From NCBI RefSeq assembly GCF_030553055.1, contig NZ_CP130713.1:62001-126000 (forward strand): a stretch of DNA of 64,000 nt, read 5' to 3'. Shown here in pieces: positions 1-64,000 of the stretch. The position numbers and the translations under genes were made by a program. Source of the DNA: Streptomyces sp. XD-27 (GTDB lineage: Bacteria > Actinomycetota > Actinomycetes > Streptomycetales > Streptomycetaceae). Each line of letters starts with the position of its first letter. Position 1 is the stretch's first letter. The notes below the pieces were generated by a model. It was not told the DNA's origin, made no database searches, and was given only the letters and a program-made list of their open reading frames with translations.

Positions 1-1336
1 GCAGGTCGTGTCCGCCGACGCGGACCGTCCCCGAGTTCGCGTCGTACAGCCGGGACACCAGGTGGGTGATGGTGCTCTTCCCCGCGCCGGACGGGCCGAC
101 GAGCGCGGTGAGGGTGCCGGCCCGCACGTGGAAGCTCACGTCGCGCAGGACGTCCGGCGTCACCTTCCCACGTTCGCGATCGGACCGCAGATGCTCCAGA
201 GACGCCAGTGAGACCTCGTCCGCGGTGGGATAGCGGAACGACACGTTCTCGAACTCGACGTCCGGCGCCACGTTCGTCGCGAGCGCGACCGCGTCGGGGC
301 GTTCCTGGATCAGCGGCTTCAGATCGAGCAGTTCGAAGACCCGGGAGAAGCTCACCACGACGGTCTGCGCGACCTGCTGCATCCCGGACAGCTGGGTGAT
401 CGGCCCGAACAGCCGCTGGAGCAGGGTGGCGATGGCGATCAGCGTGCCGAGCTGGAAGGCCCCGTCGAGTACGAGTCCGCCACCGATCCCGTAGACGATC
501 GCCGTGGCGAGCGAGGCCATCAGCGTCATCATCACGAAGGCCATCCGGCCCCAGACGGACAGTTTCACACCGATCTTGCGGATCCTGTCGGCACGATCCG
601 TGAGTTCGGCCATCTCCTCGTCCGGACGGCCGAAGAGCTTGGAGAGCATCGCCCCCTGCACGTTGAACCGCTCCTGGAGCCGTCCGCCGAGGCCGGTGTT
701 CTCGTCCATCTGCTGTCCGGTGCGCCGCTGGATCACCCGCCCCACGTGGACCCAGGGCACGATGAATATCGGAACCAGCGCCAGCGTGATGAGCCCGACG
801 AGCCACGACAGGTAGAACAGCTCGGCCAGCACCACCACGACCATGACCGCACTGGTGGCCGCCATCAGCAGGCCGCTGAACTGCTGCTGAGCCATGATCA
901 GTTCGGTGTGCAGCCGACCGACCAGCACCCCCGTCTGGGTGCGCGTGAAGAACGCGAGCGGCAGCCGCCGGACGTGGTCGAGCGCCTCGACCCGGAGGTC
1001 ATAGGTGATCACCTGTCCGATCCGCCCGGAGATGTAGGCGGACACCAGCGACAGCCCCGCGCCGAGCACGGCGAGGCCGGCGGCGAGGCACGCCATCGAG
1101 ATCACGACCCCGCGGTCGTTCTTGACGATGCCGTTGTCGACCAGCTCCCTCAGCAGCAAGGGAGTTGCGGCGACGGTAAGCGCCTCCATCGTGGCGACCA
1201 CACCGAAGAGCGCCACGGTGCGGATGTGCGGGCGGAAGTAGGCGAGCACGCGGCGCACCGTCCCCGGGTGGATCGTGGTCTGCCAGGGATCGGGATCGTC
1301 ATCGCTCTTCCTCACCCCCTGGTAGCGCAACACCAT
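1..1336 (-). CDS. ABC exporter half-transporter (TMD-NBD fusion), 3' end off the window
   Basis: A fused transmembrane/ATPase exporter of the MsbA/BmrA type is read on the minus strand without a stop from ATG 1336 to the left edge. The first two thirds give several long hydrophobic segments typical of the six-helix membrane domain. The ATPase domain begins near 260, and its Walker A (GPSGAGKST) is encoded around 70-100, followed by a VSRLYD segment. The Q-loop-to-switch region, signature motif and Walker B lie outside the window. The upstream sequence holds a purine-rich stretch ending GTGGAA before the ATG. Such proteins dimerise and pump lipids, peptides or drugs outward using ATP. The substrate cannot be told. 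It is separated from the van genes by about 770 bases and has no evident link to them. Confidence 0.85.
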   Translation of the reverse strand, partial: MVLRYQGVRKSDDDPDPWQTTIHPGTVRRVLAYFRPHIRTVALFGVVATMEALTVAATPLLLRELVDNGIVKNDRGVVISMACLAAGLAVLGAGLSLVSAYISGRIGQVITYDLRVEALDHVRRLPLAFFTRTQTGVLVGRLHTELIMAQQQFSGLLMAATSAVMVVVVLAELFYLSWLVGLITLALVPIFIVPWVHVGRVIQRRTGQQMDENTGLGGRLQERFNVQGAMLSKLFGRPDEEMAELTDRADRIRKIGVKLSVWGRMAFVMMTLMASLATAIVYGIGGGLVLDGAFQLGTLIAIATLLQRLFGPITQLSGMQQVAQTVVVSFSRVFELLDLKPLIQERPDAVALATNVAPDVEFENVSFRYPTADEVSLASLEHLRSDRERGKVTPDVLRDVSFHVRAGTLTALVGPSGAGKSTITHLVSRLYDANSGTVRVGGHDL

Positions 1337-2104
1337 TTCCACGCAGGTGCCCCTCTCACACGACTCACGAAGCCAGCGGAGCCCAATCGTGCTGAATCAC
1401 GTCGATGTCCACGAGTGAGTCCAACTGAACACTTCTGGCACTTGGACGCATCTGCCGGTGTCTGTGCCGCGCGGCTGCCGCGGCACGGCTGACCACCACG
1501 GTCACCCTCCCGACCTGGGCCTCGTCGGCTTGCCGCCGCATGGCGCAGGGGGAAAGGAGCAGCCCCGGAATTCTTGCTCGATCGTCTCTGGGGGCGCGGG
1601 CGGCGCGAGGTACACCGGAATCCGGGCGGGAAGGTCCACATCCGGATGGGAAGGGCCCGCGGGCACTCGCCTTCGGCTCACCGAGCCGTTTCAGCCGGGC
1701 GCCGCGCGTCTACGACCCGCCCAGGTGAGGGTGGGCCTTGGCCGAGCGATCGTCAAGAGCGTCACCGGGCACGCGACGGAACTCTCGCCCTCAGCCCGGG
1801 GGGCTGTGGGCGGGCTCTACGTCATGCGGCGACTGCCTGCCGCCCGGTACGCGGCGACTGCTCGCTGCTCGGTGATCGTGATCGCACGCGTCGGCGACGG
1901 CCGTGACGCGGTGACGGGATGGGTTCACGCCGAAGCCGCGGGCTGGACTGAGCATGTGGTCCAGGCCGCGGACGGCGGAGAAGGCGGTGGTCTGCGTCGA
2001 GGGTTCCTTCCCGACGCGACGCGTCGGGAAGGTTCATCGTGGGCTGTGTGCGCCCCGCCGAGTGGCCGCCGGTGGCGACGCGCGCGGGGCCGGTTCGCCT
2101 GGTC
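1337..2104. other. Long intergenic stretch without a supported gene
   Basis: Short open frames occur here on both strands, but all have low-complexity Arg/Gly/Pro-rich translations and none resembles a known family. The only clear structure is the 27-base palindrome at 2006-2032, which lies just beyond the end of the vanHAX-peptidase operon. Confidence 0.6.
2006..2032 (-). terminator. Perfect 13-bp inverted repeat after the van operon
   Basis: The arms 2006-2018 and 2020-2032 are exact reverse complements around a single central A. The repeat lies about 75 bases past the stop of the last gene of the vanH-vanA-vanX-peptidase operon. It has no T-run on the minus strand, as is common for actinomycete terminators. 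It could instead be a protein-binding palindrome. Confidence 0.5.
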
Positions 2105-2782
2105 TCACGCTCCCGCGCTGACCAGGATTCCTCGTCCCGCGTAGAACCGCTCGAAGACGCGGATGGGCAGCGACGCGGATTCTGCGTTGTGCGAGTAGCC
2201 CGACGGGTTATGGAACCGTACGATCCCGCCGCGGACCGCGTGAATCAGCACGAGGTGCCCTCCCCGTCGCGGTTCGTGGGTTCTCGGGTCGCGAATCTCA
2301 GGAGACACCGAAGCGATCAGGACCTGCCCGGGGTGCACCGCTCGGGCGGACGCTTGAAGCGGTGTCCGCTCGACCAGTTGGCATGTGAGGCCGAACTGCG
2401 AGCTGACCCAGGCCATGAACGGCCGGTATATCAGCCCGTGGACCTTGCCCTCGGGTTCCACCACGTAGCAACCCCAGTCGAGGGCCTGCGCGAGGAGTTC
2501 GCGCATCGGCAGCCGGACATCCGTCCAGCCATGGAGCAGGGATTGCAGGCAGGCCAAGCCGCAGATTTTGCGGGACCAGAACAGGTACTCCTCGCGCGAG
2601 TGGTATCCGTCGGAGGCCCAGTCGTGCAGTTGCGACGGATCGGTGCGCCTCAGAAAGACGTCGACACCCGATGGCGCGGCACGCTGGATGACGACCTCGT
2701 CGTTCCGGTCCAGGCTTCCCCACTGAGAGACATAAGGGAGGCTTCTGTCATGTGATGGGAAAGTCGAAATAGACATCTGCAT
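2105..2782 (-). CDS. C39-like papain-fold cysteine peptidase, fourth gene of the van operon
   Basis: The 225-residue product has no signal peptide or membrane segment, so it is probably cytoplasmic. A CGLACLQ motif (Cys74 as nucleophile, as in the C39 DCGxAC box), GGHLVLI (His176) and RFHNPSG (Asn192) form a plausible Cys-His-Asn triad in the order expected for C39-like peptidases. The ATG at 2782 is preferred because GGAAAG lies eight bases before it; ATG 2776 is the alternative. The start lies inside the end of vanX (about 35 bases overlap), so it is co-transcribed and probably translationally coupled with vanHAX. Its substrate is unknown. From context it may act on peptidoglycan precursors or peptides. 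It is not one of the classical van genes. Confidence 0.75.
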   Translation of the reverse strand: MQMSISTFPSHDRSLPYVSQWGSLDRNDEVVIQRAAPSGVDVFLRRTDPSQLHDWASDGYHSREEYLFWSRKICGLACLQSLLHGWTDVRLPMRELLAQALDWGCYVVEPEGKVHGLIYRPFMAWVSSQFGLTCQLVERTPLQASARAVHPGQVLIASVSPEIRDPRTHEPRRGGHLVLIHAVRGGIVRFHNPSGYSHNAESASLPIRVFERFYAGRGILVSAGA

Positions 2783-3356
2783 ACGGCTCGCTTTCCAGCG
2801 TGTAGTGCCACCACTCGCTGTCGTAGCGAGCAAATCCGCAGTCCTCCATGATGGAGCAGAGGTACGCGCGGTTCTCCGCTTCGATGGGCTCTATGCCCTC
2901 TGCTCCATGATGCGAGATCGAGTCCATGAGGTCGTGGCCACCACCCATGCGGGCATTTTCTCCGGTGGCAAGGTGGTAGAGCGTCAAGTCGACTGAACTG
3001 CCGCGACTGTGGCCCGACTTGGCGGCCACATATCCCTTGTCGAAAAGCTCGGACCTCTCGATGTTGGGGTAGTGGCGCTGCTTTGTCCGACCGTCTTCCG
3101 GCTGTTGTGACCAGCGCCGGAAGCAGTCGACGGCGCGTTGCGGACGGTATCCGTCCCAGACGAGCAAGCCGAAGCCATGGGTCGCGGCTTTTTCCTGTGC
3201 CCGCCCCAGGGCTGCGCACAAGGCTCTGGTGCCGACTATCCGGTTCACCAGGTAGCCGTCCACCGGCTGCCCGGTGAAGTTGTCCCGGGTGGCGTACTTG
3301 GCGTCCCAGCGGATGCCGGGCACCAGCTCGTCCAGGTACCCGAAGTCACCGTTCAT
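2748..3356 (-). CDS. vanX: VanX, D-Ala-D-Ala dipeptidase
   Basis: This cytoplasmic zinc dipeptidase hydrolyses D-Ala-D-Ala so that only the D-Ala-D-Lac depsipeptide reaches MurF. The length of 202 residues equals the family standard. The key residues fall at the classical VanX numbers: Arg71 (DGYRPQ), His116 and Asp123 in SGHSRGSSVD, and Glu181 and His184 in EWWH. The ATG at 3356 overlaps the vanA stop as ATGA, so translation is coupled. It is the third gene of the vanHAX operon and is followed with overlap by the C39-like peptidase. It should be induced with the operon through the VanR-type promoter in front of vanH. Confidence 0.97.
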   Translation of the reverse strand: MNGDFGYLDELVPGIRWDAKYATRDNFTGQPVDGYLVNRIVGTRALCAALGRAQEKAATHGFGLLVWDGYRPQRAVDCFRRWSQQPEDGRTKQRHYPNIERSELFDKGYVAAKSGHSRGSSVDLTLYHLATGENARMGGGHDLMDSISHHGAEGIEPIEAENRAYLCSIMEDCGFARYDSEWWHYTLESEPYADVYFDFPIT

Positions 3357-4393
3357 CGCTTTTCCCGGTCCAGTGTGATGGACACGAGCCGATCGAGGAC
3401 GTCGGTAAGGGGCATCCCTGCGGCGGCCATCATCCGGGGGTAGCGGCTGTAGGAGGTCATGCCGGGAAAGGTGTTGACTTCGTTGAGTACCACCTGGCCG
3501 TCGTCCTGGAGGAACAGGTCCACACGGGCGAGCCCCCGGCAGCCCAGTGCGCGGTAGATGTTCTTGGCACTCTCCTGGACGAGCTGACGCGCTTCTTCGG
3601 AGATGTCGGCGGGAACGATGAACGTCGAGTTGTCCGAACCGGTCTCGGGTGAGGACTCCTGGTGGATCCTGAAGAACCCGTGCGAGAGCGCTACGCGGTC
3701 CACCTCGCCCGCGATCAGGGCGGAGGGGTCCCCCAGGATCGCGCAGCCGATCTCGCTGCCGGTCACGGCCTCTTCGATCAGGACCTTCGAGTCGTACTGT
3801 CGTGCTGCGTCCAGTGCGCCCGGCAGGTCCTCCGCACCGGCGACCTTGTTGACACCGAAGGACGAGCCCGAACGGGCCGGCTTCACGAACACCGGGTAAG
3901 GAAGCTGGTCGGCGTCGACCTTCTCGTTCTCCGTGACCACCCAGAAGTTCGGCGTGGCGATGCCCGCGCTCTTGGCGACGGTGTAGGTCAGGGACTTGTC
4001 CATGCAAATGGCAGAACTCTGGATGTCGCAGCCGACATAGGGAATTCCGGAAAGCTCCAACAGGCCCTGGATCGCACCGTCCTCGCCGAGCGTGCCGTGC
4101 AGCACGGGCAGCACGAGGTCCAGACGGACCACTTCGAATCGTTCCTGCTCCAGGACGAGCAGCCCGTGGACGCTCGGGTCGGGCGACAGCATGACCGGAC
4201 GAGCGTCTTCGTTCTCCCAGTCCGCGCCGGGGGAGTCACAGAGCTGCCAGGCACCGGACTGCGTTATGCCGATCCAGTACGGCTCGTACTTGTCGGCGTC
4301 GAGGTTCTTCGCGACCTCTCGGGCGGACTTGACGGAGACGGGGTGTTCCTCGGAAGAGCCCCCGAAGATGATGCCGATCCTCAGCTTGTTCAT
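3353..4393 (-). CDS. vanA: VanA-type D-alanine--D-lactate ligase
   Basis: This ATP-grasp ligase joins D-Ala to D-lactate, giving the depsipeptide that lowers vancomycin affinity of lipid II. It has 346 residues. The EEHPVSVKSA segment near residue 15, the FVKPARSGSS phosphate loop near 169 and NEVNTFPGMT near the C-terminus mark the D-Ala-D-X ligase fold. The omega loop carries FFRIHQE with His244, the residue that separates VanA-type lactate ligases from ordinary Ddl enzymes, which have a Tyr at the equivalent site. It is linked by ATGA overlaps to vanH upstream and vanX downstream. Close to the Streptomyces and Amycolatopsis DdlM/VanA group. Confidence 0.96.
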   Translation of the reverse strand: MNKLRIGIIFGGSSEEHPVSVKSAREVAKNLDADKYEPYWIGITQSGAWQLCDSPGADWENEDARPVMLSPDPSVHGLLVLEQERFEVVRLDLVLPVLHGTLGEDGAIQGLLELSGIPYVGCDIQSSAICMDKSLTYTVAKSAGIATPNFWVVTENEKVDADQLPYPVFVKPARSGSSFGVNKVAGAEDLPGALDAARQYDSKVLIEEAVTGSEIGCAILGDPSALIAGEVDRVALSHGFFRIHQESSPETGSDNSTFIVPADISEEARQLVQESAKNIYRALGCRGLARVDLFLQDDGQVVLNEVNTFPGMTSYSRYPRMMAAAGMPLTDVLDRLVSITLDREKR

Positions 4394-5421
4394 GCTTTCC
4401 CGCTTTCGAAGTCGAGGCAGTTGATGAGACTGTTCCTGATGGTGTCGCTCAGTGCGTGGTCGGTGTAATACGCCGTGTGCGGGCTGATGAGCACATTCGG
4501 CAGCTCCTGAAGTCGCAACAGCGAGCGGTTCCCGATGGGCTTGTTCCGGCAGTCGGTGTAGAAGATTCCTTCCTCACCGTCGAGGACGTCCAAGGCCGCG
4601 CCGCCGAGTCTGCCGCTCTCCAACGCCCAAAGAAGAGCTTCGGTATCGATGAGCGGCCCGCGTCCCGTGTTGACGATGAACGCGCCGGGTTTCATCTGCC
4701 CGATACGCCGGCGATCGATGAGATGGCGGGTTTCCGCGGTGAGCGGGGTGTGCAGCGTCACGATGTCGCTGTGCCGCAGCAGCTCGTCGATCGGCACGTA
4801 ATCGGCCGCGGTCTTGGGGCGGTTGTCGTACGCCAGCACGTGGCAGCCGAAGCCGCGCAGCCGGTCGATGACCGCTGTGCCGATACGCCCCGTGCCGACC
4901 ACTCCGACAGTCAGGTCGCGCAGCTCTTTGCCGCGTATCTCACTCAGTCGGTAGTCATGAGCATCGGTGCGACGGATGGTGGCCTTCGCGTGACGCACGG
5001 CCATGAGCATCAGCATGAGCGTGTAGTCGGCCACGCTGTCGGGAGAGTACGCCACGTTCCCGACGGAGATACCGACACGTTCCGCGTGACCCACGTCGAT
5101 GTGGTTGTATCCGACGCTTCGTGTGGAGAGATACTCCACACCGACGCGGCTCAGTGCGCTGAGCGTGGCACGCGTGACTCGCGTCTTGTGGCCGATGCTG
5201 ATGCATCGGTTCCCGACTGCCAGGTCGATATTGGCTTCGGATACCGCCGCCTTCGTGATGGTCGGCTCCACGCCAAAGCGAGGCGCTATTTCTCGGAAGA
5301 GAAGGGCCTCGTCCTTATCGCACCCATAAACGGTGATTCCCGTTGTCGAGACAGTCCGTGAGGTCGCCACCGGCGCTCGGGTGCGGCACGTCGTCGCTCG
5401 TGTCGGTCCGCTGGAACTCAT
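4390..5421 (-). CDS. vanH: VanH, D-lactate dehydrogenase
   Basis: VanH reduces pyruvate to D-lactate with NAD(P)H, supplying VanA. It is a D-isomer-specific 2-hydroxyacid dehydrogenase. It has a GVVGTGRIG Rossmann loop in the middle, NTGRGPLID with the substrate Arg, and the catalytic His in SPHTAYYTDHA. From ATG 5421 it has 343 residues, about 25 more at the N-terminus before the conserved ITVYGCDKDEA start of the fold. GTG 5370 is a possible shorter start. The ATG is favoured because the same GGCATGARTTCCAGCG context recurs at 5764 with the duplicated promoter module. The stop overlaps the vanA start (ATGA). First gene of the resistance operon. Confidence 0.95.
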   Translation of the reverse strand: MSSSGPTRATTCRTRAPVATSRTVSTTGITVYGCDKDEALLFREIAPRFGVEPTITKAAVSEANIDLAVGNRCISIGHKTRVTRATLSALSRVGVEYLSTRSVGYNHIDVGHAERVGISVGNVAYSPDSVADYTLMLMLMAVRHAKATIRRTDAHDYRLSEIRGKELRDLTVGVVGTGRIGTAVIDRLRGFGCHVLAYDNRPKTAADYVPIDELLRHSDIVTLHTPLTAETRHLIDRRRIGQMKPGAFIVNTGRGPLIDTEALLWALESGRLGGAALDVLDGEEGIFYTDCRNKPIGNRSLLRLQELPNVLISPHTAYYTDHALSDTIRNSLINCLDFESGKA

Positions 5422-5493
5422 GCCTACCAGTCAAGAGGACCTGGTGTTGCCAGCGCGTATGCGTTTTTTGATACGCCGACGATATGTTGCCGA
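5422..5493 (-). promoter_or_regulatory. van promoter module, copy A (before vanH)
   Basis: Read on the minus strand this block matches 5692-5763 and 9239-9305. The shared elements are CATATCGTC, an inverted repeat (GCGTAT 5455-5460 and ATACGC 5471-5476, 10-base spacer around an A-run), then GCTGGCAACACC and TTGACTGG directly before the start. In S. coelicolor the vanH, vanJ, vanK and vanR promoters depend on VanR-P. By analogy the inverted repeat is the likely VanR site. The match to a VanR site is inferred, not shown. Confidence 0.8.
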
Positions 5494-5494
5494 C

Positions 5495-5535
5495 CCCTTG
5501 CAGCGCAGGCCGATGCTCGACTTGCGCTGCAAGGG
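5495..5535. repeat. 13-bp hairpin between the divergent van promoters
   Basis: Arms 5495-5507 (CCCTTGCAGCGCA) and 5523-5535 are exact reverse complements with a 15-base loop. It lies just outside copy A of the promoter module. It may separate the two divergent units or mark the edge of the duplicated segment. The remaining 150 bases up to copy B show no supported gene. Confidence 0.5.
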
Positions 5536-5691
5536 CGAGTGCCCCGCCCGTAGCGGGTGCCGGCGAGGCGAATCCGCAGGCCAGCGGCGCTGCTGTCGGC
5601 CCTGGTGCTCGTACCGTCGGCGAGTCCGGTCGACCCCACGGGCGAGCCATCGCGGCCGTCCGGACACGGCCGTGCTCTCGCGGGTGTCGGT

Positions 5692-5763
5692 CGGCAACAT
5701 ATCGTCCGCGTATCGAAAACTGCATACGCGCTGACAACACCACGCTTCCTTGACTGGAAGGCA
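5692..5763 (+). promoter_or_regulatory. van promoter module, copy B (before murF)
   Basis: Same module as in front of vanH, in inverted orientation. It has TCGGCAACATATCGTC, the perfect 7-bp inverted repeat CGCGTAT (5707-5713) / ATACGCG (5724-5730) with a 10-base spacer, CTGACAACACC, then TTGACTGG and ATG at 5764. This puts murF under the same probable VanR control as vanHAX. The spacing of repeat, TTGACTGG and ATG is the same in copies A and B. Confidence 0.8.
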
Positions 5764-5882
5764 TGAATTCCAGCGAACCAGCCTCTGCCGTCCGCTACCT
5801 CGTCGGCCCGCCCCCGATCGCCGTCACAGCGACCGGACGGTTGTCGACGCGTTTCACCGATCCTTGCGCGGTCCAGGCATGA
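5764..5882 (+). CDS. 38-codon leader ORF coupled to murF
   Basis: ATG 5764 follows the promoter module in the same context as the vanH start and opens a 38-residue frame ([11 protein letters not shown]...). Its TGA (5880-5882) overlaps the murF ATG as ATGA. The first codons match those of vanH (M-S/N-S-S-G/E-P), so the promoter was duplicated together with the first codons of a gene. It is probably a translated leader that delivers ribosomes to murF rather than a functional peptide. No family match is expected. Confidence 0.55.
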
Positions 5883-7234
5883 TCCCGCTCAGCCTCGGTG
5901 AGATCGCCACAGTAGTCGGTGGGACGGTCGCGGGTGACGACGCCGTGACAGTGACCGCCCCGGCCGTGCTCGACAGCCGGCAGGCCGAGCCGGGCGGCCT
6001 CTTCGTCGCCTTCGCCGGAGAACACGCCGACGGCCACGACTACGCCGACCAGGCCGGCCGGGCCGGCGCGGTGGCCGTGCTCGGCTCCCGGCCCACGGCG
6101 CTGCCGACCGTCGTCGTCGAGGACGCCACGGCCGCGTTGCAGGCACTCGCCGCCCACGTCGTGGCACAGCTGCGCGACCGGCTGACCGTGATCGGGGTGA
6201 CCGGATCCCGCGGCAAGACCAGCACCAAGGACCTGCTGGCGGCCGTCCTGTCCAGCTCCGCGCCGACGATCGCCACGACCGGCTCGCTCAACAACGAACT
6301 CGGCATGCCGCTCACCATGCTGCGTGCCACCGAGGACACCCGTTTCCTCGTCCTTGAGATGGGTGTCCGCCGCATCGGTGACATCACCAAACTCACCGGC
6401 CTGGTCGCACCCGACGTCGGTGTCGTCCTCAACGTCGGCCAGGCCCACCTCAGCCATCTCGGGTCGCGCGAGGCGATCGCCCAGGCCAAGGGTGAGCTGG
6501 TGCAGGGTCTGGCACCCGGCGGCACCGCGGTCCTGAACGCCGACGATCCCCGGGTGGCCGCGATGCGCTCGCTCACCGACTGCCCGGTGCTGACGTTCGG
6601 CCAGACGGAACGCGCCGACGTCCGCGTGCTCGACGTGGTCCTCGACCGGCTCGCCCGGCCGTCCTTCACCCTGCGGACCGCCACCGCCTGGGCTCCGGTC
6701 ACACTGCCGCTCGTGGGCACTCACCAGGCGCTCAACGCGTCGGCGGCCGCGGCCGCGGGCCTGGCGGCCGGAGTGCCCCTCGATGTGGCCGCGACGGCGC
6801 TGCCCACGGTCGCGCTGTCGAAGTGGCGCTTGGAGCTACGCGACCTCGCCGGCGGCGCAACGCTGCTCGACGACTCCTTCAACGCCGACCCCGACTCGAC
6901 CCGTGCCGCCCTGGACACGCTGGCGGCGATCGAGGGCAAGCGCCGCATCGCCGTCCTCGGCGAGATGCTCGAACTCGGCGACGACAGCGAGGCCCAGCAC
7001 CACGCCATCGGGGAGTACGCCGCCTTCCGCGCCGACGTGGTGCTCGCGGTCGGCGCCCGGCCGCTCGCCGACGGCGCCGGAGAGCGGGCGGTGGCGCTGG
7101 CCGACAACGCCGAGGCCGTCGAGTGGCTGCGCGGCCGGATCACCGCCGGCGATGTGGTGCTCCTCAAGGCCTCCCGCGGGGCGCGCCTCGACGAGGTCGC
7201 CGCCGCGCTCACGTCCGGGCACCAGCCGCGGTAG
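5879..7234 (+). CDS. murF: MurF-type UDP-MurNAc-tripeptide--dipeptide ligase of the van cluster
   Basis: This Mur ligase adds the terminal dipeptide to UDP-MurNAc-tripeptide in the cytoplasm. It has 451 residues. The N-terminal MurF domain begins IPLSLGEIA. The ATP loop [10 protein letters not shown] lies near residue 108 and is followed by SLNNELG. The third domain starts about residue 315 and contains [12 protein letters not shown], MurF's DxYNANPxS box. A dedicated MurF beside vanHAX is known in glycopeptide-resistance clusters of producers and would favour D-Ala-D-Lac. This specificity is inferred. It lies divergent from vanH, under copy B of the promoter module, with an ATGA-coupled leader. 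The ATG at 5879 fits the family N-terminus. Confidence 0.92.
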
Positions 7235-7409
7235 TTCCCCGCGATCCCGGCCTGGGCGACGGTGCACAGTGAGGGGGGGTCGACGGCGGGGGCGTGCATA
7301 TCGTTGCCGCCACCGTCCGGACCGGGTCTTGCCGCCACCGTCCGGGCCGGGTCGCAGGACACGCCTGGTACCGCTACGGCGCCTCCGCCGCGGCCGGCAG
7401 GGAGGTTCG

Positions 7410-8531
7410 TCAGGCCCGATCGCCCTCTGTCCGTGTGTGCCCTGGCGCGGCGGGCAGCTGCACCGTGACGCGGAGCCCGCCGGCGGGGCGCGGGGTGAGG
7501 GTGAGGGTTCCGTCGTGTGCCTGGGTGATGGTCTTGACGATCGCCAGGCCGAGGCCGACACCCGCGTGGCTGCTGTGGATGCGTTCGGTGCCGCGCTGGA
7601 ACGGCTCGGTGAGGGTCGCGACCAGCTGTGGGGTGAGCTTCTCGCCGGTGTTCTCGACCGTGAGCACGACCGTGTGGGGGCGGACGCTGGTATTCACCCA
7701 TACGACGCCCTTTTCGGGCAGGTTGTGGCCGATCGCGTTGTGCAGAAGGTTCGTGGTCATCTGTAGCAGCAGCGCGGGTGAGCCGATGGTGGTGCCCACG
7801 TCGCCGGAGGTTTCGATGGTGACGCCCTGCTTCTCCGCCAAGGGGAGGAGCGTTTCCGTGGCTTCTTCCGCCAGGAGGGACAGGTCGACGGGTTCCCTGG
7901 CGAATGACTGCTGGTTGGCGCGGCTGAGCAGGAGCAGTGCTTCAGTGAGGTCGATGGCCCGGGCGTTGACCACGCGGAGGCGCTCGACAAGCTCGCACAT
8001 CTCGTAGTCAGGATCGTTGCGGGCCACCTCGAGAAGCGCCTGCGTGACCGCCAGCGGGGTACGCAGTTCGTGCGAGGCATTGGCCGCGAATCGCTGCTGT
8101 TCGGCGACGTGGGCTTCGAGCTGCGCGAGCATGGCGTCGAAGGAGTCGGCGAGTTCGCGGAACTCGTCCCGGCGGCCCGACAGGCGGATCCGGTAGGAGA
8201 GCGGTCCGTTCGCCACCCTGCGCGTGGCGTCGGTGATGCGTATCAGCGGGGCGAGCATCCGGCCGGCCAGGATCCACCCGCCCACGAGACCGAACACCAG
8301 CAGGAACGCCAGTGCCAGGATTCCCGCCGGGACGAAGACGACCGGGCCGAAATTGCTCGGGTCGAAGACGCGCAGGAAGTCGGAGCGATCGGGGACGTCC
8401 AGGCTGTTCGACCTGCCCCGCAGAAGGAACACCCACGCGGCGGCGAGCAGCAAGGTGCCCGCGATCACGAGGAACCCGGCGTAGCTGAGGGTGAACTTGA
8501 GGCGGACGCTCAACCCTTGACGCCTATCCAC
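7410..8531 (-). CDS. vanS: VanS, sensor histidine kinase
   Basis: VanS is the membrane histidine kinase that senses glycopeptides and controls VanR phosphorylation. The GTG at 8531 gives VDRRQGLSVRLKF, matching the S. coelicolor VanS start, and is preceded by a GGGGGCGG stretch. Residues about 12-37 and 65-90 are two membrane helices around a short external loop. A HAMP segment follows. His154 in ASHELRTPL is the phosphoacceptor, and the N box (HNAIGHN) and GVGLGLAI follow. It has 373 residues. The external loop (RGRSNSLDVPDRSDF) differs from S. coelicolor VanS, which could change inducer range. It overlaps the vanR end by eight bases, so the order is vanR-vanS on the minus strand. Confidence 0.94.
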   Translation of the reverse strand: MDRRQGLSVRLKFTLSYAGFLVIAGTLLLAAAWVFLLRGRSNSLDVPDRSDFLRVFDPSNFGPVVFVPAGILALAFLLVFGLVGGWILAGRMLAPLIRITDATRRVANGPLSYRIRLSGRRDEFRELADSFDAMLAQLEAHVAEQQRFAANASHELRTPLAVTQALLEVARNDPDYEMCELVERLRVVNARAIDLTEALLLLSRANQQSFAREPVDLSLLAEEATETLLPLAEKQGVTIETSGDVGTTIGSPALLLQMTTNLLHNAIGHNLPEKGVVWVNTSVRPHTVVLTVENTGEKLTPQLVATLTEPFQRGTERIHSSHAGVGLGLAIVKTITQAHDGTLTLTPRPAGGLRVTVQLPAAPGHTRTEGDRA

Positions 8532-9219
8532 GCACCGCCCCCCGGTCATCGTCGTCAGGTCCTGCGTCGATGCGGTAGCCGACCCCGGGCACGGTGGCGA
8601 TCAGCCAGGGCTCACCGAGGCGTTTGCGCAGGGCCGATACCGTGATGCGCACGGCGTTGGTGAACGGATCGGCGTTCTCATCCCACGCTCGCTCAAGCAG
8701 CTCCTCCGCGCTGACGGCACCGCCCTCAGCGGCGACGAGGACCTCAAGGACGGCGAACTGCTTCCTGGTCAGCGCAATGTAGCGGCCCTCGCGGTAGACC
8801 TCGCGGCGGAACGGATCCACACGCAAGCCCGCGATCTCCCGCACAGGCGGCCTGCTGTGGGCCCGCCTGCGGTTGAGTGCTCGGAGCCTGAGTACGAGTT
8901 CCCGAAGTTCGAAGGGCTTGGTGAGGTAGTCATCCGCACCGATCTCGAACCCGGAGGCCTTGTCGTCGAGCCGGTCGGCGGCGGTCAGCATGAGAATCGG
9001 CATGCCGCTGCCGGAGGCGACGATGTGTTTGGTGATTTCGTCACCGGTGGGTCCTGGGATGTCCCGGTCGAGGACGGCGATGTCGTAAGCATTGGTACTC
9101 AGCATCTCCAGAGCGGTATCACCGTCCCCGGCGATGTCAGCCGCGATCGCTTCCAGGCGCAGCCCATCGCGGATGGCCTCTGCCATGTAGGGCTCGTCTT
9201 CGACGACTAATACACGCAT
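8524..9219 (-). CDS. vanR: VanR, OmpR-family response regulator
   Basis: VanR activates the van promoters when phosphorylated. It has 231 residues. The receiver domain includes VVEDEP near the N-terminus, Asp51 (VLDRDIPG) as phosphorylation site and the conserved Lys in DYLTKPFELRE. The C-terminal winged helix of OmpR/PhoB type ends near VPGVGYRID. The ATG at 9219 opens with MRVLVVEDE. It is divergent from vanY, sharing the 86-base gap that holds copy C of the promoter module, so autoregulation is possible. vanS follows with overlap. Confidence 0.95.
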   Translation of the reverse strand: MRVLVVEDEPYMAEAIRDGLRLEAIAADIAGDGDTALEMLSTNAYDIAVLDRDIPGPTGDEITKHIVASGSGMPILMLTAADRLDDKASGFEIGADDYLTKPFELRELVLRLRALNRRRAHSRPPVREIAGLRVDPFRREVYREGRYIALTRKQFAVLEVLVAAEGGAVSAEELLERAWDENADPFTNAVRITVSALRKRLGEPWLIATVPGVGYRIDAGPDDDDRGAVRG

Positions 9220-9238
9220 AGCCTGATGTTACGAGCCG

Positions 9239-9305
9239 GTGCATATCGTCGGTATATGGAAAACCGGATACGGGCTGGCAACATCGTGCCCCCTTGACTG
9301 GAGGC
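9239..9305 (+). promoter_or_regulatory. van promoter module, copy C (before vanY)
   Basis: This is the third and most divergent copy. It has GTGCATATCGTCGG, a half-conserved inverted repeat (TATAT 9253-9257 / ATACG 9268-9272, 10-base spacer), GGCTGGCAACATC, and TTGACTGGAGGC directly before ATG 9306. The left arm has drifted from CGTAT, so VanR binding may be weaker. The GGAGG ends only one base before the ATG, which is too close for a normal ribosome site. Confidence 0.72.
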
Positions 9306-9857
9306 ATGAACGAGCCACACGTTATCCCACCTCGGCCCCGTGATCGGCTGTTCGCCGTACTTGCGGTGGTGCTCGCCGTACTCCTGCTCCCCGTGGCGTT
9401 CGTCCGCGACCCCGGCCGCGCCCGTGAACTGGCCTGTGGCTGGGCTCTGGGGATCCGCTTTCCCGCCGAGGATCTCAGCGGGCTCACCGACGGTGCCAGG
9501 GCGGCGTTCACCGCCGCACGCGCTGAGGCGCTCTGGCGTCACGGGCAGCTCCTCGGCCTGACGTCGGGGTACCGCGACCCCCTCGTCCAGCAGCGGCTGT
9601 TCGACGAGGAGGTGCGCCGCGTCGGCTCACCGGCCGCGGCCCGGATGTTCGTGCTGCCACCGGCGGAATCCCGGCACGTCAGGGGCACCGCGCTGGATGT
9701 GCGCCCGTTCGAAGGCGCGCGCTGGCTCGAGGAACACGGTGCCCGCTACGACCTCTACCGCATCTACGACAACGAGTGGTGGCACTTCGAGTACCGGCCG
9801 GAGGCCGACCTGCCACCGAGGACCCAGGAGATCCGCGATGCTCTGCAAGTTCGTTGA
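9306..9857 (+). CDS. vanY: VanY-type membrane-anchored D,D-carboxypeptidase
   Basis: This zinc carboxypeptidase of the VanY/peptidase M15 family removes the last D-Ala (or D-Lac) from precursors that escape VanX. It has 183 residues. One N-terminal membrane anchor (about residues 14-33) places the domain outside the membrane. SRHVRGTALD holds His124 and Asp131, and NEWWH holds Glu157 and His160, which completes the zinc site. ATG 9306 is chosen because it sits at the same place in the promoter module as the vanH start; the TTG at 9294 is four codons longer. The end overlaps the next broken gene. It may give inducible auxiliary resistance. Confidence 0.88.
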   Translation: MNEPHVIPPRPRDRLFAVLAVVLAVLLLPVAFVRDPGRARELACGWALGIRFPAEDLSGLTDGARAAFTAARAEALWRHGQLLGLTSGYRDPLVQQRLFDEEVRRVGSPAAARMFVLPPAESRHVRGTALDVRPFEGARWLEEHGARYDLYRIYDNEWWHFEYRPEADLPPRTQEIRDALQVR

Positions 9858-10440
9858 CGAGGGGCAGCATGCCGGGCGCCTGGAAGCGCGTCTCCAGGCC
9901 GCGAGGCGACGTACCTTCGTCGGACGAAAGGAAGAGCTGGCCGTCTTCGAGGAGGCGCTGGGCACCGGGGCCCGGGTGCTGTTCGTCCATGGCCCCGGCG
10001 GTGTCGGCAAGTCGGCGCTGCTGGAACGCTTCGCCCAGCGGGCCGCGGAAGCGGATCGCAACGTACTGATGCTGGACGGGCGGGTTCTCCAGGAGTCTCC
10101 CGCAGCCTTCGTAGCCGAGGCCGGGGCGGTGCTCGCCGACGAGCGCGCCGTGCTGCTGATCGACACCTTCGAGCAGGTGCGGGGCCTGGAGAGCTGGCTG
10201 CGCGAGCAGTTCCTGCCGGTGCTGCCGACTGGCGCGCTGGTGGTGATAGCCGGTCGCATACCTTCGGACATGATGTGGCAGGCAGACCCGGGCTAGGCCG
10301 GCCTGGTGCAGATCACCGAGCTGGGCGAGCTGGGGCGCATGGACGCCGCCGCCCTGCTGGACTCCCGCGGTGTGGCCGGTGCGCTGCATGAGCCGCTGCT
10401 CGCCTTCGCCGGCGGGCGCCCGCTTGCCAGTCGCTCGGTG
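9838..10440 (+). pseudogene. AAA/NB-ARC-type ATPase, broken by an in-frame amber codon
   Basis: ATG 9838 has CAGGAG seven bases before it and lies inside the end of vanY. The first 152 codons give an ATPase start: RTFVGRKEEL, Walker A (GPGGVGKSALL) and LLIDTFEQ as Walker B. A TAG at 10294-10296 interrupts it at DPG*AGL, where relatives have Trp (TGG). The same frame then continues with QITELGELGRMDAAALLDSRGV, in which the last block is the usual continuation of this ATPase. Homology ends near 10440 at a junction with MurF-like sequence. It looks like the N-terminal part of a LuxR/STAND-type regulator, now dead. Confidence 0.75.
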
Positions 10441-10492
10441 CCGCGGCACCTGCCGGCGAGGGTGGCGCCATCAGGACCGCGGCGGCGGTCGG

Positions 10493-10965
10493 TTGGCCGG
10501 GCCCGAGTCGCGCTCGATCTCATCGGGGAGCACCAGGTGGCCAACGTTGGAGCTGTCCATTGACGAGATCGCCGCCGGGCTGAACGCGGCTCAGCGCCGC
10601 TCATCAGGCCGCTTCGAGACCATCGATCGGCCCGACTGCGTCACCATCTACAACGCGAACCCCGAATCCATGCGAGCTGGGCTGCACGCGTTCAGGGCAC
10701 TGGCCAGCTCCCGCCGCACTATCGCGGTACGGGCAGCAGGCCGACGTCGCGGTCCCTGCACGAGCAAGTGGGTCGACTGGTGGCCGAACTCGGCATCAAC
10801 GTGCTGATCGCAGTCGGCGAAGGCGATCCACGGGCCATGGCACAGGAGGCGTCCAACGCGGAGGTCGCGGTACACACGGTCGAGGACGTGGCCGGGGCTG
10901 TCAGGGTGGCCACCGAGCTGATCGCGCCGGGAGACGCGGTGTTCGTCAAGGCTTCCAGCGAGTAG
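10493..10965 (+). pseudogene. Decayed C-terminal half of a second MurF
   Basis: Pieces of MurF appear in order but in shifting frames. VALDLIGEHQVANVGAV comes from about 10502, EIAAGLNAAQ and NANPESMRAGL from about 10565, and SLHEQVGRLVAELGINVL plus APGDAVFVKASSE from about 10751 to the TAG at 10965. The central DxYNANPES box is recognisable. At least two frameshifts and the loss of the ATP-binding half make it non-functional. It is a different paralogue from the intact murF at 5879 (different wording at every motif), so it is a relic of another cell-wall gene rather than a copy. Confidence 0.75.
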
Positions 10966-11040
10966 GGGCTGGGCGCCTGCGCGCCTGAGCTGGCCGCATG
11001 TTGAGAGGTGCCGCCTGCGGCAGAACGCCGCCGAACGCGA

Positions 11041-12006
11041 TCATTCTGCGGCCAAACTGGTCACCCGGTTCTCCAGGCAATCCGCGAATCCAGTCCAGAC
11101 CCGAGCGTGCTCTCTGGCGAACTCGGCGACCACGCTGTACAAATGCGGCGGGATGCGATGCAAGATCCTTTCCCACTGCTGCCCGTCGATAGAGTGCATG
11201 ATGAGCATTCGCAACAGGATTCGGCCAGTCTCGCTCAGCCGCAACGCCGGATCGGCCTTGAGGCGCTCCAGCATCGCGAGACGATCTCGACCCACAGTGC
11301 GGCCGAAGTCCGGCTCCGTGCGATGCAGTGGATGCGGCTCGGCCCGTAACCTCATGCTCCTGTCCCGGACCGGGCTCTCACCACGCTCCAGCCGACCTCG
11401 CACATCCCGGACCGTCTCCGGGGAGATGCCGACCTGCTTGGCGACCTGCCGGAGCGACAGGCATGGATCACTGCGGATGAGCTCGGCAGCGAGTCTCCTC
11501 CGCCCCGAACCGTCGGCTGGACGGATGCGCCCATCCCGCCCGATCCTTGCCTCGGTTCCGCTGTCTCCGCTGCGCCTGCGCAGGTCGGCCACCGTGCCGG
11601 CAGAGAGGCCGGTCGCCGAGGCCACCCGCCGATCGGACCACTGCGGATGCGTCCCGATGATGTGGACGGCCGCACGCTTGCGATCAGCGAGCGAGAGCGG
11701 CAAACCATGCCGTATGTTCGCCTCGACGGCTAGGACGAAGGCGTCCGATTCAGTGCCATCGACGAACCTTGCCACGATTTTTGTATCGCCTCTGAGTCGC
11801 GCCGCCTTCAACCGGTGCAGGCCATCAACCACCCGCATCGTTGGTCGGTGAACGAGAATAGGCGGAAGCTTTCCCTCTACCGCTAACAGTGTCTCGACGT
11901 GCTCCGGATCCTCACCTGAGGTTCGAGGCGAGGATACGGAAGACAGCCGGGACAACTCGATTTCGACGACAGGGAGAGCGACTATGTTAACGCTCGTCGG
12001 ATCCAC
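11041..12006 (-). CDS. ParB/Srx-like DNA-binding regulator
   Basis: The 321-residue protein has an N-terminal ParB-like nuclease fold: a GKLPPILVHRPTMRVVDGLHRLKAA block near residues 45-75, whose GxHR-type motif is diagnostic, and VEANIRHGLPLS. Two helix-turn-helix-like regions follow (about 125-145, WSDRRVASATGLSAGTV; about 185-205, SLRQVAKQVGISPETVRDV). The C-terminal third is helical. Proteins of this layout are found as transcriptional regulators in actinomycete secondary-metabolite clusters rather than in chromosome partition. No parA is nearby. The start ATG at 12006 is the first in frame. Base composition is slightly less GC-biased than its neighbours. Confidence 0.8.
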   Translation of the reverse strand: MDPTSVNIVALPVVEIELSRLSSVSSPRTSGEDPEHVETLLAVEGKLPPILVHRPTMRVVDGLHRLKAARLRGDTKIVARFVDGTESDAFVLAVEANIRHGLPLSLADRKRAAVHIIGTHPQWSDRRVASATGLSAGTVADLRRRSGDSGTEARIGRDGRIRPADGSGRRRLAAELIRSDPCLSLRQVAKQVGISPETVRDVRGRLERGESPVRDRSMRLRAEPHPLHRTEPDFGRTVGRDRLAMLERLKADPALRLSETGRILLRMLIMHSIDGQQWERILHRIPPHLYSVVAEFAREHARVWTGFADCLENRVTSLAAE

Positions 12007-12629
12007 CTAAACTCTCCCATTCGAATCTCTTCTTCTTCAACGTTGCGGTGTGGTACAGAACTCATCGTTGCCACTACTTACCTGATCGGTGTTGAAGGTG
12101 CAGGCTCAAAATTTTCTCCGCGAAGGAAAACCGGGGCGGCATCGAAGGCCCATGAAGGGGCGCCGCCCACGAGACTTACGTCATCTCAGCCTCCTGATGG
12201 AGAGGGGCGCGGCGGCGCGTGATGGCATGGGAGGCAGGGCCGTGTCGGCGAACCTTGTATGGCAGCGCCGCCGTGCAGCCGTCCGCACGTCTTGGCGCCA
12301 AGGTAATTCGCACCATCGATGCGTTCACTGCGAGGTGCTCGATGAGCCGCAGCGCAGTTTGGCCACCCCAGCCCCCTCAGCCAGACAAGCAATCGACAGT
12401 GCATCGTAATGTCTGGTGCACCGTGTTCCGACACGTCGGGGCTCCCGCATCCTGCGCACGGTGTGGCAACGAGTGCAATACACAGGTTGTGCAGCCCGAG
12501 ACACCCCCGGACGCTACAGAGCGGACGACACACCGTCAAGTCATCCGCTGAAAAAGACAGCTCGTATCGTGTCAGGTGCTATGGCCGCTCTGTTGCAGCG
12601 GTGGCCACGTCCGCATGCTGTCAATCCCC
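12007..12629. other. Intergenic stretch upstream of the ParB-like gene
   Basis: No supported gene. Short frames on both strands (for example 12219-12551 on plus) have no recognisable motif. The first 100 bases, upstream of the ParB-like gene, are AT-richer than the surroundings and probably hold its promoter. Confidence 0.5.
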
Positions 12630-12646
12630 TTGATTTGGAGTCCTTC

Positions 12647-13437
12647 CTATGCAGCCAGCCCCATCGTGGGGTTGGCCAAGTACTCGTGCTCGTAGTCGAT
12701 CGGACTCTTGAATCCGCACATGCTGTGCAGCCGCCGGGAGTTGTAGAAGCCGACGATCCAGGAGGCGATCTGGATGCGGGCCTCGGCCCGGGTGCTGAAA
12801 TGGTGGCGGTGGACGTACTCGACCCTGAGCACGCTGTTGAACGCCTCGCTGACCGCGTTGTCGAAGCAGGATCCGACCCGCAGTGCGGCGACCACCAGGT
12901 CCGCGTCATGATGCGCGCCTATGGCGTATCCGAGCAGGCGTCGGGAGTACAGGTCGATGACCGTGGCCAGGTAGAGCCGGCCCTCGTCCGTAGCGATCTC
13001 GGTCATATCACCGGCCCAGACGAGATCGGGTGCCGGGGCGGTGAAGTCCCGCCGCACACGGTCGGGTGCCGCTGCCCGTTTCCCCGGGCGAGTCAGGCCG
13101 CGGCGCCGCCGCACCACCCGGGCCACCAGGCCCAGTTCCGCCATCACCTGCGCGACCGTGTTGACCGACACCCTCCACTCCGCCCGGACCAGCTCGACGA
13201 AGACCCTCGGCGACCCGTAGGTGCCACCTGACGTCTCGAAGATCCGCCGGATCTCCTCCTCAGCCGACGACGGCGGGTTTCCCGAACGGTCGGGGACCTG
13301 TCGCGCCACTTGTAGAACCATGACTCACTCACGCCCAGTGCGCGGCAGGAGACGATGTGCGGGATGCCGTACCTGGTCCTGTTGCCGCCGATCACCCCGA
13401 CCACCGCGGCCGGGTCCGCCACAGCTGCTTCACCCAC
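12647..13437 (-). pseudogene. IS3 orfB (DDE transposase) with frameshift and catalytic deletion
   Basis: The N-terminal piece (about 13300-13430: VSESWFYKWRDR) is in a different frame from the rest (SAEEEIRRIFETSGGTYGSPR onward to 12647), so there is a frameshift near 13280. The integrase core shows WAGDMTEI with the first catalytic Asp. VVAALR then runs directly into VGSCFDNAVSEAFNS. The usual segment between them, with the second catalytic Asp (HSDRGSQYTS), is absent. The Glu (AFNS/E) region and C-terminal YNSRRLHS are present. The protein cannot be active. Confidence 0.8.
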
Positions 13438-13732
13438 AGGACCATGCAGCGTTTGAGCACATCACGCTCCATCTCCAGCTCCCGGATGCGCTTGGTCTTG
13501 TGCGCATCCTGCCGCCGCAGCCGCTCCAGCTCCTCGCGCTCCGAACCGCTGAGTCGGCCTGACCCTGCAGGGCTGCCCCCGTCCTCTTCGACCGCGAGAT
13601 CCAGCTGGCCAGCGTCGTCTCGTTGATCCCCAGGTCCTTTGCTACCTCGGCGACCGGTCTCCCGGTCTCTGCCACGATCCGGAGCGCGCCCTCACGGAAC
13701 TCGGGTTCGAACTTCCGCCGCTTCTCCGCCAT
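13430..13732 (-). pseudogene. IS3 orfA, frameshifted
   Basis: The start MAEKRRKFEPEFREGALRIV and the helix-turn-helix VAEVAKDLGINETTLASWISR are normal for IS3 orfA. After about residue 45 the frame turns to Arg/Gly-rich sequence, while the expected leucine-zipper region (ERLRRQDAHKTKRIRELEMERDVLKR) is read in another frame between about 13440 and 13545. One indel near 13565 explains this. Confidence 0.7.
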
Positions 13733-13839
13733 GATCCTCAACTACCCCTCTGGTCATGGACTCCACGCTACGAGGGGAAGGGCAATGCTGCTGATTAGTT
13801 TGCTCCCTTTATGAACGACCCGTCCCTTACAGTGACCTC

Positions 13840-15192
13840 TTGGAGCGTGATATTTTGGCCTCCCGCACGCCTACTGGACGACCCTGGCTGTCCCCTGCCT
13901 ACAAGGCGGGACTCGCCGGTCTGGTGGGAACCACGGTCGAGTGGTACGACTTCTTCGTCTTCTCCACCGCATCCAGCCTGGTCTTCCCAAAGTTGTTCTT
14001 TCCAGGAGCGGAGCAGGCCACCGGTCTGCTGGCATCGTTCGCGACGTTCTGGGTTGGCTTTCTGGGCCGCCCTGTTGGTGCAGCACTATTCGGCCATTTC
14101 GGGGACCGGCTTGGACGAAAACGCAGTCTGGTGGCGACACTTGTCCTGATGGGGGTGGCTACCACAGGCATCGGACTGCTGCCTCGTTACGAGGAGGCCG
14201 GGATCACCGCTCCAGTGCTGCTGTGCATCCTGCGGCTTGTCCAAGGGATTGCAGTGGGCGGCGAATGGGGCGGTGCGGTGCTGCTGGCCGGTGAGCATGC
14301 GCCGCAGGGACGCCGGGTGATCCTGACGGCCATGGTGCAGCAAGGGACCCCGCTGGCCTCAATTCTGACCAGCGCGGTCTTCCTCCCGTTCTCGCGACTG
14401 GGCGATGGCGAGTTCCTGGCCTGGGGTTGGCGGGTCCCCTTCCTGCTCTCCATCGTCCTCATGGCCGTCGGCCTGGTCATACGGCTGAAGGTGCCCGAAT
14501 CCCCGGAGTTCGAGAGATTGTCGGCGCAGGAGCGGGTGGCGGCCGCCCCGGTGCGCGACACCTTGCAGCGGCATTTCCCGAAGATAGCAATGTGCGTCGG
14601 GGCTTGCGCCGTCCCGGTTGCCGGAACGTATCTGGCCGGCACCTTCGCGCTCTCCTGGGCGACCCTGCACATCGGCTTTCCCCGGGAGATGGTGCTGGGC
14701 GTGGTGCTATGCGCGGCTGTCGCCCGATTCCTGGTCCAGCCCGTCGCTGCGATAGCCGCGCAACGCTTGGGGGTTGCACGGATCTGTGCCCTGGGGCTGG
14801 CTCTGTACTTGCTCGCGGTTCCGCTCACCGTCCTAGCCTTGGGGAGCGGTTCGCTGGTTCGGATCGCGCTGGGGGTGTGTGCGCTGGAGTCCGCCAGCGC
14901 CGTGGTCTACGCAGTGGTCGCCGCCCTGCTCGTCGATGCCTTCCCGGCCCAGGTGCGCTACACCGCGATCTCCTTAGCCCAGCAGTTGGCCGGTGTGGTG
15001 TTCGGGGGCACGGCGCCGGCCCTGGCCCAGGCCCTGGTCGCGGCGGGGCACGGCTCGCTATGGCTGGTGGCGCTCTACCAAGCGTTTCTGGCCGTCCTGT
15101 CAGCCTCCTGCCTGCTGGCTCTGACGTCTGCCCACACCACTACCACGGCGGCCGCACACCCCCGCCGGGAGGTGACCAATGCGCCAGAGTAG
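13840..15192 (+). CDS. MFS transporter of the metabolite:H+ symporter (MHS) type
   Basis: The 450-residue membrane protein has about twelve hydrophobic segments. GTTVEWYDFF near residue 30 is the N-terminal hallmark of the MHS/ProP branch. GHFGDRLGRKRSL is the loop 2-3 motif, and LRLVQGIAVGGEWGGA is the TM4/5 motif of the same branch. Such proteins import organic acids, betaines or aromatic acids with protons; the substrate is not predictable. The start is given as TTG 13840. The context is poor and a second TTG at 13855 is possible. It ends in a Thr/Ala-rich tail. No operon partner is visible: the IS3 remnant is upstream and the XRE-ImmA gene starts about 105 bases later. Confidence 0.85.
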   Translation: MERDILASRTPTGRPWLSPAYKAGLAGLVGTTVEWYDFFVFSTASSLVFPKLFFPGAEQATGLLASFATFWVGFLGRPVGAALFGHFGDRLGRKRSLVATLVLMGVATTGIGLLPRYEEAGITAPVLLCILRLVQGIAVGGEWGGAVLLAGEHAPQGRRVILTAMVQQGTPLASILTSAVFLPFSRLGDGEFLAWGWRVPFLLSIVLMAVGLVIRLKVPESPEFERLSAQERVAAAPVRDTLQRHFPKIAMCVGACAVPVAGTYLAGTFALSWATLHIGFPREMVLGVVLCAAVARFLVQPVAAIAAQRLGVARICALGLALYLLAVPLTVLALGSGSLVRIALGVCALESASAVVYAVVAALLVDAFPAQVRYTAISLAQQLAGVVFGGTAPALAQALVAAGHGSLWLVALYQAFLAVLSASCLLALTSAHTTTTAAAHPRREVTNAPE

Positions 15193-15297
15193 TTCCCTTG
15201 GGGCAACGTCATTGGACTGACTAGACTTTCTCCCTCCTGACAGACGCCGGGTTGGCTCCTGCCTCCGTTGGGAGACCTCTGCTGGGAAGGGCAAGAG

Positions 15298-16419
15298 ATG
15301 CGCAGTAACGAATCGGCACGCAGCAAGGAAGACCGTCCGCTGCTCCTGCAACTCGAGCAGCGCCTCAACAAGCTGATCGAGACACTCTATCCCGACAAAC
15401 GCACACGTCCCGGTTACGCACGGCTCGCCAAGGAAATCAGCGAGACGACCGGAGGCACCATCTCCGCCACCTACCTCTGGGAACTGGCCACCGGAAAGAA
15501 ACGCAACCTCACGCTGGAACAGCTGGACCTTCTAGCGCAGTTCTTCGGTGTACCACCCGAATATTTCCTCAACGAGGAGGTATCGGAACGGGTCAATGCC
15601 CAGCTAATGCTGGCCACCGCACTGCGCGACACCAAGATCCGCAGTCTGGCGCTGCGCGCCGAAGGACTCTCACCTGCCAGCCTGGACGCCCTACTCACTA
15701 TGGTCGACGAGGCTCGCAAACTGCAAAACCTCTCGGCGATGAACCACCCGAATCCCCCGCAGCCGGATCCCATGACTGAGGAAGCTTTCTCATCGGAATA
15801 CCCGGGTGGGCCGGTTCCATTGTTGCGCCACTGGCATACCGCCTCGCACGCGGCCCGAAAGCAACTAATCTTCTCTGCAGCAGGCTATTGGAGACGCATG
15901 CCGAAAAAGTACGCTCGATTACATCAGCGTTGTCAGTCGGTTCTGGACAAACTCAGTGTGCCACGCCCCTTTGCCATCGACGCTTTGTGCCAGGAACTGT
16001 CCGCCCAGCGGAGACGTCCGTTGCATCTGCATCCGCTGCCGCGACAGGCCGCCCGGAACAACATCTGCGGCATGTGGCTCGCCACCGAGACCGACGACCA
16101 CATCTTTTTCGAGCAGCGCACCAGCCGCGTGCACCAGGAGCACATCCTGCTGCACGAGATCGGGCACATGCTGTTTGACCACCGCGGCGCGGACCTGAGC
16201 CGCGGCGAGGCTGCTCAGGCCCTTCTCCCCGACCTGAGCCCGCAGTTGGTACAACGGCTGCTCGGCCGCACCAGTTACACCAACCGCCAGGAACAGGAAG
16301 CGGAGCTGCTTGCCAGTCTGCTGCGCATCCGCGCTTCACCGACCGCCGCCAGAACGCAGCACAGCGTGCTGGGCCGACTGGAAGCTGCGTTGGGGGCGCG
16401 TGCCGCAGATGAACGCTGA
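15298..16419 (+). CDS. XRE regulator fused to an ImmA/IrrE-type metalloprotease
   Basis: Residues 30-95 form an XRE-like helix-turn-helix (RLAKEISETTGGTISATYLWELATG, then LDLLAQFFGVPPEYF). Residues about 200-340 are an ImmA/IrrE-type domain with zinc motif HEIGH at 286-290 and ARLHQRCQSVLDKL at its start. In related Streptomyces loci these are two separate genes; here they are joined in one 373-residue frame by a Pro-rich linker (about 148-200). ImmA-like proteases cleave or sequester XRE repressors, so the fusion may be a self-controlled switch. ATG 15298 has GAAGG nine bases before it. It overlaps the next gene by 11 bases. Confidence 0.82.
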   Translation: MRSNESARSKEDRPLLLQLEQRLNKLIETLYPDKRTRPGYARLAKEISETTGGTISATYLWELATGKKRNLTLEQLDLLAQFFGVPPEYFLNEEVSERVNAQLMLATALRDTKIRSLALRAEGLSPASLDALLTMVDEARKLQNLSAMNHPNPPQPDPMTEEAFSSEYPGGPVPLLRHWHTASHAARKQLIFSAAGYWRRMPKKYARLHQRCQSVLDKLSVPRPFAIDALCQELSAQRRRPLHLHPLPRQAARNNICGMWLATETDDHIFFEQRTSRVHQEHILLHEIGHMLFDHRGADLSRGEAAQALLPDLSPQLVQRLLGRTSYTNRQEQEAELLASLLRIRASPTAARTQHSVLGRLEAALGARAADER

Positions 16420-17581
16420 AATATCCAGCTTACTAAACTGGTTCAACTACATCTGTGTGGGCTGCCTATGGCTCGTTCTGGCCCTACGCGCCTCCATCGC
16501 ACTACGCACCCCTGAGCAGCGCGGACTGTGGTTGGCCGTGGCTACCGCTGCGGTGGCCATGATGCTCACGCTCCCCGCCGCGACCCAGCTCGCTCTCCAG
16601 GCCACTGGAGGGGTCCATACCATTGCCCTGCCACGGAACCTGATCGGAGTGCTCGCGTCGGGTGCAGTGCTGTACTTCGTCTCGGCGGTCGTCGGCAGCC
16701 GCTTACGTCTGAGCGTGTGCTACGTGACGGGCCTGGCTATGGCCTCCCTGCTGGTCCTGGATTTCTTGGCCCCACCACACCAGGAACACGCCGTAACGGG
16801 CCACGGTGCGCCGACTCCTTCCACTGCCTATTGGCTCGTCTTAGTTCTGGTCCATCTCACCGCAGACATCTCATGCGTTACCCTGTGCCACCAGTACAGC
16901 AGACGCACGGCCAACCCCATCCTCAGAGCAAGCTTACGGACGTTTGGAATCGGCAACGCGCTCACCTTCCTATTCTGGTCCTGCCAGCTCATCAGCCTGC
17001 TATTCCACACCGATCGGCTGCTGCCGTACCTCCCGTACGTCATGGACTTGTACGGTCTGCTACGCGCGGTCGCCCTCCTGTTGCCCTCGCTCTGGGCCAT
17101 GCGGGGCGCCGCAACGGAGATCTGCACCATCTGGCACCTGTGGCCGCTGTGGCGCGACCTGGTACAGGCCGTGCCGCACATCGCGTTTCTCAAACCCCGC
17201 CACCGACTACTCGAGATCGTGTGGCCGCAGGCATCGTGGCAGCTGCTGGCCTACCGCAAAATCATCGAGACCCGGGATGCCATTCTCGTCCTCAACGACT
17301 ATGCGACCGCTGGTACGTGGGCTCGCGCGCGCCGCCATGTGGCCGCTGCGGGTGTCGCTCAGGCCAAAGCCGATGCGACAGTGCTCGCGTGTGTAATGAC
17401 AGGGGCACGCAGCGCCAAGCTCGCCGGCCTGCCTCAGCAGCAGTCCGTCGGCAGTCTCGTCAACTTCGGTAAAGGCGACCTCGATAACGAGAAGGCATTC
17501 CTCCTGGACATGGCGCGAGCTTACGCTTCGGCCCCAGCCAGGAACTTCGCGATCCATCCGAACACTTCCGACAGGAAGTGA
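16409..17581 (+). CDS. MAB_1171c-family putative membrane transporter
   Basis: This 390-residue membrane protein has about seven hydrophobic segments in the first 240 residues. A soluble C-terminal part of about 150 residues follows (RHRLLEIVWPQASWQLLAYRKIIETRDAILVLNDYA). This matches the protein usually annotated as MAB_1171c family, found downstream of XRE and ImmA genes in mycobacteria and streptomycetes. The function is unknown. ATG 16409 overlaps the XRE-ImmA stop by 11 bases, so the two are co-translated. The frame from 16310 is only an upstream extension inside the previous gene. The next start in the operon (17588) is truncated. Confidence 0.82.
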   Translation: MNAEISSLLNWFNYICVGCLWLVLALRASIALRTPEQRGLWLAVATAAVAMMLTLPAATQLALQATGGVHTIALPRNLIGVLASGAVLYFVSAVVGSRLRLSVCYVTGLAMASLLVLDFLAPPHQEHAVTGHGAPTPSTAYWLVLVLVHLTADISCVTLCHQYSRRTANPILRASLRTFGIGNALTFLFWSCQLISLLFHTDRLLPYLPYVMDLYGLLRAVALLLPSLWAMRGAATEICTIWHLWPLWRDLVQAVPHIAFLKPRHRLLEIVWPQASWQLLAYRKIIETRDAILVLNDYATAGTWARARRHVAAAGVAQAKADATVLACVMTGARSAKLAGLPQQQSVGSLVNFGKGDLDNEKAFLLDMARAYASAPARNFAIHPNTSDRK

Positions 17582-17587
17582 ATATTC

Positions 17588-17626
17588 GTGACCACTATCT
17601 TGATCACTGGAGCGACTACGGGAATC
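17588..17626 (+). pseudogene. First 13 codons of an SDR gene, cut off by IS debris
   Basis: GTG 17588, six bases after the previous stop, encodes TTILITGATTGI, the start of a short-chain dehydrogenase Rossmann fold (TGxxxGIG). At 17627 the sequence changes to the start of an IS3 orfA. An SDR gene is the usual partner after the XRE/ImmA/MAB_1171c set, so this operon has lost its last gene. Confidence 0.65.
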
Positions 17627-18380
17627 ATGGCGGGCAAGGGGGGGCGCCCGGCCCGTCGGAAGTTTGACGCGGAGTTCCGTGAGGGGGCCGTGCGGATTCT
17701 CAGCCAAGACCGGCAAGCCTACCGCGCAGGTCGCGAAGGACCTGGGGATCAACGGCAGAACGCTGGCCAGCTTCGTGTCCCGCGCCCACAGGGCCAGCGG
17801 GGGCGGAGGCGGCCAGCGAAAGCGGGGAGCTCGCGCGGTTGCGACGGAAGAACGCCCAGCTGAAAGGACAACAAAGAGCTGGCCATGGAGCGTGACGTAC
17901 CCAAACGTCGCCTGATCCACTGGGTGGAGTAGCTGGGGCGGACCCGGCGGCTCTCGTCGGGGTGATCAGCGACCAGAAGACCGTGCACCGTGTTCCGTAC
18001 CGCACCTACTGCCGGGCGTTCGGGGTGTGGGAAGCCTGGTTCTACACGTGGCGGCGCCGCCCGCTCCAGCCGACGCAACGCGAGATCAGGCGGTTCGGCC
18101 TGGGCCGAGAGGGTCCGCTGTTTCTTCGACTACTCGGGCCGGACGTACGGCTCACCGAGGATCACGCTGGACTTGTGCGAGGAGGGCTGGCAGGTGTCGC
18201 CGAACACCGTCGCCGACATCGTGGCCGAACTCGGCCTGCAGGGCCGCACGCCGCCTCGCCGACGCCGTTCCATGGCCCGTCCGGGCAAGCGGAAAGCGGC
18301 TCCTGCCCTGGTGCGGCGTACGTTTCGACGCCGTCGCGCCCGACATGTCGTGGTGGGGCGGCATGACGCAGGTCATCACC
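17627..18380 (+). mobile_element. Degenerate IS3-family remnant (copy 2)
   Basis: The orfA start (ARRKFDAEFREGAVRI, 17645 on) continues in another frame as AKTGKPTAQVAKDLGINGRTLASFVSRAHR, then shifts again to ELARLRRKNAQL. The orfB part is split over two frames (YRTYCRAFGVWEAWFYTW, then RCFFDYSGRTYGSPRITLDLCEEGWQVSPNTV). It stops before the catalytic core, near 18380. At least three frameshifts and a 3' truncation make it inert. It is related to copy 1 at 12630 but not identical. Confidence 0.75.
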
Positions 18381-18578
18381 GGAGCATCTCCCCCGGTCTC
18401 ACAAGCGGGGCGCCCCAAGAAGCCGTTGACCATGGGAGGCCATGCCGCCGGCATCGAAATCCCCGGCGGCGAGCACGGCTGCCGCTGGGGCTCCGTCCCG
18501 GCCCAGCCTCTTGGGGCCCTGGCCCTGTCCTGGGGCCACGCCCCGCCGGCCCTGTGGAACGGGCCTGTCCGGAATCCG

Positions 18579-19393
18579 TTACAGGCGCGGGGTGCGCGCC
18601 TCGATCCGGTAGTCGAAGGCGACACCGCTGACGCTGGATGTGGTCACCCCGCCGTCGACGGTGAGGACGGCCCCGTTGACGTAGGACGCGGCGGGCGACA
18701 GCAGCCAGTCGATCGCCTCGGCGACCTCCTCCGGCTCACCCGGCCGCCCTGCGGGAGACAGCCGGGTCGCCTCCTCGTACCCCGCCTCGGCGCCGCCCGC
18801 CAGCCCCGCCTCCGCCGCGAACCGCGCCATCCGCCGGTCGGCCATCTCCGTACGCACCCAACCCGGGCACACCGCGTTGGCCCGCAGCCCCTGCGGCCCG
18901 TAGTCGACGGCGAGGGAACGGCAGAGGTGGAGCAGACCCGCCTTGGACGTCGCGTAGCCGGCGTTGCCGACGCTGTTGCGGAGCGCGGCGACCGAGGCGA
19001 CCGCGACCACCGCCCCGCGGGCCGCCAGCAGATGCGGCAGCGCGGCACGCAGCAGCAGGAACGGGCCGGTGAGGTTGGTCCGTATCAGCTCTTCCCAGTC
19101 CTCGACCGCGATGTCGCCGACCGCGCCGGGCCGCCCGATTCCGGCGTTGAGCACCACACCGTCGAGTCTCCCGTAGGTCGCCACCGTCGTTTCGACGAGC
19201 TCGCGCACGGCCTCGGGGTCGGCTCCGTCGGAAGGGTGGGCCAGCGCTCCGGTCTCCTCGGCCACCCGGTGCAGCGGCTCGGGCCGCCGCCCGGAAATCA
19301 CGACCTGGTGCCCGGCGGTGCGCAACAGCCGGGCGGTGGCGGCCCCGATTCCCGTCCCCCGCCCGTCACCAGGACAACACGCTGTTCTGACAT
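18579..19393 (-). pseudogene. SDR family oxidoreductase with a one-base frameshift near its start
   Basis: ATG 19393 reads MSEQRVVLVTGGG. The expected continuation TGIGAATARLL lies in a second frame, which stays open to the TAA at 18579. The shift falls in a run of five G (19356-19360 as C on plus), where six would restore GGGTGIG. The rest is a normal classical SDR: NAG near residue 85, Ser-Tyr-Lys (SVAA... YATSKAG) and a C-terminal LTVDGG. It is either a very young pseudogene or a sequencing error in a homopolymer. The substrate is unknown. It is not in an operon with anything visible. Confidence 0.75.
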
Positions 19394-19732
19394 GGTTGTT
19401 TGCCTCCGAAGGTGGTCGGCTTCCGGTTCCCCGCATTGCGATCATACGAAGCGCCGGCATCACCGGGCCGAGCGGGTGCCGCGGTCGTCGGCACCGCGGC
19501 CGGGTGCGGGACAAGGAACGATCGTGGCGAAGGGCAGCGGCGATTAACCGGTGGGACGGTGTGGCAGCGAAGGCGTGCGGCAGAAGCGCGCCATATCGAG
19601 ACGGTCCTGTTCCTGAACCCGGCGCTCAGTACTGGTGAGCGGCAGCCCGATCAGTCCGTGCCGACCGTGTCAGCTCAGCTCGTGTTGTTTCTGGTGCTTC
19701 TTCCCCAGCCCCATGCCTCTCGGCAACCTCCG
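19394..19732. other. Intergenic stretch between the SDR and the helicase island
   Basis: No supported gene and no clear repeat. It presumably contains the SDR promoter at its left end and the 3' flank of the helicase operon at its right end. Confidence 0.5.
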
Positions 19733-22048
19733 CTAATCCCAGGCGAGTTGTCCGGCATGGGTGTTGTGACGTGCGTGTGGCATGGCCACGGTGCGCCGGG
19801 TGATGCGGTGTTCGAGGGCGGTGTGGCGGCGTTTGGTGTGGGTGTTGGCCAGGGCGCGGTGGACGGCTTCGGGCTGGCCGATGAGCATGACACCGCGGCG
19901 GGCGCGGGTGACGGCGGTGTAGAGCAGGTTGCGCTGGAGGAGCTGGGTGGCCGAGGTGGTAAGGGGGATGACGACGTAGGGGTATTCGCTGCCTTGGGAG
20001 CGGTGGACGGTCAGGGCATAGGCGTGGAGGAGGTCGTCGAGGTCGGTGAAGGGGTAGAGGACAGGTTCGCCGTCGTGGAGGGTGACGGTGAGATGGTGGT
20101 TGTCGGGGTCGAGGGCGGTGATGGTGCCGGTGGCGCCGTTGAAGACGCCGTTGCTTCCGCGGTCGGGCCGGTTACGGATCTGCAGAACGCGGTCGCCCAG
20201 TCGGAAGACGTGTCCTCCGTGGCGGTGTTCGGGCTTTTCCGGGGCGGGCGGGTTGAGGCGCTGCTGGAGGCGGATGTTGAGGTCGAGGGTGCCGGCGGCG
20301 TGGCGGCGTGAGGGGCACAGGACCTGGATGCCTTCGCATGTGGTGGCGAAGTGGCGTGGGATGTGCGAGGCGACGAGATCCACGACGTAGTCGGCGATGT
20401 CACCGGGTGTGTAGAGGGGGCGGCAACCGAAGACTCCGGGGGCGGGCTGGGGTGTGAGGCCGCGCAGGATGCGGTGGGCGTTGTCGACGATCGCGCTGCT
20501 GCCGTCGTCCTGGCGGAAGACTTCGGTGAGGCGGGTGCGGGGGATCTCGGGGACGGCCAGGAGGTCGTGCAGGACGCGGCCGGGGCCGACGCTGGGCAGT
20601 TGGTCGGTGTCGCCGACGAGGAGCAGGTGGCATCCGCTGGGGATGGCTGCGGTGAGCTGGGCGGCGAGCTGGACGTCGAGCATGGAGGCTTCGTCGATGA
20701 CGATGAGGTCGGCGGTGGCGAGCGGGCTGTCGTGGTCGAAGAGTGAGTCGCTGGTGTGGGGGCGGATCAGGCGGTGCACGGTCATGGCTCTCTGGCCGGT
20801 GGTTTCCTCCAGGCGGTGGGCGGCTTTGCCGGTGGGTGCGGCTAGTGCGACCGTGGCTCCGGCTGCGGTGGCCAGGTCGACGAGGGTGCGCAGGGTGTGG
20901 GTCTTGCCGCAGCCCGGGCCGCCGGTCAGCACTGACAGCGTGTGGGTGAGAGCGGTCAGGACAGCCTGTTTCTGGCATGAGGTGAGCGTGCTGGCCGCAT
21001 CGCGTGTGAGCGCGGCGGTCCTGTCTGTGCGGCCGGCCAGGCGGGATGGGGCGTGGTGCAGGCGGAGGATGTCCCGGGCGAGGCCTGCTTCGGCCCGGTG
21101 CATCGCGGTGAGGCTGACTGCGGTGACGGAGTGGAAGGCCTCGCCGTCCTCGGCGGCGGGAACGGGCAGTTCCTCCACGATCGTCTCGCTGCGGGAGCGG
21201 AGCGTATCGAGGGCCTGGCGCAGGATGGTGTCGTCGAGGATGTCGGCGGTGGCGGGGTCGTTGTCGGTCAGCAGGTGGCGGGTGCGGGCGAGCAGGACGC
21301 GCTCGGGAAGGTGGCAGTCGCCTCGGGTGCGGGCTTGGGTGAGGGTGTGCAGGAGGGCGGCCTGCAGGCGCTGGTCGCTGTGTTTGGGGATTCCGGTGGC
21401 GAGGGCGATGCGGTCGGCAGTTTCGAAGCCGATGCCGTGGACGTCCCGGCACAGCTGGTAGGGGGCGTCGCGTACGGCTTGCATCGGGTTCTGGTCGGTG
21501 CCGGCGTAGGCCTGATAGATCTTCACGGCGAGGTGGGCGGAGAGGTTCAGGCCCTGGAGGAAGACCATGATGTCGGCGATGGACTTCTGGGTTTTCCAGG
21601 CTTTGGTGATGCGTTCCAGGCGGGTGGGGCCGATGCCGTGGATGGCGAGCAGGCGCTGGGGGTCGGTGTCGATGAGGTGCAGGGTCTGCTCGCCGAAGGT
21701 GTCGGTGATGGAGGTGGCCAGGATGTCGCCGATGCCGTGGATCATTCCGGAGGCGAGGTAGCGGCGGATGGCGTGGATGGTGGCGGGCCAGGTCCGCTCG
21801 CACACGTGGGTCTTGAACTGTGCGCCGTAGCGGGGGTGTTTGGTCCAGGTGCCGGTCAGGCGCAGGCTCTCCCCCGGCTGGGCGCCGAAGAGTGCCTTGC
21901 CGACTGCGGTGACGGTCTGCTCGCTGGAGGCGGGGCCGGTGGTGGTCAGGCGCAGCACGGTGTGGTGGTCGTAGGTGACCAGGACGAGGTGGTCGACGAC
22001 GCCCTCGATGTGTTCGGTGTGCGGTGCGAGCTGGCGGGTGGTGGTCAT
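19733..22048 (-). CDS. RecD2-type SF1B DNA helicase
   Basis: The 771-residue helicase has a RecD2-like N-terminal half with helix-hairpin-helix repeats (IHGIGDIL near 103, IHGIGPTRLERITKAW near 136, VHGIGFETADRIA near 203). The motor follows: SCQKQAV before Walker A GGPGCGKT (about 376-383), IDEASML as Walker B, GDTDQLPSVGPG (motif III), and UvrD-like C-terminal motifs (TVHRSQGSEYP, YTAVTRAR). RecD2 enzymes unwind DNA 5' to 3' and work without RecBC. This gene is probably an accessory paralogue, because it is coupled by ATGA overlaps to two island genes (22045 and 22701). ATG 22048 is the overlap start. Confidence 0.9.
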   Translation of the reverse strand: MTTTRQLAPHTEHIEGVVDHLVLVTYDHHTVLRLTTTGPASSEQTVTAVGKALFGAQPGESLRLTGTWTKHPRYGAQFKTHVCERTWPATIHAIRRYLASGMIHGIGDILATSITDTFGEQTLHLIDTDPQRLLAIHGIGPTRLERITKAWKTQKSIADIMVFLQGLNLSAHLAVKIYQAYAGTDQNPMQAVRDAPYQLCRDVHGIGFETADRIALATGIPKHSDQRLQAALLHTLTQARTRGDCHLPERVLLARTRHLLTDNDPATADILDDTILRQALDTLRSRSETIVEELPVPAAEDGEAFHSVTAVSLTAMHRAEAGLARDILRLHHAPSRLAGRTDRTAALTRDAASTLTSCQKQAVLTALTHTLSVLTGGPGCGKTHTLRTLVDLATAAGATVALAAPTGKAAHRLEETTGQRAMTVHRLIRPHTSDSLFDHDSPLATADLIVIDEASMLDVQLAAQLTAAIPSGCHLLLVGDTDQLPSVGPGRVLHDLLAVPEIPRTRLTEVFRQDDGSSAIVDNAHRILRGLTPQPAPGVFGCRPLYTPGDIADYVVDLVASHIPRHFATTCEGIQVLCPSRRHAAGTLDLNIRLQQRLNPPAPEKPEHRHGGHVFRLGDRVLQIRNRPDRGSNGVFNGATGTITALDPDNHHLTVTLHDGEPVLYPFTDLDDLLHAYALTVHRSQGSEYPYVVIPLTTSATQLLQRNLLYTAVTRARRGVMLIGQPEAVHRALANTHTKRRHTALEHRITRRTVAMPHARHNTHAGQLAWD

Positions 22049-22704
22049 CGAGGCTCTTCCATGGCGCGTAGTGCGGGGTCGTGGGAAGAGGTGGCGGTGG
22101 CGTCCTCCAAGGTGTCCGGTGGGACAGGTTCCGGGTCTCGGCTGAGCAGCTCGGGAAGGTCGCTGTGCTCAGTAGGGCAAGGCAAGGTTCGCGGAACGGA
22201 TGGTTCGGGGTGAGGCCGCGGATCGCTGGTGAGGGTGTGTGGGGCGTTGCCTTGGGGACGCTGTGGGGGTGCGAGCCAGCGGCCCTGGTCGGGATCAGCG
22301 GTGGGGATCAGCCAGATGGGGATGCCAGCGTTCATGGCCTGGTGGCAGAGGTCTGCGGTGCTGCCGCTGCCGGGGGTGAGGTGGTGGTGGAAGACGAGGG
22401 CGAGGCGAGGGCCTTCGTCGCGGAGGATGCGCTGGTGGTGTTCGGCTTCCCTCCAGTGACGGCGGGCTCGGGGTGCGGTCGTGGGGCGAGTGAGGGGGTG
22501 GCAGCGGTGGCGCCAGCAGGGCAGGTCGTGGTCCCGACACCAGTGGTGTGCGGCGCGGGTGGCTCCGGTGGGGGCGCCTTCGATGATGACAAGGTCGTCG
22601 CCATATCGGGTGGCGGCGCGGTCGAGGAGTGCGGTGACCGTGTCGGGCCAGGGCCATTGGCGACTGCCGCAGATCAGCAGGCGTGAGGCTGCGTTCGTGT
22701 TCAC
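22045..22704 (-). CDS. SLOG/DUF2493-like nucleotide-binding protein
   Basis: The 219-residue product opens with RLLICGSRQWPWPDTV and continues with VIIEGAPTGATRAAHHWC. These are the Rossmann-like GSR and G-A-x-GAD-type blocks of the DUF2493/YAcAr (SLOG) group, related to DprA and LOG proteins. The last ~75 residues are Pro-rich and disordered. SLOG proteins bind nucleotides or nucleotide signals and recur in bacterial conflict systems. It is the middle gene of a three-gene ATGA-linked operon (22701 gene, this gene, RecD2 helicase). A signal-sensing role is possible but unproven. Confidence is good for the fold and low for function. Confidence 0.72.
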   Translation of the reverse strand: MNTNAASRLLICGSRQWPWPDTVTALLDRAATRYGDDLVIIEGAPTGATRAAHHWCRDHDLPCWRHRCHPLTRPTTAPRARRHWREAEHHQRILRDEGPRLALVFHHHLTPGSGSTADLCHQAMNAGIPIWLIPTADPDQGRWLAPPQRPQGNAPHTLTSDPRPHPEPSVPRTLPCPTEHSDLPELLSRDPEPVPPDTLEDATATSSHDPALRAMEEPR

Positions 22705-23576
22705 TGCTGCGGCCTGCCTTCCTTTACGCGGGTGGCGGGTGGCAGGTCGTGGTGGACGTGGGTGCTGTGGGTGTGGGGGGTGAAGGGTTCCCAGCCGGCG
22801 AGGGCGATGTCGGCTGCTGCTGGTGTGGCGGCATGGGTGGTGCAGCGTTGGGCGCGCCAGCGCAGCTGCTCGGAGTACGGCAGCCGGGTCAGGTCGTAGA
22901 CGGCCACGTTCAGGTCGTCAGTCAGGGCTGTCTGGGCGTCGGCAGCGTGGGGGTAGAGGGGCTGGAGTGTCCAGACTCCGGGAAGGGCGTCGGGGTCGAG
23001 GACGGGGTGGGTGCAGCGGTGCCGGGCCCGGGTCTGGGCTACGCAGAGGATCTGTGGCAGGGGTGCGGGGGCGAGGTAGCGGATGTAGAGGAACTGCACG
23101 ACCGGCCGGCTCGGCTCGGAGGGCTCCGGGGCCGGTGGGGGCGCGGGGTTGGTGGTGTTGGGGAGGGTTGCGGTGTCGGTCAGGCGGCGGGTGTTGATGG
23201 CCAGGGCCCGGTGGAGTCGGCCCAGGAGTCCGGGCGGGGCCTCGGAGACGGTGGCGGGGCAGATGGCGTGGTGGCGTACGCGGCACCAGGGTGAGCCGTC
23301 GCCAGCGGGGTGGGCGAGGCCCTTGCTGACATGCCAGTGCTGGCCGGCGGGCACGGCTGCGGCGGGGAGTTCACGGGGGCGCAGGGGGACGGTGCGGTCG
23401 CCCGGCCGGCAGTACCACTCGATGCGGTTGCCGCACGCAGTACAGCGGCTGGCCTGTGCTGTACGCAGGAGACGGGTCGCGCTGTCGGGGGCGACGCGCA
23501 GAGTCCGGGGGGTGCGGTAGTCCTTGTAGCTGCCGTCCCAGGCTCGGGCGACCGCGGGGGTTGGTGTGGTGCGCAT
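22701..23576 (-). CDS. DUF6083-like zinc-binding protein, first gene of the RecD2 operon
   Basis: The 291-residue protein carries CTACGNRIEWYCRPG (a CxxC knuckle near residue 45). The layout PRELPAAAVPAGQHWHVSKGLAHPAGDGSPWCRVRHHAICPA follows; parts of it resemble the Streptomyces family labelled DUF6083. The C-terminal half has paired Cys in the pattern of a second zinc site or simple surface cysteines. Function is unknown. It overlaps the SLOG-like gene as ATGA. The upstream gap to 23754 is 177 bases and should hold the operon promoter. ATG 23576 opens MRTTPTPAV. Confidence 0.65.
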   Translation of the reverse strand: MRTTPTPAVARAWDGSYKDYRTPRTLRVAPDSATRLLRTAQASRCTACGNRIEWYCRPGDRTVPLRPRELPAAAVPAGQHWHVSKGLAHPAGDGSPWCRVRHHAICPATVSEAPPGLLGRLHRALAINTRRLTDTATLPNTTNPAPPPAPEPSEPSRPVVQFLYIRYLAPAPLPQILCVAQTRARHRCTHPVLDPDALPGVWTLQPLYPHAADAQTALTDDLNVAVYDLTRLPYSEQLRWRAQRCTTHAATPAAADIALAGWEPFTPHTHSTHVHHDLPPATRVKEGRPQQ

Positions 23577-23753
23577 GGGCGGAAGCTGGCAGGCGACATG
23601 CCGTCAGGGACGCGTCAGCGCCGTGGGTGTCCATCGCCCGGCCTCATTTGCCGCACTGGAGTTCCCGTACCCGATTAGCCGTTTGATTACGGGTACTGAT
23701 TCGGGTGAAGCTTCACAGCCACCGCGGCTGCCGGAAAGGGGTACTGCCGGATG

Positions 23754-24017
23754 TCAGCGAGTGGGTGGCAGCGGCGGGGTGTGACCCTCGCAGAGGGCGC
23801 CCAGGAGCCGGTCGATGGGAACCCCGAAGGTGTGGGCGAGGGCATGCCAGGTAGCCAGGCTTCCGGTCGTACGGCCCTGCTCGAGTTCGATCAGCGTACG
23901 GCGGGACAGGCCACTGCGGGCAGCGAGTTCGTCATAGCTCCATCCGCGCTCCGCCCGCAGCCGTGACAGCTCCAGGCGGAGCGCGCCGAGATTGGGGTCG
24001 GGCGGGAAGATCGTCAC
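23754..24017 (-). CDS. Small XRE-family regulator
   Basis: This 87-residue protein is almost entirely one XRE helix-turn-helix: LGALRLELSRLRAERGWSYDELAARSGLSRRTLIELEQGR near residues 10-48. A tail follows (TWHALAHTFGVPIDRLLGALC). GTG 24017 is the start; the first codons MTIFPPDP are Pro-rich. Directly upstream lie three copies of a 17-18-base motif (24032-24112) shared with the divergent gene at 24200, so it most likely represses that gene and itself. It lies between the RecD2 operon and the second half of the island. Confidence 0.82.
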   Translation of the reverse strand: MTIFPPDPNLGALRLELSRLRAERGWSYDELAARSGLSRRTLIELEQGRTTGSLATWHALAHTFGVPIDRLLGALCEGHTPPLPPTR

Positions 24018-24031
24018 CCACCCATCGCACG

Positions 24032-24112
24032 GTGCAGACCCCTGCCCTGACAGTGCAGACCTCTGCCCTATTTGCGCGACACGCCCTTCTGGGCAGGGCA
24101 GAGGTCTGCACT
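24032..24112. promoter_or_regulatory. Three-site operator with 21-base spacing
   Basis: The motif GTGCAGACCYCTGCCCT occurs at 24032-24048 and, one substitution apart, at 24053-24069. Its exact 18-base reverse complement (AGGGCAGAGGTCTGCACT) lies at 24095-24112. The direct copies are 21 bases apart, two helical turns. The inverted copy is centred about 42 bases from the second, four turns. It fills the gap between the XRE gene and the divergent gene at 24200. Binding of the XRE protein here is inferred from position. Confidence 0.7.
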
Positions 24113-24199
24113 ACCGTGTCCCGTCGCCCGCCACTCCCCCACCCCGCCGCACCCCGGCACGCGGCCGGCCATCACAGATCCCGCGGAGGATGACGACCG

Positions 24200-24739
24200 A
24201 TGAGGTCCGGCACGACCACACCCCCGGCACAGCGCATCTGGACCGTCGAGGTCCGCCCCGGACCGGGCGGAGCGGTCGTGGTCTGCCCGGCCTGCGGCCA
24301 GACCACGTCCGGTACCGCGACGACGGCGCGCAAAGCCGTGGTGGCCCACCTCGCGCAGCACGCCCGCGTCGAGACGCTCGCGCAGTACTGGCGGATCTGC
24401 CAGTGCGGGAAACACGGCTGCCGGTGGCATCCCCGGCACCGCGGCTGCGACGGGCAGGTACGCCTGCTCCTCGCACGCGAGCACGCAGGCCGGATGTGGC
24501 GCCTGGCCGATGTCTGCCGCGCTTGCGCCACCGTCACCGAACACGCCGCCGAGGTACAGGAGCCCCTCTGCGCCAGTCAGCCAGCTCCGCCGCACTCCCG
24601 GCCTTCCTCACTGCCGCGGCGTAGGGGCGGACTCATCACCACCAGGCCCGGTCACACCGTGCCCGGCGACCGTGAGCGCGTCGGCCACCAGTGGTGGGAC
24701 CCGTTGGAAGGGCTGTTGTGGGCCGACGACCTCGCGTAG
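24200..24739 (+). CDS. Cys-rich hypothetical protein (zinc ribbon-like)
   Basis: The 179-residue protein has a C-x2-C pair (VCPACGQTT, near residue 29), a compact Cys/His cluster (ICQCGKHGCRWHPRHRGC, near 66-83), and a further CRAC (near 108). This suggests one or two zinc-binding knuckles. The C-terminal 60 residues are low complexity and end in WWDPLEGLLWADDLA. I do not recognise the family. It is divergent from the XRE gene and shares its operator. ATG 24200 is the first Met; no strong ribosome site is seen (GAGGATGACG lies further upstream). Confidence 0.6.
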   Translation: MRSGTTTPPAQRIWTVEVRPGPGGAVVVCPACGQTTSGTATTARKAVVAHLAQHARVETLAQYWRICQCGKHGCRWHPRHRGCDGQVRLLLAREHAGRMWRLADVCRACATVTEHAAEVQEPLCASQPAPPHSRPSSLPRRRGGLITTRPGHTVPGDRERVGHQWWDPLEGLLWADDLA

Positions 24740-24890
24740 GACTGAATCAGCCCTCGAATCGTGGTGGTCGTCACGGAGATGACATGGGAATTCGTCGCTC
24801 ATGTCAGTTCTGGCTCGTCATCAACGGCCAGTGCGAAAACGAGTTCAACCGTAGATCAGGAATGGATTACGCCCAGGAAGCGCGACAAGT

Positions 24891-25703
24891 TCAGCCGCCG
24901 GCTTTACTGCCTGGCCGTGCGTGGGGGGCGCGCTGTGTTCTGCGACGGAGATCGCTGCTCTGCATGATGATGGACCGCACGAGCTTCTCGTACTGCAGTG
25001 CGTGGGCCGATTCGGCAGCGGCTCGGGTGAAGACGTCCCTGGTGAGGCTCCGGTTGACGACGTTCAGTGTGGTGAGCGCTTCTGTGAGCGCAGCCAGATG
25101 CTCGGGGACGTCGTCGGCCTCCCGGGCGGGTGTATCGGCTCCGGCATGCACTGTCACCCGGTCTTCAGTGGGGGCTTCTGGCAAAGGGGCCATCGCGGGG
25201 CGGCGCAGTGTGTCGGGGGACGGGAAGCGGATCGGCCAGTGACCAGCCATCTTGGGCGCGGGCTGCGCTGGAAACGTGTCGGACTCCGGAGTGAGGTGCT
25301 GCGCGCCGGGCGCGTGCTGTGTGGCCTGCTCGATCACCGCCCCTGGATCGCCGGCCCTATCCCGCATGTGCCCAGCCGGCTGCTGCGAAGGGGGCATTGA
25401 CGCCTCGATCGTGACCGGATTGACAGCCCGGCGCTGGCGGCGTGCATCCCGCGCGGCCAGCGCCGCCTCGGCGTGGCGACGCCCTTCCGGCGACATCGTG
25501 TGGAACACCCGCGCCGGGCGACCCGGATGCGGCCCTTCCTCCTCGCGAAGCGTGACCCAGCCCAGCACAGTAAGCCGGGCCAGGATCTGCGAAACCGTGC
25601 TCTTCCCCAGATCAGCCAGCTCACTGATCCTCGCTCCCCACAGCGGATCATCCGCCGGCACCAGCAACAGCAAGCGCAGTACTTCAACCGTCGGGCGGGT
25701 CAT
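24891..25703 (-). CDS. Winged-helix (MarR/PadR-like) regulator with extended C-terminus
   Basis: From ATG 25703 the 270-residue product opens with a winged helix (PTVEVLRLLLLVPADDPLWGARISELADLGKSTVSQILARL, then LGWVTLREEE and RPARVFH as the wing). A Pro-rich linker and a helical tail follow. The longer frame back to 25922 is disfavoured because a 28-base palindrome at 25748-25775 would then lie inside the coding region. It resembles regulators that control the following SF1 helicase in the same strand direction, although they are separated by about 450 bases. No effector domain is recognisable. Confidence 0.72.
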   Translation of the reverse strand: MTRPTVEVLRLLLLVPADDPLWGARISELADLGKSTVSQILARLTVLGWVTLREEEGPHPGRPARVFHTMSPEGRRHAEAALAARDARRQRRAVNPVTIEASMPPSQQPAGHMRDRAGDPGAVIEQATQHAPGAQHLTPESDTFPAQPAPKMAGHWPIRFPSPDTLRRPAMAPLPEAPTEDRVTVHAGADTPAREADDVPEHLAALTEALTTLNVVNRSLTRDVFTRAAAESAHALQYEKLVRSIIMQSSDLRRRTQRAPHARPGSKAGG

Positions 25704-25747
25704 GCGGGTTACGGCAGTCCTCACACCGACAAGCACATCACTCCAAG

Positions 25748-25775
25748 GGTCATAGGTCAAAAATGAACTATGACC
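25748..25775. promoter_or_regulatory. 28-base palindrome upstream of the winged-helix gene
   Basis: Arms GGTCATAGGTCA (25748-25759) and TGAACTATGACC (25764-25775) are inverted with one mismatch and a four-A spacer. It lies 45-72 bases before the chosen start at 25703. Its length and symmetry suit a dimeric winged-helix repressor, so autoregulation is likely. Confidence 0.6.
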
Positions 25776-26159
25776 TCGAAGGTGGCCAGCCAGTCTGGAG
25801 GCGCAATCAAATTGCTGGTGAGGCAGGTGGGGCTGGGGCATGTTCGTGCGCTCCCGCCGCCGGCTGCTGCTCAGCCTCCGCAGCCGCGCCGACCATGCGG
25901 AGACTGGGAGGCGTTCCTGCACGCCGAGAAGGCCCAGCGGCTGGCCTACGAAGAGATTGCCCGTGAGATAAGCGAAGTGCTGACCCTGCTCAGCCTGCGC
26001 GCGGGCGTCCTGGAGTCCCGGCCCGGCGCCCCAAGGGGAGCTACAGCACCTGCGGGAGGGGGAACCGACGTGATCTGGGGCTTCTCATCGCAGTCCCTCG
26101 GGAGCGGGCCCGAGGTGGACAACTCGGGCGCGCAGGGGGCATGGGGGTTCTTTGTGTTT
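25776..26159. other. Stretch between the winged-helix gene and the SF1 helicase
   Basis: A plus-strand frame opens at 25770 and has a helical-looking segment (HAEKAQRLAYEEIAREISEVLTLLSLRAGVLE). It then runs on for 1.6 kb as the antisense of the helicase, so most of it is certainly a shadow. Its first ~110 codons could be a small real gene, but there is no ribosome site or recognisable family. Confidence 0.35.
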
Positions 26160-28961
26160 CTAGGTCCGCACGGTGTGCTGGGCGAGGTGGGCGAGGACCG
26201 CGTGATGGGCTTCCCAGCCGTCGGGGGTCTTCGAGGTGACTCCGAGGTGGACGGGGTCGTTGGATGGGTGGGCGTCCAGAAGTGGGGCGATACCGGCGCG
26301 GGTGATGACGATGCAGGCGTGACGGTGGCGGGATGCGAGGACGCACAGGCGGCCGGCTTCCAGGTGGAAGGCGGAGGCGTCCCAGCGGCCGGAGAGCGGG
26401 TGCAGCACGATGGTGACGCTGAATTCGCGGCCTTGGAGCCGGTTGGCGGTGTCGACGGTGACGCCGTGCAGTCGCGGGTAGTGGCGTGCCAGGAGCTCGT
26501 TGATGTAGTGGGCCTGGCTGCGGTGGGCGACGCCGATGGCCAGGTCGCGGGGTTCCAGGACGCGTCCTTGAGGGTGGTTGTCGCAGGATGCCGTGGTTTG
26601 CCGGTGAAGCAGCCCGGCGGCTGTCTCCAGGGCGGTGTGGAAGGCTTCGGCGTCGATGCGGTGGGTGATGCGGGCGGGCAGTTCCAGCAGGGCCCATCCG
26701 GTTCGGGCGGCAGTCTCGAGGGCCTTGTCGACGGGAGTGCGCCTGCCCATCGCTGTGAAGGTGAGGGTCCGCTCCGTCTGGTGGCTCGCGGCTTCGAAGG
26801 GGGTGAAGGTGTAGAAGGCGTCGCGGATCAGGGGGACGGCGGTGGGCGGCAGGCGCCAGGACGTGCTCAGGGTGTGTACGGGCAGGTCGCGGTTTTGGGC
26901 GAGAAGGACGGCGACCGCACTGTTCATGGGGTCGTGGGGCAGGCCGACCCAGCGGTGAGTCCTGATCGTGGAGAACGGGTCGAGCTGTCCGGGGTCGCCC
27001 ACGAAGAGGGCTTGGTCGAAGAGGTGGCCGGTACGCAAGAGTGCGTCGGAGCGCATCTGGTAGGCCTCGTCGATGATGGCCCATGGCCACCGGCGGTCGT
27101 GGACGGTGGCCCATTTCATGGCGGTACCCACGACGACGTGGGCCGTTTTCAGGCTTTCGATGCGGTGGCCGACGCGTACGCCGGGCAGTGCCAGCATGTC
27201 GGGTGGGACTGTGTGGTTCGCTGCGGTGAGCCGAGCTGTTGGCAGGCGGGAGTGGGCCAAGCGTCGTACGAGGTCGTCGGCCTGGGTGTTGGTCTGGGTG
27301 ATGACGATGCAGGGGGCGCCGTGGTGCGCGAGGGTCTGCGCGGCGTGGATGACCAGGGTGGTTTTACCGGCGCCAGGCGGTGCGTCGACCACCAGCCCGG
27401 GGTGGGTGAGCGTGGGCAGTTGCTCCACGATCGCGCGTTGCGCGTGGTCTTCCTGGTGGTGCGGCGATGGCGGGGGCGAGTGGGGTGCCGCTTTTGCTCG
27501 TTGTCGCTCTGGGGGTGGGTGCGGAGGGCCTGCGTGGGTCCATGGAATCTGATCGGGCAGCGGGAATTGCGGCATCCGGTGGTAGTGGTCGGGGGCGAGG
27601 GTGCACACGAGGAAGGCGCCGGTGTCGGGGAGGACGGTGTGGCGGGGGCGGGCCGGGGTGCCCATGCCGGCGGTGATTTCGAGGTCGACGAAGGTGTCGC
27701 TGTCGCGGGGGGTGATCGCCCGGACCGTGTAGCGGGCGTCGCGGTGGGTGTGGCAGGCCAGGATCTGGCCGGGTTCCAGGCGCAGCGGATCGGTGGTTGA
27801 GACGGTGAAGCGGGGGCGCCATTGGGCTCGTTTACTGCTTCCGTACACGAGGTGGTCGGCATCGACGGTGGTGACGGTGCCGCCGAAGGCTTCTCCGGTG
27901 GTGCGCAGTTCGGCGCGGGTGAAGGGGTCATCGAGGGCTCGTTCGGCGGCGAAGGCCGCGGCGGCGTGCTCCCTGCGAGCCAGGCCGATGGCGGCGGCGA
28001 CGGCATCGTCGCGGGCGCGCTGGGGGCGCCTGTCTTGGGCGAGGTAGGCGGTCATGTCGGTGAACTCGGTGCGTTCCCGTTTCCATCGGCGCCGGGTGCC
28101 GTCAGCCTCGGGCAGAGCCTGCAGAAGGGTGTAGGCCTGCCACATGCGTTCCCAGGTCGGTTGCATGTAGTGAGCCAGGAGGATGCGGAGGTCGTTCAGG
28201 CAGCGGGCCTGCTCGCGCGGACCGGCGCGATAGGCATGGAAAAGGGGAGCCAGGTAGTCGGTGTCGAAAGCCGGATCGGTGGCCGGGCCGGCCGAGCGGT
28301 GGGTGGCGGGGTCTTCCGCTGCCAGTGCGGGGTGATGGCCGCTGGCGGTGTGGCGGGATGGGTCGATCCACGCCAGCAGGGTGGCCACGTCCTCGTCTTC
28401 AAGGGGGCTTTGCCCAGTGACCCAGTGCATGGCGAGAAAGCCGGTCAGGGGGATGAGGGCGGATGTGCCGGGGAGCTCGGCGCGGCCGGCGAAGAAGGTC
28501 AGCCACTGGCCCAGGCGCCGCACCGAGCAGGAGTCGACGGAGCCGCCGTCAACAGGACGCAGCCGCAGGTCGCGTCCGAGAGTGTTCAAGTAGGCCACGG
28601 CATGGGGGTTGGGCACCAGGAGTTGCGGGGCGTCGAGGAAGCGCTGCCGTGCCGGCCTGGTGGAGGTGGCGGGCAGGTGCTCATGACGCCGCTGGTGTTC
28701 TTCGATGTAGGCGGTGACCCTCGAGGCGAGGGAGGTGAGCATGGGGGTGGTGCTGCCCGTCGGCGGCGCGAGGAAGAGTTCGGGGCGGGCGGGGTCGGTG
28801 CCGAGCATGACGGCCAGGGGCCTGGCCGCTGTGCCCGATTGCTTCAGGGGCAGCAGCATCAGGGGCCGGTCGCTCAGATGCAGGTGGCGAAGCCGACTGG
28901 TGGGCAGGGCGTTGCCGGTGGCAGCGGCGCGCATCCGCAGCAGGGTGGTGAGCAAGCTCAT
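26160..28961 (-). CDS. SF1 helicase (Upf1/Dna2-like motor) with long N-terminal region
   Basis: The 933-residue protein has an uncharacterised N-terminal 500 residues, partly helical, and a compact beta-rich part near 360-460. A superfamily 1 motor follows: VVDAPPGAGKTTLV (Walker A at 527-534), IIDEAYQM (Walker B near 635), GDPGQLDPF near 660, SWRLPPTAVPLI near 720, and TANRLQGREFSVTIVLHPL near 860. This is the order of the AAA_11/AAA_12 (Upf1/Dna2) helicases. Its start overlaps the end of a Cas4/RecB-like nuclease gene by ATGA, so helicase and nuclease are made together, like a split Dna2 or AddAB-type machine. The DNA substrate is unknown. Confidence 0.85.
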   Translation of the reverse strand: MSLLTTLLRMRAAATGNALPTSRLRHLHLSDRPLMLLPLKQSGTAARPLAVMLGTDPARPELFLAPPTGSTTPMLTSLASRVTAYIEEHQRRHEHLPATSTRPARQRFLDAPQLLVPNPHAVAYLNTLGRDLRLRPVDGGSVDSCSVRRLGQWLTFFAGRAELPGTSALIPLTGFLAMHWVTGQSPLEDEDVATLLAWIDPSRHTASGHHPALAAEDPATHRSAGPATDPAFDTDYLAPLFHAYRAGPREQARCLNDLRILLAHYMQPTWERMWQAYTLLQALPEADGTRRRWKRERTEFTDMTAYLAQDRRPQRARDDAVAAAIGLARREHAAAAFAAERALDDPFTRAELRTTGEAFGGTVTTVDADHLVYGSSKRAQWRPRFTVSTTDPLRLEPGQILACHTHRDARYTVRAITPRDSDTFVDLEITAGMGTPARPRHTVLPDTGAFLVCTLAPDHYHRMPQFPLPDQIPWTHAGPPHPPPERQRAKAAPHSPPPSPHHQEDHAQRAIVEQLPTLTHPGLVVDAPPGAGKTTLVIHAAQTLAHHGAPCIVITQTNTQADDLVRRLAHSRLPTARLTAANHTVPPDMLALPGVRVGHRIESLKTAHVVVGTAMKWATVHDRRWPWAIIDEAYQMRSDALLRTGHLFDQALFVGDPGQLDPFSTIRTHRWVGLPHDPMNSAVAVLLAQNRDLPVHTLSTSWRLPPTAVPLIRDAFYTFTPFEAASHQTERTLTFTAMGRRTPVDKALETAARTGWALLELPARITHRIDAEAFHTALETAAGLLHRQTTASCDNHPQGRVLEPRDLAIGVAHRSQAHYINELLARHYPRLHGVTVDTANRLQGREFSVTIVLHPLSGRWDASAFHLEAGRLCVLASRHRHACIVITRAGIAPLLDAHPSNDPVHLGVTSKTPDGWEAHHAVLAHLAQHTVRT

Positions 28962-30097
28962 GTCGTGCCTGCCAGGAAGTCGGCATGGACACGTTGCGCG
29001 TGGCGGAGCGCCTGGGTGATGTCGGACCGGTCCCGTGAGGGGTGCTGGTGGCCGTCGGTAAGGGCCAGTGCCAGGGCGATGTCGTCGATGCCTGCGACGT
29101 CGTCGCGGACCGTGGTGCCCAGGACTTCGGTCCGGCCTTGGTGGCGTGCTTCGTTACGGCAGAAGTGGGCCAGTTCGCAGTGATGCAGGCAGCCGGGGCT
29201 GTAGTGCGCACGGGGGGCAGACAGTGCTGCGGCGAGTTCCTCGCGGGGCCGCGTCGGGTTCGCCTCGCGATCCGGGGCCAGGTCGAAGGTGGTACTGGGG
29301 GGCAGCTGGTCGAGCAGGTCAGGCAGGCGGCGGAGCCGGCCGAGATGCCAACTGAGCGATTTGATCTTCTGGGCCGCGTCGGCGAGGGTCGCGGTGGGGC
29401 GGTGGGAGAAGTCGCGGGGATTGACCAGGACCACACGGTTGGAGACGCGCTCGGGTGGGAGGCCCCCCTCGGCCAGGAGCTCGCGCAGGGCCAGGACGTA
29501 GGCCGCGGCCTGGGTCAGCGCCGCGGCGACTTTGGCGGGATCGGCTTGGCCGTCGATGACCGGGAAGGATTCAATCTCCACGATGTGGAAGGTCTCGTGG
29601 TGCTGGAAGGCGACGATGTCGGGTTCCAGGTAGACGGGGTGGCCGGCGACGGTCAGGCGCAGCACGGGGTGGTCGAGCAGAGTGCGGGCGCGTGTTTTGT
29701 CACGGGCCGCGCCGAGGATGAGATTACGGGTGTGGGAGTGGCGCAGCGGCAGCGATGACGGCTCACGGCCGCCCACGGCGTTCACGTCCTCGTATGACAC
29801 CTCGGGCAGGGTGAGGTCGAGGGTCTCGCGGAGTAATTGCACCAGTTCGGCGCCGGCTTGGGTGGTGACCCGGCGTTCGAAGGCGGCGCCATGGTCGAGG
29901 GCGATCGCGGATGTGCACAGCGGCCGTGGCAGGTTCAGGTGCGCGGCGAGGGCGTCCTTGTCGACGCCGGCCGCATCGAGCAGGGCGCGCCGGTCACATT
30001 CGGGGTTGACGGTCAGCGCGGCCAGGGTTTTGGCGGTGTGCGGGACAGGGGGGCTGGATCCTCTCAGGGCGTCCAGTCGCGCGGCGAGCAAATTCAC
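28958..30097 (-). CDS. Cas4/RecB-like PD-(D/E)XK nuclease with Fe-S cysteines
   Basis: GTG 30097 has AGGAAG five bases before it, giving 379 residues. CTSAIALDHGAAFERRV (Cys61, then HGxxFExxV) is the N-terminal hallmark of Cas4/TM0106-like RecB nucleases. LEPDIVAF (158-160) and IVEIES (174-176) form the acid part of the PD-(D/E)XK site. QAAAYVLALREL (196-200) is the QxxxY motif. CLHHCELAHFC (Cys303, 307, 313) with Cys61 completes a four-Cys iron-sulphur site. Position 176 is Glu where the catalytic Lys is normally found (GAA instead of AAA/AAG). The gene is coupled by ATGA to the SF1 helicase downstream. Confidence 0.8.
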   Translation of the reverse strand: MNLLAARLDALRGSSPPVPHTAKTLAALTVNPECDRRALLDAAGVDKDALAAHLNLPRPLCTSAIALDHGAAFERRVTTQAGAELVQLLRETLDLTLPEVSYEDVNAVGGREPSSLPLRHSHTRNLILGAARDKTRARTLLDHPVLRLTVAGHPVYLEPDIVAFQHHETFHIVEIESFPVIDGQADPAKVAAALTQAAAYVLALRELLAEGGLPPERVSNRVVLVNPRDFSHRPTATLADAAQKIKSLSWHLGRLRRLPDLLDQLPPSTTFDLAPDREANPTRPREELAAALSAPRAHYSPGCLHHCELAHFCRNEARHQGRTEVLGTTVRDDVAGIDDIALALALTDGHQHPSRDRSDITQALRHAQRVHADFLAGTT

Positions 30098-30143
30098 GGT
30101 TCTTCCTTGGATCAAGGTGCGGTGGTGCGGTCGCGGCGCGCGG

Positions 30144-30938
30144 TCAGGACGTGCGGTGCAGGCGAGTGACGTTGCGCAGGGTGTGGCCGAAGAGCTGCTC
30201 CACGTCGGCGAGTTGCTGTGCGCGGCGGGCGGTCTCGGTGCGGGTGTCGGCTTCGTCGTCGGCGTGGATTGCCAGTTCGGCTGCGGCGGCGCGGCGCAGC
30301 GCGTCCAGGTCGAGCGGCCCCTTGGTGGGGCAGCCGGGAATGTTGCGGTTGTAGTGCAGCAGGAGTCGGCGGACGGGCTCCTGCTGCAGGGAGTCGTCGG
30401 CGCGGGCCTGGGAGGCTTCCGCGAGTCGCAGGGCCGAGGTGAGGAAGTGGACACGGTGGGTGAGCGGGCCCACCACGCGTTGCTCCAACGGCCAGGTGCT
30501 GAGGGCGAGGAGAGCGCGGACCGGGGCGAGCAGGTCGGATGTCAGGGCCGAGCAGATGTAGTAGGCGCGTGCATAGGGCGAGGAGCGGAAGGAGCGTTCC
30601 TCATCCCGGCGCACGGCGGCCAGTCGCGCGGTGTTCAACGGGCCGGAGAAGAAGGCCTCGTGAACCAGGCTGACCAGCTTGGGCGCGGCGGGAACAGTGA
30701 GGAGCGTCAGCACCTGGTGGACCTGCTCCCGGGCGGGCAGCCCCGGCTCGGCCGTGGACTGGAGCTGTGGCTGCATCTGCGGCGGGGCCGGCACGGGCGC
30801 GTCATCGGAGCCGAACAGGGCGTTGTAGGCGTTCTGGGTGCGCTTGAGTTCAGGCGACCTCCTCTTCGGCGCCGTCGGCGGAGCGCTCGCTCCCCTCATC
30901 GGACCCGCCTGGCGCGGCCTCAAGGGGCTGTTCAGCAA
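30144..30938 (-). CDS. Unknown helical protein, first gene before the nuclease, 5' end damaged
   Basis: I do not recognise this protein. The reliable part (about 30144-30850) is mostly helical, with RSSPYARAYYICSALTSDLLAPVRALLALSTWPLEQR and a Glu/Ala/Arg-rich C-terminal coil. It ends 46 bases before the nuclease start, so it belongs to the same operon. The frame extends upstream to 30938, but the first ~29 codons are antisense to the toxin-tip gene on the plus strand. This indicates that its true N-terminus was lost at a junction near 30850. A new start may have been gained inside the frame. Confidence 0.5.
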   Translation of the reverse strand: MLNSPLRPRQAGPMRGASAPPTAPKRRSPELKRTQNAYNALFGSDDAPVPAPPQMQPQLQSTAEPGLPAREQVHQVLTLLTVPAAPKLVSLVHEAFFSGPLNTARLAAVRRDEERSFRSSPYARAYYICSALTSDLLAPVRALLALSTWPLEQRVVGPLTHRVHFLTSALRLAEASQARADDSLQQEPVRRLLLHYNRNIPGCPTKGPLDLDALRRAAAAELAIHADDEADTRTETARRAQQLADVEQLFGHTLRNVTRLHRTS

Positions 30939-31362
30939 GGCTCCCGCAGGGGCGCCTCGTTATGGCCCAGGAGCGGCGCACCCCCGTGACCCCTCTATCA
31001 CCGGTAAAGCCCCTGAAGCGCCAACGATCGATGTAGGCAACTACAGGGGAAGGTTCCAAGCGTCTTTGCACCGTAACGGCATGAAGCGATTGCCGGACGA
31101 CTGGGACGCCCATCACGCCATCCCGCAGGAGTACCGGAACCACCCGGGGTTCATTAACTTCGACTTCGATGCCCCATCCAACATGCGTGGGGTTCCTGGC
31201 AGTAGGATGAAGTCGCGTGGCGCCAACGTTCACCAGGAAATAACCAATCAATGGAAGTGGTTCCGGGATACGAACCCAAATGCTACGCGCGCGGAAATAG
31301 AAGACTTTGCCGAGCAAATAGACAGGGGATATGGTGACTATTACTGGAGAGAGCCTCGATAG
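30852..31362 (+). pseudogene. C-terminal tip of a polymorphic toxin (AHH/HNH nuclease)
   Basis: The frame carries a pre-toxin stretch (GDLLFGAVGGALAPLIGPAWRGLKGL) and then the toxin domain. This has DDWDAHHAIPQEYRNHPG with the AHH-type His pair of HNH/EndoVII nucleases, NMRGVPG, and a closing HQEITNQW motif. The usual long secreted N-terminal part (Rhs, WapA or Laminin-like repeats) is missing: the homology begins exactly at the damaged start of the minus-strand gene. An orphan GTG (30838) could still express it. It directly precedes a matching immunity gene, with 32 bases of overlap. Composition is clearly AT-richer than the flanks, a sign of recent transfer. Confidence 0.7.
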
Positions 31363-31864
31363 CTGGATCGCGGCGATGTCGCAGCTGTCCGCGAGTTTCA
31401 CTCGGACTTTCGAAGGCAAATACGGCTACCCGCCGGGCGAGAACAGGGTTGTCGAGGCTACCGGTGATAGCGATACTAAATCGCACCTTGCAGTGTTGAA
31501 GGAAGCGGAGGTCGGGGACCTGGTCGCCTTCTATTCGCGAGTAGCGGAGGTGTCACTTCCTGATGTGGGCTCCGGATTCTTCGTTCACGCAGCCGAGTCG
31601 GTAATCGACGGCATGAACGGAGATCAGCCAACCAGGGTAGCGGGCTCCGCTGATGAGCCGATCATCGTTTTCGGCTCAGACGGCGGGGGATCCCTGTTCG
31701 CGCTCGGTGCTTCAGAAGGTCTGATCTATCGCCTAACCGGTGGCACTCTGATCGGCTCCGTCTACGAGGTGGAAGATTCTGGCCTCGAAGTCGTGGCGCG
31801 GAACTTGTGGGGGTTCTTGCAGTATCTACGCGAAGCCTTCTCTGAGTCCATTTCTGGAGAATGA
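31331..31864 (+). CDS. SMI1/KNR4 (SUKH)-like immunity protein
   Basis: The 177-residue protein has the SUKH pattern: an early YxxPxxNRV-like segment, DLVAFYSRVAEVSLPDVGSGFFVH, then IIVFGSDGGGSLFALG (the hallmark GDxGGG-like loop with aromatic/hydrophobic flanks), and a helical tail. SUKH proteins neutralise nuclease toxins encoded directly upstream, which fits the AHH toxin tip at 30852. The ATG at 31331 lies within the last codons of the toxin. It may now protect against external toxins, since its own toxin is truncated. Confidence 0.72.
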   Translation: MVTITGESLDSWIAAMSQLSASFTRTFEGKYGYPPGENRVVEATGDSDTKSHLAVLKEAEVGDLVAFYSRVAEVSLPDVGSGFFVHAAESVIDGMNGDQPTRVAGSADEPIIVFGSDGGGSLFALGASEGLIYRLTGGTLIGSVYEVEDSGLEVVARNLWGFLQYLREAFSESISGE

Positions 31865-32228
31865 GAGTTATAACGCCTAACGGGCGCGTTGGGCCGATGA
31901 CCACCGGCTGGGCACGCCGGGGCGAGCACTGTCTCGTCTCCGTGGGTCCCCGGGCAGTGCCCGGACGACAGCCTTCGGAACATCGACCACGTGGTGCAGC
32001 AACATCGCCTCGGAGACCGGCCGGGGCGTCGCCCAGCGCAGCATGACGCCAGCGCGTCCGGGCGGGATGAGCACCTTGTTGTATCCCCGGTGGAGACGGT
32101 CGGCGTGCAGCTCGCAAGGGCGGCGACCTCGGCGTGGACCGCGTTCTCGCCGCCCGGCACGCGCGGCCCACACCTCACCGTGCCCCCTGACTGACATGCG
32201 CAGCGGTTCACTCAGACGCTGATCAGCG
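31865..32228. other. Unresolved stretch with possible minus-strand gene remnant
   Basis: A minus-strand frame here contains NKVLIPPGRAGVMLRWATPRPVSEAMLLHHVVDVPKAVVRALPGD. This reads like protein but has no family I recognise and is open only over a short distance. It is best treated as a remnant. The left 20 bases carry the 3' flank of the immunity gene. Confidence 0.35.
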
Positions 32229-33998
32229 ATGGGCCGCCGGTCGCGCGTCGTCGACAGCCGGACCACTGATGACGGCTGCTCGATCCGAAGACGCCGCCAG
32301 TGCCCGGACTGCTCCCGGCGGTTCACAACCGCCGAGACCGCGTCACTGATGGTGATCAAGCGGAACGGGGTCACCGAGCCCTTCAGTCGCAACAAGGTCA
32401 TCTCCGGCGTGCGCAAGGCGTGCCAGGGCCGCCCGGTCACCGAGGACGCACTGGCGCAGCTCGGTCAGCGGGTCGAGGAGGCCGTGCGCGCCACCGGCAG
32501 CGCCGAGCTGTCCACCCATGACATGGGGCTCGCCATACTCGGCCCGCTCAAGGACCTCGACCTCGTCGCCTACCTGCGCTTCGCGGTGCAGCTCACCGTC
32601 GCGGAGTTCTACCGCTGCCGCACCGCCGGGGAGGTGGCCCGGCTGCTCGCGGACGCGACTTCGGCGGTCCCCACGACGGCGGACGGCTCCAGGAGCTGCC
32701 GGCCGACGGACCGCCGCCCGTCCTGCCGCCCGGAGCGCCGCCTCGCCCACCCGGGGGCGGCAGCGGGGAGCAAGACCTTCGTCCTGGAACTCGCCACCCC
32801 GCCGGAGCCCCGGCGGCTGCGCCTCGCGCTGGAGGCGGTCCTGCGGCGCCACCCGGCCCTTCGCCTGTGCGCCGAACCCGACGGCAGCGCACTGCGGGTG
32901 CGCCCACTCGACGATCTCGACCTCTTTCTCGCAGAAGTGACGCCCGGGCGGTCCGTCGAGCCCGCGAACCGCCCGGCCTGGCTGCACCGCTCGGCGCAGG
33001 CCCGCGTGCCCGACCCTCGCAGGGATCCGCTGCTGCGGCTGATGCTCTCCGCGCCGCAGGACGGGCCCACGCTCCTGGCCCTGACCGTGCACCCGCTGGC
33101 ACTGGACGGCCTCGGACTGCTGAGCCTGTGCCACGATCTGTCCACCGCCTATCAGGACCCGGGCCCCCTGGGCCCGGAGGACCGGGGATTCCTAGGGCAG
33201 CCGACCTGGCGTCACGAGCTGCCCGGCAGCGTGCCGGCGAAGCACGCCGCCGAGGTGTGGCGCGGCCTGCTGGGCGGCCGGGACCGGTCCCCGGCCGGCT
33301 TCGCGGATTCGAGCGGGGCGTCGGCCGAAGCCGGGGGCGAGGTCATCGGCAGGGACACCGAGTCCCCATGGGCCCCGAGGCCGGAGCTGCACGCCGCGAT
33401 CCGGTCGGCCTGCGCCCGGGACGGGATCGCGCCGTACGCCGTCCAGCTCACCGCCTTCGCCATCGCCGCGGCCGTGGCCGAGGGGGGCGAGCTGCGGATC
33501 GCCCTGCCGTGGGACGGCCGGGCCGCAGCCGGACTGGAGACGTCCGTCGGCGCGTTCGCCGACATCGTGCCGCTGCCCGTCGCGATCCGTCCCGGGCAGC
33601 CGGTCGGCGCCGTCCTGTCGGCCGTGCTCGCCACCCTCGACCGGATCGGGAGCGTCCGCCCCGTGCCGTACGCGGACGTGGCGGCCGCGGATCCATCTCT
33701 CGCCTGTGAACCGGACGTGGTGTTCGGCTATGCCTGGGACAACGGCGAGGACGTCACCTTCGGCGGGAAGGGGGCGCGTTGGGTGGGGCCCGAGCCGCTC
33801 CAGCCGGGTGTGCGCGTGCACTTCTCGGTCGTGGACGGCGCTGACGGGTTCCGGGTGCACGCCCGGTCCCGGGCCGACGGCCCCGGCGCGGCGGTGCTGC
33901 TCTCGGCGTACCGGACCGCTCTCTACGCGCTGGTGTTCGATCCGCAGGCGCGGGCCGACGGCTGCCCGGACACCGACGGCACGAGTGAGGACGTATGA
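32229..33998 (+). CDS. Chimera: NrdR fragment + carrier-protein tail + NRPS condensation domain
   Basis: Residues 6-117 are NrdR, the ATP-cone repressor of ribonucleotide reductase genes ([25 protein letters not shown], then the ATP-cone [29 protein letters not shown]). The first zinc pair CPFC is missing and the fold stops at LVAYLRFA. The same frame then continues as the last helix of a carrier protein ([22 protein letters not shown]) and, after a linker, a condensation domain from about residue 185. This has [11 protein letters not shown] (the second His of HHxxxDG kept) and VVFGYAWDN. At 589 residues the frame is intact. NrdR function is surely lost; the condensation domain could be active. 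ATG 32229 follows no clear ribosome site. Confidence 0.75.
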
Positions 33999-35040
33999 GG
34001 TTCAGCCTGTTCTTCTTCGCCAACGGGGACGACCCCGACGAGCAGTATCGGCTGCTCATCGAGGCGTCCAGGTTCGCCGACGCCGAGGGCTTCTCGGCCG
34101 TCTGGACACCGGAGTGACACTTCCATCCGTTCGGCGCGCCCTTCCCCAACCCGGCGGTCACGGGGGCGGCGGTCGCCGCGGTCACCCGCCGGGTCGCGGT
34201 GCGGGCCGGCAGCGTGGTGCTGCCGCTGCACGATCCGCTGCGGGTCGCCGAGGAATGGGCCGTGGTGGACCGCCTCTCCGGCGGCCGGGCCGAGGTGGCG
34301 TTCGCCTCCGGGTGGAATCCGCAGGACTTCGCCCTCGCACCACAGCGCTTCGCCGAGGCCAAGGAAGAGATGCGCCGGGGGATCGGCGAGGTGCTCCGGC
34401 TCTGGTCCGGTGCCGCCGTCGAGCGCACCGGCCCCGGGGGGGGCGCCGCTATCCCGTCCGGACCTACCCAACGCCTCGGCACGGCGGGTTGCCGCTGTGG
34501 ATCACGGCGGCGGGCTCGCCACAGACCTATGCACTGGCCGGGGAGCTGGGTGCCGGGGTGCTGACCCATCTGCTCGGTCAGTCACTGGACGAACTGGAGG
34601 AGAACCTGGCCGGATACACCGACGCCCTGACCACGCACAGCCACGGCATGGAGCGGGAACGCGTCTGCGTCATGGTGCACACCCATCTCGGGCCCGACCG
34701 CCAGCGGGCCCTAAACCTCGCCAGGGGCCCGCTCATGGCCTACATGCGCTCCTCACTCAGCCTGTTCGGCCTCAAGTCTGCCGCTCCGGCCGACGACAGT
34801 ACCGGCGACAAGGCACTTGAGGAGCTGCTGGAACTCGCCTACCAGGACTTCTCCCGCGATCGCTGCCTGCTTGGCTCGCCGGCGGACGCACTACCGCTGA
34901 TCGAGGCGCTGGCCGAGATCGGGGGCGACGAGATCGGCTGTCTCATCGACTTCGGCATCGGCACCGACGAGGTCCTGCACGGCCTTGAGACCCTGGCCGA
35001 GTTGAACCGCCGATGCGCCGAGCTGTCAGCGCCCCCGGAT
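33995..35040 (+). pseudogene. Luciferase-like FMN monooxygenase of NRPS clusters, dead
   Basis: ATG 33995 overlaps the chimera stop (ATGA). The frame gives [13 protein letters not shown]... ADAEGFSAVWTPE, then TGA (34115-34117, codon 41) where relatives have Arg, followed by HFHPFGAPFPNPAVTGAAVAAVT in the same frame. A second break lies in the run of eight G at about 34437-34444. After it the sequence continues in a new frame (YPVRTYPTPRHGGLPLWITAAGSP... IGTDEVLHGLETL). This is the MupA/Atu3640-type LLM embedded in NRPS assembly lines. Two independent lesions mean it is a pseudogene rather than one sequencing error. Confidence 0.82.
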
Positions 35041-35460
35041 CCGGGTCGGCACCGAGGGGACCGCGGCAGCTGCTGGTCCTGCACCACGCAGGCGGCTCGG
35101 CAGGGCCGTATCAGCGGCTCGTCCATGCGTTCGGCGGCGGCCGCGGTCGGGAGGCTGTCGCTGCGCGACTACCTGCTCGGGGTCCTGCGGGCCGACTTCG
35201 CCGTGGCCGACGGCCACCGGGCCACCGCGGGCGCGCAGCTGCGCCGGACCCGCGGCGCGGTCTTCCGCAGCCTGGCCGACCCGGTGGCCTCGCCGGACGG
35301 CTGGTGCGGGGCGTTCCGGCAGCCGATGACCGGCCACGCCTTCGCGGGCGGCCATCTCTCCCTCGTCGACCGGGTCGAGGAGGTGGCGGATCGCATCGAC
35401 GCTGAGCTCGACCGGCTCCGGCCGCGCGGACCGGAGCCGGTGCGCCGCTCGCCAGCGGTG
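35013..35460 (+). pseudogene. Type II thioesterase remnant
   Basis: The start RQLLVLHHAGGSAGPYQRLVHAFGG (frame from 35013) is that of a type II thioesterase. The C-terminal part (YLLGVLRADFAVADGH, then FAGGHLSLVDRVEEVADRIDAEL) is in another frame. The GHSMG nucleophile region is missing between them. It therefore has an internal deletion and a frameshift. It lies after the LLM and before the MATE exporter, as in a normal NRPS cluster. Confidence 0.65.
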
Positions 35461-35569
35461 GGACCGCCCGACCGGCGGCGTGATGGGCCACGCAGCCGGG
35501 CCCGCTGCCCAAGGCCCTGCCCACGCACCCGGGTTGGACATCCACGAAGATCGGACAGGAGCACTTTCA

Positions 35570-36916
35570 GTGACAACGAACAACGGGCGGCCAGTGACCG
35601 CGGCACTGATCAGGCAGATCGCCGCGGCCGCGCTGCCGCTCTACTTGTCGATGATCTCGGCCTCGGCGGGCGCTGTGGTGGACACCGCCGTCCTGGGCCA
35701 CCACAAGACCGCGGCATTGGCGGGTCTCGCCGTGACCATGGCCGTCTTCGGCCCGGCCACCGCGGCGATCGCCGGCGCGCAACGCGGTGTGATGCCCTTC
35801 GTGACGGAGCACCAGGACGAACCGGCGCAGCTCGTCTCGGTCCTGCGCAACGGGATGTGGCTGGCCGTGGCCACCGGTGGTCTGGGCGCCGTCGCGGTCG
35901 CGGCGGTGCCGTGGATCGGCCGGGTCGGGGGCGTGCCGGACGCCACCCTCGATCAGCTCGGCCTGTTCCCGGTCCTGCTGGCGGCGGCCACCTTGTTGAC
36001 CGCGGTGTCGACCACGGCGGGCTCCGCCCTGATCGGGCTGGGCCGGGGCCACCTGGTGATGCGCGCCGGACTGGCCGGCACGGGGTCGGCCGTGGTGCTG
36101 TCGCTGCTCCTGGTCGGCGGCCCCGGTCCGCTGCCCTCCCTCGGTCTGGCGGGCGCCGGGATCGCGATGCTGGCCTCCAGTGCGATCAGCGCCGTGGTCG
36201 CGCAGGTCGCGCTCCGACGGTCACCACAACTGGCAGGTCACTCCCTGAGGTTGGGGCGCCCGCAGCCAGCACAGGTGATCGGGCTGGCCCGGGTCGGCAT
36301 TCCGCTGGCCGCCACCGTACTGATCAAGTTCGCGGTCCTGGGCGCGCTGGCCTTCTCAGCCACCCGAATCAACACGGAGGCAGCCGCCGTGCACAGCGTC
36401 GCGGTGTCGCTGGTGAACCTGATGTTCACCGCGGCCGTGGCGGTCGGGCAGGCCCTCGTGCCGGTGGTGGCGGAGCGGCTGAAGGAGCATGACCTGGCGG
36501 GTGTGCGGGCCGGGGCGGTGTCAGGGCTGGTCGTCGCCGCCGGGGCGGTGCTGTTGCTCGGCGGACTGCTCACGGTGGCGCGCGGGCCCGTGCTGGCGGT
36601 GTTCAGCACGGACCCCGGAGTGCGGGACGGCTTGGTGGACCTGCTGCCGCTCGTGCTGGCGGCGACCCTGGCGGACGCCTTCCAGGCCCTGTTCGGCTTC
36701 GGGCTGATCGGTGTCCGGCGGACCCTGCCGAGCATGCTCTGCTTCGCGGCCTGCTACGGCGTGTTGGCCGTCTTGGCCGGACCGGCGGCGGCCGGCGGCG
36801 GCCTCACCGCACTGTGGGGCACGCTGGCGGTGGTCAACCTGGTCCTGATCGCGGCCCAGGGCTGGTGCTTCCGTCGTTACAGCGCCCTGGCGGTCGCGGC
36901 CCCGGTGCCGGTCTGA
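35570..36916 (+). CDS. MATE-family efflux transporter
   Basis: The 448-residue membrane protein has twelve hydrophobic segments, PLYLSMISASAGAVVDTAVLGHHKTAALAGLAV as the first two, and an inverted-repeat layout of two six-helix halves. MATE proteins export cationic compounds using Na+ or H+. GTG 35570 has AGGAG eight bases before it. It sits at the end of the broken NRPS remnants, so it probably once exported or gave resistance to their product. The frame appears intact, unlike all its upstream neighbours. The last residues VAVAAPVPV and a convergent condensation fragment follow. Confidence 0.88.
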   Translation: MTTNNGRPVTAALIRQIAAAALPLYLSMISASAGAVVDTAVLGHHKTAALAGLAVTMAVFGPATAAIAGAQRGVMPFVTEHQDEPAQLVSVLRNGMWLAVATGGLGAVAVAAVPWIGRVGGVPDATLDQLGLFPVLLAAATLLTAVSTTAGSALIGLGRGHLVMRAGLAGTGSAVVLSLLLVGGPGPLPSLGLAGAGIAMLASSAISAVVAQVALRRSPQLAGHSLRLGRPQPAQVIGLARVGIPLAATVLIKFAVLGALAFSATRINTEAAAVHSVAVSLVNLMFTAAVAVGQALVPVVAERLKEHDLAGVRAGAVSGLVVAAGAVLLLGGLLTVARGPVLAVFSTDPGVRDGLVDLLPLVLAATLADAFQALFGFGLIGVRRTLPSMLCFAACYGVLAVLAGPAAAGGGLTALWGTLAVVNLVLIAAQGWCFRRYSALAVAAPVPV

Positions 36917-37003
36917 CCCGTCGGCCCGTCCGCCCTCGGGCCGCCCCGCCAGTGGGGGCCGGTCCGGGGGCGGACGGCCTTGCGCGCGGTGGGGTGCGCC
37001 CGT

Positions 37004-37485
37004 TCAGTGCGCGGGCGCCGACCGGTCAGGGGCGGGCCGGTCGGCGAGCTCCACCGCCCCGACGGGCCTGTCCGGCTGCTCCACCGCGGCCCGCAACAGA
37101 GCGACCAGGCCGTCCAACAGCCAACGGGCCGTCGTCTCCCCAAAGAGGTCGGCCGCGTACTCGATCCCGCCCGTGATCCCGCCCGGGCCGCCACTGCCGC
37201 TCTCCGGGTGTTCAGTCAAGGTGAACGTCAGGTCGAACTTGACGGTGTCCGTTGCCAGTTCGCGATGGCGTACGGTCAGACCCGGCGCCTCGGGAAGCCG
37301 CGGTGGCTCGACCTGGAACGCGAGCAGGACCTGGAAGAGCGGGTGGTAGGCCCTGGACCTGGGCGGCGTCACGACCTCCACCACCTGGTCGAACCGCGTT
37401 TCCTGGCGAGCAAGGAACTCCAGATCCGCCTCCCGGACCCGCGCCAGCAGCTCGGCCGTCGACGGGTTGCCGGCGGAAGCAACGG
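37004..37485 (-). pseudogene. C-terminal fragment of an NRPS condensation domain
   Basis: Minus-strand codons from about 37485 to the TGA at 37004 read STAELLARVREADLEFLARQETRFDQVV, then HPLFQVLLAFQ, then FDLTFTLTE, GGIEYAADLF and VGAVELADRPAP. This is the typical second half of a condensation domain, ending where an adenylation domain would begin. The 5' side runs straight into an IS1380 remnant. It points in the opposite direction to the other NRPS pieces. Confidence 0.75.
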
Positions 37486-37486
37486 G

Positions 37487-38150
37487 CGGCGCATGATCCG
37501 GGGAAGATCCTTCTGGATGTGGCTCTTGCGGTCGCGCTGGGCGGGGACTGCCTGGCCGATGTCGGGACGCTGCGGGCGGAGCCGGCCGTGTTCGGGCCGG
37601 TGGCCTCCGATCCGACCGTCTCAGCCTGATCGATGCTCTCGCGGCGGCCGGGCCGAGGCCCTGACGGCAGTCCGGTCCGCGCGCCGAAGTCCGGGAACAG
37701 GTCGGGAAAATGGCCGGTTCGGCGGCGCCGGGTACGGACGGTCAGGTGATCGTGGATCTGGATGGCGTGCTGGTCCTGGCCCACTCCGACAAGCAGGACG
37801 CCGCCGCGACTTGGAAGAAGACCTATGGCCATCACCCACTGATGGCGTTCGTCGACCACGGCAGCGGCGGGAGCGGGGAGCCGGTCGCAGCCCTGCTGCG
37901 ACCGGGCAACGCGGGCAGCAACACCGCAGCCGACCACATCGAAACCGCCCAACTCGCTCTGGCTCAGCTGGCGAAGAACCACCGGCGCGGACGCCAGACA
38001 CTCATCCGTACCGATTCCGGTGGTGGGACGCACGAGTTCGTGGCCTGGCTCGCCCGGCGCGGGAGGTGGCTGTCGTACTCAGTCGGCATGACCATCACCG
38101 AGCAGATCCACCAGGCCGTCCTAAGGGTTCCGGCCTCGGCCTGGACCCCG
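37487..38150 (+). mobile_element. IS1380-family transposase remnant
   Basis: Two plus-strand pieces in different frames give the N-terminal part of an IS1380 transposase: KILLDVALAVALGGDCLADVGTLRAEPAVFGPVASDPTVS, then (from 37710) GQVIVDLDGVLVLAHSDKQDAAATWKKTYGHHPL with the first catalytic Asp region, and IRTDSGGGTHEFVAWLARRG. The rest is lost after about 38150. It abuts the condensation-domain fragment. Confidence 0.8.
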
Positions 38151-38181
38151 GCCCATCTGCGATCGGCTCCGGCGTTCCGGT

Positions 38182-38496
38182 GTGCTGCACGAGTACGGGC
38201 GCGAGAAGCTGACGGTTCATCCGTGCCGGAGGGTTGTGGCCTGCGTCCGGTGCGGACACCAATTCGGGTGGGTCCGGCACGTGAACCGCCTCGTCGCAGT
38301 GGGCTGCCTCCCGGTGGCGCAGCGGCCGGACTATGTCACCCCGAACCGAACGGCCACGCCCTGCGACTACGCACAGATCTGTCGGCGGTGCGGCGAGGCG
38401 GTCAGCGACGTCGTCACCGAGCAGGACTGGGATACCCCATGGTGGGGCGGCAGGTGCCGACGATGCGGCGAGAGGTGGGTCGACGACGGGGACTGA
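38182..38496 (+). CDS. Small zinc-ribbon-like hypothetical protein
   Basis: GTG 38182 gives 104 residues with CVRCGHQF, CRRCGEAVS and CRRCGERW, three CxxC knuckles evenly placed, and a WWGGRC segment between the last two. This suggests one or two zinc ribbons. I do not recognise the family. No ribosome site is evident and the frame starts right after the IS1380 debris, so the true N-terminus may have been lost. It ends VDDGD. Confidence 0.45.
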   Translation: MLHEYGREKLTVHPCRRVVACVRCGHQFGWVRHVNRLVAVGCLPVAQRPDYVTPNRTATPCDYAQICRRCGEAVSDVVTEQDWDTPWWGGRCRRCGERWVDDGD

Positions 38497-38637
38497 CCGG
38501 CCGTGCCGCCAGGAAGCCCTTCGAGCGCCCGAGCCGACAGCCGCGTGGACAGCACGGCGGGCTTCCTGGGGGATGCACGAGCCGCGGTCGACATCGCACA
38601 CCCTGTCCTGCGATGCGGCTGCTGCACGCCGCCTGCG

Positions 38638-39350
38638 TCAGGTGCGGGCCGGCGGCGATTCTTCTGCCCGGCCCCGTATGAGACGCAGGATCCACCCCGC
38701 TTTCGGCGCACCCGCGCGCGTCATTCCGACAGCCGTGAACGTCGCCGCCGCTGCTGTTGCGGTAGCGGTGAACGCGACAACCAGCCAGACACCCCCGACA
38801 GGGGCGTTCGTCTGCGGCGCGGCGAACCCTCCGGGCACCGCGTACACCACGAGCCGGTCTCCTGCCTCCGCGCCGGCGGGGCACGCCTCCCCAGCGGGAC
38901 GAAGTCCGACTCCCTGAGGTTCCGTTCGAGTTCCGTACCGTCGAGCCGCTCCAGCGAACACTCCCACCAGACTCCGGTGACCTTCCCCGTCGGCGCGGTC
39001 CTCTCATGCCGAACGGCCTTGGTGACAACGGTCTCCAGCCGCTCGCCCCACACGTCGAGCACGGCCTGGTCGAGAAACATCAGCAACCCCACGGCCAGCA
39101 GACACTCCACGATTGCCGCCACCCCGAAGTGCCAAGGACCAAGACGGATGAAGCACACAGCGATCAGCGCGAACCCCACACCGAGAAGCAGCAGCCCCGC
39201 AACAACGACCACCGCTGGGTGAGGCCACCACGCGGGAACGAGCACCACCGTCACCACGGCCAGCCCCCACGTCAGCACCGAAGCGGTGACCCCCACCAGC
39301 GCACCGGCCACCCGCAACCGCGGTCTCCCGCTCACCGCCACCTCCCCCAC
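38638..39350 (-). pseudogene. Integral membrane protein with a frameshift in a G run
   Basis: From about 39350 the frame has three hydrophobic segments (VLTWGLAVVTVVLVPAWWPHPAVVVVAGLLLLGVGFALIAVCFI, then AAIVECLLAVGLLMFL) and a soluble part to LRESDFVPLG. The expected continuation EACPAGAEAGDRLVVYAVPGG, a last membrane helix (VWLVVAFTATATAAAATFTAV) and the stop at 38638 are in another frame. One missing base in GGGG near 38890 explains it. Function unknown. Either a recent mutation or an assembly error. Confidence 0.6.
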
Positions 39351-39820
39351 CGCCCAAGCGTCCCGTGCGCTTTCATTCCCAGCCTGCGAGCGGTCCGACC
39401 CACGTGCGAGCGACTATCCCCATGTCATACCGACCTGCGTAGGAAGCCCGAGTACGACCCGCTCCGGAAGATCGCAAGAATCTGGGAACTGACAACTTAG
39501 AGGCCGCGCAGATAGGTACGGGGAGGGGCGCTCGCGAGCAGCGCAGGCTCAGGTCTTGATGATCATAAAGTCGCGACGCTCTGTGATCCCCGGGGAGACC
39601 TGTGCCTGCCCTGTTGATATGGCTGACCGAATCACTGTGGGACCAATTCTCGGCACTGCTGCCCGTGCAGCCGGTCTACCACCCAGACCGCCCCTGCGCT
39701 GCCACCGCCCGCGTACCAACGTTCGGATCATGCTCGACAAGCTCCTGCAGCTCCTGCAACAGCTGGTGATGTGCCGGTGCTTGGCCGTTGTGTCCGCCTG
39801 ATTGACCGGGCGACAGTCGC
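39351..39820. other. Intergenic stretch between the membrane gene and the WD40-like gene
   Basis: No supported gene. A minus-strand frame (39549-40040) overlaps the next gene in another frame and has no recognisable motif. Probably the promoter of the membrane gene at the left end. Confidence 0.45.
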
Positions 39821-40474
39821 TTATCCGGCTGTCTCCCTGACGGCCTGCCGCAGTTCCCCGGTGTCCGGTGACGTCGTCCGGAGGTTGGCGACCGCTGTCT
39901 GTGCGTCCGGCCAGATGTCGAACCGGCCCCAGTGGAGCGGCCAGGCGAAGCGCCGGTCGACGATCCAGGCCAAGTGCGCTTCGACGTCGGCACGGCGCTC
40001 GGGTGGTGCGATCGCCATGTCCGGTTCGACGGGTAGACACCAGGTGTGATCGTCGAGTGCGAGGATTCTGCCATCGAAGTGGTCGTAGACATAGTCCCCG
40101 TGGAGCGGCAACTCAGCGTCCGCATCCCGAAGAAACGTATAGTCGCCCACGGTTTCGCCGTTGTCGGCCCGCAGGAACCGCAGCACCTTCTCGCCTACCG
40201 CGACGATCACGTCGTCAGCGCCCCACAGCACGCCTTGTGTACCGGCCGGGGCGGCGAGCTTGTGCAGTCGTCGTGGCTCGCTGTCGCCCAGCGACCAGAC
40301 CTCGATATCCCCCGCTGCCGTGAGAACAGCTCCCCGGTCTCCGGACGGTGCCCATGCCCATACCGCGAAGTCCTTGTTCTCAGTACCTGTTCCTGAACTC
40401 GGAGCTCGTGTGCTCTGTCCGGGGCGGTGGTCTCGGACAACACGGAGCGGTGTGTGCCCTGACCCTGGATTCAT
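39821..40474 (-). CDS. Beta-propeller (WD40/PQQ-like) hypothetical protein
   Basis: The 217-residue product has blades with AVWAWAPSGDRGAVLTAAGDIEVWSLGD, GVLWGADDVIVAVGEKVLRFLRADNGETVGDYTFLRD and DYVYDHFDGRILALDDHTWCLP. These show WD40-like W-D/A-P-S-G and V-W-S-L patterns, followed by an extended C-terminal part (HLAWIVDRRFAWPLHWGRFDIW). It is short for a complete propeller, so it may be the C-terminal part of a longer protein. No signal peptide. Function unknown. The start is uncertain, since the first ~28 codons are charged and disordered. Confidence 0.55.
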   Translation of the reverse strand: MNPGSGHTPLRVVRDHRPGQSTRAPSSGTGTENKDFAVWAWAPSGDRGAVLTAAGDIEVWSLGDSEPRRLHKLAAPAGTQGVLWGADDVIVAVGEKVLRFLRADNGETVGDYTFLRDADAELPLHGDYVYDHFDGRILALDDHTWCLPVEPDMAIAPPERRADVEAHLAWIVDRRFAWPLHWGRFDIWPDAQTAVANLRTTSPDTGELRQAVRETAG

Positions 40475-40622
40475 CCGCCGTCCAGGCCGGTCGACCCGAA
40501 GTTCGACGGCAAGTTGATCGTTCTCGCCGGTACCGCTGTACCGATGTTCCCCAAGGCCGGTCTCGGTGTGTGCGCCCCGGCGACGCCAGCACCGCCCGCG
40601 ACGCCGGGTACCGCTGCCAGGG

Positions 40623-42149
40623 CTACGCCTCGCAGGTCAGGTCGTGCGCGGGGAGCCGTCCCGTGCGCAGGTAGGCGTTGACGCGCTCGTCGACGCAGGC
40701 GTTGCCGTACTCGCCGTACAGGCCGTGCTGGCGGGCGCCCTCCACGGTGAGCAGCCGGGAGCTTGGCCACTGCTCGCGCATGGCCTCGGCGCCGGCGTAG
40801 AGGGTGCGGGGGTCGCCGGTGGCGTTGACGAGCAGGGCCGGGATGTCGTTGTCGAGCACGGTCGGCGCCTCGGCGGGCCGGTCCCAGAACTCGCAGGGGG
40901 TGATGTTGTTGGCCAGCGGCCCGGCGAGGGGGAACCGCTCGCGGGACTCCTCGACCGCGCGCCAGTAGCTGCCGACGCCGCGCCGCTCGGCCACGTCGCC
41001 GCAGATGATCGCGGTCATCTGGCTGGCGGGGGCCGAGCCCGCCTTGGTCAGCAGGAATTCCAGTTGCCCGGCGAGCTCTTCGGACGGCTCGACCGGCTTC
41101 CGGTCCGCGGCGCGCGCCAGGAGACGTACGGTCTTGGCCAGCGCGGCGCGCCGTTCGTCGAGGTCGCTGCCGAGGCCGCCGATGAAGACGAAGGGGAGCA
41201 CGTGCTCGTCCAGCAGGTACGCCTCCCCGATCCGCAGCGGCTCGTCCGCAGCGGCGCCGAGGATGTGCTGCACCGTCGCCAGGACCTCGCCGCGCGTGGC
41301 GCCGAGACCGTAGGTGCCGTGCCGTGCGGCGGCCCACGACGCCCACGCGCGCAGGGCCGCCTCGTTGGCCGCCTCGGCGCCGCGCAGCATGGTGTGGCTG
41401 TAGCGCTCCGGGAGACTGACGCCGTCGAGCACCATGCGGTCGGTGCGGCCGGGGAAGAGCTGGGTGTAGACCTCGCCGAGGTAACTGCCGTAGGAGTAGC
41501 CGAGGTAGGAGAGGGTGTCCTCGCCGAGGGCGACGCGGATGACGTCCATGTCGCGGGCGGTGTTGCGGGTGGTGACGTACAGCAGCACGTCACCGTGGGC
41601 GCGCTTGCACCGCCCGGCCAGCTCGCGCGCGACGGCGACCTCCTCGCGGTACGCCGCCGGTTCGGCGCCCGCGGAGCGGAGGGGGGCGGAGCCGAGGTCC
41701 CAGCCGCAGTCCAGCGGGGTGCTCCGGCCGACGAAGCGCGGGTCCATGCCGATCAGGTCGTAGCGGTCGGCGGCGTCTCCCATCACCTTTGACTTGGTCA
41801 CTGGCATGCGGAGGCTGGGGCCGGCCGGTCCCCCGTCGTTGAGCAGGAGTGGGCCGACGCGGTGGGCAGTGTCGGTGGCCTTCAGGCGGGAGATGGCGAC
41901 GGTGATGGTGCGACCGCCGGGGTCGGCGTAGTCGAGCGGCACGGTGATGTCGGCGCAGTCGGCGCCGGCGGCATCCAGTTCCTTGCCGAGCTCGTCGCCG
42001 GCGCCGAGGGTGCAGGCGTGCCAGTCGACGCGCTGGCCGTGGAAGCGGGCGAACGGGTCCGGGTCGGCGGAGGCGGAGGCGGTCGTCGCAGTGGCGGCGA
42101 ACACCGCCACGCACGCAGCAAGGGCCTTGATGTGTCGGGAAGTTGGCAT
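40623..42149 (-). CDS. Secreted tripeptidyl aminopeptidase-like alpha/beta hydrolase
   Basis: The 508-residue secreted protein has a signal peptide (residues 1-28, MPTSRHIKALAACVAVFAATATTASASA) and an alpha/beta hydrolase fold. DLIGMDPRFVGRS is the oxyanion-side segment and YLGYSYGSYLGEVYTQLFP holds the GxSxG nucleophile Ser. A C-terminal TAP-like part contains LLVNATGDPRTLYAGAEAM (Asp) and EGARQHGLYG (His). This is the Streptomyces SlpD/SlpE/Tap-type serine peptidase layout, removing N-terminal peptides outside the cell. ATG 42149 fits the signal peptide. No operon partner. Confidence 0.88.
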   Translation of the reverse strand: MPTSRHIKALAACVAVFAATATTASASADPDPFARFHGQRVDWHACTLGAGDELGKELDAAGADCADITVPLDYADPGGRTITVAISRLKATDTAHRVGPLLLNDGGPAGPSLRMPVTKSKVMGDAADRYDLIGMDPRFVGRSTPLDCGWDLGSAPLRSAGAEPAAYREEVAVARELAGRCKRAHGDVLLYVTTRNTARDMDVIRVALGEDTLSYLGYSYGSYLGEVYTQLFPGRTDRMVLDGVSLPERYSHTMLRGAEAANEAALRAWASWAAARHGTYGLGATRGEVLATVQHILGAAADEPLRIGEAYLLDEHVLPFVFIGGLGSDLDERRAALAKTVRLLARAADRKPVEPSEELAGQLEFLLTKAGSAPASQMTAIICGDVAERRGVGSYWRAVEESRERFPLAGPLANNITPCEFWDRPAEAPTVLDNDIPALLVNATGDPRTLYAGAEAMREQWPSSRLLTVEGARQHGLYGEYGNACVDERVNAYLRTGRLPAHDLTCEA

Positions 42150-42585
42150 GCCTGCACGCTAGGGTCGGCGGACACCCCCGCAACTCCGGGAAATCCCCGA
42201 AACCGGGTGGGGTTGTCCCCCAAAAACTCAGCCCACACGGGTGTAAGTAGTTGCGGCACTCTCTGTACCGCACCTACGTACCTGCTTCTGAACTGGCTCT
42301 GGGCAAATCGGCAGCCTTGCTGAGGCGCGGGCAGTGCGCGATGTGACTTGATGTCGCCGAAGTCCGCCAGCCAACGGGGACACCGGTTCAGCGACGACCA
42401 CAGCGCGCTGTACGTTACGGCGACCACGTACTGGCAGCTAGTGCACGGGAGTGCAGAGTGTCAGAGTCTCCAGGTACAGGCCCAGTTCGCCCTCCAGCGG
42501 CTGGACTATCTGCGACTAGTCCATCGGCACCGGGGGCCCCACCCACGAACTCGGTGCCACCGCAGACTAAGGCTTGTCCCGTAAC
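42150..42585. other. Intergenic stretch upstream of the secreted peptidase
   Basis: No supported gene. The right end reaches the left terminus of the IS5 remnant (AACTGATCTTGGACC from about 42586). The rest should carry the peptidase promoter. A minus-strand frame near 42415-42609 has no recognisable motif. Confidence 0.5.
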
Positions 42586-43428
42586 TGATCTTGGACCTGG
42601 TGATGGCAAGGTCGGCTGCGGTGCCGCCCGTTGGCCTATCCGGCGAGGGCGAGGTTGTGCAGTCGGGCGATGCCAAGCATCGCGTGATGGACGCCATCGC
42701 CCTTGAGACGGCAGTCGCGCAGGATCTTCCAGCCCTTCATGCGGGCGAACGTGTGCTCAACGCGGGCGCGGACCTGCTTGTGCGACCGGTTGTGCTCTTC
42801 CTTCCAGAGCGGGAGTTCTTAGCCCTTGCGGCGGCGGTGTGGAATGGCCAGTCCGGTGCCCTGATAGCCGCCATCGGCGATGGTCATTGTCTTGCCGACG
42901 GCGGCCTTGGCGCCGGACTCCTCCCAGCCACGGGAGTCGTGCCGGTTGCCTGGCAGGGGCCGGCCGACCACCACGACCAGGCGGGTGTCGGCGTCGATGA
43001 CCACCTGATGGGCCGTTGAATAGCGGTAGTTCTTCGATTGCTCGGCAATCGTGTGGTCGCGGGTGGGCACGAGAGTCCCGTCCACGATGAGCACGGCGTC
43101 CTTGCGGAACCGCCTCCTCGGCTGAAACGCGAGCAGGGGCCCGAGGCGGTCAATGATGCGATCCGCAGCCGACTTGGAGATTCCGAACAGCGGGGCCAGC
43201 TGGCGCATTGTCAAGTTCGTGCGCCAGTACGCCACGACCAGTAGGACGCGATCTTCCAACGGAAGCCCCCATGGCCGCCCCCGCCGCAACGTCATGGCAC
43301 TCTCACGCCGGACCGCGGTGACCAACTTGCCGAAGCAGCGCGGGCTCAGCCCAGTGAACGGGCCTATCCAGGACGGCTCGGACGCCGTGATCACACAAGT
43401 CACGCCGAGATCATTTCACCAGCGCGTC
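42586..43428 (-). mobile_element. IS5-family element with a premature stop in the transposase
   Basis: The ends AACTGATCTTGG (about 42586) and, inverted, AATGATCTCGG (about 43428) are plausible terminal repeats. The transposase on minus (43403 downward) shows LIVDGTLVPTRD (first Asp) and IADGGYQGTG (second Asp). It stops with TAA at 42819 right after HRRRKG. The frame continues after the stop with ELPLWKEEHNRSHKQVRARVEHTFARMKGWKIL, which holds the Glu. The product lacks the third catalytic acid, so the element is inactive. Confidence 0.72.
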
Positions 43429-43483
43429 GCCGCTTCTTTCATCCAGGCTCACGCCATCCGGCAAGACGACGGTGCCACCAGAG

Positions 43484-44474
43484 GTCAGTGAGGTTTTCTC
43501 AATGGTGATCACTTCCAGATTGCGTTGAGGTCCAGAGCGGGGCGGGGTCTCTCGCCGTTACGGCTGGGTCTGATGGTGACGCGCTGCAGGGCTCGCCAGC
43601 GCTGTTTGAGTTCGGCGGCTGCGCGTTCTCCGAGTGCTCGGATGCCTCTGATCAGGTTGTTCGTGGTTCGTGTGTCGGCGTGCAGGGCTTGTTCCGACTG
43701 GCCTTTCGGACGACGGATTGGGACGAGGATGCCGATGCCGGCGCCGATGTAGCCCTTGTCTGCGAGGGTGGGCAGACCGTCGGCCGCCGCCTTGTAGAGG
43801 GCGGGGAATGCGTGGAGGCGGGCGGCGGTGATGTCGGGGGTGGAGCCGGGTTCGGCGTCGGAGACCCACAGCGGGGTGCCGTCAGGGGCGGCCAGGAACT
43901 GTACGTTGCCGCCGAACGCCTTGTGCTTCTGGCTGAACCAGAGGTCATTGCCGTTCTCGCGGAGACCGGCGACGCGGTCGGAGACGATCAGCGTGCCATC
44001 GAGGATCACGTGGGTCATGCCCTCGCCTCGGCAGCGGCCGAGAACCTCGTGCAGGTCCGGCGCCTGGCCAGCGAGGACGTCGATGCCTTCGTGGAGGTAG
44101 CGGTAGCCGGTTGCCTGGGAGATGCCAGCGTCGCGGGCGAGGCAGTGCACGCAGCTGCGTTCGCGGAACCAGCGCAGGACCAGCACTGCTTGGCGGTACG
44201 GGCCCAAGGCGCGTGAGTTCCTCGGAGTCCCGATCCGGCGGCGATGGGCGGCCAGCAGACGGGCGAGGTATTCCACGACGTAGCGGGGGACGTCGAGCGT
44301 AGCAACATAGGTGACCAACGTGGGCCTCTGGCTTTTCGCAGCGGACGATCTTGTGGGGAGAACCGTCCTACCAGGGGTCCAACGCCTGTCTGCAGCCGGG
44401 GCTTCCCCGACCCCGCCCGCCCAACTCATGTTTTCCACAGGTCCGTTGGTCACTTCACTGAGAAAACGTCAGTG
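43484..44474 (-). mobile_element. Intact IS5-type insertion sequence
   Basis: Imperfect terminal repeats match: left TCAGTGAGGTTTTCTCAATGGTGA (43484-43507) and the reverse complement of the right end (44450-44474, CACTGACGTTTTCTCAGTGAAGTGA). One transposase gene fills the element. It lies 55 bases from the dead IS5 element, a clustered insertion site. Confidence 0.78.
43509..44453 (-). CDS. IS5-type transposase, DDE_Tnp_4 domain
   Basis: The transposase has a helix-turn-helix-like N-terminus (LVTYVATLDVPRYVVEYLARLLAAHRR, then GISQATGYRYLHEGIDVLAG) and a DDE core: HVILDGTLIVSDR (first Asp), TLADKGYIGAGIGI (second Asp) and ALGERAAAELKQRW (Glu). The start is uncertain: the full frame begins with GTG at 44453, inside the terminal repeat; a TTG at about 44324 (LVTYVATLD) matches the usual family N-terminus better. 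No internal stops or frameshifts. Confidence 0.82.
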   Translation of the reverse strand: MTNGPVENMSWAGGVGEAPAADRRWTPGRTVLPTRSSAAKSQRPTLVTYVATLDVPRYVVEYLARLLAAHRRRIGTPRNSRALGPYRQAVLVLRWFRERSCVHCLARDAGISQATGYRYLHEGIDVLAGQAPDLHEVLGRCRGEGMTHVILDGTLIVSDRVAGLRENGNDLWFSQKHKAFGGNVQFLAAPDGTPLWVSDAEPGSTPDITAARLHAFPALYKAAADGLPTLADKGYIGAGIGILVPIRRPKGQSEQALHADTRTTNNLIRGIRALGERAAAELKQRWRALQRVTIRPSRNGERPRPALDLNAIWK

Positions 44475-44583
44475 CGCCACCCCCGACAGTCGGCGAACTA
44501 AGTGGCTTGGCATGTACGCACCCTTGCATCTTCGGGGATGCGGACCGCAGTACCAAATCGGTCATACATGACAGAACCAGGGG

Positions 44584-45408
44584 TCAATCATTTGGCTTCA
44601 AGCGCTCCCCGAGGAACGCCAGGATGTCGTCCCTGGCCTCGACCGTGGGATGCCCGGCCTCGTCGACCAGGTGGGCGGTGACCACACTGTGGGGCGTCTC
44701 GACCATGTCGCGGAAGAAGGGCGGCGGGTCGGTGCGGGCCGAACTGTCCGACAGGACACGGCCGTCGAAGGCGTCGCCGAGGAGCGCCCGGTAGGCGGCG
44801 AAGCGTTGGCCGGTGCACCAGCGGTCGCCCTCGAAGCGGTAGGCGAGGACCTTCAGACCGTCGCGCGTGACGCGGTCCCGTACGGCGCGGGCGTCCTCGT
44901 CGCCGAGCTCGAGTCCGGCGGGGTCGTCCAGCGGCAGCGACGGGTGGTTGACCACGGGTGCGACGACGGACGGTTCGATCGCCATGGTGAGGGCGAAGTT
45001 GCCGGTGAAGCACAGGCCGATCGTGCCGACTCCCGGACCGCCGCAGGCGGCATGGGCCTGGCGGGCCAGACCGCGCAGCCAGGCCGTGACGGGGCTGGTG
45101 CCGCCGCCGGCGAAGGCACGGAACTCGGCGCTGACGCAGGCGCGGCGGACCACTTCCCTGCCGCGCTCGGCCGTGGGGTACGCGCCGTCGGTCCCGAACA
45201 GCGAGGGGACGTGGACGGTGAAGCCCGCGTCCCGTATCCACCGTGCGAGGCGCAGTACGTCGGGGCTGATGCCGGGCATCTCCGGCATCAGCACGACGGC
45301 GGGGCCGGAGCCCGCGACGTACACCGTCTTCACCACCCCGTCCACCTCCACGAGTCGGCGGGAGAAGTCCGTGAGCGCGTCGTCGAGACGTCCGTCGGCT
45401 GCAGTCAT
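44584..45408 (-). CDS. Dienelactone hydrolase family protein
   Basis: The 274-residue alpha/beta hydrolase has PAVVLMPEMPGISPDVLRLARWIRDAGF in the first strand-turn-helix, GTIGLCFTGNFALTM with the Cys nucleophile (DLH: GxCxG), and an Asp/His part (AYRFEGDRWCTGQRF, VDEAGHPTVEARDD). Such enzymes open cyclic esters or related carbonyl substrates; the substrate is unknown. ATG 45408 is used; a longer start at 45435 exists. It lies divergent from the GlxA-type regulator at 45509, with about 100 bases between them, so that regulator may control it. Confidence 0.82.
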   Translation of the reverse strand: MTAADGRLDDALTDFSRRLVEVDGVVKTVYVAGSGPAVVLMPEMPGISPDVLRLARWIRDAGFTVHVPSLFGTDGAYPTAERGREVVRRACVSAEFRAFAGGGTSPVTAWLRGLARQAHAACGGPGVGTIGLCFTGNFALTMAIEPSVVAPVVNHPSLPLDDPAGLELGDEDARAVRDRVTRDGLKVLAYRFEGDRWCTGQRFAAYRALLGDAFDGRVLSDSSARTDPPPFFRDMVETPHSVVTAHLVDEAGHPTVEARDDILAFLGERLKPND

Positions 45409-45508
45409 GGAGACAGCGTGGACTGCCGCCCGCACGCCGGGGCAGAGGCCGTATCGCCATGGGTGAAGGTAATCTCGCCATCAGTCGACCGGGCTTGAGG
45501 AGGCGGAT

Positions 45509-46480
45509 GTGAGCGCGCTGCGGATCGCGGTCCTCGCCTATCCGGGCTGCTTCGCGTCCGAGGTGTTCGGCGTGCCCGATCTGCTGACGATGGCCACGCA
45601 CGTGGCGGGGCCGGACCGGGCCGGCTACGAGGTGACGGTGGTCTCGCCCCGGCGTCGTGTCGCCGCATCGGGCGGCGCGGCACTGGCCGTCTCGCCGCTG
45701 CGCGAGGCCGACGTCCTGGTGGTGCCGGGCTTCGAGCTGCTGCCGGGCCTGGACCTGGACGCGAGGCTCGCGCAGCTCGCCGCGGAGATCGCGGCGATCC
45801 GCGCGCACGCCGCCGAGGGCCGGGCCGTGGTCTCCCTGTGCGTCGGCGCGTTCCTGCTCGCAGAGGCCGGGCTGCTCGACGGTCGCCGGGCCACCACGTC
45901 CTGGCTGTTCGCGGACGAACTGGCCCGGCGCTGTCCGGACGCCGAAGTGCGGCCCGAGCGGCTGGTCGTCACCGATCAGGGGGTGACGACGACGGCGGCC
46001 TTCAGCGCGATGTACGACTTCGCTCTGGAGCTGATCCGCCGGCACAGCGGTGCCGGCGTGGCGCGGACCACCGCGCGGGTGGCGCTCGTCGACGACGCGC
46101 GCACGTCGCAGACTCCGTACGTCGACGCGAGGCTGCTGCCGCGGCCCGGACACGAGTTCTCCCACCGGGTGATGCGCCACCTCGATCAGCACCTCACCGC
46201 CCGCTACGACCTCGCCGCGCTGTCGGACACCTTCCATGTCAGCACCCGCACGCTGCTGCGGCGCTTCGCGGACGAGACCGGCCTCAGTCCGCTCGAGTAC
46301 CTGCAGTCCTCGCGCGTCCGTCGCGCCCGCCACCTCCTGGAGTCCACGGACCGGACCGTCGCCGGCGTCTCTGCCGCGGTCGGCTACCGGGACCCGGCGA
46401 CCTTCGCCGCGCTCTTCGCCCGGCACACCGGGCGCCGCCCGAGTCACTACCGGGCCGCCTTCCGGCGCGGCGCCGGGTGA
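45509..46480 (+). CDS. GlxA-family AraC-type regulator
   Basis: The 323-residue protein has an N-terminal DJ-1/PfpI-like domain (LRIAVLAYPGCFASEVFGVPDLL; AVVSLCVGAFLLAEAGLL with the nucleophile-elbow Cys). The C-terminal AraC domain has two helix-turn-helix units (LAALSDTFHVSTRTLLRRFADETGLSPLEYLQSSRVRRARHLLE and VSAAVGYRDPATFAALFARHTGRRPSHYR). GTG 45509 follows GGAGG six bases earlier. GlxA-type regulators bind amines, acids or other small ligands, or carry the fold only, and activate divergent or adjacent genes, here most likely the dienelactone hydrolase at 44584. Confidence 0.9.
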   Translation: MSALRIAVLAYPGCFASEVFGVPDLLTMATHVAGPDRAGYEVTVVSPRRRVAASGGAALAVSPLREADVLVVPGFELLPGLDLDARLAQLAAEIAAIRAHAAEGRAVVSLCVGAFLLAEAGLLDGRRATTSWLFADELARRCPDAEVRPERLVVTDQGVTTTAAFSAMYDFALELIRRHSGAGVARTTARVALVDDARTSQTPYVDARLLPRPGHEFSHRVMRHLDQHLTARYDLAALSDTFHVSTRTLLRRFADETGLSPLEYLQSSRVRRARHLLESTDRTVAGVSAAVGYRDPATFAALFARHTGRRPSHYRAAFRRGAG

Positions 46481-46615
46481 CGGCGACCGGTCAGGAGCGA
46501 CCCGTCAGGAATCGAGAAGCGGCGGCCGCCGGGTCCGTGCCTAGCCTGATTTTCAGGGGCACGACGACCCCGATGCCCCCGACACCCTCGACGTTCACGA
46601 CCTCAGGAGTGACCA

Positions 46616-46743
46616 TGACCAGATCGTCCACCCAGGGAATCAAGACCGTGCTGCACCCCGTCGCCGATCTGGCGAAGGCCAAGGAGGTGTACGCCGCCCT
46701 GCTCGGCGTCGCCCGCCTGCACAACCTCAACCTCTCCAGATAG
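46616..46743 (+). pseudogene. VOC (glyoxalase-fold) N-terminus fused to an IS5 transposase tail
   Basis: ATG 46616 reads MTRSSTQGIKTVLHPVADLAKAKEVYAALLGV, the N-terminal strand-helix of a VOC/glyoxalase protein with its first metal-ligand His. It continues without break into ARLHNLNLSR and a stop. The tail is like the C-terminus of IS5 transposases (GIARLHNLALAG in the element at 42586). The 42-codon frame is a product of recombination or imprecise excision at GxARLHNL. The rest of the VOC gene is gone. Confidence 0.7.
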
Positions 46744-46902
46744 GCCAACCGTCACACAGCGACCGACTCCCACTCATCTGGAGATCATTGCGGGACAATC
46801 CTTAGTGGAGGGAATCAAGCCATTCCCTCCACGCCTGATCCCTCTCAAACACCTGCTGCTGGCAGCGCTCCTCAGCCCAGACAGACCTTCCTGGACGACC
46901 TG

Positions 46903-47723
46903 GTGAGCACCGCGGTACCGGAGTCCACCGAGCCGGGCCGTGGCAGGAAGTGGGGACTGAAGAGGATCGGAATTTCAGTCGCAGGACTCGTCATCGTTGG
47001 CTCGGTAGGCACCTATTTGGGGTACCGCTTTGAGCTTCTCACGGCCTTCGGGAGAGCACAGGCAGAAGACAAGGCAGGTGACGCTATCGAAGCAGCAAAA
47101 GACCCGTTCGCCTGGAGGATGAATCCGGATTTGCCCACCAGTGAACCGTGGGAGTCATGGGAGATCGACAGGAAGCTGACGTCAGCAGAGGAGCTCGAAC
47201 TTCGCTCCATTGACGGGGAGGACAAGTCCGCCATCTGGAAGTTCGTCCAGCGTCTGGGCGGCCGACGCGTGCGCGGGTATGCCGCTACCTACGACTTGCA
47301 GCTGACCAGTGAGCGCGAGCAGAACGTGCTCATCACCGAGGTCAGCGCCAAGGCCACGGACTGCTGGGACCCCAAGGTAAAGACCCGGATTTCGGTAGCG
47401 ACAGGAGGCACCGAGTCCTGGGAAGAAGTATTCTTCGAGATCAATCCAGATAATTCTGTGGTTCCCGCGATGACTTGGAAACGAGCCCCGGATGTTCCTG
47501 AATACGAAACACCTGAAGGGGTGCCTTTCAAAGAGGCGATCTCTCTGAGTAAGACGCAAACACCCGGCCTGCTCTCAGTCACTCCATATAAGTGCCTGAG
47601 AACAAGAGCATCACCGAGGACACATCGGGAAAGAAGCTCGTTGTCTACGGATTTCGAACTGGCGGGACTGACGATTGGACGTTCAGCGGTAGCTGGACGA
47701 AGGCACCTGCTAGCGAGGGGTGA
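46903..47723 (+). pseudogene. Membrane-anchored hypothetical protein, frameshifted near the C-terminus
   Basis: From the GTG at 46903 the frame reads a charged N-terminus, one membrane segment (GISVAGLVIVGSVGTYLGYRF, about residues 23-43) and a soluble domain (YAATYDLQLTSEREQNVLITEVSAKATDCWDPKV). Around 47575-47600 the frame turns to nonsense, while PENKSITEDTSGKKLVVYGFRTGGTDDWTFSGSWTKAP is read in another frame up to a TGA at 47721-47723. One indel therefore breaks the end of the protein. Function unknown. The IS5-type transposase begins 22 bases after that stop. Confidence 0.6.
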
Positions 47724-47744
47724 GAGGGACACGGCAGGCGCTGG

Positions 47745-48581
47745 CTACGGGGTGACGGGCAGATAGGCACGGCCCCTCCTGCCCCGGGCGAGACGGCGGG
47801 TCATCAGGGTGATCGCCGCCCAAGTGATCAGGGTTTCGGAGTGCTGGACGAGCCGTTCGTAGTCTCGCGCGTGTCGGCGGGCGTGCATGATCCAGGCCAG
47901 ACTCCGCTCGACGACCCACCTGCGGGGCAGCACGATGAATCCGGAGGTGTCCTTGGGCCGGCTGACGGTCTTGATGGTGAGGTCCAGATGCCGTTTCGCC
48001 CAGGTGACGAGCTTTCCGGCGTAGGCGGAGTCGGCCCAGACGATGGTGATCTCGGGGTGCATCAGGCGGAGGCGGAAGAGGACCTCCTTGGCCGCGTCGC
48101 GGTCGCTGAGCGAGGCGGGGGTGACTATGACCAGCAGCGGCAGGCCGCGGGTGTCGACCACGAGATGCCGCTTGCGGCCGTTGATCTTCTTGCCCGGGTC
48201 GTAGCCGCGGGAGTCCTTGCCGACCGTCTCGGCGGCCTTCACGCTCTGGGAGTCGATCACGGTGGCCACCGCTTTGGGGCCTTTCCCCATCTCGCGGCGG
48301 ATCCGGCTGCTGAGCTGGTCGCGAATCTGGCCGACCACTCCGGCGGCGGCCCAGCGGGCCATGAAGCCCCAAACCGTCCGCCAGGGCGGGAAGTCGGCAG
48401 GCAGAGCACGCCACTTGCAGCCGGTGTCCACGACATAGCGGATCGCATCCACGATCTCGCGCCGGGGGTGTTTCTCCGGCCGGCCGCCGGCGCGGTTCTC
48501 GCAGGCCGGCGTCGGCAGCAGGGGTTCGATCAGGGACCACTCGGCGTTGGTGGTGTCCGAGGGGTAGCGGCGACGACGCAT
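47745..48581 (-). CDS. IS5-family (IS427-like) transposase, intact
   Basis: ATG 48581, with GAAGG eight bases upstream, gives 278 residues: RRRRYPSDTTNAEWSLIEPLLP at the start, a helix-turn-helix region to WGFMARWA, and the DDE core. The catalytic acids are in AVATVIDSQSVKAAE (first Asp), IVWADSAYAGKL (second Asp) and WVVERSLAWIMHARR (Glu). The stop at 47745 ends AYLPVTP. No frameshifts. The element ends could not be fixed with certainty; the insertion lies between the frameshifted membrane gene and a gene tail on minus (48648). Confidence 0.85.
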   Translation of the reverse strand: MRRRRYPSDTTNAEWSLIEPLLPTPACENRAGGRPEKHPRREIVDAIRYVVDTGCKWRALPADFPPWRTVWGFMARWAAAGVVGQIRDQLSSRIRREMGKGPKAVATVIDSQSVKAAETVGKDSRGYDPGKKINGRKRHLVVDTRGLPLLVIVTPASLSDRDAAKEVLFRLRLMHPEITIVWADSAYAGKLVTWAKRHLDLTIKTVSRPKDTSGFIVLPRRWVVERSLAWIMHARRHARDYERLVQHSETLITWAAITLMTRRLARGRRGRAYLPVTP

Positions 48582-48601
48582 GACGGTGCCTTCGGGCAGT
48601 G

Positions 48602-48640
48602 GCCGCGGGGGTCGCTCGGCCAGCTGGCGACCCCCGCGGC
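48602..48640 (-). terminator. 14-bp hairpin after a minus-strand gene tail
   Basis: GCCGCGGGGGTCGC (48602-48615) and its exact reverse complement (48627-48640) flank an 11-base loop. It lies directly after a TGA at about 48648 of a minus-strand frame, which makes it a good intrinsic-type terminator. Confidence 0.65.
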
Positions 48641-48647
48641 TGGTCAG

Positions 48648-48860
48648 TGACTGGTGATGAGGTCGAGGGTGGATTCGACGGAGTTGAGCTGGCGACGATG
48701 TGGCGTACCCACTTGTCGCCCGGGCGGGCGGCGGCGTGCGGGGCGACCGTGCCGGTGATGAAGCGGCGAAACTCGGTGAGCTTCTCGCTGACCACCGCCC
48801 GCTCATATGCCTCCAACGCGGCCCGCTGGGCTCCGAGCTGGTAGCTTCCTGGGCCGCTAC
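48648..48860 (-). pseudogene. Tail of an unidentified minus-strand gene
   Basis: The frame reads GAQRAALEAYERAVVSEKLTEFRRFITGTVAPHAAARPGDKWVRHIVA and, after a one-base shift near 48685, LNSVESTLDLITSH plus TGA, followed by the hairpin. I do not recognise the family. The 5' side ends at about 48860, where a plus-strand fragment begins. It is therefore truncated and frameshifted. Confidence 0.5.
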
Positions 48861-49024
48861 CTGTTCAACATCAAGGCCAGCGGCCCCGGCCAGGGCCTAC
48901 GTCCGCTCCGGGACCCTGACGCCGCAGAGGACTCCGACGACGAAGACCGACAGCAGCCCCCGTCTCACATGATCTGGTCCGATTCGCTCGTCGGCTCGCG
49001 TTCACGGCGAGCGGTGGAAAAGCG
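48850..49024 (+). other. Unidentified plus-strand gene tail
   Basis: A plus-strand frame gives GRYLFNIKASGPGQGLRPLRDPDAAEDSDDED, an acidic-tailed C-terminus with no start in sight. The layout resembles the end of a DNA-processing or transposition protein, but I cannot name it. The following gene at 49025 is independent. Confidence 0.35.
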
Positions 49025-49957
49025 GTGGACAAAGATCGCGCGAGCGTCAGACTGACCCGTGTGAAACGACTGCTGGTGGATGTGGAGAGCGTCACTACGC
49101 GGTTGGTACGTCGATTCGGTCCCCGGGTTGCCGAATGGTGCGCTGACACGCCGAATCTCATCGCGCGGCTGACGTCCCAGTGGGGACTTTCGCTCGGTGA
49201 GTCCCTCCCGGACGGTGCTTCGTCGGTCGCGTTGCGGTGCCGTTGGCCCGACGGCACGCCTGCGGTGCTGAAAATCAGTCCGGAGCGGGCCCTTCTGGCC
49301 GAGCAGGTCGGAATGCTGGGGTGGTTCGCTGCCTCGGGCCGGGTGCCCTCTGTGCTGGCCGTCGACGAGGAGGCGGGCGCAATGGTGTTGGAGGAGATCG
49401 TGCCGGGAACGCCAGCGGAGGACATGCCTGCTGCTTCGCTTCCGGGACAGTGGTCGGATCTGCTCGCCGCCTTGCACGGGGTCGCTCCGCCTCCGCTGCC
49501 GACGCGTGTGCTGCGTGGGCGGTGCGAGGAGGCCTTCGCCCGGGTCGGCAGGCGGCTGTCCGAGCCTGCGATCAGTGCACGGATGGACGTCACCGCGTGG
49601 GACAGGGCCATCCGGCGGTGCGAGCGGCTGCTGGACACGGAAGCGACAACCGTGTTGCTCCACGGTGACCTGCACCTGGGCAACGTGCTCGACGGCGGCG
49701 CGGAGCGCGGTCTCATGGCCATCGATCCGAAAGCCTGTATTGGTGATCCGTGCTTCGACGCTGTGGACTACGTCGTAGCCGGCGCCGGGTTGGAGGGCGT
49801 CGAGACCCGCTGCGGGCGCGTGGCGGCGGCGTGCGGGCTCGATGGCGACCGGCTCCACGCCTGGAGCCGGGTGATCGCGCCGTTCGCGGCCATCGCCCAC
49901 CTCAGTGACGGTGGTGAGAAACCGGTGATCGATGAACTGCTCGCGTTGACCCGGTGA
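49025..49957 (+). CDS. APH(6)-like aminoglycoside/streptomycin kinase family protein
   Basis: The 310-residue kinase has SSVALRCRWPDGTPAVLKIS (nucleotide-binding Lys near residue 85), VLLHGDLHLGNVL (HGDxHxxN, catalytic Asp) and AIDPKACIGDPCFDAVDYV (the IDP... of the metal site, typical of the APH(6)/hydroxyurea-resistance family). Such enzymes phosphorylate streptomycin or related sugars, or metabolise other small alcohols. Resistance is possible but not shown. The GTG 49025 is the longest start. GTG 49061 is possible. It stands alone between gene remnants and an ArsR-type gene. Confidence 0.82.
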   Translation: MDKDRASVRLTRVKRLLVDVESVTTRLVRRFGPRVAEWCADTPNLIARLTSQWGLSLGESLPDGASSVALRCRWPDGTPAVLKISPERALLAEQVGMLGWFAASGRVPSVLAVDEEAGAMVLEEIVPGTPAEDMPAASLPGQWSDLLAALHGVAPPPLPTRVLRGRCEEAFARVGRRLSEPAISARMDVTAWDRAIRRCERLLDTEATTVLLHGDLHLGNVLDGGAERGLMAIDPKACIGDPCFDAVDYVVAGAGLEGVETRCGRVAAACGLDGDRLHAWSRVIAPFAAIAHLSDGGEKPVIDELLALTR

Positions 49958-50019
49958 GCACACCCGGTACTCCCGATCGTCAGGGCCCTGGTATGAAGGG
50001 GACTGTCCCGCTCCTGAGC

Positions 50020-50346
50020 TCACTCCGCCGGCTCGGCTGCCACGATGCCCAGCAGTCCAGGAAACCGCTGCTCGATGTCGGCCCGGCGCAGGCTGGCCAT
50101 CCGGCTGTTGCCCCGGTCGACCTGCCGGATCAACCCGGCCTCGCGCAGTGCACGGAAGTGGTGCGTGACCGTCGCCTTGGAGACCGGAAGCCCGAAGGAG
50201 CTGCACGTCCGCGCCGCGCCGTCGGGTTCGGCTGCCAGCTCACGCACCACTCGGCGGCGCAGCGGATCTGCCAGCGCGGAGAGTACCGGGCCGAGCTCGA
50301 TCTCCTCGACGCTCGGGTGGCCTTCACCGTCGGGCATTCGGGACAC
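50020..50346 (-). CDS. ArsR-type winged-helix repressor
   Basis: The 108-residue protein carries VLSALADPLRRRVVRELAAE and LPVSKATVTHHFRALREAGLIRQVDRG, the ArsR recognition helix and wing. The metal-binding Cys pattern of classical ArsR is absent (only one Cys, RTCSSFG), so the signal is probably not a metal. It is divergent from the monooxygenase at 50438, separated by about 90 bases. In such pairs the regulator usually represses the divergent oxygenase. The sequence GTACCTA/TGTACCT recurs near 50373 and 50415 and may be an operator. Confidence 0.85.
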   Translation of the reverse strand: MSRMPDGEGHPSVEEIELGPVLSALADPLRRRVVRELAAEPDGAARTCSSFGLPVSKATVTHHFRALREAGLIRQVDRGNSRMASLRRADIEQRFPGLLGIVAAEPAE

Positions 50347-50437
50347 CTCCCTTCAGGTATGGATTGCATCGTACCTACGAGTTCGGTAGCGTCCGGCAGG
50401 TACGAGATTGATTGTACCTATCAGGGGAGAACCCTGC

Positions 50438-50809
50438 ATGACTCAGCCATTCGCACTCGTCGGCACCGCTTGCCCCAAACCCGAACGCGCCGAGGAGTTG
50501 AAGCAGCTTCTGCTCTCGTTCGTCGAGCCGACCCGGCAGGAGTCCGGCTGCCTGGAATACCACTTCCACGAAGATCGCAATGACCCCGGCGTCTTCGTCT
50601 TCTACGAGGTCTGGCGCTCCCAGGCCGATCTCGACGCCCACCTCGCCCTCCCCCACATGCAAGCCTTCTGGGAGCGGCGCATGGACTACCTGGAGACTGA
50701 CCTCGACGTCCGCTTTCTCGCCATGCACAGCCCCTACAAGTCGGCCGGACCCCGCGAGAATCCGCCAACTGGGATGCGACGGGACAGCTCAACGTTGGGG
50801 CGCCGTTAA
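50438..50809 (+). CDS. ABM-domain quinol monooxygenase-like protein
   Basis: The ~100-residue core is an ABM (dimeric ferredoxin-like) domain: ALVGTACPKPERAEELKQLLLSF, ESGCLEYHFHEDRNDPGVFVFYEVW, LDAHLALPHMQAFWERRM and LDVRFLAMHSPY. These small proteins act as cofactor-free oxygenases or quinone-modifying enzymes. The last ~22 residues are non-conserved. The stop lies within a terminator hairpin. ATG 50438 has AGGGGAGA upstream and is preferred to the upstream Met. Divergent ArsR-type repressor on the other side. Confidence 0.85.
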   Translation: MTQPFALVGTACPKPERAEELKQLLLSFVEPTRQESGCLEYHFHEDRNDPGVFVFYEVWRSQADLDAHLALPHMQAFWERRMDYLETDLDVRFLAMHSPYKSAGPRENPPTGMRRDSSTLGRR

Positions 50810-50824
50810 CGAACGGCGCCCCAA
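50795..50824. terminator. 13-bp hairpin between convergent genes
   Basis: TTGGGGCGCCGTT (50795-50807) and AACGGCGCCCCAA (50812-50824) are exact inverted repeats with loop AACG. It covers the stop codon of the monooxygenase and lies 37 bases before the end of the convergent CDF gene, so it can terminate both. Confidence 0.8.
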
Positions 50825-50860
50825 GTGACAAGTAGCCGAGTGTGACGTTCGGGGCTTGTT

Positions 50861-51577
50861 TCAGCCGCAACAGTCGCATCCGGGGCGGCAGCCGCAGGCG
50901 TCCGTCTCCTGTCGCTGGGCGGGGATCGCGGCGGCGGGTGTCGCGCAGCAGCCCTTGCCCTGCCACGCGTCGCGGCCTTCCTTGATGGCGATGGCGGCGA
51001 TGACGAGGGCGGCGATGGGGTCGGCCCAGGACCAGCCGAGGGTGGCGTTGAGGACCAGGCCGGCCAGGAGCACGGCGGACAGGTAGGTGCACAGCAGGGT
51101 CTGCTTGGAGTCGGCGACTGCGGATGCGGAGCCGAGTTCCCGTCCGGCCTTGCGCTGGGCGGCGGACAGGAAAGGCATCACCAGCAGCGACAGGGCGGCC
51201 AGGACGATTCCGGGGATCGATCGCTCCGCTTCGCCCGTGCCGGCCAGGGCCCGGGCGGCGTCGACCGCGACGTATGCGGCAAGCGCGAAGAAGGAGACGG
51301 CGATGATCCGCAGGGTGCGTTGCTCTCGGGCCTCGCGGACGGCGTGGTCGTGGGCGGAGAACTGCCAGGCGACCGCGGCGGAGGAGGAGACCTCGATGAT
51401 GGAGTCGAGGCCGAAGCCGATCAGGGCGGTGGAGGAGGCGAGCGTCCCGGCGGTGATCGCGACGATCGCCTCGATGACGTTGTAGGAGATGGTGGCCGCG
51501 ACCAGCAGCCGAATGCGGCGGGAAAGCGCGTCCCGGCGGGCCGGGGCGGGGCCTATGCCTATCGGTATCCCGCCCAT
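50861..51577 (-). CDS. Cation diffusion facilitator (CDF) transporter
   Basis: The 238-residue membrane protein has about five or six hydrophobic segments. TLASSTALIGFGLDSIIEVSSSAAVAWQFSAHD holds the first conserved metal-site helix with FGLDSxxE. WSWADPIAALVIAAIAIKEG is the last helix pair, with the second metal Asp. A Cys-rich C-terminal tail (CCATPAAA, then DACGCRPGCDCCG) could bind thiophilic metals. CDF proteins export divalent cations, driven by protons. ATG 51577 overlaps the stop of the CmtR-like repressor by one base, so both are in one operon controlled by it. Confidence 0.88.
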   Translation of the reverse strand: MGGIPIGIGPAPARRDALSRRIRLLVAATISYNVIEAIVAITAGTLASSTALIGFGLDSIIEVSSSAAVAWQFSAHDHAVREAREQRTLRIIAVSFFALAAYVAVDAARALAGTGEAERSIPGIVLAALSLLVMPFLSAAQRKAGRELGSASAVADSKQTLLCTYLSAVLLAGLVLNATLGWSWADPIAALVIAAIAIKEGRDAWQGKGCCATPAAAIPAQRQETDACGCRPGCDCCG

Positions 51578-51912
51578 CAGCAGCAGCCCTTCTCCTCGGC
51601 GTCCGGGCAGTTGCGGTCGGTCTCGACGGCGACGACGGCGGTGCGCAGGTCGTCGAGCGCGTGACCGAGGCGAGGGTCGGCGAGCTCGTAGCGGGTGCGG
51701 CGTCCGTCTGGGGCGGTGACGACCAGGCCGCAGTCGCGCAGGCAGGCGAGGTGGTTCGACAGCCGGGTGCGGGAGATCCCGAGCGCGTCGGCGAGGTCGG
51801 AGGGGTAGGCCGGCGCCTCGCGCAGGGCGAGGAGGAGCCGGCAGCGGATCGGGTCGGCGAGCGCCCGGCCGAACCGGGCCAGCACGTCGATGTCGGAGGC
51901 GAGAGTCAGCAC
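51577..51912 (-). CDS. cmtR: CmtR-like Cd/Pb-sensing ArsR repressor
   Basis: The 111-residue ArsR-family protein has LARFGRALADPIRCRLLLALRE, SDLADALGISRTRLSNHLACLRDCGLV and a C-terminal NCPDAEEKGCC. The two Cys of the LACLRDC helix and the C-terminal Cys match the sensor ligands of Mycobacterium tuberculosis CmtR (Cys57, Cys61, Cys102), which binds Cd and Pb. Start: GTG 51912; GTG 51918 is also possible. It overlaps the CDF gene by one base. The upstream sequence contains the palindrome TGAATTCA near 51934-51941, a possible operator. Confidence 0.85.
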   Translation of the reverse strand: MLTLASDIDVLARFGRALADPIRCRLLLALREAPAYPSDLADALGISRTRLSNHLACLRDCGLVVTAPDGRRTRYELADPRLGHALDDLRTAVVAVETDRNCPDAEEKGCC

Positions 51913-52189
51913 ACCCACGACAGTACACGGAATCCTGAATTCACAAATCTGTGGATCATCGACTGCGAGGGGTCTGCTACGGGCTGGGCACCAGCGCAGT
52001 CAGCATCGCCGCGTACTGGCTGCAGAACGCCCATAAGCTCCATGGGTGGCGTCGATCGCTTCTCCGCGGTTCTGGCTCAACTTCTGTGGTGCGGGCACGC
52101 TGAGTCATCGGTTGGGATGACACTTCGGACCGGCTGGAGGTCGCGAGGGGGGCGTCGATGTCGTCACAGGGCCTGGATACCGTTCTGCC

Positions 52190-52780
52190 ATGACAGACGA
52201 GGACCCGATCGCCGATCACGTCGCCACCTGCCCCGTCACACCCCTCTTGGTGGAACAGATCGTCGGCCTGGCGGAACTGCCGTGGGAAGACCGGGCGGTC
52301 CCCGAGGCGGCAATGCAGCGCCTGGGCTGGTGTGAGGGCGACGACTTGCCGTTGGAAGACACTCTCGTCACCGCCGAAGGCCATCTCGCCTACCTCGGGA
52401 GCCACCTCGCCCTGTCGTTCGCCCACTTCTACTGGGTGGGCGGCGAGGACTGGGCTGAGGACTTCTGGGGCACGTTGCCCGGCTGGTCCAGCCACGAGAA
52501 CGCCGGACGGGAGGTGTTCGACGCGCAGATCGACGCCGCTATCGCCGGATTCACTCAGCGACTCGGTCCCCCAGAGCGCGACCTCAGGTCCGAAGGCGGC
52601 ACCCTGGCCATGGGACCCGGCGACTGGCGGCACGCCGCCTGGCGCCGCGGGAGCAACCTTCTCGTCATCGGCCCACGCCACGAAGGGCTCTCCTACTTCC
52701 AATTCGAGGAGGCCGTGGTCTACATCGGATCTGTCGAGACGACCGATCCACTGCCTGCCCTCCACGACTTCATCGCCTGA
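52190..52780 (+). CDS. Hypothetical protein, DUF-type with mixed alpha/beta fold
   Basis: This 196-residue soluble protein has no signal peptide. It contains EDTLVTAEGHLAYLGSHLALSFAHFYWVGGEDWAEDFWGTLPGWSSHENA and an end of YFQFEEAVVYIGSVETTDPLPALHDFIA. It looks like a real, well-used gene (strong third-position GC), but I do not recognise the family. ATG 52190 follows no ideal Shine-Dalgarno. No operon partner. Confidence 0.6.
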   Translation: MTDEDPIADHVATCPVTPLLVEQIVGLAELPWEDRAVPEAAMQRLGWCEGDDLPLEDTLVTAEGHLAYLGSHLALSFAHFYWVGGEDWAEDFWGTLPGWSSHENAGREVFDAQIDAAIAGFTQRLGPPERDLRSEGGTLAMGPGDWRHAAWRRGSNLLVIGPRHEGLSYFQFEEAVVYIGSVETTDPLPALHDFIA

Positions 52781-53010
52781 CCACCTGGCGACACCTCGCC
52801 TCGGGCCCGAACGTCATCCGGAGGGCGGGGGCGCGGCATCGGCCTCCACGCCAAGGCTCGCGCGGCTCGCTTTCAGGCACATCCCAAGAGGTTGAACTGG
52901 GCGTCAGCCGTCACTCGACGTGCCGCCTTCGCGGAAAGCGAGCCAGAACCCGAGTTCGGAAGTCACCGGCGCATCGGAGGAGAGGATCGGAAAGGACTCC
53001 GGACTCGGCA

Positions 53011-53316
53011 TCACCACGTCGTGCTCCAGAGGTAGCCCGCGCCCCAGACCAGCAGGGCGGCTACGACCGCCGCCCCGGCGATCAGCCAAGCACGCCCACG
53101 ACGACGCGCGGGTGCAACGCTGGGCGGCGCGAGGGAGCCTCGGTCCGTACCCGGGACCGACGCGATCTGGGTGGGCTGATATGCCTCGGGGAGCCTGGCC
53201 GGGGGGCCGGAAGGCGTGCCGTCGCGCTCCCGTACGAAGAGTTCGACCTTTTGGCCCTTCGTGGCGGGGACGGTCGACTTGTGCGGGACCAGGTGGTCGG
53301 TCGTGGTGACGGCCAT
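53011..53316 (-). CDS. Small tail-anchored membrane protein
   Basis: ATG 53316, with AAAGGA five bases upstream, gives 101 residues. The N-terminal stretch (TTTDHLVPHKSTVPATKGQKVELFVRERDG) resembles the start of an alpha/beta hydrolase. A Pro/Arg linker and one C-terminal membrane segment (AWLIAGAAVVAALLVWGAGYLW) follow. The hydrolase-like start joined to a foreign tail may be another recombination product. Function unknown. Confidence 0.5.
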   Translation of the reverse strand: MAVTTTDHLVPHKSTVPATKGQKVELFVRERDGTPSGPPARLPEAYQPTQIASVPGTDRGSLAPPSVAPARRRGRAWLIAGAAVVAALLVWGAGYLWSTTW

Positions 53317-53617
53317 GCGGATCCTTTCAGCCCATCGGCCGCAGGCGGTGGGCTCGTTCAGCCAGCGTTGACGACGAGTGCGCCCCGCGCCGCTGGAGGC
53401 CCGCTGTCCGAACCCATCGGGTGTCGCATGAGGTGTGACCCCGGTGCGGGTGACCGTCACCGCCGGGGCTGTCCCGGCGGTGACGTTTGCACTGGTCACC
53501 GGCTCGTAGGGTGCCGGGAGCCGTAACACCGGCGGAGGGCGTGGCGGCTGTGCGTGGCGGCGGGTGCGGTAGGCGGTCCGTAGCGCGGGCGGCGTGGATG
53601 GCGGCCGGAGCGGCGGA
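53317..53617. other. Intergenic stretch before the FAD monooxygenase stop
   Basis: No supported gene. It separates the small membrane gene from the end of the FAD monooxygenase on the same strand. The left part should hold the promoter of the small gene. Confidence 0.45.
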
Positions 53618-55180
53618 TCAGCCCGGCGTCACCGCGCCCTCCGGCACTCCGAACCACTCCTCCAGCGCCTCCGCCAGCCCGGCCGTCGACGTCGGCGCCT
53701 GCGCCCCCGCGTCTGCCGCCCAGGCCGTGAAGCCGTCCGGACGGACGAGGACCGCCGCCAGTTCCGGGCGGGACGGGCAGCCGGCCGTCAGGGTGTCGAC
53801 GCGGCCGGCGTACCCCGCGGCGAGGGCCCGGAGCTCCGGGTCGTCGGTGAGGTCGAGCAGGAGTGCCCGGCCGCCGTGGAGGTGGTCTGCGAGGCGGCCG
53901 CCGTCGGTGAGTTCGAGGTCCGGGGTGCTGCGGCCGGTCAGCGGGTGCTTGCCCGGCAGCTCGTACCGCACCCCGGCGCCGTTGAGCCGCGCGGTGAGGT
54001 ATGTGGTGCCCACGACCGTCTCCGCCAGGTCGCTGACGATCTCGCGCAGGGCCCGGGACTGCGGGTCCGGGCGCATGGCCGCGACCTGGGAGCGGGTCCA
54101 GTCCAGGATCCCCGCTCCGACCGGGTGCCGCTCGGCGGTGTAGGTGTCCAGCAGCCCTTCCGGCGCCCGGCCGCCGATCACCGCGGCCAGCTTCCAGCCG
54201 AGGTTCATCGCGTCCCCGATACCCAGGCTCAGCCCCTGGCTCCCGAACGCGGAGTGCACGTGCGCCGCGTCGCCCGCCAGCAGCACCCGGCCCTTGCGGT
54301 ACTCGGTGACCTGGCGGGCGTGGTCGGTGAAGCGGGTCGCGGTCCGCACCCCGGTGATCGTGACGTCCACGCCGGATACGCGGCGCAGCCGCGCCTGGAG
54401 GTCCTCGGTGGTGACCGGTGCGTCCCGGTCGGCCGGCGGGCCGTCGAACTCCACGGTGACGACGCGGCCCGGCATCGGCCCGTGGGCGTACACCCCGGTG
54501 TCCGTGGCGGTCCAGCCGACCTTCAGGTCCTCGGCACCGGTCATCTCCACGACCGCCTGGTGGCAGGTGATCTCCGGGTCCGTACCGGGGAATTCGAACC
54601 CCGCGAGCTTGCGGACCGTGCTGCGGCCGCCGTCGCAGCCCACGAGCCAGCCGGCGCGTATCGCCCCGTGGCTGGTCCGCACGGTGACGGCCTCCTCGTC
54701 CGCGTCGAAGCCGGTCAGCTCCACTCCCCGGCGCACGTCGACGCCGAGCTCGTCCGCCCGCCCGCCGAGCAGCCGCTCGATGTCCTGCTGCGCCACGAAA
54801 GCGATCTCGGCGGCGGGTCCGGCGTCGCCGAAGCCCGGCTCCGTACGGTCGACCAGGTCGGCGCGCAGCATGATCCCGGCGAAGTGCCCGACAAACCCGA
54901 GCCCTTGGCCCGCGGCCCCGCCTCCGTCCCCGCCGTTCCGTTCGCGCATGAACGCCTGGAAGCGGTCCATCGCCTGCCGCTGCACCTCGGCCAGCGCGGG
55001 CAGCATGCCCCGGCGGTAGAGCGCCTCGGCACTGGGCGTGGTGATCGCCCCACCCTTGATCGTCGGGTCCACTTCGGTGAGGCGCTCCAGGACGGCCACC
55101 CGCGCGCCTCCGAGCCGGAGCTCGCAGGCCAGCATCAGTCCGACCGGGCCGCCTCCGGCCACCACTACGTCATAGTCCAT
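53618..55180 (-). CDS. FAD-dependent aromatic-type monooxygenase (PHBH/rifampicin monooxygenase fold)
   Basis: The 520-residue flavoprotein has MDYDVVVAGGGPVGLMLACELRLGGARVAVLER (FAD GxGxxG at the N-terminus), AGWLVGCDGGRSTVRK (the DG motif, near residue 185) and GRVLLAGDAAHVHSAFGSQGLSLGIGDAMNLGWKLA (second FAD motif, near 300). The C-terminal thioredoxin-like domain ends near WFGVPEGA. It hydroxylates aromatic compounds or polyketides using NAD(P)H; closest in plan to rifampicin monooxygenase and polyketide hydroxylases. ATG 55180 fits the FAD fold. A truncated MarR gene lies upstream, perhaps its former regulator. Confidence 0.9.
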   Translation of the reverse strand: MDYDVVVAGGGPVGLMLACELRLGGARVAVLERLTEVDPTIKGGAITTPSAEALYRRGMLPALAEVQRQAMDRFQAFMRERNGGDGGGAAGQGLGFVGHFAGIMLRADLVDRTEPGFGDAGPAAEIAFVAQQDIERLLGGRADELGVDVRRGVELTGFDADEEAVTVRTSHGAIRAGWLVGCDGGRSTVRKLAGFEFPGTDPEITCHQAVVEMTGAEDLKVGWTATDTGVYAHGPMPGRVVTVEFDGPPADRDAPVTTEDLQARLRRVSGVDVTITGVRTATRFTDHARQVTEYRKGRVLLAGDAAHVHSAFGSQGLSLGIGDAMNLGWKLAAVIGGRAPEGLLDTYTAERHPVGAGILDWTRSQVAAMRPDPQSRALREIVSDLAETVVGTTYLTARLNGAGVRYELPGKHPLTGRSTPDLELTDGGRLADHLHGGRALLLDLTDDPELRALAAGYAGRVDTLTAGCPSRPELAAVLVRPDGFTAWAADAGAQAPTSTAGLAEALEEWFGVPEGAVTPG

Positions 55181-55375
55181 GGCGCCCACTATGACCGAGG
55201 GCCAAGGAGGCCCTTTCACCGCCCTGACCAGCCACAACAGGTGCCGCGATGTCAAGGGGCCGGCCTGGCGAAAGGGACGGGAAGCGGGGCGTCCGCGCTC
55301 TTGCTCGGCTACCTCACCCGCCGCCCGCCGGTGTCCCGGCCGGTCCTCGATCGGCTCGATCAGGTGGCCGGGCGG

Positions 55376-55502
55376 TCAGGCGGTCAGCGCCGCAAGCTCC
55401 GCGTCGGCGCGCTCGGTGACCAGGGCGAGGACGCGACCGGCGGCGGCCAGGTCCTCGGCGGGTATCCCGCCCCAGATGCGGGCGGTGATGCGGGCGGTCT
55501 CC
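55376..55502 (-). pseudogene. C-terminal fragment of a MarR-family regulator
   Basis: Minus-strand codons read ETARITARIWGGIPAEDLAAAGRVLALVTERADAELAALTA then TGA at 55376. This is the usual C-terminal helix of MarR proteins (PAEDLAAAxRVLALVTERA). The winged helix is missing. It sits directly upstream of the FAD monooxygenase, on the same strand. Confidence 0.6.
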
Positions 55503-55746
55503 ACGCTGGAACCCCTGGGATGCCGGCATCAAGTACACGGGATCTCTACAGCTCGGAAGCGACAAGCCCACAGTTCACTGATTCGTGCGTCCGAACGGCG
55601 TCACCCTTAGCCGTACAGGGGGCGTTTCTGCGCTGTGCAGTAGAGGCCCATCTGGCCGCCAGCTTCGTGACCGGCTTCGGCCAGTCTCGTTGTGATGACC
55701 GCACAACCGTGCGTCGCCAGCCGGATCGAACCTCTTGGAGTCTTTC

Positions 55747-55983
55747 ATGCGTCGAACCACCCGATCAGCCGCGTTGACCACCGTGGCCGCCGCAGTCATG
55801 TTGCTGGTCCCCACGCCTTCAGCCTCCGCAGCCGACCCCACCCCGGCCCCTAGCACGGCGCAAGCTCCCACCAGTTCCGACGCCCCCCGCGACGAGAAGG
55901 ACTGCCAGTTGAGGAACGGCGGATTCGGGTCTTGCTTGAATGTCTTGAAGGATCTCGCCACCTTCTTTGTCAGCGAGGACTAA
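55747..55983 (+). CDS. Small secreted peptide precursor
   Basis: ATG 55747 follows GGAGT at a good distance. The 78-residue product has a signal peptide (MRRTTRSAALTTVAAAVMLLVPTPSASA, cleavage near SASA). A Pro/Thr/Ser-rich stretch follows, and then a short domain DCQLRNGGFGSCLNVLKDLATFF with two Cys. It ends SED. Function unknown. Small secreted Cys-containing peptides of this kind are common in Streptomyces. Confidence 0.65.
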   Translation: MRRTTRSAALTTVAAAVMLLVPTPSASAADPTPAPSTAQAPTSSDAPRDEKDCQLRNGGFGSCLNVLKDLATFFVSED

Positions 55984-56229
55984 CGAATCGGCGGCCCTGG
56001 GCACCAGTCCGCAGCGACTTGTCCTACCACGAGCCGACGCGCCGTCGGACGTCTCCTTCCGAGCCGCCATTTGCACCACGAGCCCCGCCGATCAGCCAAG
56101 GCAGAGCCCCCCGCCGGTCGTCACCGGCGAGGGCCCTGCCGGGGGCCACCGCAGGGGTAGACGTATGCGGCTACTGGTGCGGGAAGCGCTCCCCCTCCTC
56201 CCCTCCTGACCCTACAGTGACGCCACGGT

Positions 56230-56760
56230 CACTCTGCGCGGCGTCGCTGGCAGGCCCGGCACAGCCCGCCGTACAGGGAGTCGACAGCCGGGTGTTTGCT
56301 ACCAAGACCGAGCTTGCCCGCACCCTGGTCGCCCGGGCACAGGCCTCACCGCTGCCCGTCTCGTGGGTGACCGCGGACGCGCTCTACGGCCAGGACTGGC
56401 ACTTCCGCCGCATACTCGGCCAAAGGCCCGCGCGTCTACGACTGGGCCGCCGCCCAGTTGCCGGCCGTCTCGTTCTTCGACAGCGGCGAGCCGTCACACC
56501 GCAGGTGGGTGATGGCCCGCCGCAGCATCAGCCGTCCCGACGAGATCGCCTACTACCTCGCCCACGCCCCCACCGGAACCGCCGTCGGCAAGCTCGTCGA
56601 AGTCGCCTGGCAGAAATCCGCAGACTCCTGGCAGCTCGGCACCCCGGGCCGCCCCACCATCAACCTCGCCACGTCGATCGGGCGCTGAGGTGGTCCTGCT
56701 GCGCCGCCACCATCAGGCCGCCGCCCGGCACTGCCACTACAACGCCGCACCGCCGGTCAC
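56230..56760 (+). mobile_element. IS701-family transposase remnant
   Basis: Pieces in two or three plus-strand frames read FATKTELARTLVARAQASPLPVSWVTADALYG (from about 56290) and PRVYDWAAAQLPAVSFFDSGEPSHRRWVMARRSISRPDEIAYYLAHAPTGTAVGKLVEVAW. These match the middle part of IS701-type transposases. The regular reading frame is broken before and after the second piece; the N- and C-terminal parts are missing. Confidence 0.65.
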
Positions 56761-56862
56761 GAACTTCCCCAACATGACGGACAGTCAGTCCAACAGACTC
56801 GAGAACATTCCCCTGACCAGCAGGAATAGCGAACTGCAACGAGAGTGTTAGGGCAACGGCTC

Positions 56863-58278
56863 TCAGTCGCCGCGGCGCACCCGGGCCGCCTTGCGGGCCT
56901 CGGCGAGCTTACGGGCCTCGCTGGCCTTGCGGGACTTGCCGCCGGTGCCGCGGGAGGCGTCCTTGCTGGTGCCGAGGCCGCGGAAGGGGGCGTTGGTGTT
57001 CTTGGCTCTGGGCGCGGCCGACCCACCGTCGAGCGGGGTGCCGGAGGGGGCCTTGGCCCCGGTGATCCGGCTCAGCTCCGCCTCGCCCGAGCGCACCTTG
57101 GTGATCGTCGGCTCGATGCCGGCCCCGGCTATCAGCTGGCTCATCTCGCGGCGCTGGCCCGACAACACCAGCGTGACGACGCTGCCGGACTCACCGGCCC
57201 GGGCGGTGCGGCCCGCGCGGTGCAAATAGTCCTTGGGGTCGGTGGGAGGGTCGACATTGACCACGAGATCGAGGTCGTCGACGTGCAGACCACGGGCCGC
57301 GACATTGGTCGCCACCAAGGCGGTGATCTGGCCGTTCTTGAACTGTGCAAGGGTCCGTGTGCGCTGCGGCTGAGATCTGCCGCTGTGCAGGGCCGCGGCG
57401 TGCACTCCGCTGGCCCGCAGATGCCGGGTGAGCTGGTCGACGGCGTGCTTGGTGTCCAGGAACAGCAGTACGCGGCCGTCGCGGGCGGCGATCTCCGTGG
57501 TGACGGCGTACCGGTCGGGGCCGTGGACGACCAGCACATGGTGGTCCATCGTCGTGACCGCGCCCGCGGACGGGTCGACCGAGTGGACGACGGGGTCGTG
57601 GAGGTAGCGGCGGACCAGCTGGTCGACGTCGTGGTCCAGGGTGGCCGAGAACAGCATCCGCTGGCCGTCGCGGTGCACCTGGTCGAGCACCTCGGTGACT
57701 TGTGGCAGGAAGCCCATGTCGCACATCTGGTCGGCCTCGTCGAGGACGGTGATCCGTACCCGTCCCAGGCGGCAGGCCCTGCGCTCGATGAGGTCGTGCA
57801 GGCGGCCAGGGGTGGCGACGACGACCTCGACCCCGTCGCGCAGCGCAGCGGCCTGCCGGCCGATCGACATGCCGCCGACGACCGTGGCCATCCGCAGCCG
57901 GAGCGCGTCGGCATACGGCGCGAGCGCCTCGGTTACCTGTTGGGCCAGCTCCCGGGTAGGCGCCAGGATCAGGGCGAGGGGCTGCTTCGGCTCCGCGCGC
58001 CGCCCGGCCGTCCGTGCGAGCAGCGGCAGGCCGAAGGCGAGCGTCTTACCCGATCCCGTGCGCCCGCGCCCCAGGACGTCGCGACCCGCGAGGGCGTTTG
58101 GCAGCGTGGCCGCCTGGATCGGGAAGGGCTCGCGCACGCCGAGCTCGGCGAGCGTTCGCAGCACCTCGGCCGGCAGTTCCAGGTCGGCGAAGGAGGCGAC
58201 CGGGGACACAGTCGGGGTGAGCGTCACTGGCTGGGCGAGGTCGCCGTGCGAGGTGCCGAGGCGGTCAGGGTGGTTCAT
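56863..58278 (-). CDS. DEAD-box RNA helicase
   Basis: The 471-residue helicase has FADLELPAEVLRTLAELGVREPFPIQAATLP (Q motif), GRTGSGKTLAFGLPLL (motif I), APTRELAQQV, TPGRL, VLDEADQM (motif II, DEAD), FSATL (motif III), and the second domain with VATNVAARGLHVDDLDLVVN and HRAGRTARAGESG (motif VI). The C-terminal tail is Arg/Lys-rich. ATG 58278 with GGAAGG six bases upstream excludes the longer frame. DEAD-box helicases remodel RNA and often act in cold adaptation or ribosome assembly. Confidence 0.93.
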   Translation of the reverse strand: MNHPDRLGTSHGDLAQPVTLTPTVSPVASFADLELPAEVLRTLAELGVREPFPIQAATLPNALAGRDVLGRGRTGSGKTLAFGLPLLARTAGRRAEPKQPLALILAPTRELAQQVTEALAPYADALRLRMATVVGGMSIGRQAAALRDGVEVVVATPGRLHDLIERRACRLGRVRITVLDEADQMCDMGFLPQVTEVLDQVHRDGQRMLFSATLDHDVDQLVRRYLHDPVVHSVDPSAGAVTTMDHHVLVVHGPDRYAVTTEIAARDGRVLLFLDTKHAVDQLTRHLRASGVHAAALHSGRSQPQRTRTLAQFKNGQITALVATNVAARGLHVDDLDLVVNVDPPTDPKDYLHRAGRTARAGESGSVVTLVLSGQRREMSQLIAGAGIEPTITKVRSGEAELSRITGAKAPSGTPLDGGSAAPRAKNTNAPFRGLGTSKDASRGTGGKSRKASEARKLAEARKAARVRRGD

Positions 58279-58569
58279 GAAGAGCCTTCCGCATGGGGAA
58301 CGTACCGAGGAAGGCCCGGCAGGAATGAGCAGCCAACGAACAATGGGATCCGGACGGACGGAATCGCCAGCCGTCACGGTCGTCCAAACATTCGAGGCTA
58401 ACACGAAGTGACAGTTCGACCTGGCACTGTGGTGCTGATCGCTCCGCCTGCGTCGGTGACGCGACACAGACTGAGAGCCATCTCCGACGCGCCTGACCGA
58501 CTCCCGACCAAGGCGTAGTCACCACGGAAGAGCGGCCCAGAACCAACTCGGGCGCTCAGTCACACGCCG
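58279..58569. other. Leader/intergenic region of the DEAD-box gene
   Basis: No supported gene. The left part is the leader of the helicase gene. Streptomyces DEAD-box genes often have long leaders, but no specific structure was recognised here. Confidence 0.4.
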
Positions 58570-58945
58570 CCATTCCTCACCCGTGTCCACGCCCACCAGG
58601 CGACGACGTACGACTTTCCCGCTGACCTGCGTGCGGCGCAGGCAGAGCCGCACCAGGCCTGGGCCGCCTACGCGAAGCTGTGCCGGGCACTCCCCTGGTC
58701 GGCCGTGCCGATGCCCGGCTGGCAGGACCCCGACCTCTGGCGCCCCCGGTCGCGCCCCGACTCCCCCGGCCACACGCCGCGGAACAGGCGACCGAAGTGC
58801 AGCGGCTGCAGGCCCGCCTGCGAGAGCTGTCTGCCGCCGTCGGAACGCATCCTTTCTGGGCCACCATGGAGCGCCCACCCAGGTCGCCGAAACCCGGATG
58901 CGGCTGAAGCACATCCATGAGGAGGACAGCGCCGACGCGGCATGA
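58570..58945 (+). pseudogene. Conserved hypothetical coiled-coil protein, frameshifted
   Basis: Three plus-strand pieces in different frames follow each other: TTYDFPADLRAAQAEPHQAWAAYAKLCRALPW, then AAEQATEVQRLQARLRELSAAVGTHPFWATMER, then ETRMRLKHIHEEDSADAA and TGA at 58943. Together they look like one actinomycete hypothetical protein with an N-terminal helical unit and a coiled coil. At least two indels break it. Confidence 0.6.
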
Positions 58946-59096
58946 CTCCTCACCGCGCCAAGCCTCGGTAGATCTGTTCGAGCTCCTCGCACGGCCGTCG
59001 TGCCGCCGCAGTGGCGCCCTACCTCTCGGCTGTAACAGCCGAGCACCCGGCGACAGGGGGAGCGTCGGGCCAACGGGCGGGGGCGGGACCGCGCCC

Positions 59097-59410
59097 TCAA
59101 GCGTCGGTGTTCGCGTTGGGGGCGCCGTACAGCAGTTCGGGGCCGTTGTTGCGCACGTTGTTGACCGCGGTGGACACGGGGCGGGTGTTCAGGTGGCCGT
59201 TGGCAGGGGCGGTCAGGAGCGCGCGGAGCTCGTCTGGGTTCTGGTGCGTGGGGTCGAGCCACGCGTCGTAGTGGGCTGGATGGATGGCCAACGGCATGCG
59301 CGGGGGGGGATCCGGCCCGTCGCGTCGGTGGCTTCGGTGGTGATGATGGTGCAGGTTGACCACCACGCCGCCGGGTCCTCGTCTTTGGTCACCGTGGGCC
59401 CCGTTTGCGG
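59097..59410 (-). pseudogene. SRAP/HMCES (YedK)-type gene, C-terminal part, frameshifted
   Basis: Codons near 59400 read TVTKDEDPAAWWSTCTIITTEATDATGRI. In another frame RMPLAIHPAHYDAWLDP follows, then LLTAPANGHLNTRPVSTAVNNVRNNGPELL and the TGA at 59097. This is the C-terminal half of SRAP (SOS response-associated peptidase) proteins, which crosslink to abasic sites. The N-terminal part with the catalytic Cys2 is missing. Confidence 0.75.
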
Positions 59411-59584
59411 ACCAGCCCCGAAGCTCAGCGGGGCCAACTCAAGCACTCAGGGGGCCATCTCGCCCGCTCGGTCACAAGTGCGCACTGCGTGAGCCACACG
59501 GATTCTGGATCTTGTGAGCGACGACCGGCCACAACACGCCCGTACACCGGTGTCGGCTCTCGTGCTCCTGACCAGGGGCTGGGC

Positions 59585-59710
59585 ATGAGGCCGATCTGGA
59601 CCGGCACTGTGAACATCGGCCTGATCGTTATGCCCGTACAGCTCTGCCCGGCTACGAGCGCAGAGCACGCGGGCCGGGTGCGCAAGGTCCACGCGGCTGA
59701 CGGCGGTTCT
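59585..59710 (+). pseudogene. N-terminal fragment of a Ku (NHEJ) protein
   Basis: ATG 59585 reads MRPIWTGTVNIGLIVMPVQL, a Ku N-terminus (compare xxxIWxGxxxxGLVxxPVxL), then KVHAADGGSPGRRG. After about 59710 the sequence no longer matches. It is a Ku start with the rest deleted. Confidence 0.65.
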
Positions 59711-60034
59711 CCGGGGCGTCGCGGGCGTGCGGTTCGACTTCACGCAGCTCAGAAGCGGTCAGGACGGCCATAACGGTGCAACGCGTGTGGTGCATGGGCT
59801 TGGCGGAAGAGTCACTCGGCAGGAGGCTGTCCGGGGTACGACGATCGGCTGCCACCAGCCTCGCGGTCGGCGGCGGCCGGCCCGGGGCACGCCGGGCGCG
59901 GCTAGACACGGGGGCGGAGACAGCCGACGGCACGGTGCGGGCTGAAGGTCGTCGGCGGGCGCCGGTCGACCGGCCGCCGGGTGGCGTGCGCGCGGAGCCG
60001 TCCGTGGGGCAGCTCCGCGTACGGCGCGTCGGGT
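59711..60034. other. Stretch with no supported gene
   Basis: Degenerate sequence between the Ku fragment and the lipoprotein stop. No gene, repeat or motif was recognised on either strand. Confidence 0.45.
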
Positions 60035-60595
60035 TCAGTCGGTGATGTACCAATCGTTCTTGAGGTACTCCAGGGTGTAGCTGCCGAGGTCGCTCTCGGA
60101 GAAGGTCACGGAGGCCCTGACCGCTTCGACCGGCATCTCGATCTTGTCGGGCGTGCGCACGGCGATGCGCTGCGGGTCGACCGTCGCGGTTTTCAGGGCC
60201 TTCTTCTGCGCGGGCGAGATCATCTGGAACACGGCGGCGTACGTCGACGTGCACGGGCCGAGCCCCTGGTCCTGTGCCTTCTTCGCGGCGGGCCCGGCCA
60301 CTTCGCAGACCGTGTCGATGTCCTCACGGCCCAGGGCGTGGAGGTACTGCTCGTACCGCTGGATCGCGCCCTCCTTCGTCCTGGGCGCGGGCTGGTCGCC
60401 GGTCGGCTCGGCCGACGGCTTCTCGGTCCGAGCGGACGCGGACGGCGTGGCCGACGGCTCTTCGGCCCGCGTGGACGCGGACGACTGCGAAGGCTTCGCG
60501 CCCGTGTCCTCCTTCGCTTTGTCCGGACCGCACGCGCACGCCACCAGCGCCACACAGGCCGATACCGCCACGCTCACCATCGTCCGCGCTCTCAT
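60035..60595 (-). CDS. Small lipoprotein
   Basis: The 186-residue protein has a signal peptide with lipobox (VACAC, near residue 20) and a low-complexity Ser/Thr/Glu/Pro linker (residues 25-75). A compact domain follows: GAIQRYEQYLHALGREDIDTVCEVAGPAAKK, then MISPAQKKALKTATVDPQRI and SYTLEYLKNDWYITD. This is a NTF2-like layout, as in many actinobacterial extracellular lipoproteins. Function unknown. ATG 60595 fits the signal peptide. Confidence 0.75.
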   Translation of the reverse strand: MRARTMVSVAVSACVALVACACGPDKAKEDTGAKPSQSSASTRAEEPSATPSASARTEKPSAEPTGDQPAPRTKEGAIQRYEQYLHALGREDIDTVCEVAGPAAKKAQDQGLGPCTSTYAAVFQMISPAQKKALKTATVDPQRIAVRTPDKIEMPVEAVRASVTFSESDLGSYTLEYLKNDWYITD

Positions 60596-60858
60596 TCGGT
60601 CCCCTCACCACCAGCCGACAACACGTCAAGAGGTCACGCAGGATACGGGGGAACGGTTCCCGAGCCGGTCCAGGCGGGACGCCGACCGGTTCACGGAGGG
60701 CCCCGAGTCCGCGTGTGCCGCAGCGCGAGGCCCCAGGCGCTGAAGGTCTCTCTGAGCTGCGGTGATGTCCCACAAACCGGAGCCGGTGGCGATCGACCGG
60801 ACCGGCCTGGTTCGCGGCCCGGAATCGCGGTTGCCGACCAGATCAGTTGCCGGCCAGA

Positions 60859-61584
60859 TCACTCCGTTACGGGCAGGCACTCGGCGAGCAGGTCGACGAC
60901 GTCGCGCCAGGCTCGCTGCGCGTGCCGTGGGTGGTAGCCGACGCCGGGGAGCACGGTCTGGTCGACCGGCGGGTGGTGGAAGGCGTGCAAGGCGCCGCCG
61001 TAGACCACAAGGCGCCAGTCGACGCCCGCGGCCTGCATCTCGGCGGTGAACGCGTCCCGTTGCGCGGGCGGCATGATCGGGTCTTCCGACCCGACCCCGG
61101 TCCACACCGGGCAGCGGATGCGCGCCGCCTCGCCCGGTCGGCCCGTGGTCAGTGCGTTGACCGTCCCGATCGCGCGCAGGTCGACGCCGTCGCGCCCGAG
61201 TTCCAGCACGATGGCGCCCCCGGTGCCGTAGCCGACGGCGGCGATACGGTCGGGGTCGGTCCGCGGTTCGGCGCGCAACACCTCGAGCGCCGCGTGGCCG
61301 ATGCCCCGCATCCGGTCGGGGTCGGCGAGCAGGGGGGTCGTGTGCGCCAGCATCTCCTCGGGGTCGGTGAACCAGCGCCCGCCGTTGATGTCGAAGGCCA
61401 GGGCCACGTACCCCAGTTCGGCCAGGGTGTCGGCCCGGCGGCGCTGGAAGTCGTTCAGCCCCGGCCCCTCGGGCCCGACCAGGACCGCGGGCCGGCGGTC
61501 GACACCGGCCGGGAGCGCGAGGTGCCCGATCATCGTCAGGCCGTCGGCCGGGTACTCCACCGTGCGCGTGGTAACCGTCGTCAT
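60859..61584 (-). CDS. Dienelactone-hydrolase-fold protein lacking the Cys nucleophile
   Basis: The 241-residue protein has the DLH layout: PAVLVGPEGPGLNDFQRRRADTLAELGYVALAFDINGG at the start, the nucleophile elbow AAVGYGTGGAIVLEL (residues 116-130), GVGSEDPIMPP with the triad Asp, and GALHAFHHPPVD with the triad His. At position 120 there is Gly where the family has Cys (GYCFGG), so the usual covalent nucleophile is missing while Asp and His remain. It may be an inactive or repurposed member. ATG 61584 is the family-like start. Confidence 0.82.
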   Translation of the reverse strand: MTTVTTRTVEYPADGLTMIGHLALPAGVDRRPAVLVGPEGPGLNDFQRRRADTLAELGYVALAFDINGGRWFTDPEEMLAHTTPLLADPDRMRGIGHAALEVLRAEPRTDPDRIAAVGYGTGGAIVLELGRDGVDLRAIGTVNALTTGRPGEAARIRCPVWTGVGSEDPIMPPAQRDAFTAEMQAAGVDWRLVVYGGALHAFHHPPVDQTVLPGVGYHPRHAQRAWRDVVDLLAECLPVTE

Positions 61585-62024
61585 GAGACTGGACTGCAGG
61601 GATCGTCGAGCCCGGTCGGGCCGGTGTCACCGCTGGTAGAATGGCGAGCGGCCCGCGGGCCGAGCAACGCACCACCCGAGGGACTGGGCAAGCCTCTGTC
61701 ACCGGTCAAACCACCCCTGGGCAAGCCCCCTTCGAAGGGGCAGGCAAGCCAGGGGGCTACACGGACTCGCACCCACCACCCGGAGCCACCGACCGACCAG
61801 CGGCCCTGTAACCGACGACCGCCGGACCGGTCATGACCGATCCCCGACGAAGCCCAGATCAGTGAAGCTGTGCCATCTTGAAGTGGTTGGTCAGGGGCTG
61901 GCGTGACGCTGTGCCGGGGTGTTCGTCCTGGTCGTGGGCGGCAGTCTGGGGTGTAGATCGTCTGGCAGGACGGGTTTACGGATTCCCACCCGTCGTCGCC
62001 GGTGTCGCTTCTACGATCCGGCGC
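61585..62024. other. Intergenic stretch with a short palindrome
   Basis: No supported gene. GCCCCCTTCGAAGGGGC near 61727-61743 is a near-perfect palindrome inside a GGGCAAGCC-rich block with repeated CAAGCC words. It could be a terminator or a protein site. Confidence 0.4.
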
Positions 62025-62531
62025 ATGATGGACCTCGAGGTGTGGGAGCGGGTCGCGGTGCGGCACGGGGAGCTGGACGGACTCGAAGAACAGCTGGTCA
62101 AGCGGCTGTCCGAGGTGCGGGCGGAGCGGGACGAGCTCGCGTGGCGGAGCGGGTTTGGCGGCGGATGAGCGAGCAGATCGCTGACGAGCGAGCGGAGGCC
62201 GGGGTCGGCGGTCGTCCAGGTGGCAGGCCGGGCGGTGCGGCTGGGCCCGGATCGCGCGCCGGGTGGGGAGAAGAGTGCGCTGCCGCCGGAGTACCAGCGC
62301 ATCCTGGCCGCTGTGCGGCAGGCTGCGGGCCCGGTCATGACCCGGCAGATCCGCGAGGCACTGGGCCTGGACACCGGGGTGCGGGGCAAGCTGGAGCCGC
62401 TGCGCGGGAAGCTGACGAAGCTGGCCGACCGGGGCTGGCAACACAAGCTGCCGACGGCCGGTTCACCGCCCGCGCATAACCCGGCGGTGATGGCGGTCCA
62501 TAAATTTCCTCAGAGGTGCACCACTGCCTGA
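62025..62531 (+). pseudogene. Coiled-coil/winged-helix hypothetical protein, several frameshifts
   Basis: The start MDLEVWERVAVRHGELDGLEEQLVKRLSEVRAERDELA (62028) is a coiled coil; it then shifts to AERVWRRMSEQIADERAEAG. A later piece in the third frame gives EYQRILAAVRQAAGPVMTRQIREALGLDTGVRGKLEPLRGKLTKLADRGW, a winged helix. The proper C-terminus DGRFTARA lies in yet another frame. Proteins of this plan accompany IS elements in Streptomyces. Not functional as it stands. Confidence 0.6.
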
Positions 62532-62647
62532 GGAAGGCGGGGAGCACGAGTGAACGCTGCGAGGCGGGACGCGGTGGGCCGGCCGCGAGCGGACGCGATG
62601 ATCGGTATTCAGTGGCGTTCGGTGTTGATGCGCACGAGGATGCCCGC

Positions 62648-63226
62648 ATGGACTCAGGTGAGCGCACCAATGAACCAGCGGTAACCCGATGGACGCAGTC
62701 AACCATCCATCCCGACATGTGGGTCGATGCGGACGACGACCCGCGCGAGAGCGATGCCGATACCGTCGATGAACGCAGCGCGCTGCTCGACGGCCTGCGT
62801 CACTACCGCCTCACCCTGGAAATGAAATGCGCGGGCCTGGACGCCGAACAGATGGCTCGGCGCGCCGTACCACCGTCCACGATGTCCCTGCTTGGGCTGG
62901 TGCGGCACATGGCCGAGGATGAACGACACTTTCGCCGGATGGCCGGCGAAAACTCGCCCAGGATCTACCGCACCGGCGAAGACCGCGACGGCGACTGGAA
63001 CGGCGCGATCGCCGACCCGGCGGTCGTGGAGGACGCCTGGCGTCAGTGGCGGGCCGAGATGGAACTGACCGACCGGTTCATAGCCGGCTTCGGCGATCTC
63101 GGCATCCAACCCGGTGGGGACGTGCAGCTTCGCGCCGTCCTGGTGATGCAGATCGCGGAGTACGCGCGGCACTGCGGCCACGCCGACCTCCTGCGCGAAC
63201 GGATCGACGGCCGAGTAGGCCAATGA
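62648..63226 (+). CDS. DinB-family (DUF664) protein
   Basis: From ATG 62648 the 192-residue product shows ERSALLDGLRHYRLTLEMKCAGLDAEQM, STMSLLGLVRHMAEDERHFRRM (a metal His in HxxxxE-type context), then DAWRQWRAEMELTDRFI and AVLVMQIAEYARHCGHADLLRERIDG (the C-terminal helix with two His). This is the four-helix DinB/YfiT metalloprotein fold, used in thiol-dependent transferases (mycothiol in actinomycetes). The exact substrate is unknown. The N-terminal ~25 residues are extra. Confidence 0.85.
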   Translation: MDSGERTNEPAVTRWTQSTIHPDMWVDADDDPRESDADTVDERSALLDGLRHYRLTLEMKCAGLDAEQMARRAVPPSTMSLLGLVRHMAEDERHFRRMAGENSPRIYRTGEDRDGDWNGAIADPAVVEDAWRQWRAEMELTDRFIAGFGDLGIQPGGDVQLRAVLVMQIAEYARHCGHADLLRERIDGRVGQ

Positions 63227-63463
63227 TCACCGCGCCCCGACGCGCCGATCAAGATCACTCATAGAGCGAGGCGGTCAACAGAGCAGGTTTGGCCGCACCC
63301 TCAGCGCGACCTGGAGAAAGCTCAACAAGCCCCACCAGGGCACGTACGGTGACGCGTTTCGGAGGGCGTTAAGTCCCTTATCTCTCGGTTGGTGATCGCC
63401 CGTTCGTGGGATTGATCGCTGCGCGGGGCCTGCGGTGAACATGTGCATGCCGAGATGCGGGGC

Positions 63464-64000
63464 ATGGAACGAGAGCCGCATCCGAGCGACTTATCGGACG
63501 AGCAGTGGGCATTGATCGAGCCGATGATCACGGCGTGGAAGCAGGAGCGGGTGGCGCGGTCGGCGACCGGCGATCCCGGGACCTGCGATCTGAGGGAGAT
63601 CGTGAACGCGATCTTCTACCAGAACCGGACCGGCTGTCAGTGGCACTACCTGCCGCATGACCTCCTGCCTGGTCGGCGACCTTCTACTACTTCACCCGGT
63701 GGCGCGAGGACGGGCTCGACCAGCGCATTCAGGAACTGCTGCGCTGCCAGGTCCGGGAGAAGGCTCGCCGACGAGAGGACCCGTCCCTCGTGGCCATCGA
63801 CACCCAGTCCGTGCGAGCGGCCGCCGGAGTCCCGAAGACCATGACGGGACTGGACGCGAACAAGAAGACGCCGGGTCGCAAGCGCGGACTGGCCGTCGAC
63901 GTCCTCGGACTGATCATCGGGGTCGTCGTACTGGCCGCCTCGGCCCACGACAACGCCGCCGGCATCGCCCTGCTCGACCAAGCGGCTCAGCGGTGCGGCA
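63464..64000 (+). CDS. IS5-family transposase, frameshifted, runs off the right edge
   Basis: ATG 63464 reads [22 protein letters not shown], then [27 protein letters not shown]. The frame then breaks near 63665: the continuation [57 protein letters not shown] (with the first catalytic Asp) is one base out. Programmed frameshifting is known in the IS427 group of IS5, so this may be normal or a mutation. The rest of the core lies beyond 64000. Confidence 0.75.

Follow-up and report, generated by a model that had tools for sequence, protein, structure and literature searches.

Among the systems that bring a helicase and a nuclease together on DNA ends are AddAB, AdnAB and RecBCD, and the AddB nuclease is of the Fe-S type, as is the nuclease described below. 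In Cas4 and Dna2 the cysteines normally follow a CxxC spacing (x2-x5). Cas4-like nucleases tied to helicases have been proposed to serve in defence (PMC5704561); the main text of that paper contains neither the term SbcC nor the term Streptomyces. For Streptomyces, the accessible part of another study reports that Wadjet and Lamassu are enriched at the chromosome extremities (PMC10482375), and the telomeric helicase TtrA is encoded at replicon ends.

Here we analyse a stretch of 64,000 nucleotides from Streptomyces sp. XD-27, called the window. A first-pass annotation had singled out the 11 kb from 19733 to 30938 as one DNA-processing or defence island. The genes of this interval are real, but they make up two neighbouring modules, not one system. 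We read module 1 (26160-30899) as the decayed form of a DNA-end-processing machine of actinobacteria that is linked to SbcCD when intact, and put the probability of this reading at about 0.7.

Composition and conservation of module 1

The helical protein, the nuclease (Nuc) and the helicase are all encoded on the minus strand of the window. The features at and around them are:

26160..28961, minus strand: fused HelN and HelC SF1 helicase, with an ATGA overlap with the upstream Nuc gene
28958..30097, minus strand: Nuc, a Cas4/AddB/Dna2-type Fe-S PD-(D/E)XK nuclease of 379 aa (alignment A1)
29570..29572, minus strand: Nuc codon 176, GAA (Glu); Lys or Arg in loci of other genomes
30144..30899, minus strand: helical protein, drawn with 251 codons; its real N-terminus is missing and homology starts at about codon 17
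30851: breakpoint, the end of 93.9% collinearity with S. roseoverticillatus locus L008 (window 19799-30851; locus comparison)
30838..31362, plus strand: orphan polymorphic-toxin tip at the breakpoint; weak AHH-nuclease match (PF14412, E 0.019, below cut-off)
31331..31864, plus strand: probable immunity partner, judged by position; no family match
25128..40382: terminal inverted repeat, with a second copy in inverse orientation at the contig's right end (99.7%, 0 mismatches, 41 gap openings)

Helical protein, Nuc and SF1 helicase together form a conserved actinobacterial operon, with Nuc present in 42 of the 44 helicase-containing loci fetched, some of which are short. A relative of Nuc is found in 375 of 392 Streptomyces genomes. 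The module-1 type, mostly linked to SbcCD, occurs in only 18; this clade was delimited by bit score and not by percent identity, as 48% identity is also seen in two core copies, and all 24 other listed copies served as the control. Relatives of module 1 also occur in Amycolatopsis, Micromonospora and Trebonia. The earlier statement that the locus matches no named system holds for module 1: none fitted helicase, Fe-S nuclease and helical protein in PADLOC and NCBIfam searches, and PADLOC gave no complete system, its matches to helicases and ATPases (GajB, Mokosh, mad3, mad8, LmuB, PbeC) being partial or weak. Among the matches listed from open-licence PMC, no paper was plainly on module 1. A phage origin of Nuc was considered and dropped, as a search of a phage collection gave no Nuc match.

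The coupling of an SF1 helicase to a Cas4/RecB-like Fe-S nuclease, proposed at first sight, is borne out by the ATGA overlap and by Cas4/AddB-like motifs. In alignment A1, which holds 33 Nuc-family sequences, H143, D160, E-x-K176 and QxxxY are near-invariant, and the cysteines C34...C303-x3-C307-x5-C313, one N-terminal and three C-terminal, are invariant in 33/33. Nuc starts with the GTG at 30097 and not within the 498-codon ORF. No above-threshold family match was obtained for Nuc in Pfam or PADLOC: 10 of the 33 members match PDDEXK_1 weakly (E up to 0.1) and one matches the PADLOC Cas4 model (E 0.005), the window Nuc neither. A PDB profile search with Nuc returned only designed repeat proteins, and neither Nuc nor HelN was matched significantly by 390-aa proteins from Rhodococcus and Xylanimonas.

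HelC (about residues 505-933) is a DNA2-like SF1 helicase core with DNA2 as its best PDB sequence match, and its SF1 motifs, together with a stalk and 1B barrel ahead of the core, place it in the Upf1/DNA2-like class. HelN (about residues 1-490) combines an RNase H-like fold, the stalk and the 1B-like barrel. A catalytic exonuclease of RNase H-like fold is expected to carry DxE in strand 1; HelN is probably non-catalytic as an exonuclease because its strand 1 lacks this motif. Most relatives encode HelN and HelC as two genes, which are fused in the window. The 'PLuB system' was rejected as an identity for HelC, the NCBIfam match being far below cut-off and no paper being found. The helical protein that had been noted upstream is present, although its homology begins only downstream of 30851; it gave no family match and no fold match (model pLDDT 69).

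The SbcCD partner and its loss in this genome

Three features had escaped the earlier reading: SbcCD as a partner, the location at chromosome ends, and the division of the helicase into two genes in most relatives. In many relatives sbcD-sbcC (Mre11-Rad50) adjoins module 1. SbcCD is found in 34 of the 35 rows of one supported Nuc clade, the window being the exception, and a matching SbcD lies alongside in 17 of the 18 Streptomyces genomes that carry Nuc of the module-1 type. In three relatives (L010, L055, L095) the adjacent SbcC and SbcD have their ATPase, zinc-hook and phosphoesterase motifs. The relatives' SbcD score above the TIGR00619 cut-off, their SbcC below that of TIGR00618 (185 and 149 versus 478.5 bits). 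In six non-Streptomyces rows, of which two are on short loci, the helical protein occurs but the DNA read holds no SbcCD.

The window genome contains no matching SbcCD; the best SbcD (31%) and SbcC fragments are found only at 7.29 Mb. Past the equivalent of the breakpoint, L008 continues with SbcD-SbcC-TniA-TniB; a rearrangement at 30851 removed SbcCD and the 5' end of the operon in the window genome. The toxin-immunity junction, previously counted among the ingredients of the system, marks this rearrangement, and the right edge of the supposed island is the breakpoint.

A second lesion lies in the nuclease itself. The PD-(D/E)XK core is near-invariant in the family, and where its core motif has the catalytic lysine, codon 176 of the window Nuc encodes glutamate. 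Across the 99 loci that have this position there are 78 K, 15 R and 6 E, and all six E are loci of this genome. K176E is read in both terminal-repeat copies, although an assembly error at this codon is conceivable. Judged from its sequence, the window copy of module 1 is probably inactive and probably cannot cut, and cloning it would therefore test a dead copy: this strain is the wrong source for a clone. Residual helicase function could persist, as HelC is intact and fused to HelN.

Location at chromosome ends

In the Streptomyces examined, the SbcCD-linked form is mostly found close to the termini of linear replicons; the copies often lie within terminal repeats, and some adjoin Wadjet. In six of seven complete or near-complete chromosomes module 1 is at most 93 kb from the contig end (the copy in G110 is 522 kb away), and on the linear plasmid NBC_01244 Nuc is 11.6 kb from the end. 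Two differently oriented module-1 lineages are both near ends, and a distance of 23 kb recurs in G049 and G129. The archetypal telomere start, a 13-mer, is present at 396 in L055, whereas the first 600 bases of L094, L095, L096, L108 and L054 lack it. End placement was read in Streptomyces; module 1 is neither telomere-bound nor SbcCD-bound by nature, because it has non-Streptomyces relatives, some without SbcCD in the DNA read.

Downstream of module 1, Wadjet genes are found in five replicons: within about 0.25 kb after HelC in L055, L056, G301 and G097 (JetABCD, fewer where the locus is cut) and 2.5 kb after HelC in G417. Most clade members read have no such neighbour, and none of the 10 window proteins scanned with PADLOC matched a Jet model. 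These five replicons link module 1 to defence, as a candidate role only.

Proposed function

From the conservation, gene linkage, motifs, position and losses described above, we infer the enzymatic steps and purpose that follow. Module 1 would most likely resect or degrade DNA ends, either in defence or in the upkeep of ends. In the intact form, DNA ends, protein-blocked or hairpin ends among them, would be recognised and nicked by SbcCD. HelN and HelC (the SF1 helicase), together with the Cas4-type Fe-S nuclease, would next unwind the DNA and degrade the strand so exposed, much like eukaryotic Dna2, and the helical protein may act as an adaptor. In the window genome SbcCD, the promoter side and the catalytic lysine have all been lost.

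One possible purpose, held tentatively, is anti-plasmid or anti-phage defence, in which the SbcCD and Dna2-like unit would degrade invading DNA with exposed ends, and a neighbouring Wadjet, by cutting circles, would feed it such ends. The Wadjet genes after HelC and the enrichment of Wadjet and Lamassu at Streptomyces extremities speak for this, as does the attack of Mre11-Rad50 on hairpin-ended linear replicons described in the available part of PMC12624138. However, most clade members read have no adjoining Wadjet, the PADLOC models fit neither the window Nuc nor its helical protein (the single Cas4 match among 33 Nuc relatives aside), and a Nuc relative in 375 of 392 genomes is unusual for defence.

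Accessory repair or telomere maintenance may also be considered, with some reserve: module 1 would process the ends of linear replicons, whether capped by protein or broken, and thereby allow recombinational repair or exchange of the arms. Its placement near chromosome ends and a linear-plasmid end fits this, its gene composition equals the eukaryotic resection set, and PMC5869714, in the part available, describes Streptomyces arms as replaced after breaks and names AdnAB as the main helicase-nuclease. Module 1 is not generally essential for telomeres, because Nuc of its type occurs in just 18 of 392 Streptomyces genomes, and relatives are also found in genera beyond those with linearity shown.

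It is unlikely that the terminal position is a by-product, with linear plasmids carrying module 1 as ordinary cargo and donating their ends to chromosomes. Streptomyces chromosome arms are hot spots for gene gain, the NBC_01244 plasmid carries Nuc close to its end, and TniA/TniB-like genes flank one lineage; but the two lineages of different orientation are both near ends, and G049 and G129 share their 23-kb distance.

Unlikely as well is a surveillance machine, encoded at chromosome ends, in which SbcCD and the split Dna2-like helicase-nuclease, paired with Wadjet in some replicons, would destroy ends that are unprotected or carry a foreign cap, on rival linear plasmids, phages or Wadjet-linearised circles, and spare those of the replicon itself, capped by terminal protein.

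Module 2 and the regulators

The left part of the interval, XRE-DUF6083-SLOG-RecD2, is a separate module neighbouring module 1. Its features, with the winged-helix gene and its repeat, are:

19733..22048, minus strand: accessory RecD2 helicase (TIGR01448, 709 bits; cut-off 500)
22045..22704, minus strand: YspA-type SLOG protein (PF10686)
22701..23576, minus strand: DUF6083 protein (PF19561)
23754..24017, minus strand: XRE regulator (HTH_3)
24032..24111: three operator-like copies of GTGCAGACCyCTGCCC; same motif upstream of XRE-DUF6083 in L008 and L117
24891..25922, minus strand: winged-helix (MarR-like) regulator (PF12802, E 1.3e-4, below Pfam cut-offs)
25748..25775: inverted repeat GGTCATAGGTCA/TGAACTATGACC, probable operator upstream of the winged-helix gene (from sequence)

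The families suggested for the first three genes stand, while the overlap between DUF6083 and SLOG is GTGA and not ATGA. Two regulators with operators of their own had been placed between the modules, and the XRE and winged-helix genes with their repeats agree with this; the winged-helix gene probably starts near 25720, downstream of the inverted repeat. A conserved role was rejected for this gene, which only L008 and L009 have among the 44 loci, and for the zinc-like gene, which only L008 has. RecD2 also matches type IV RecD and others in PADLOC, and a second RecD2, 49% identical, lies at 2.55 Mb in this genome.

That all of 19.7-30.9 kb is one undescribed system is very improbable and was rejected, in spite of the collinearity with L008 and of G093 and G086, where a DUF6083 gene and HelC are about 2 kb apart: it is largely refuted by RecD2 lying beside module 1 only in the window and its close relative L008 among the loci read (RecD2 and DUF6083 in 1 of the 44 fetched, some short), and by G069, where the 20 kb read contains RecD2-DUF6083-XRE but no module 1.

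Comparison with known systems

Module 1 resembles eukaryotic Mre11-Rad50 and Dna2 resection, with its Mre11-Rad50-type SbcCD, Fe-S PD-(D/E)XK nuclease and DNA2-like SF1 helicase. It differs in that nuclease and helicase are separate genes, the helicase usually being split again, and in its extra helical protein; Nuc also has CxxxC (x3-x5) in place of the CxxC of Cas4 and Dna2. With AddAB, AdnAB and RecBCD it shares the helicase-nuclease pair, but it differs in its Upf1/DNA2-like helicase and in having the nuclease as an unfused protein. HelC aligns with the helicase portion of six proteins of the TM0106 family (TIGR03491) of nuclease-helicase fusions (hhalign 98.1%, 201 columns, 6 of 10 ORFs used), whereas the module-1 genes are split; any kinship of Nuc and HelN with this family is tentative. 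The associations in PMC5704561 also tie a Cas4-like nuclease to a helicase, there UvrD-like or YprA-like in the text available, and TtrA is a putative DEAD-box helicase according to the accessible part of PMC8743542, while that of module 1 is SF1.

With Wadjet (JetABCD) and Lamassu, module 1 shares an SMC/Rad50-type ATPase and the chromosome-end location reported for them in PMC10482375, as far as its available text goes. It has no Jet genes of its own, Wadjet being a neighbour, and its SbcC is SbcC/Rad50-type and accompanied by SbcD: the relatives' SbcC match LmuB (E 4e-17, 1e-13) less strongly than SbcC models (1e-54, 1e-43), and no protein scanned matched LmuA. Module 1 adds an SMC/Rad50-type set to those reported at Streptomyces chromosome ends, gives genetic access to the question why such machines are located there, and is a prokaryotic case of Mre11-Rad50 linked to an Fe-S nuclease and a Dna2-like helicase.

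Two modules in the accessory region

The first-pass annotation had treated 19733..30938 as one candidate island for DNA processing or defence. Its gene calls (RecD2, YspA-type SLOG, DUF6083, SF1 helicase and nuclease) are essentially right, and both of its operators are real: GTGCAGACCyCTGCCC occurs three times adjoining the XRE gene and is kept upstream of XRE-DUF6083 in the S. roseoverticillatus locus L008 and in locus L117, while a near-perfect inverted repeat adjoins the winged-helix gene. RecD2, SLOG and DUF6083, described as ATGA-coupled, do overlap by 4 bases at both junctions, one reading ATGA and the other GTGA; the ATGA overlap of helicase and nuclease (start GTG 30097, end 28958) is borne out in the sequence.

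The single unit itself did not hold up. A pattern-based scan of an 84,980-species collection with the helicase as query, which reaches close relatives only, gave 44 loci, some too short for all neighbours. Of these, 42 carry Nuc, the Fe-S nuclease, and 22 carry the helical protein; SbcD and SbcC (Mre11-Rad50 type) each occur in 17, whereas RecD2 and DUF6083 were in one (L008). In genome G069 the 20 kb read contains RecD2-DUF6083-XRE but no helicase module, and has only about 0.3 kb of room at the SLOG position. RecD2 of the window type (at least 56% identity) was found in 5 of 150 relatives among the matches listed (the window's genome G000, G069, G085, G040 and G014), and DUF6083 adjoins it at two of the places listed, in G000 and G069. 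In G093 and G086, about 2 kb separate DUF6083 from HelC, the part of the helicase that is fused to HelN in the window.

Linkage to SbcCD

Nuc has a match in 375 of 392 Streptomyces genomes (365 of 380 good ones), the check for helicase partners covering the loci read. It reaches at least 347 bits in 18 of the 392, the next best being 274, and SbcD lies beside it on the same contig in 17 of these 18, at 276 bits or more in 16 and as a 165-residue piece (44% identity) in G022; the best SbcD in any other Streptomyces genome scores 172 bits. The window's own genome is the one that lacks it; the sole SbcCD there, a distant pair, is encoded at 7.29 Mb.

The Nuc tree has 71 rows from 73 chosen loci, two lacking a usable hit. 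One supported clade (97/93) comprises 35 rows, of which 34 are accompanied by SbcCD, the window being the one without; the figure is 31 of 32 once repeat rows L018, L103 and L120 are dropped. A second clade (100/99; 19 rows) has neither SbcCD nor the helical protein, and a third, of six Streptomyces rows, has the helical protein and no SbcCD in the 20 kb read. The remaining 11 rows, all non-Streptomyces, have SbcCD in four, the helical protein only in six (two on short loci) and neither in one. The window's genome also carries a core Nuc-HelN-HelC paralogue (G000:C1 2624193-2628803, L053), on whose function the literature searches made returned nothing.

Position on replicons

We surveyed complete or near-complete chromosomes for the SbcCD-linked Nuc clade, taking contig ends as proxies for chromosome ends except in G129, where the fold of the end contains telomere-like palindromes. 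The distance from Nuc to either end is 23 kb in G049 and G129 and 7.6 kb in G301; in G093, G417 and G000 it is 5.6 kb, about 17 kb and 91 kb from an end, and the exception is G110, at 522 kb. As a control, none of the 24 further Nuc copies among the matches listed from single-contig genomes (20 core-type and 4 third-type, typed by score) comes closer to an end than 1.07 Mb, most lengths being rounded. On linear plasmid NBC_01244 the end is 11.6 kb from Nuc, and in WAC00288, whose record is labelled circular, the record's end is 3.2 kb from Nuc and SbcD and SbcC are broken pieces. Distant SbcD genes (28-33% identity) also occur near both ends of the linear chromosomes of G052 (C1 26077 and 8639519) and G129 (C1 54700 and 8476724), and near an end of plasmid NZ_CP134205 (422608); at the one such locus read (L118), neither Nuc nor a helicase was found alongside.

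The window (G000:C1:62001-126000) belongs to a single contig of 7.55 Mb. An inverted second copy of its segment 25128-40382 lies at the right contig end (0 mismatches, 41 gap openings), so the helicase module is within the terminal inverted repeat, the right-hand copy of which is cut off by the assembly. Elsewhere in this arm, 3353-9219 holds a Van-type gene set that looks like a glycopeptide-resistance-type cluster:

3353-4393, D-Ala-D-Ala-ligase family
4390-5421, 2-hydroxyacid dehydrogenase
5750-7234, Mur-ligase
7410-8549, sensor kinase
8524-9219, further gene of the set

A single ORF at 32229-33998 is an unusual fusion of three domains, each scoring above its Pfam cut-off: an NrdR zinc ribbon, an ATP-cone and an NRPS-type condensation domain.

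Probable decay of the window's copy

The window matches L008 at 93.9% identity over 11,079 columns; the match stops at 30851, a position within the helical gene's 5' end. Beyond this point L008 continues with SbcD, SbcC, TniA and TniB, and the window with an orphan toxin tip of AHH-like type, followed by a probable immunity gene. (The TniA/TniB-like transposase and ATPase genes beyond SbcC are kept in one lineage: L010 767-2362, L008 698-1534.) At residue 176 of Nuc, 78 of 99 partly overlapping loci have Lys, 15 have Arg and 6 have Glu; all six Glu loci are from the window's genome, with GAA in both repeat copies. The breakpoint and K176E are two independent lesions, which suggests that the operon has ceased to serve its original role, though HelC is intact. 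The finding is worth following via an intact relative, not via a clone of the window.

Possible function and comparison with known systems

The composition of the module, with Mre11-Rad50-type proteins, an Fe-S nuclease and a DNA2-like helicase, points to a putative role in processing DNA ends, blocked ends included. Mre11-Rad50 cleavage near protein blocks and hairpins, and its attack on hairpin telomeres, are reported in PMC6265447 and PMC12624138, respectively. The evidence so far gives a defence role and a telomere or repair role roughly equal likelihood. Rhodococcus and Xylanimonas plasmids (L059 4062-9143, L058 5997-11137) possibly put the same helicase to another use: there a HelC relative (34-36% identity) follows genes for an AAA ATPase, a VWA protein and an uncharacterised 390-aa protein.

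Wadjet genes lie within about 0.25 kb downstream of HelC in L055, L056, G301 and G097, and 2.5 kb on in G417. Wadjet and Lamassu have been reported before at Streptomyces extremities (PMC10482375); since SbcC weakly matches the LmuB models, some of the reported Lamassu calls might touch the SbcCD-linked module.
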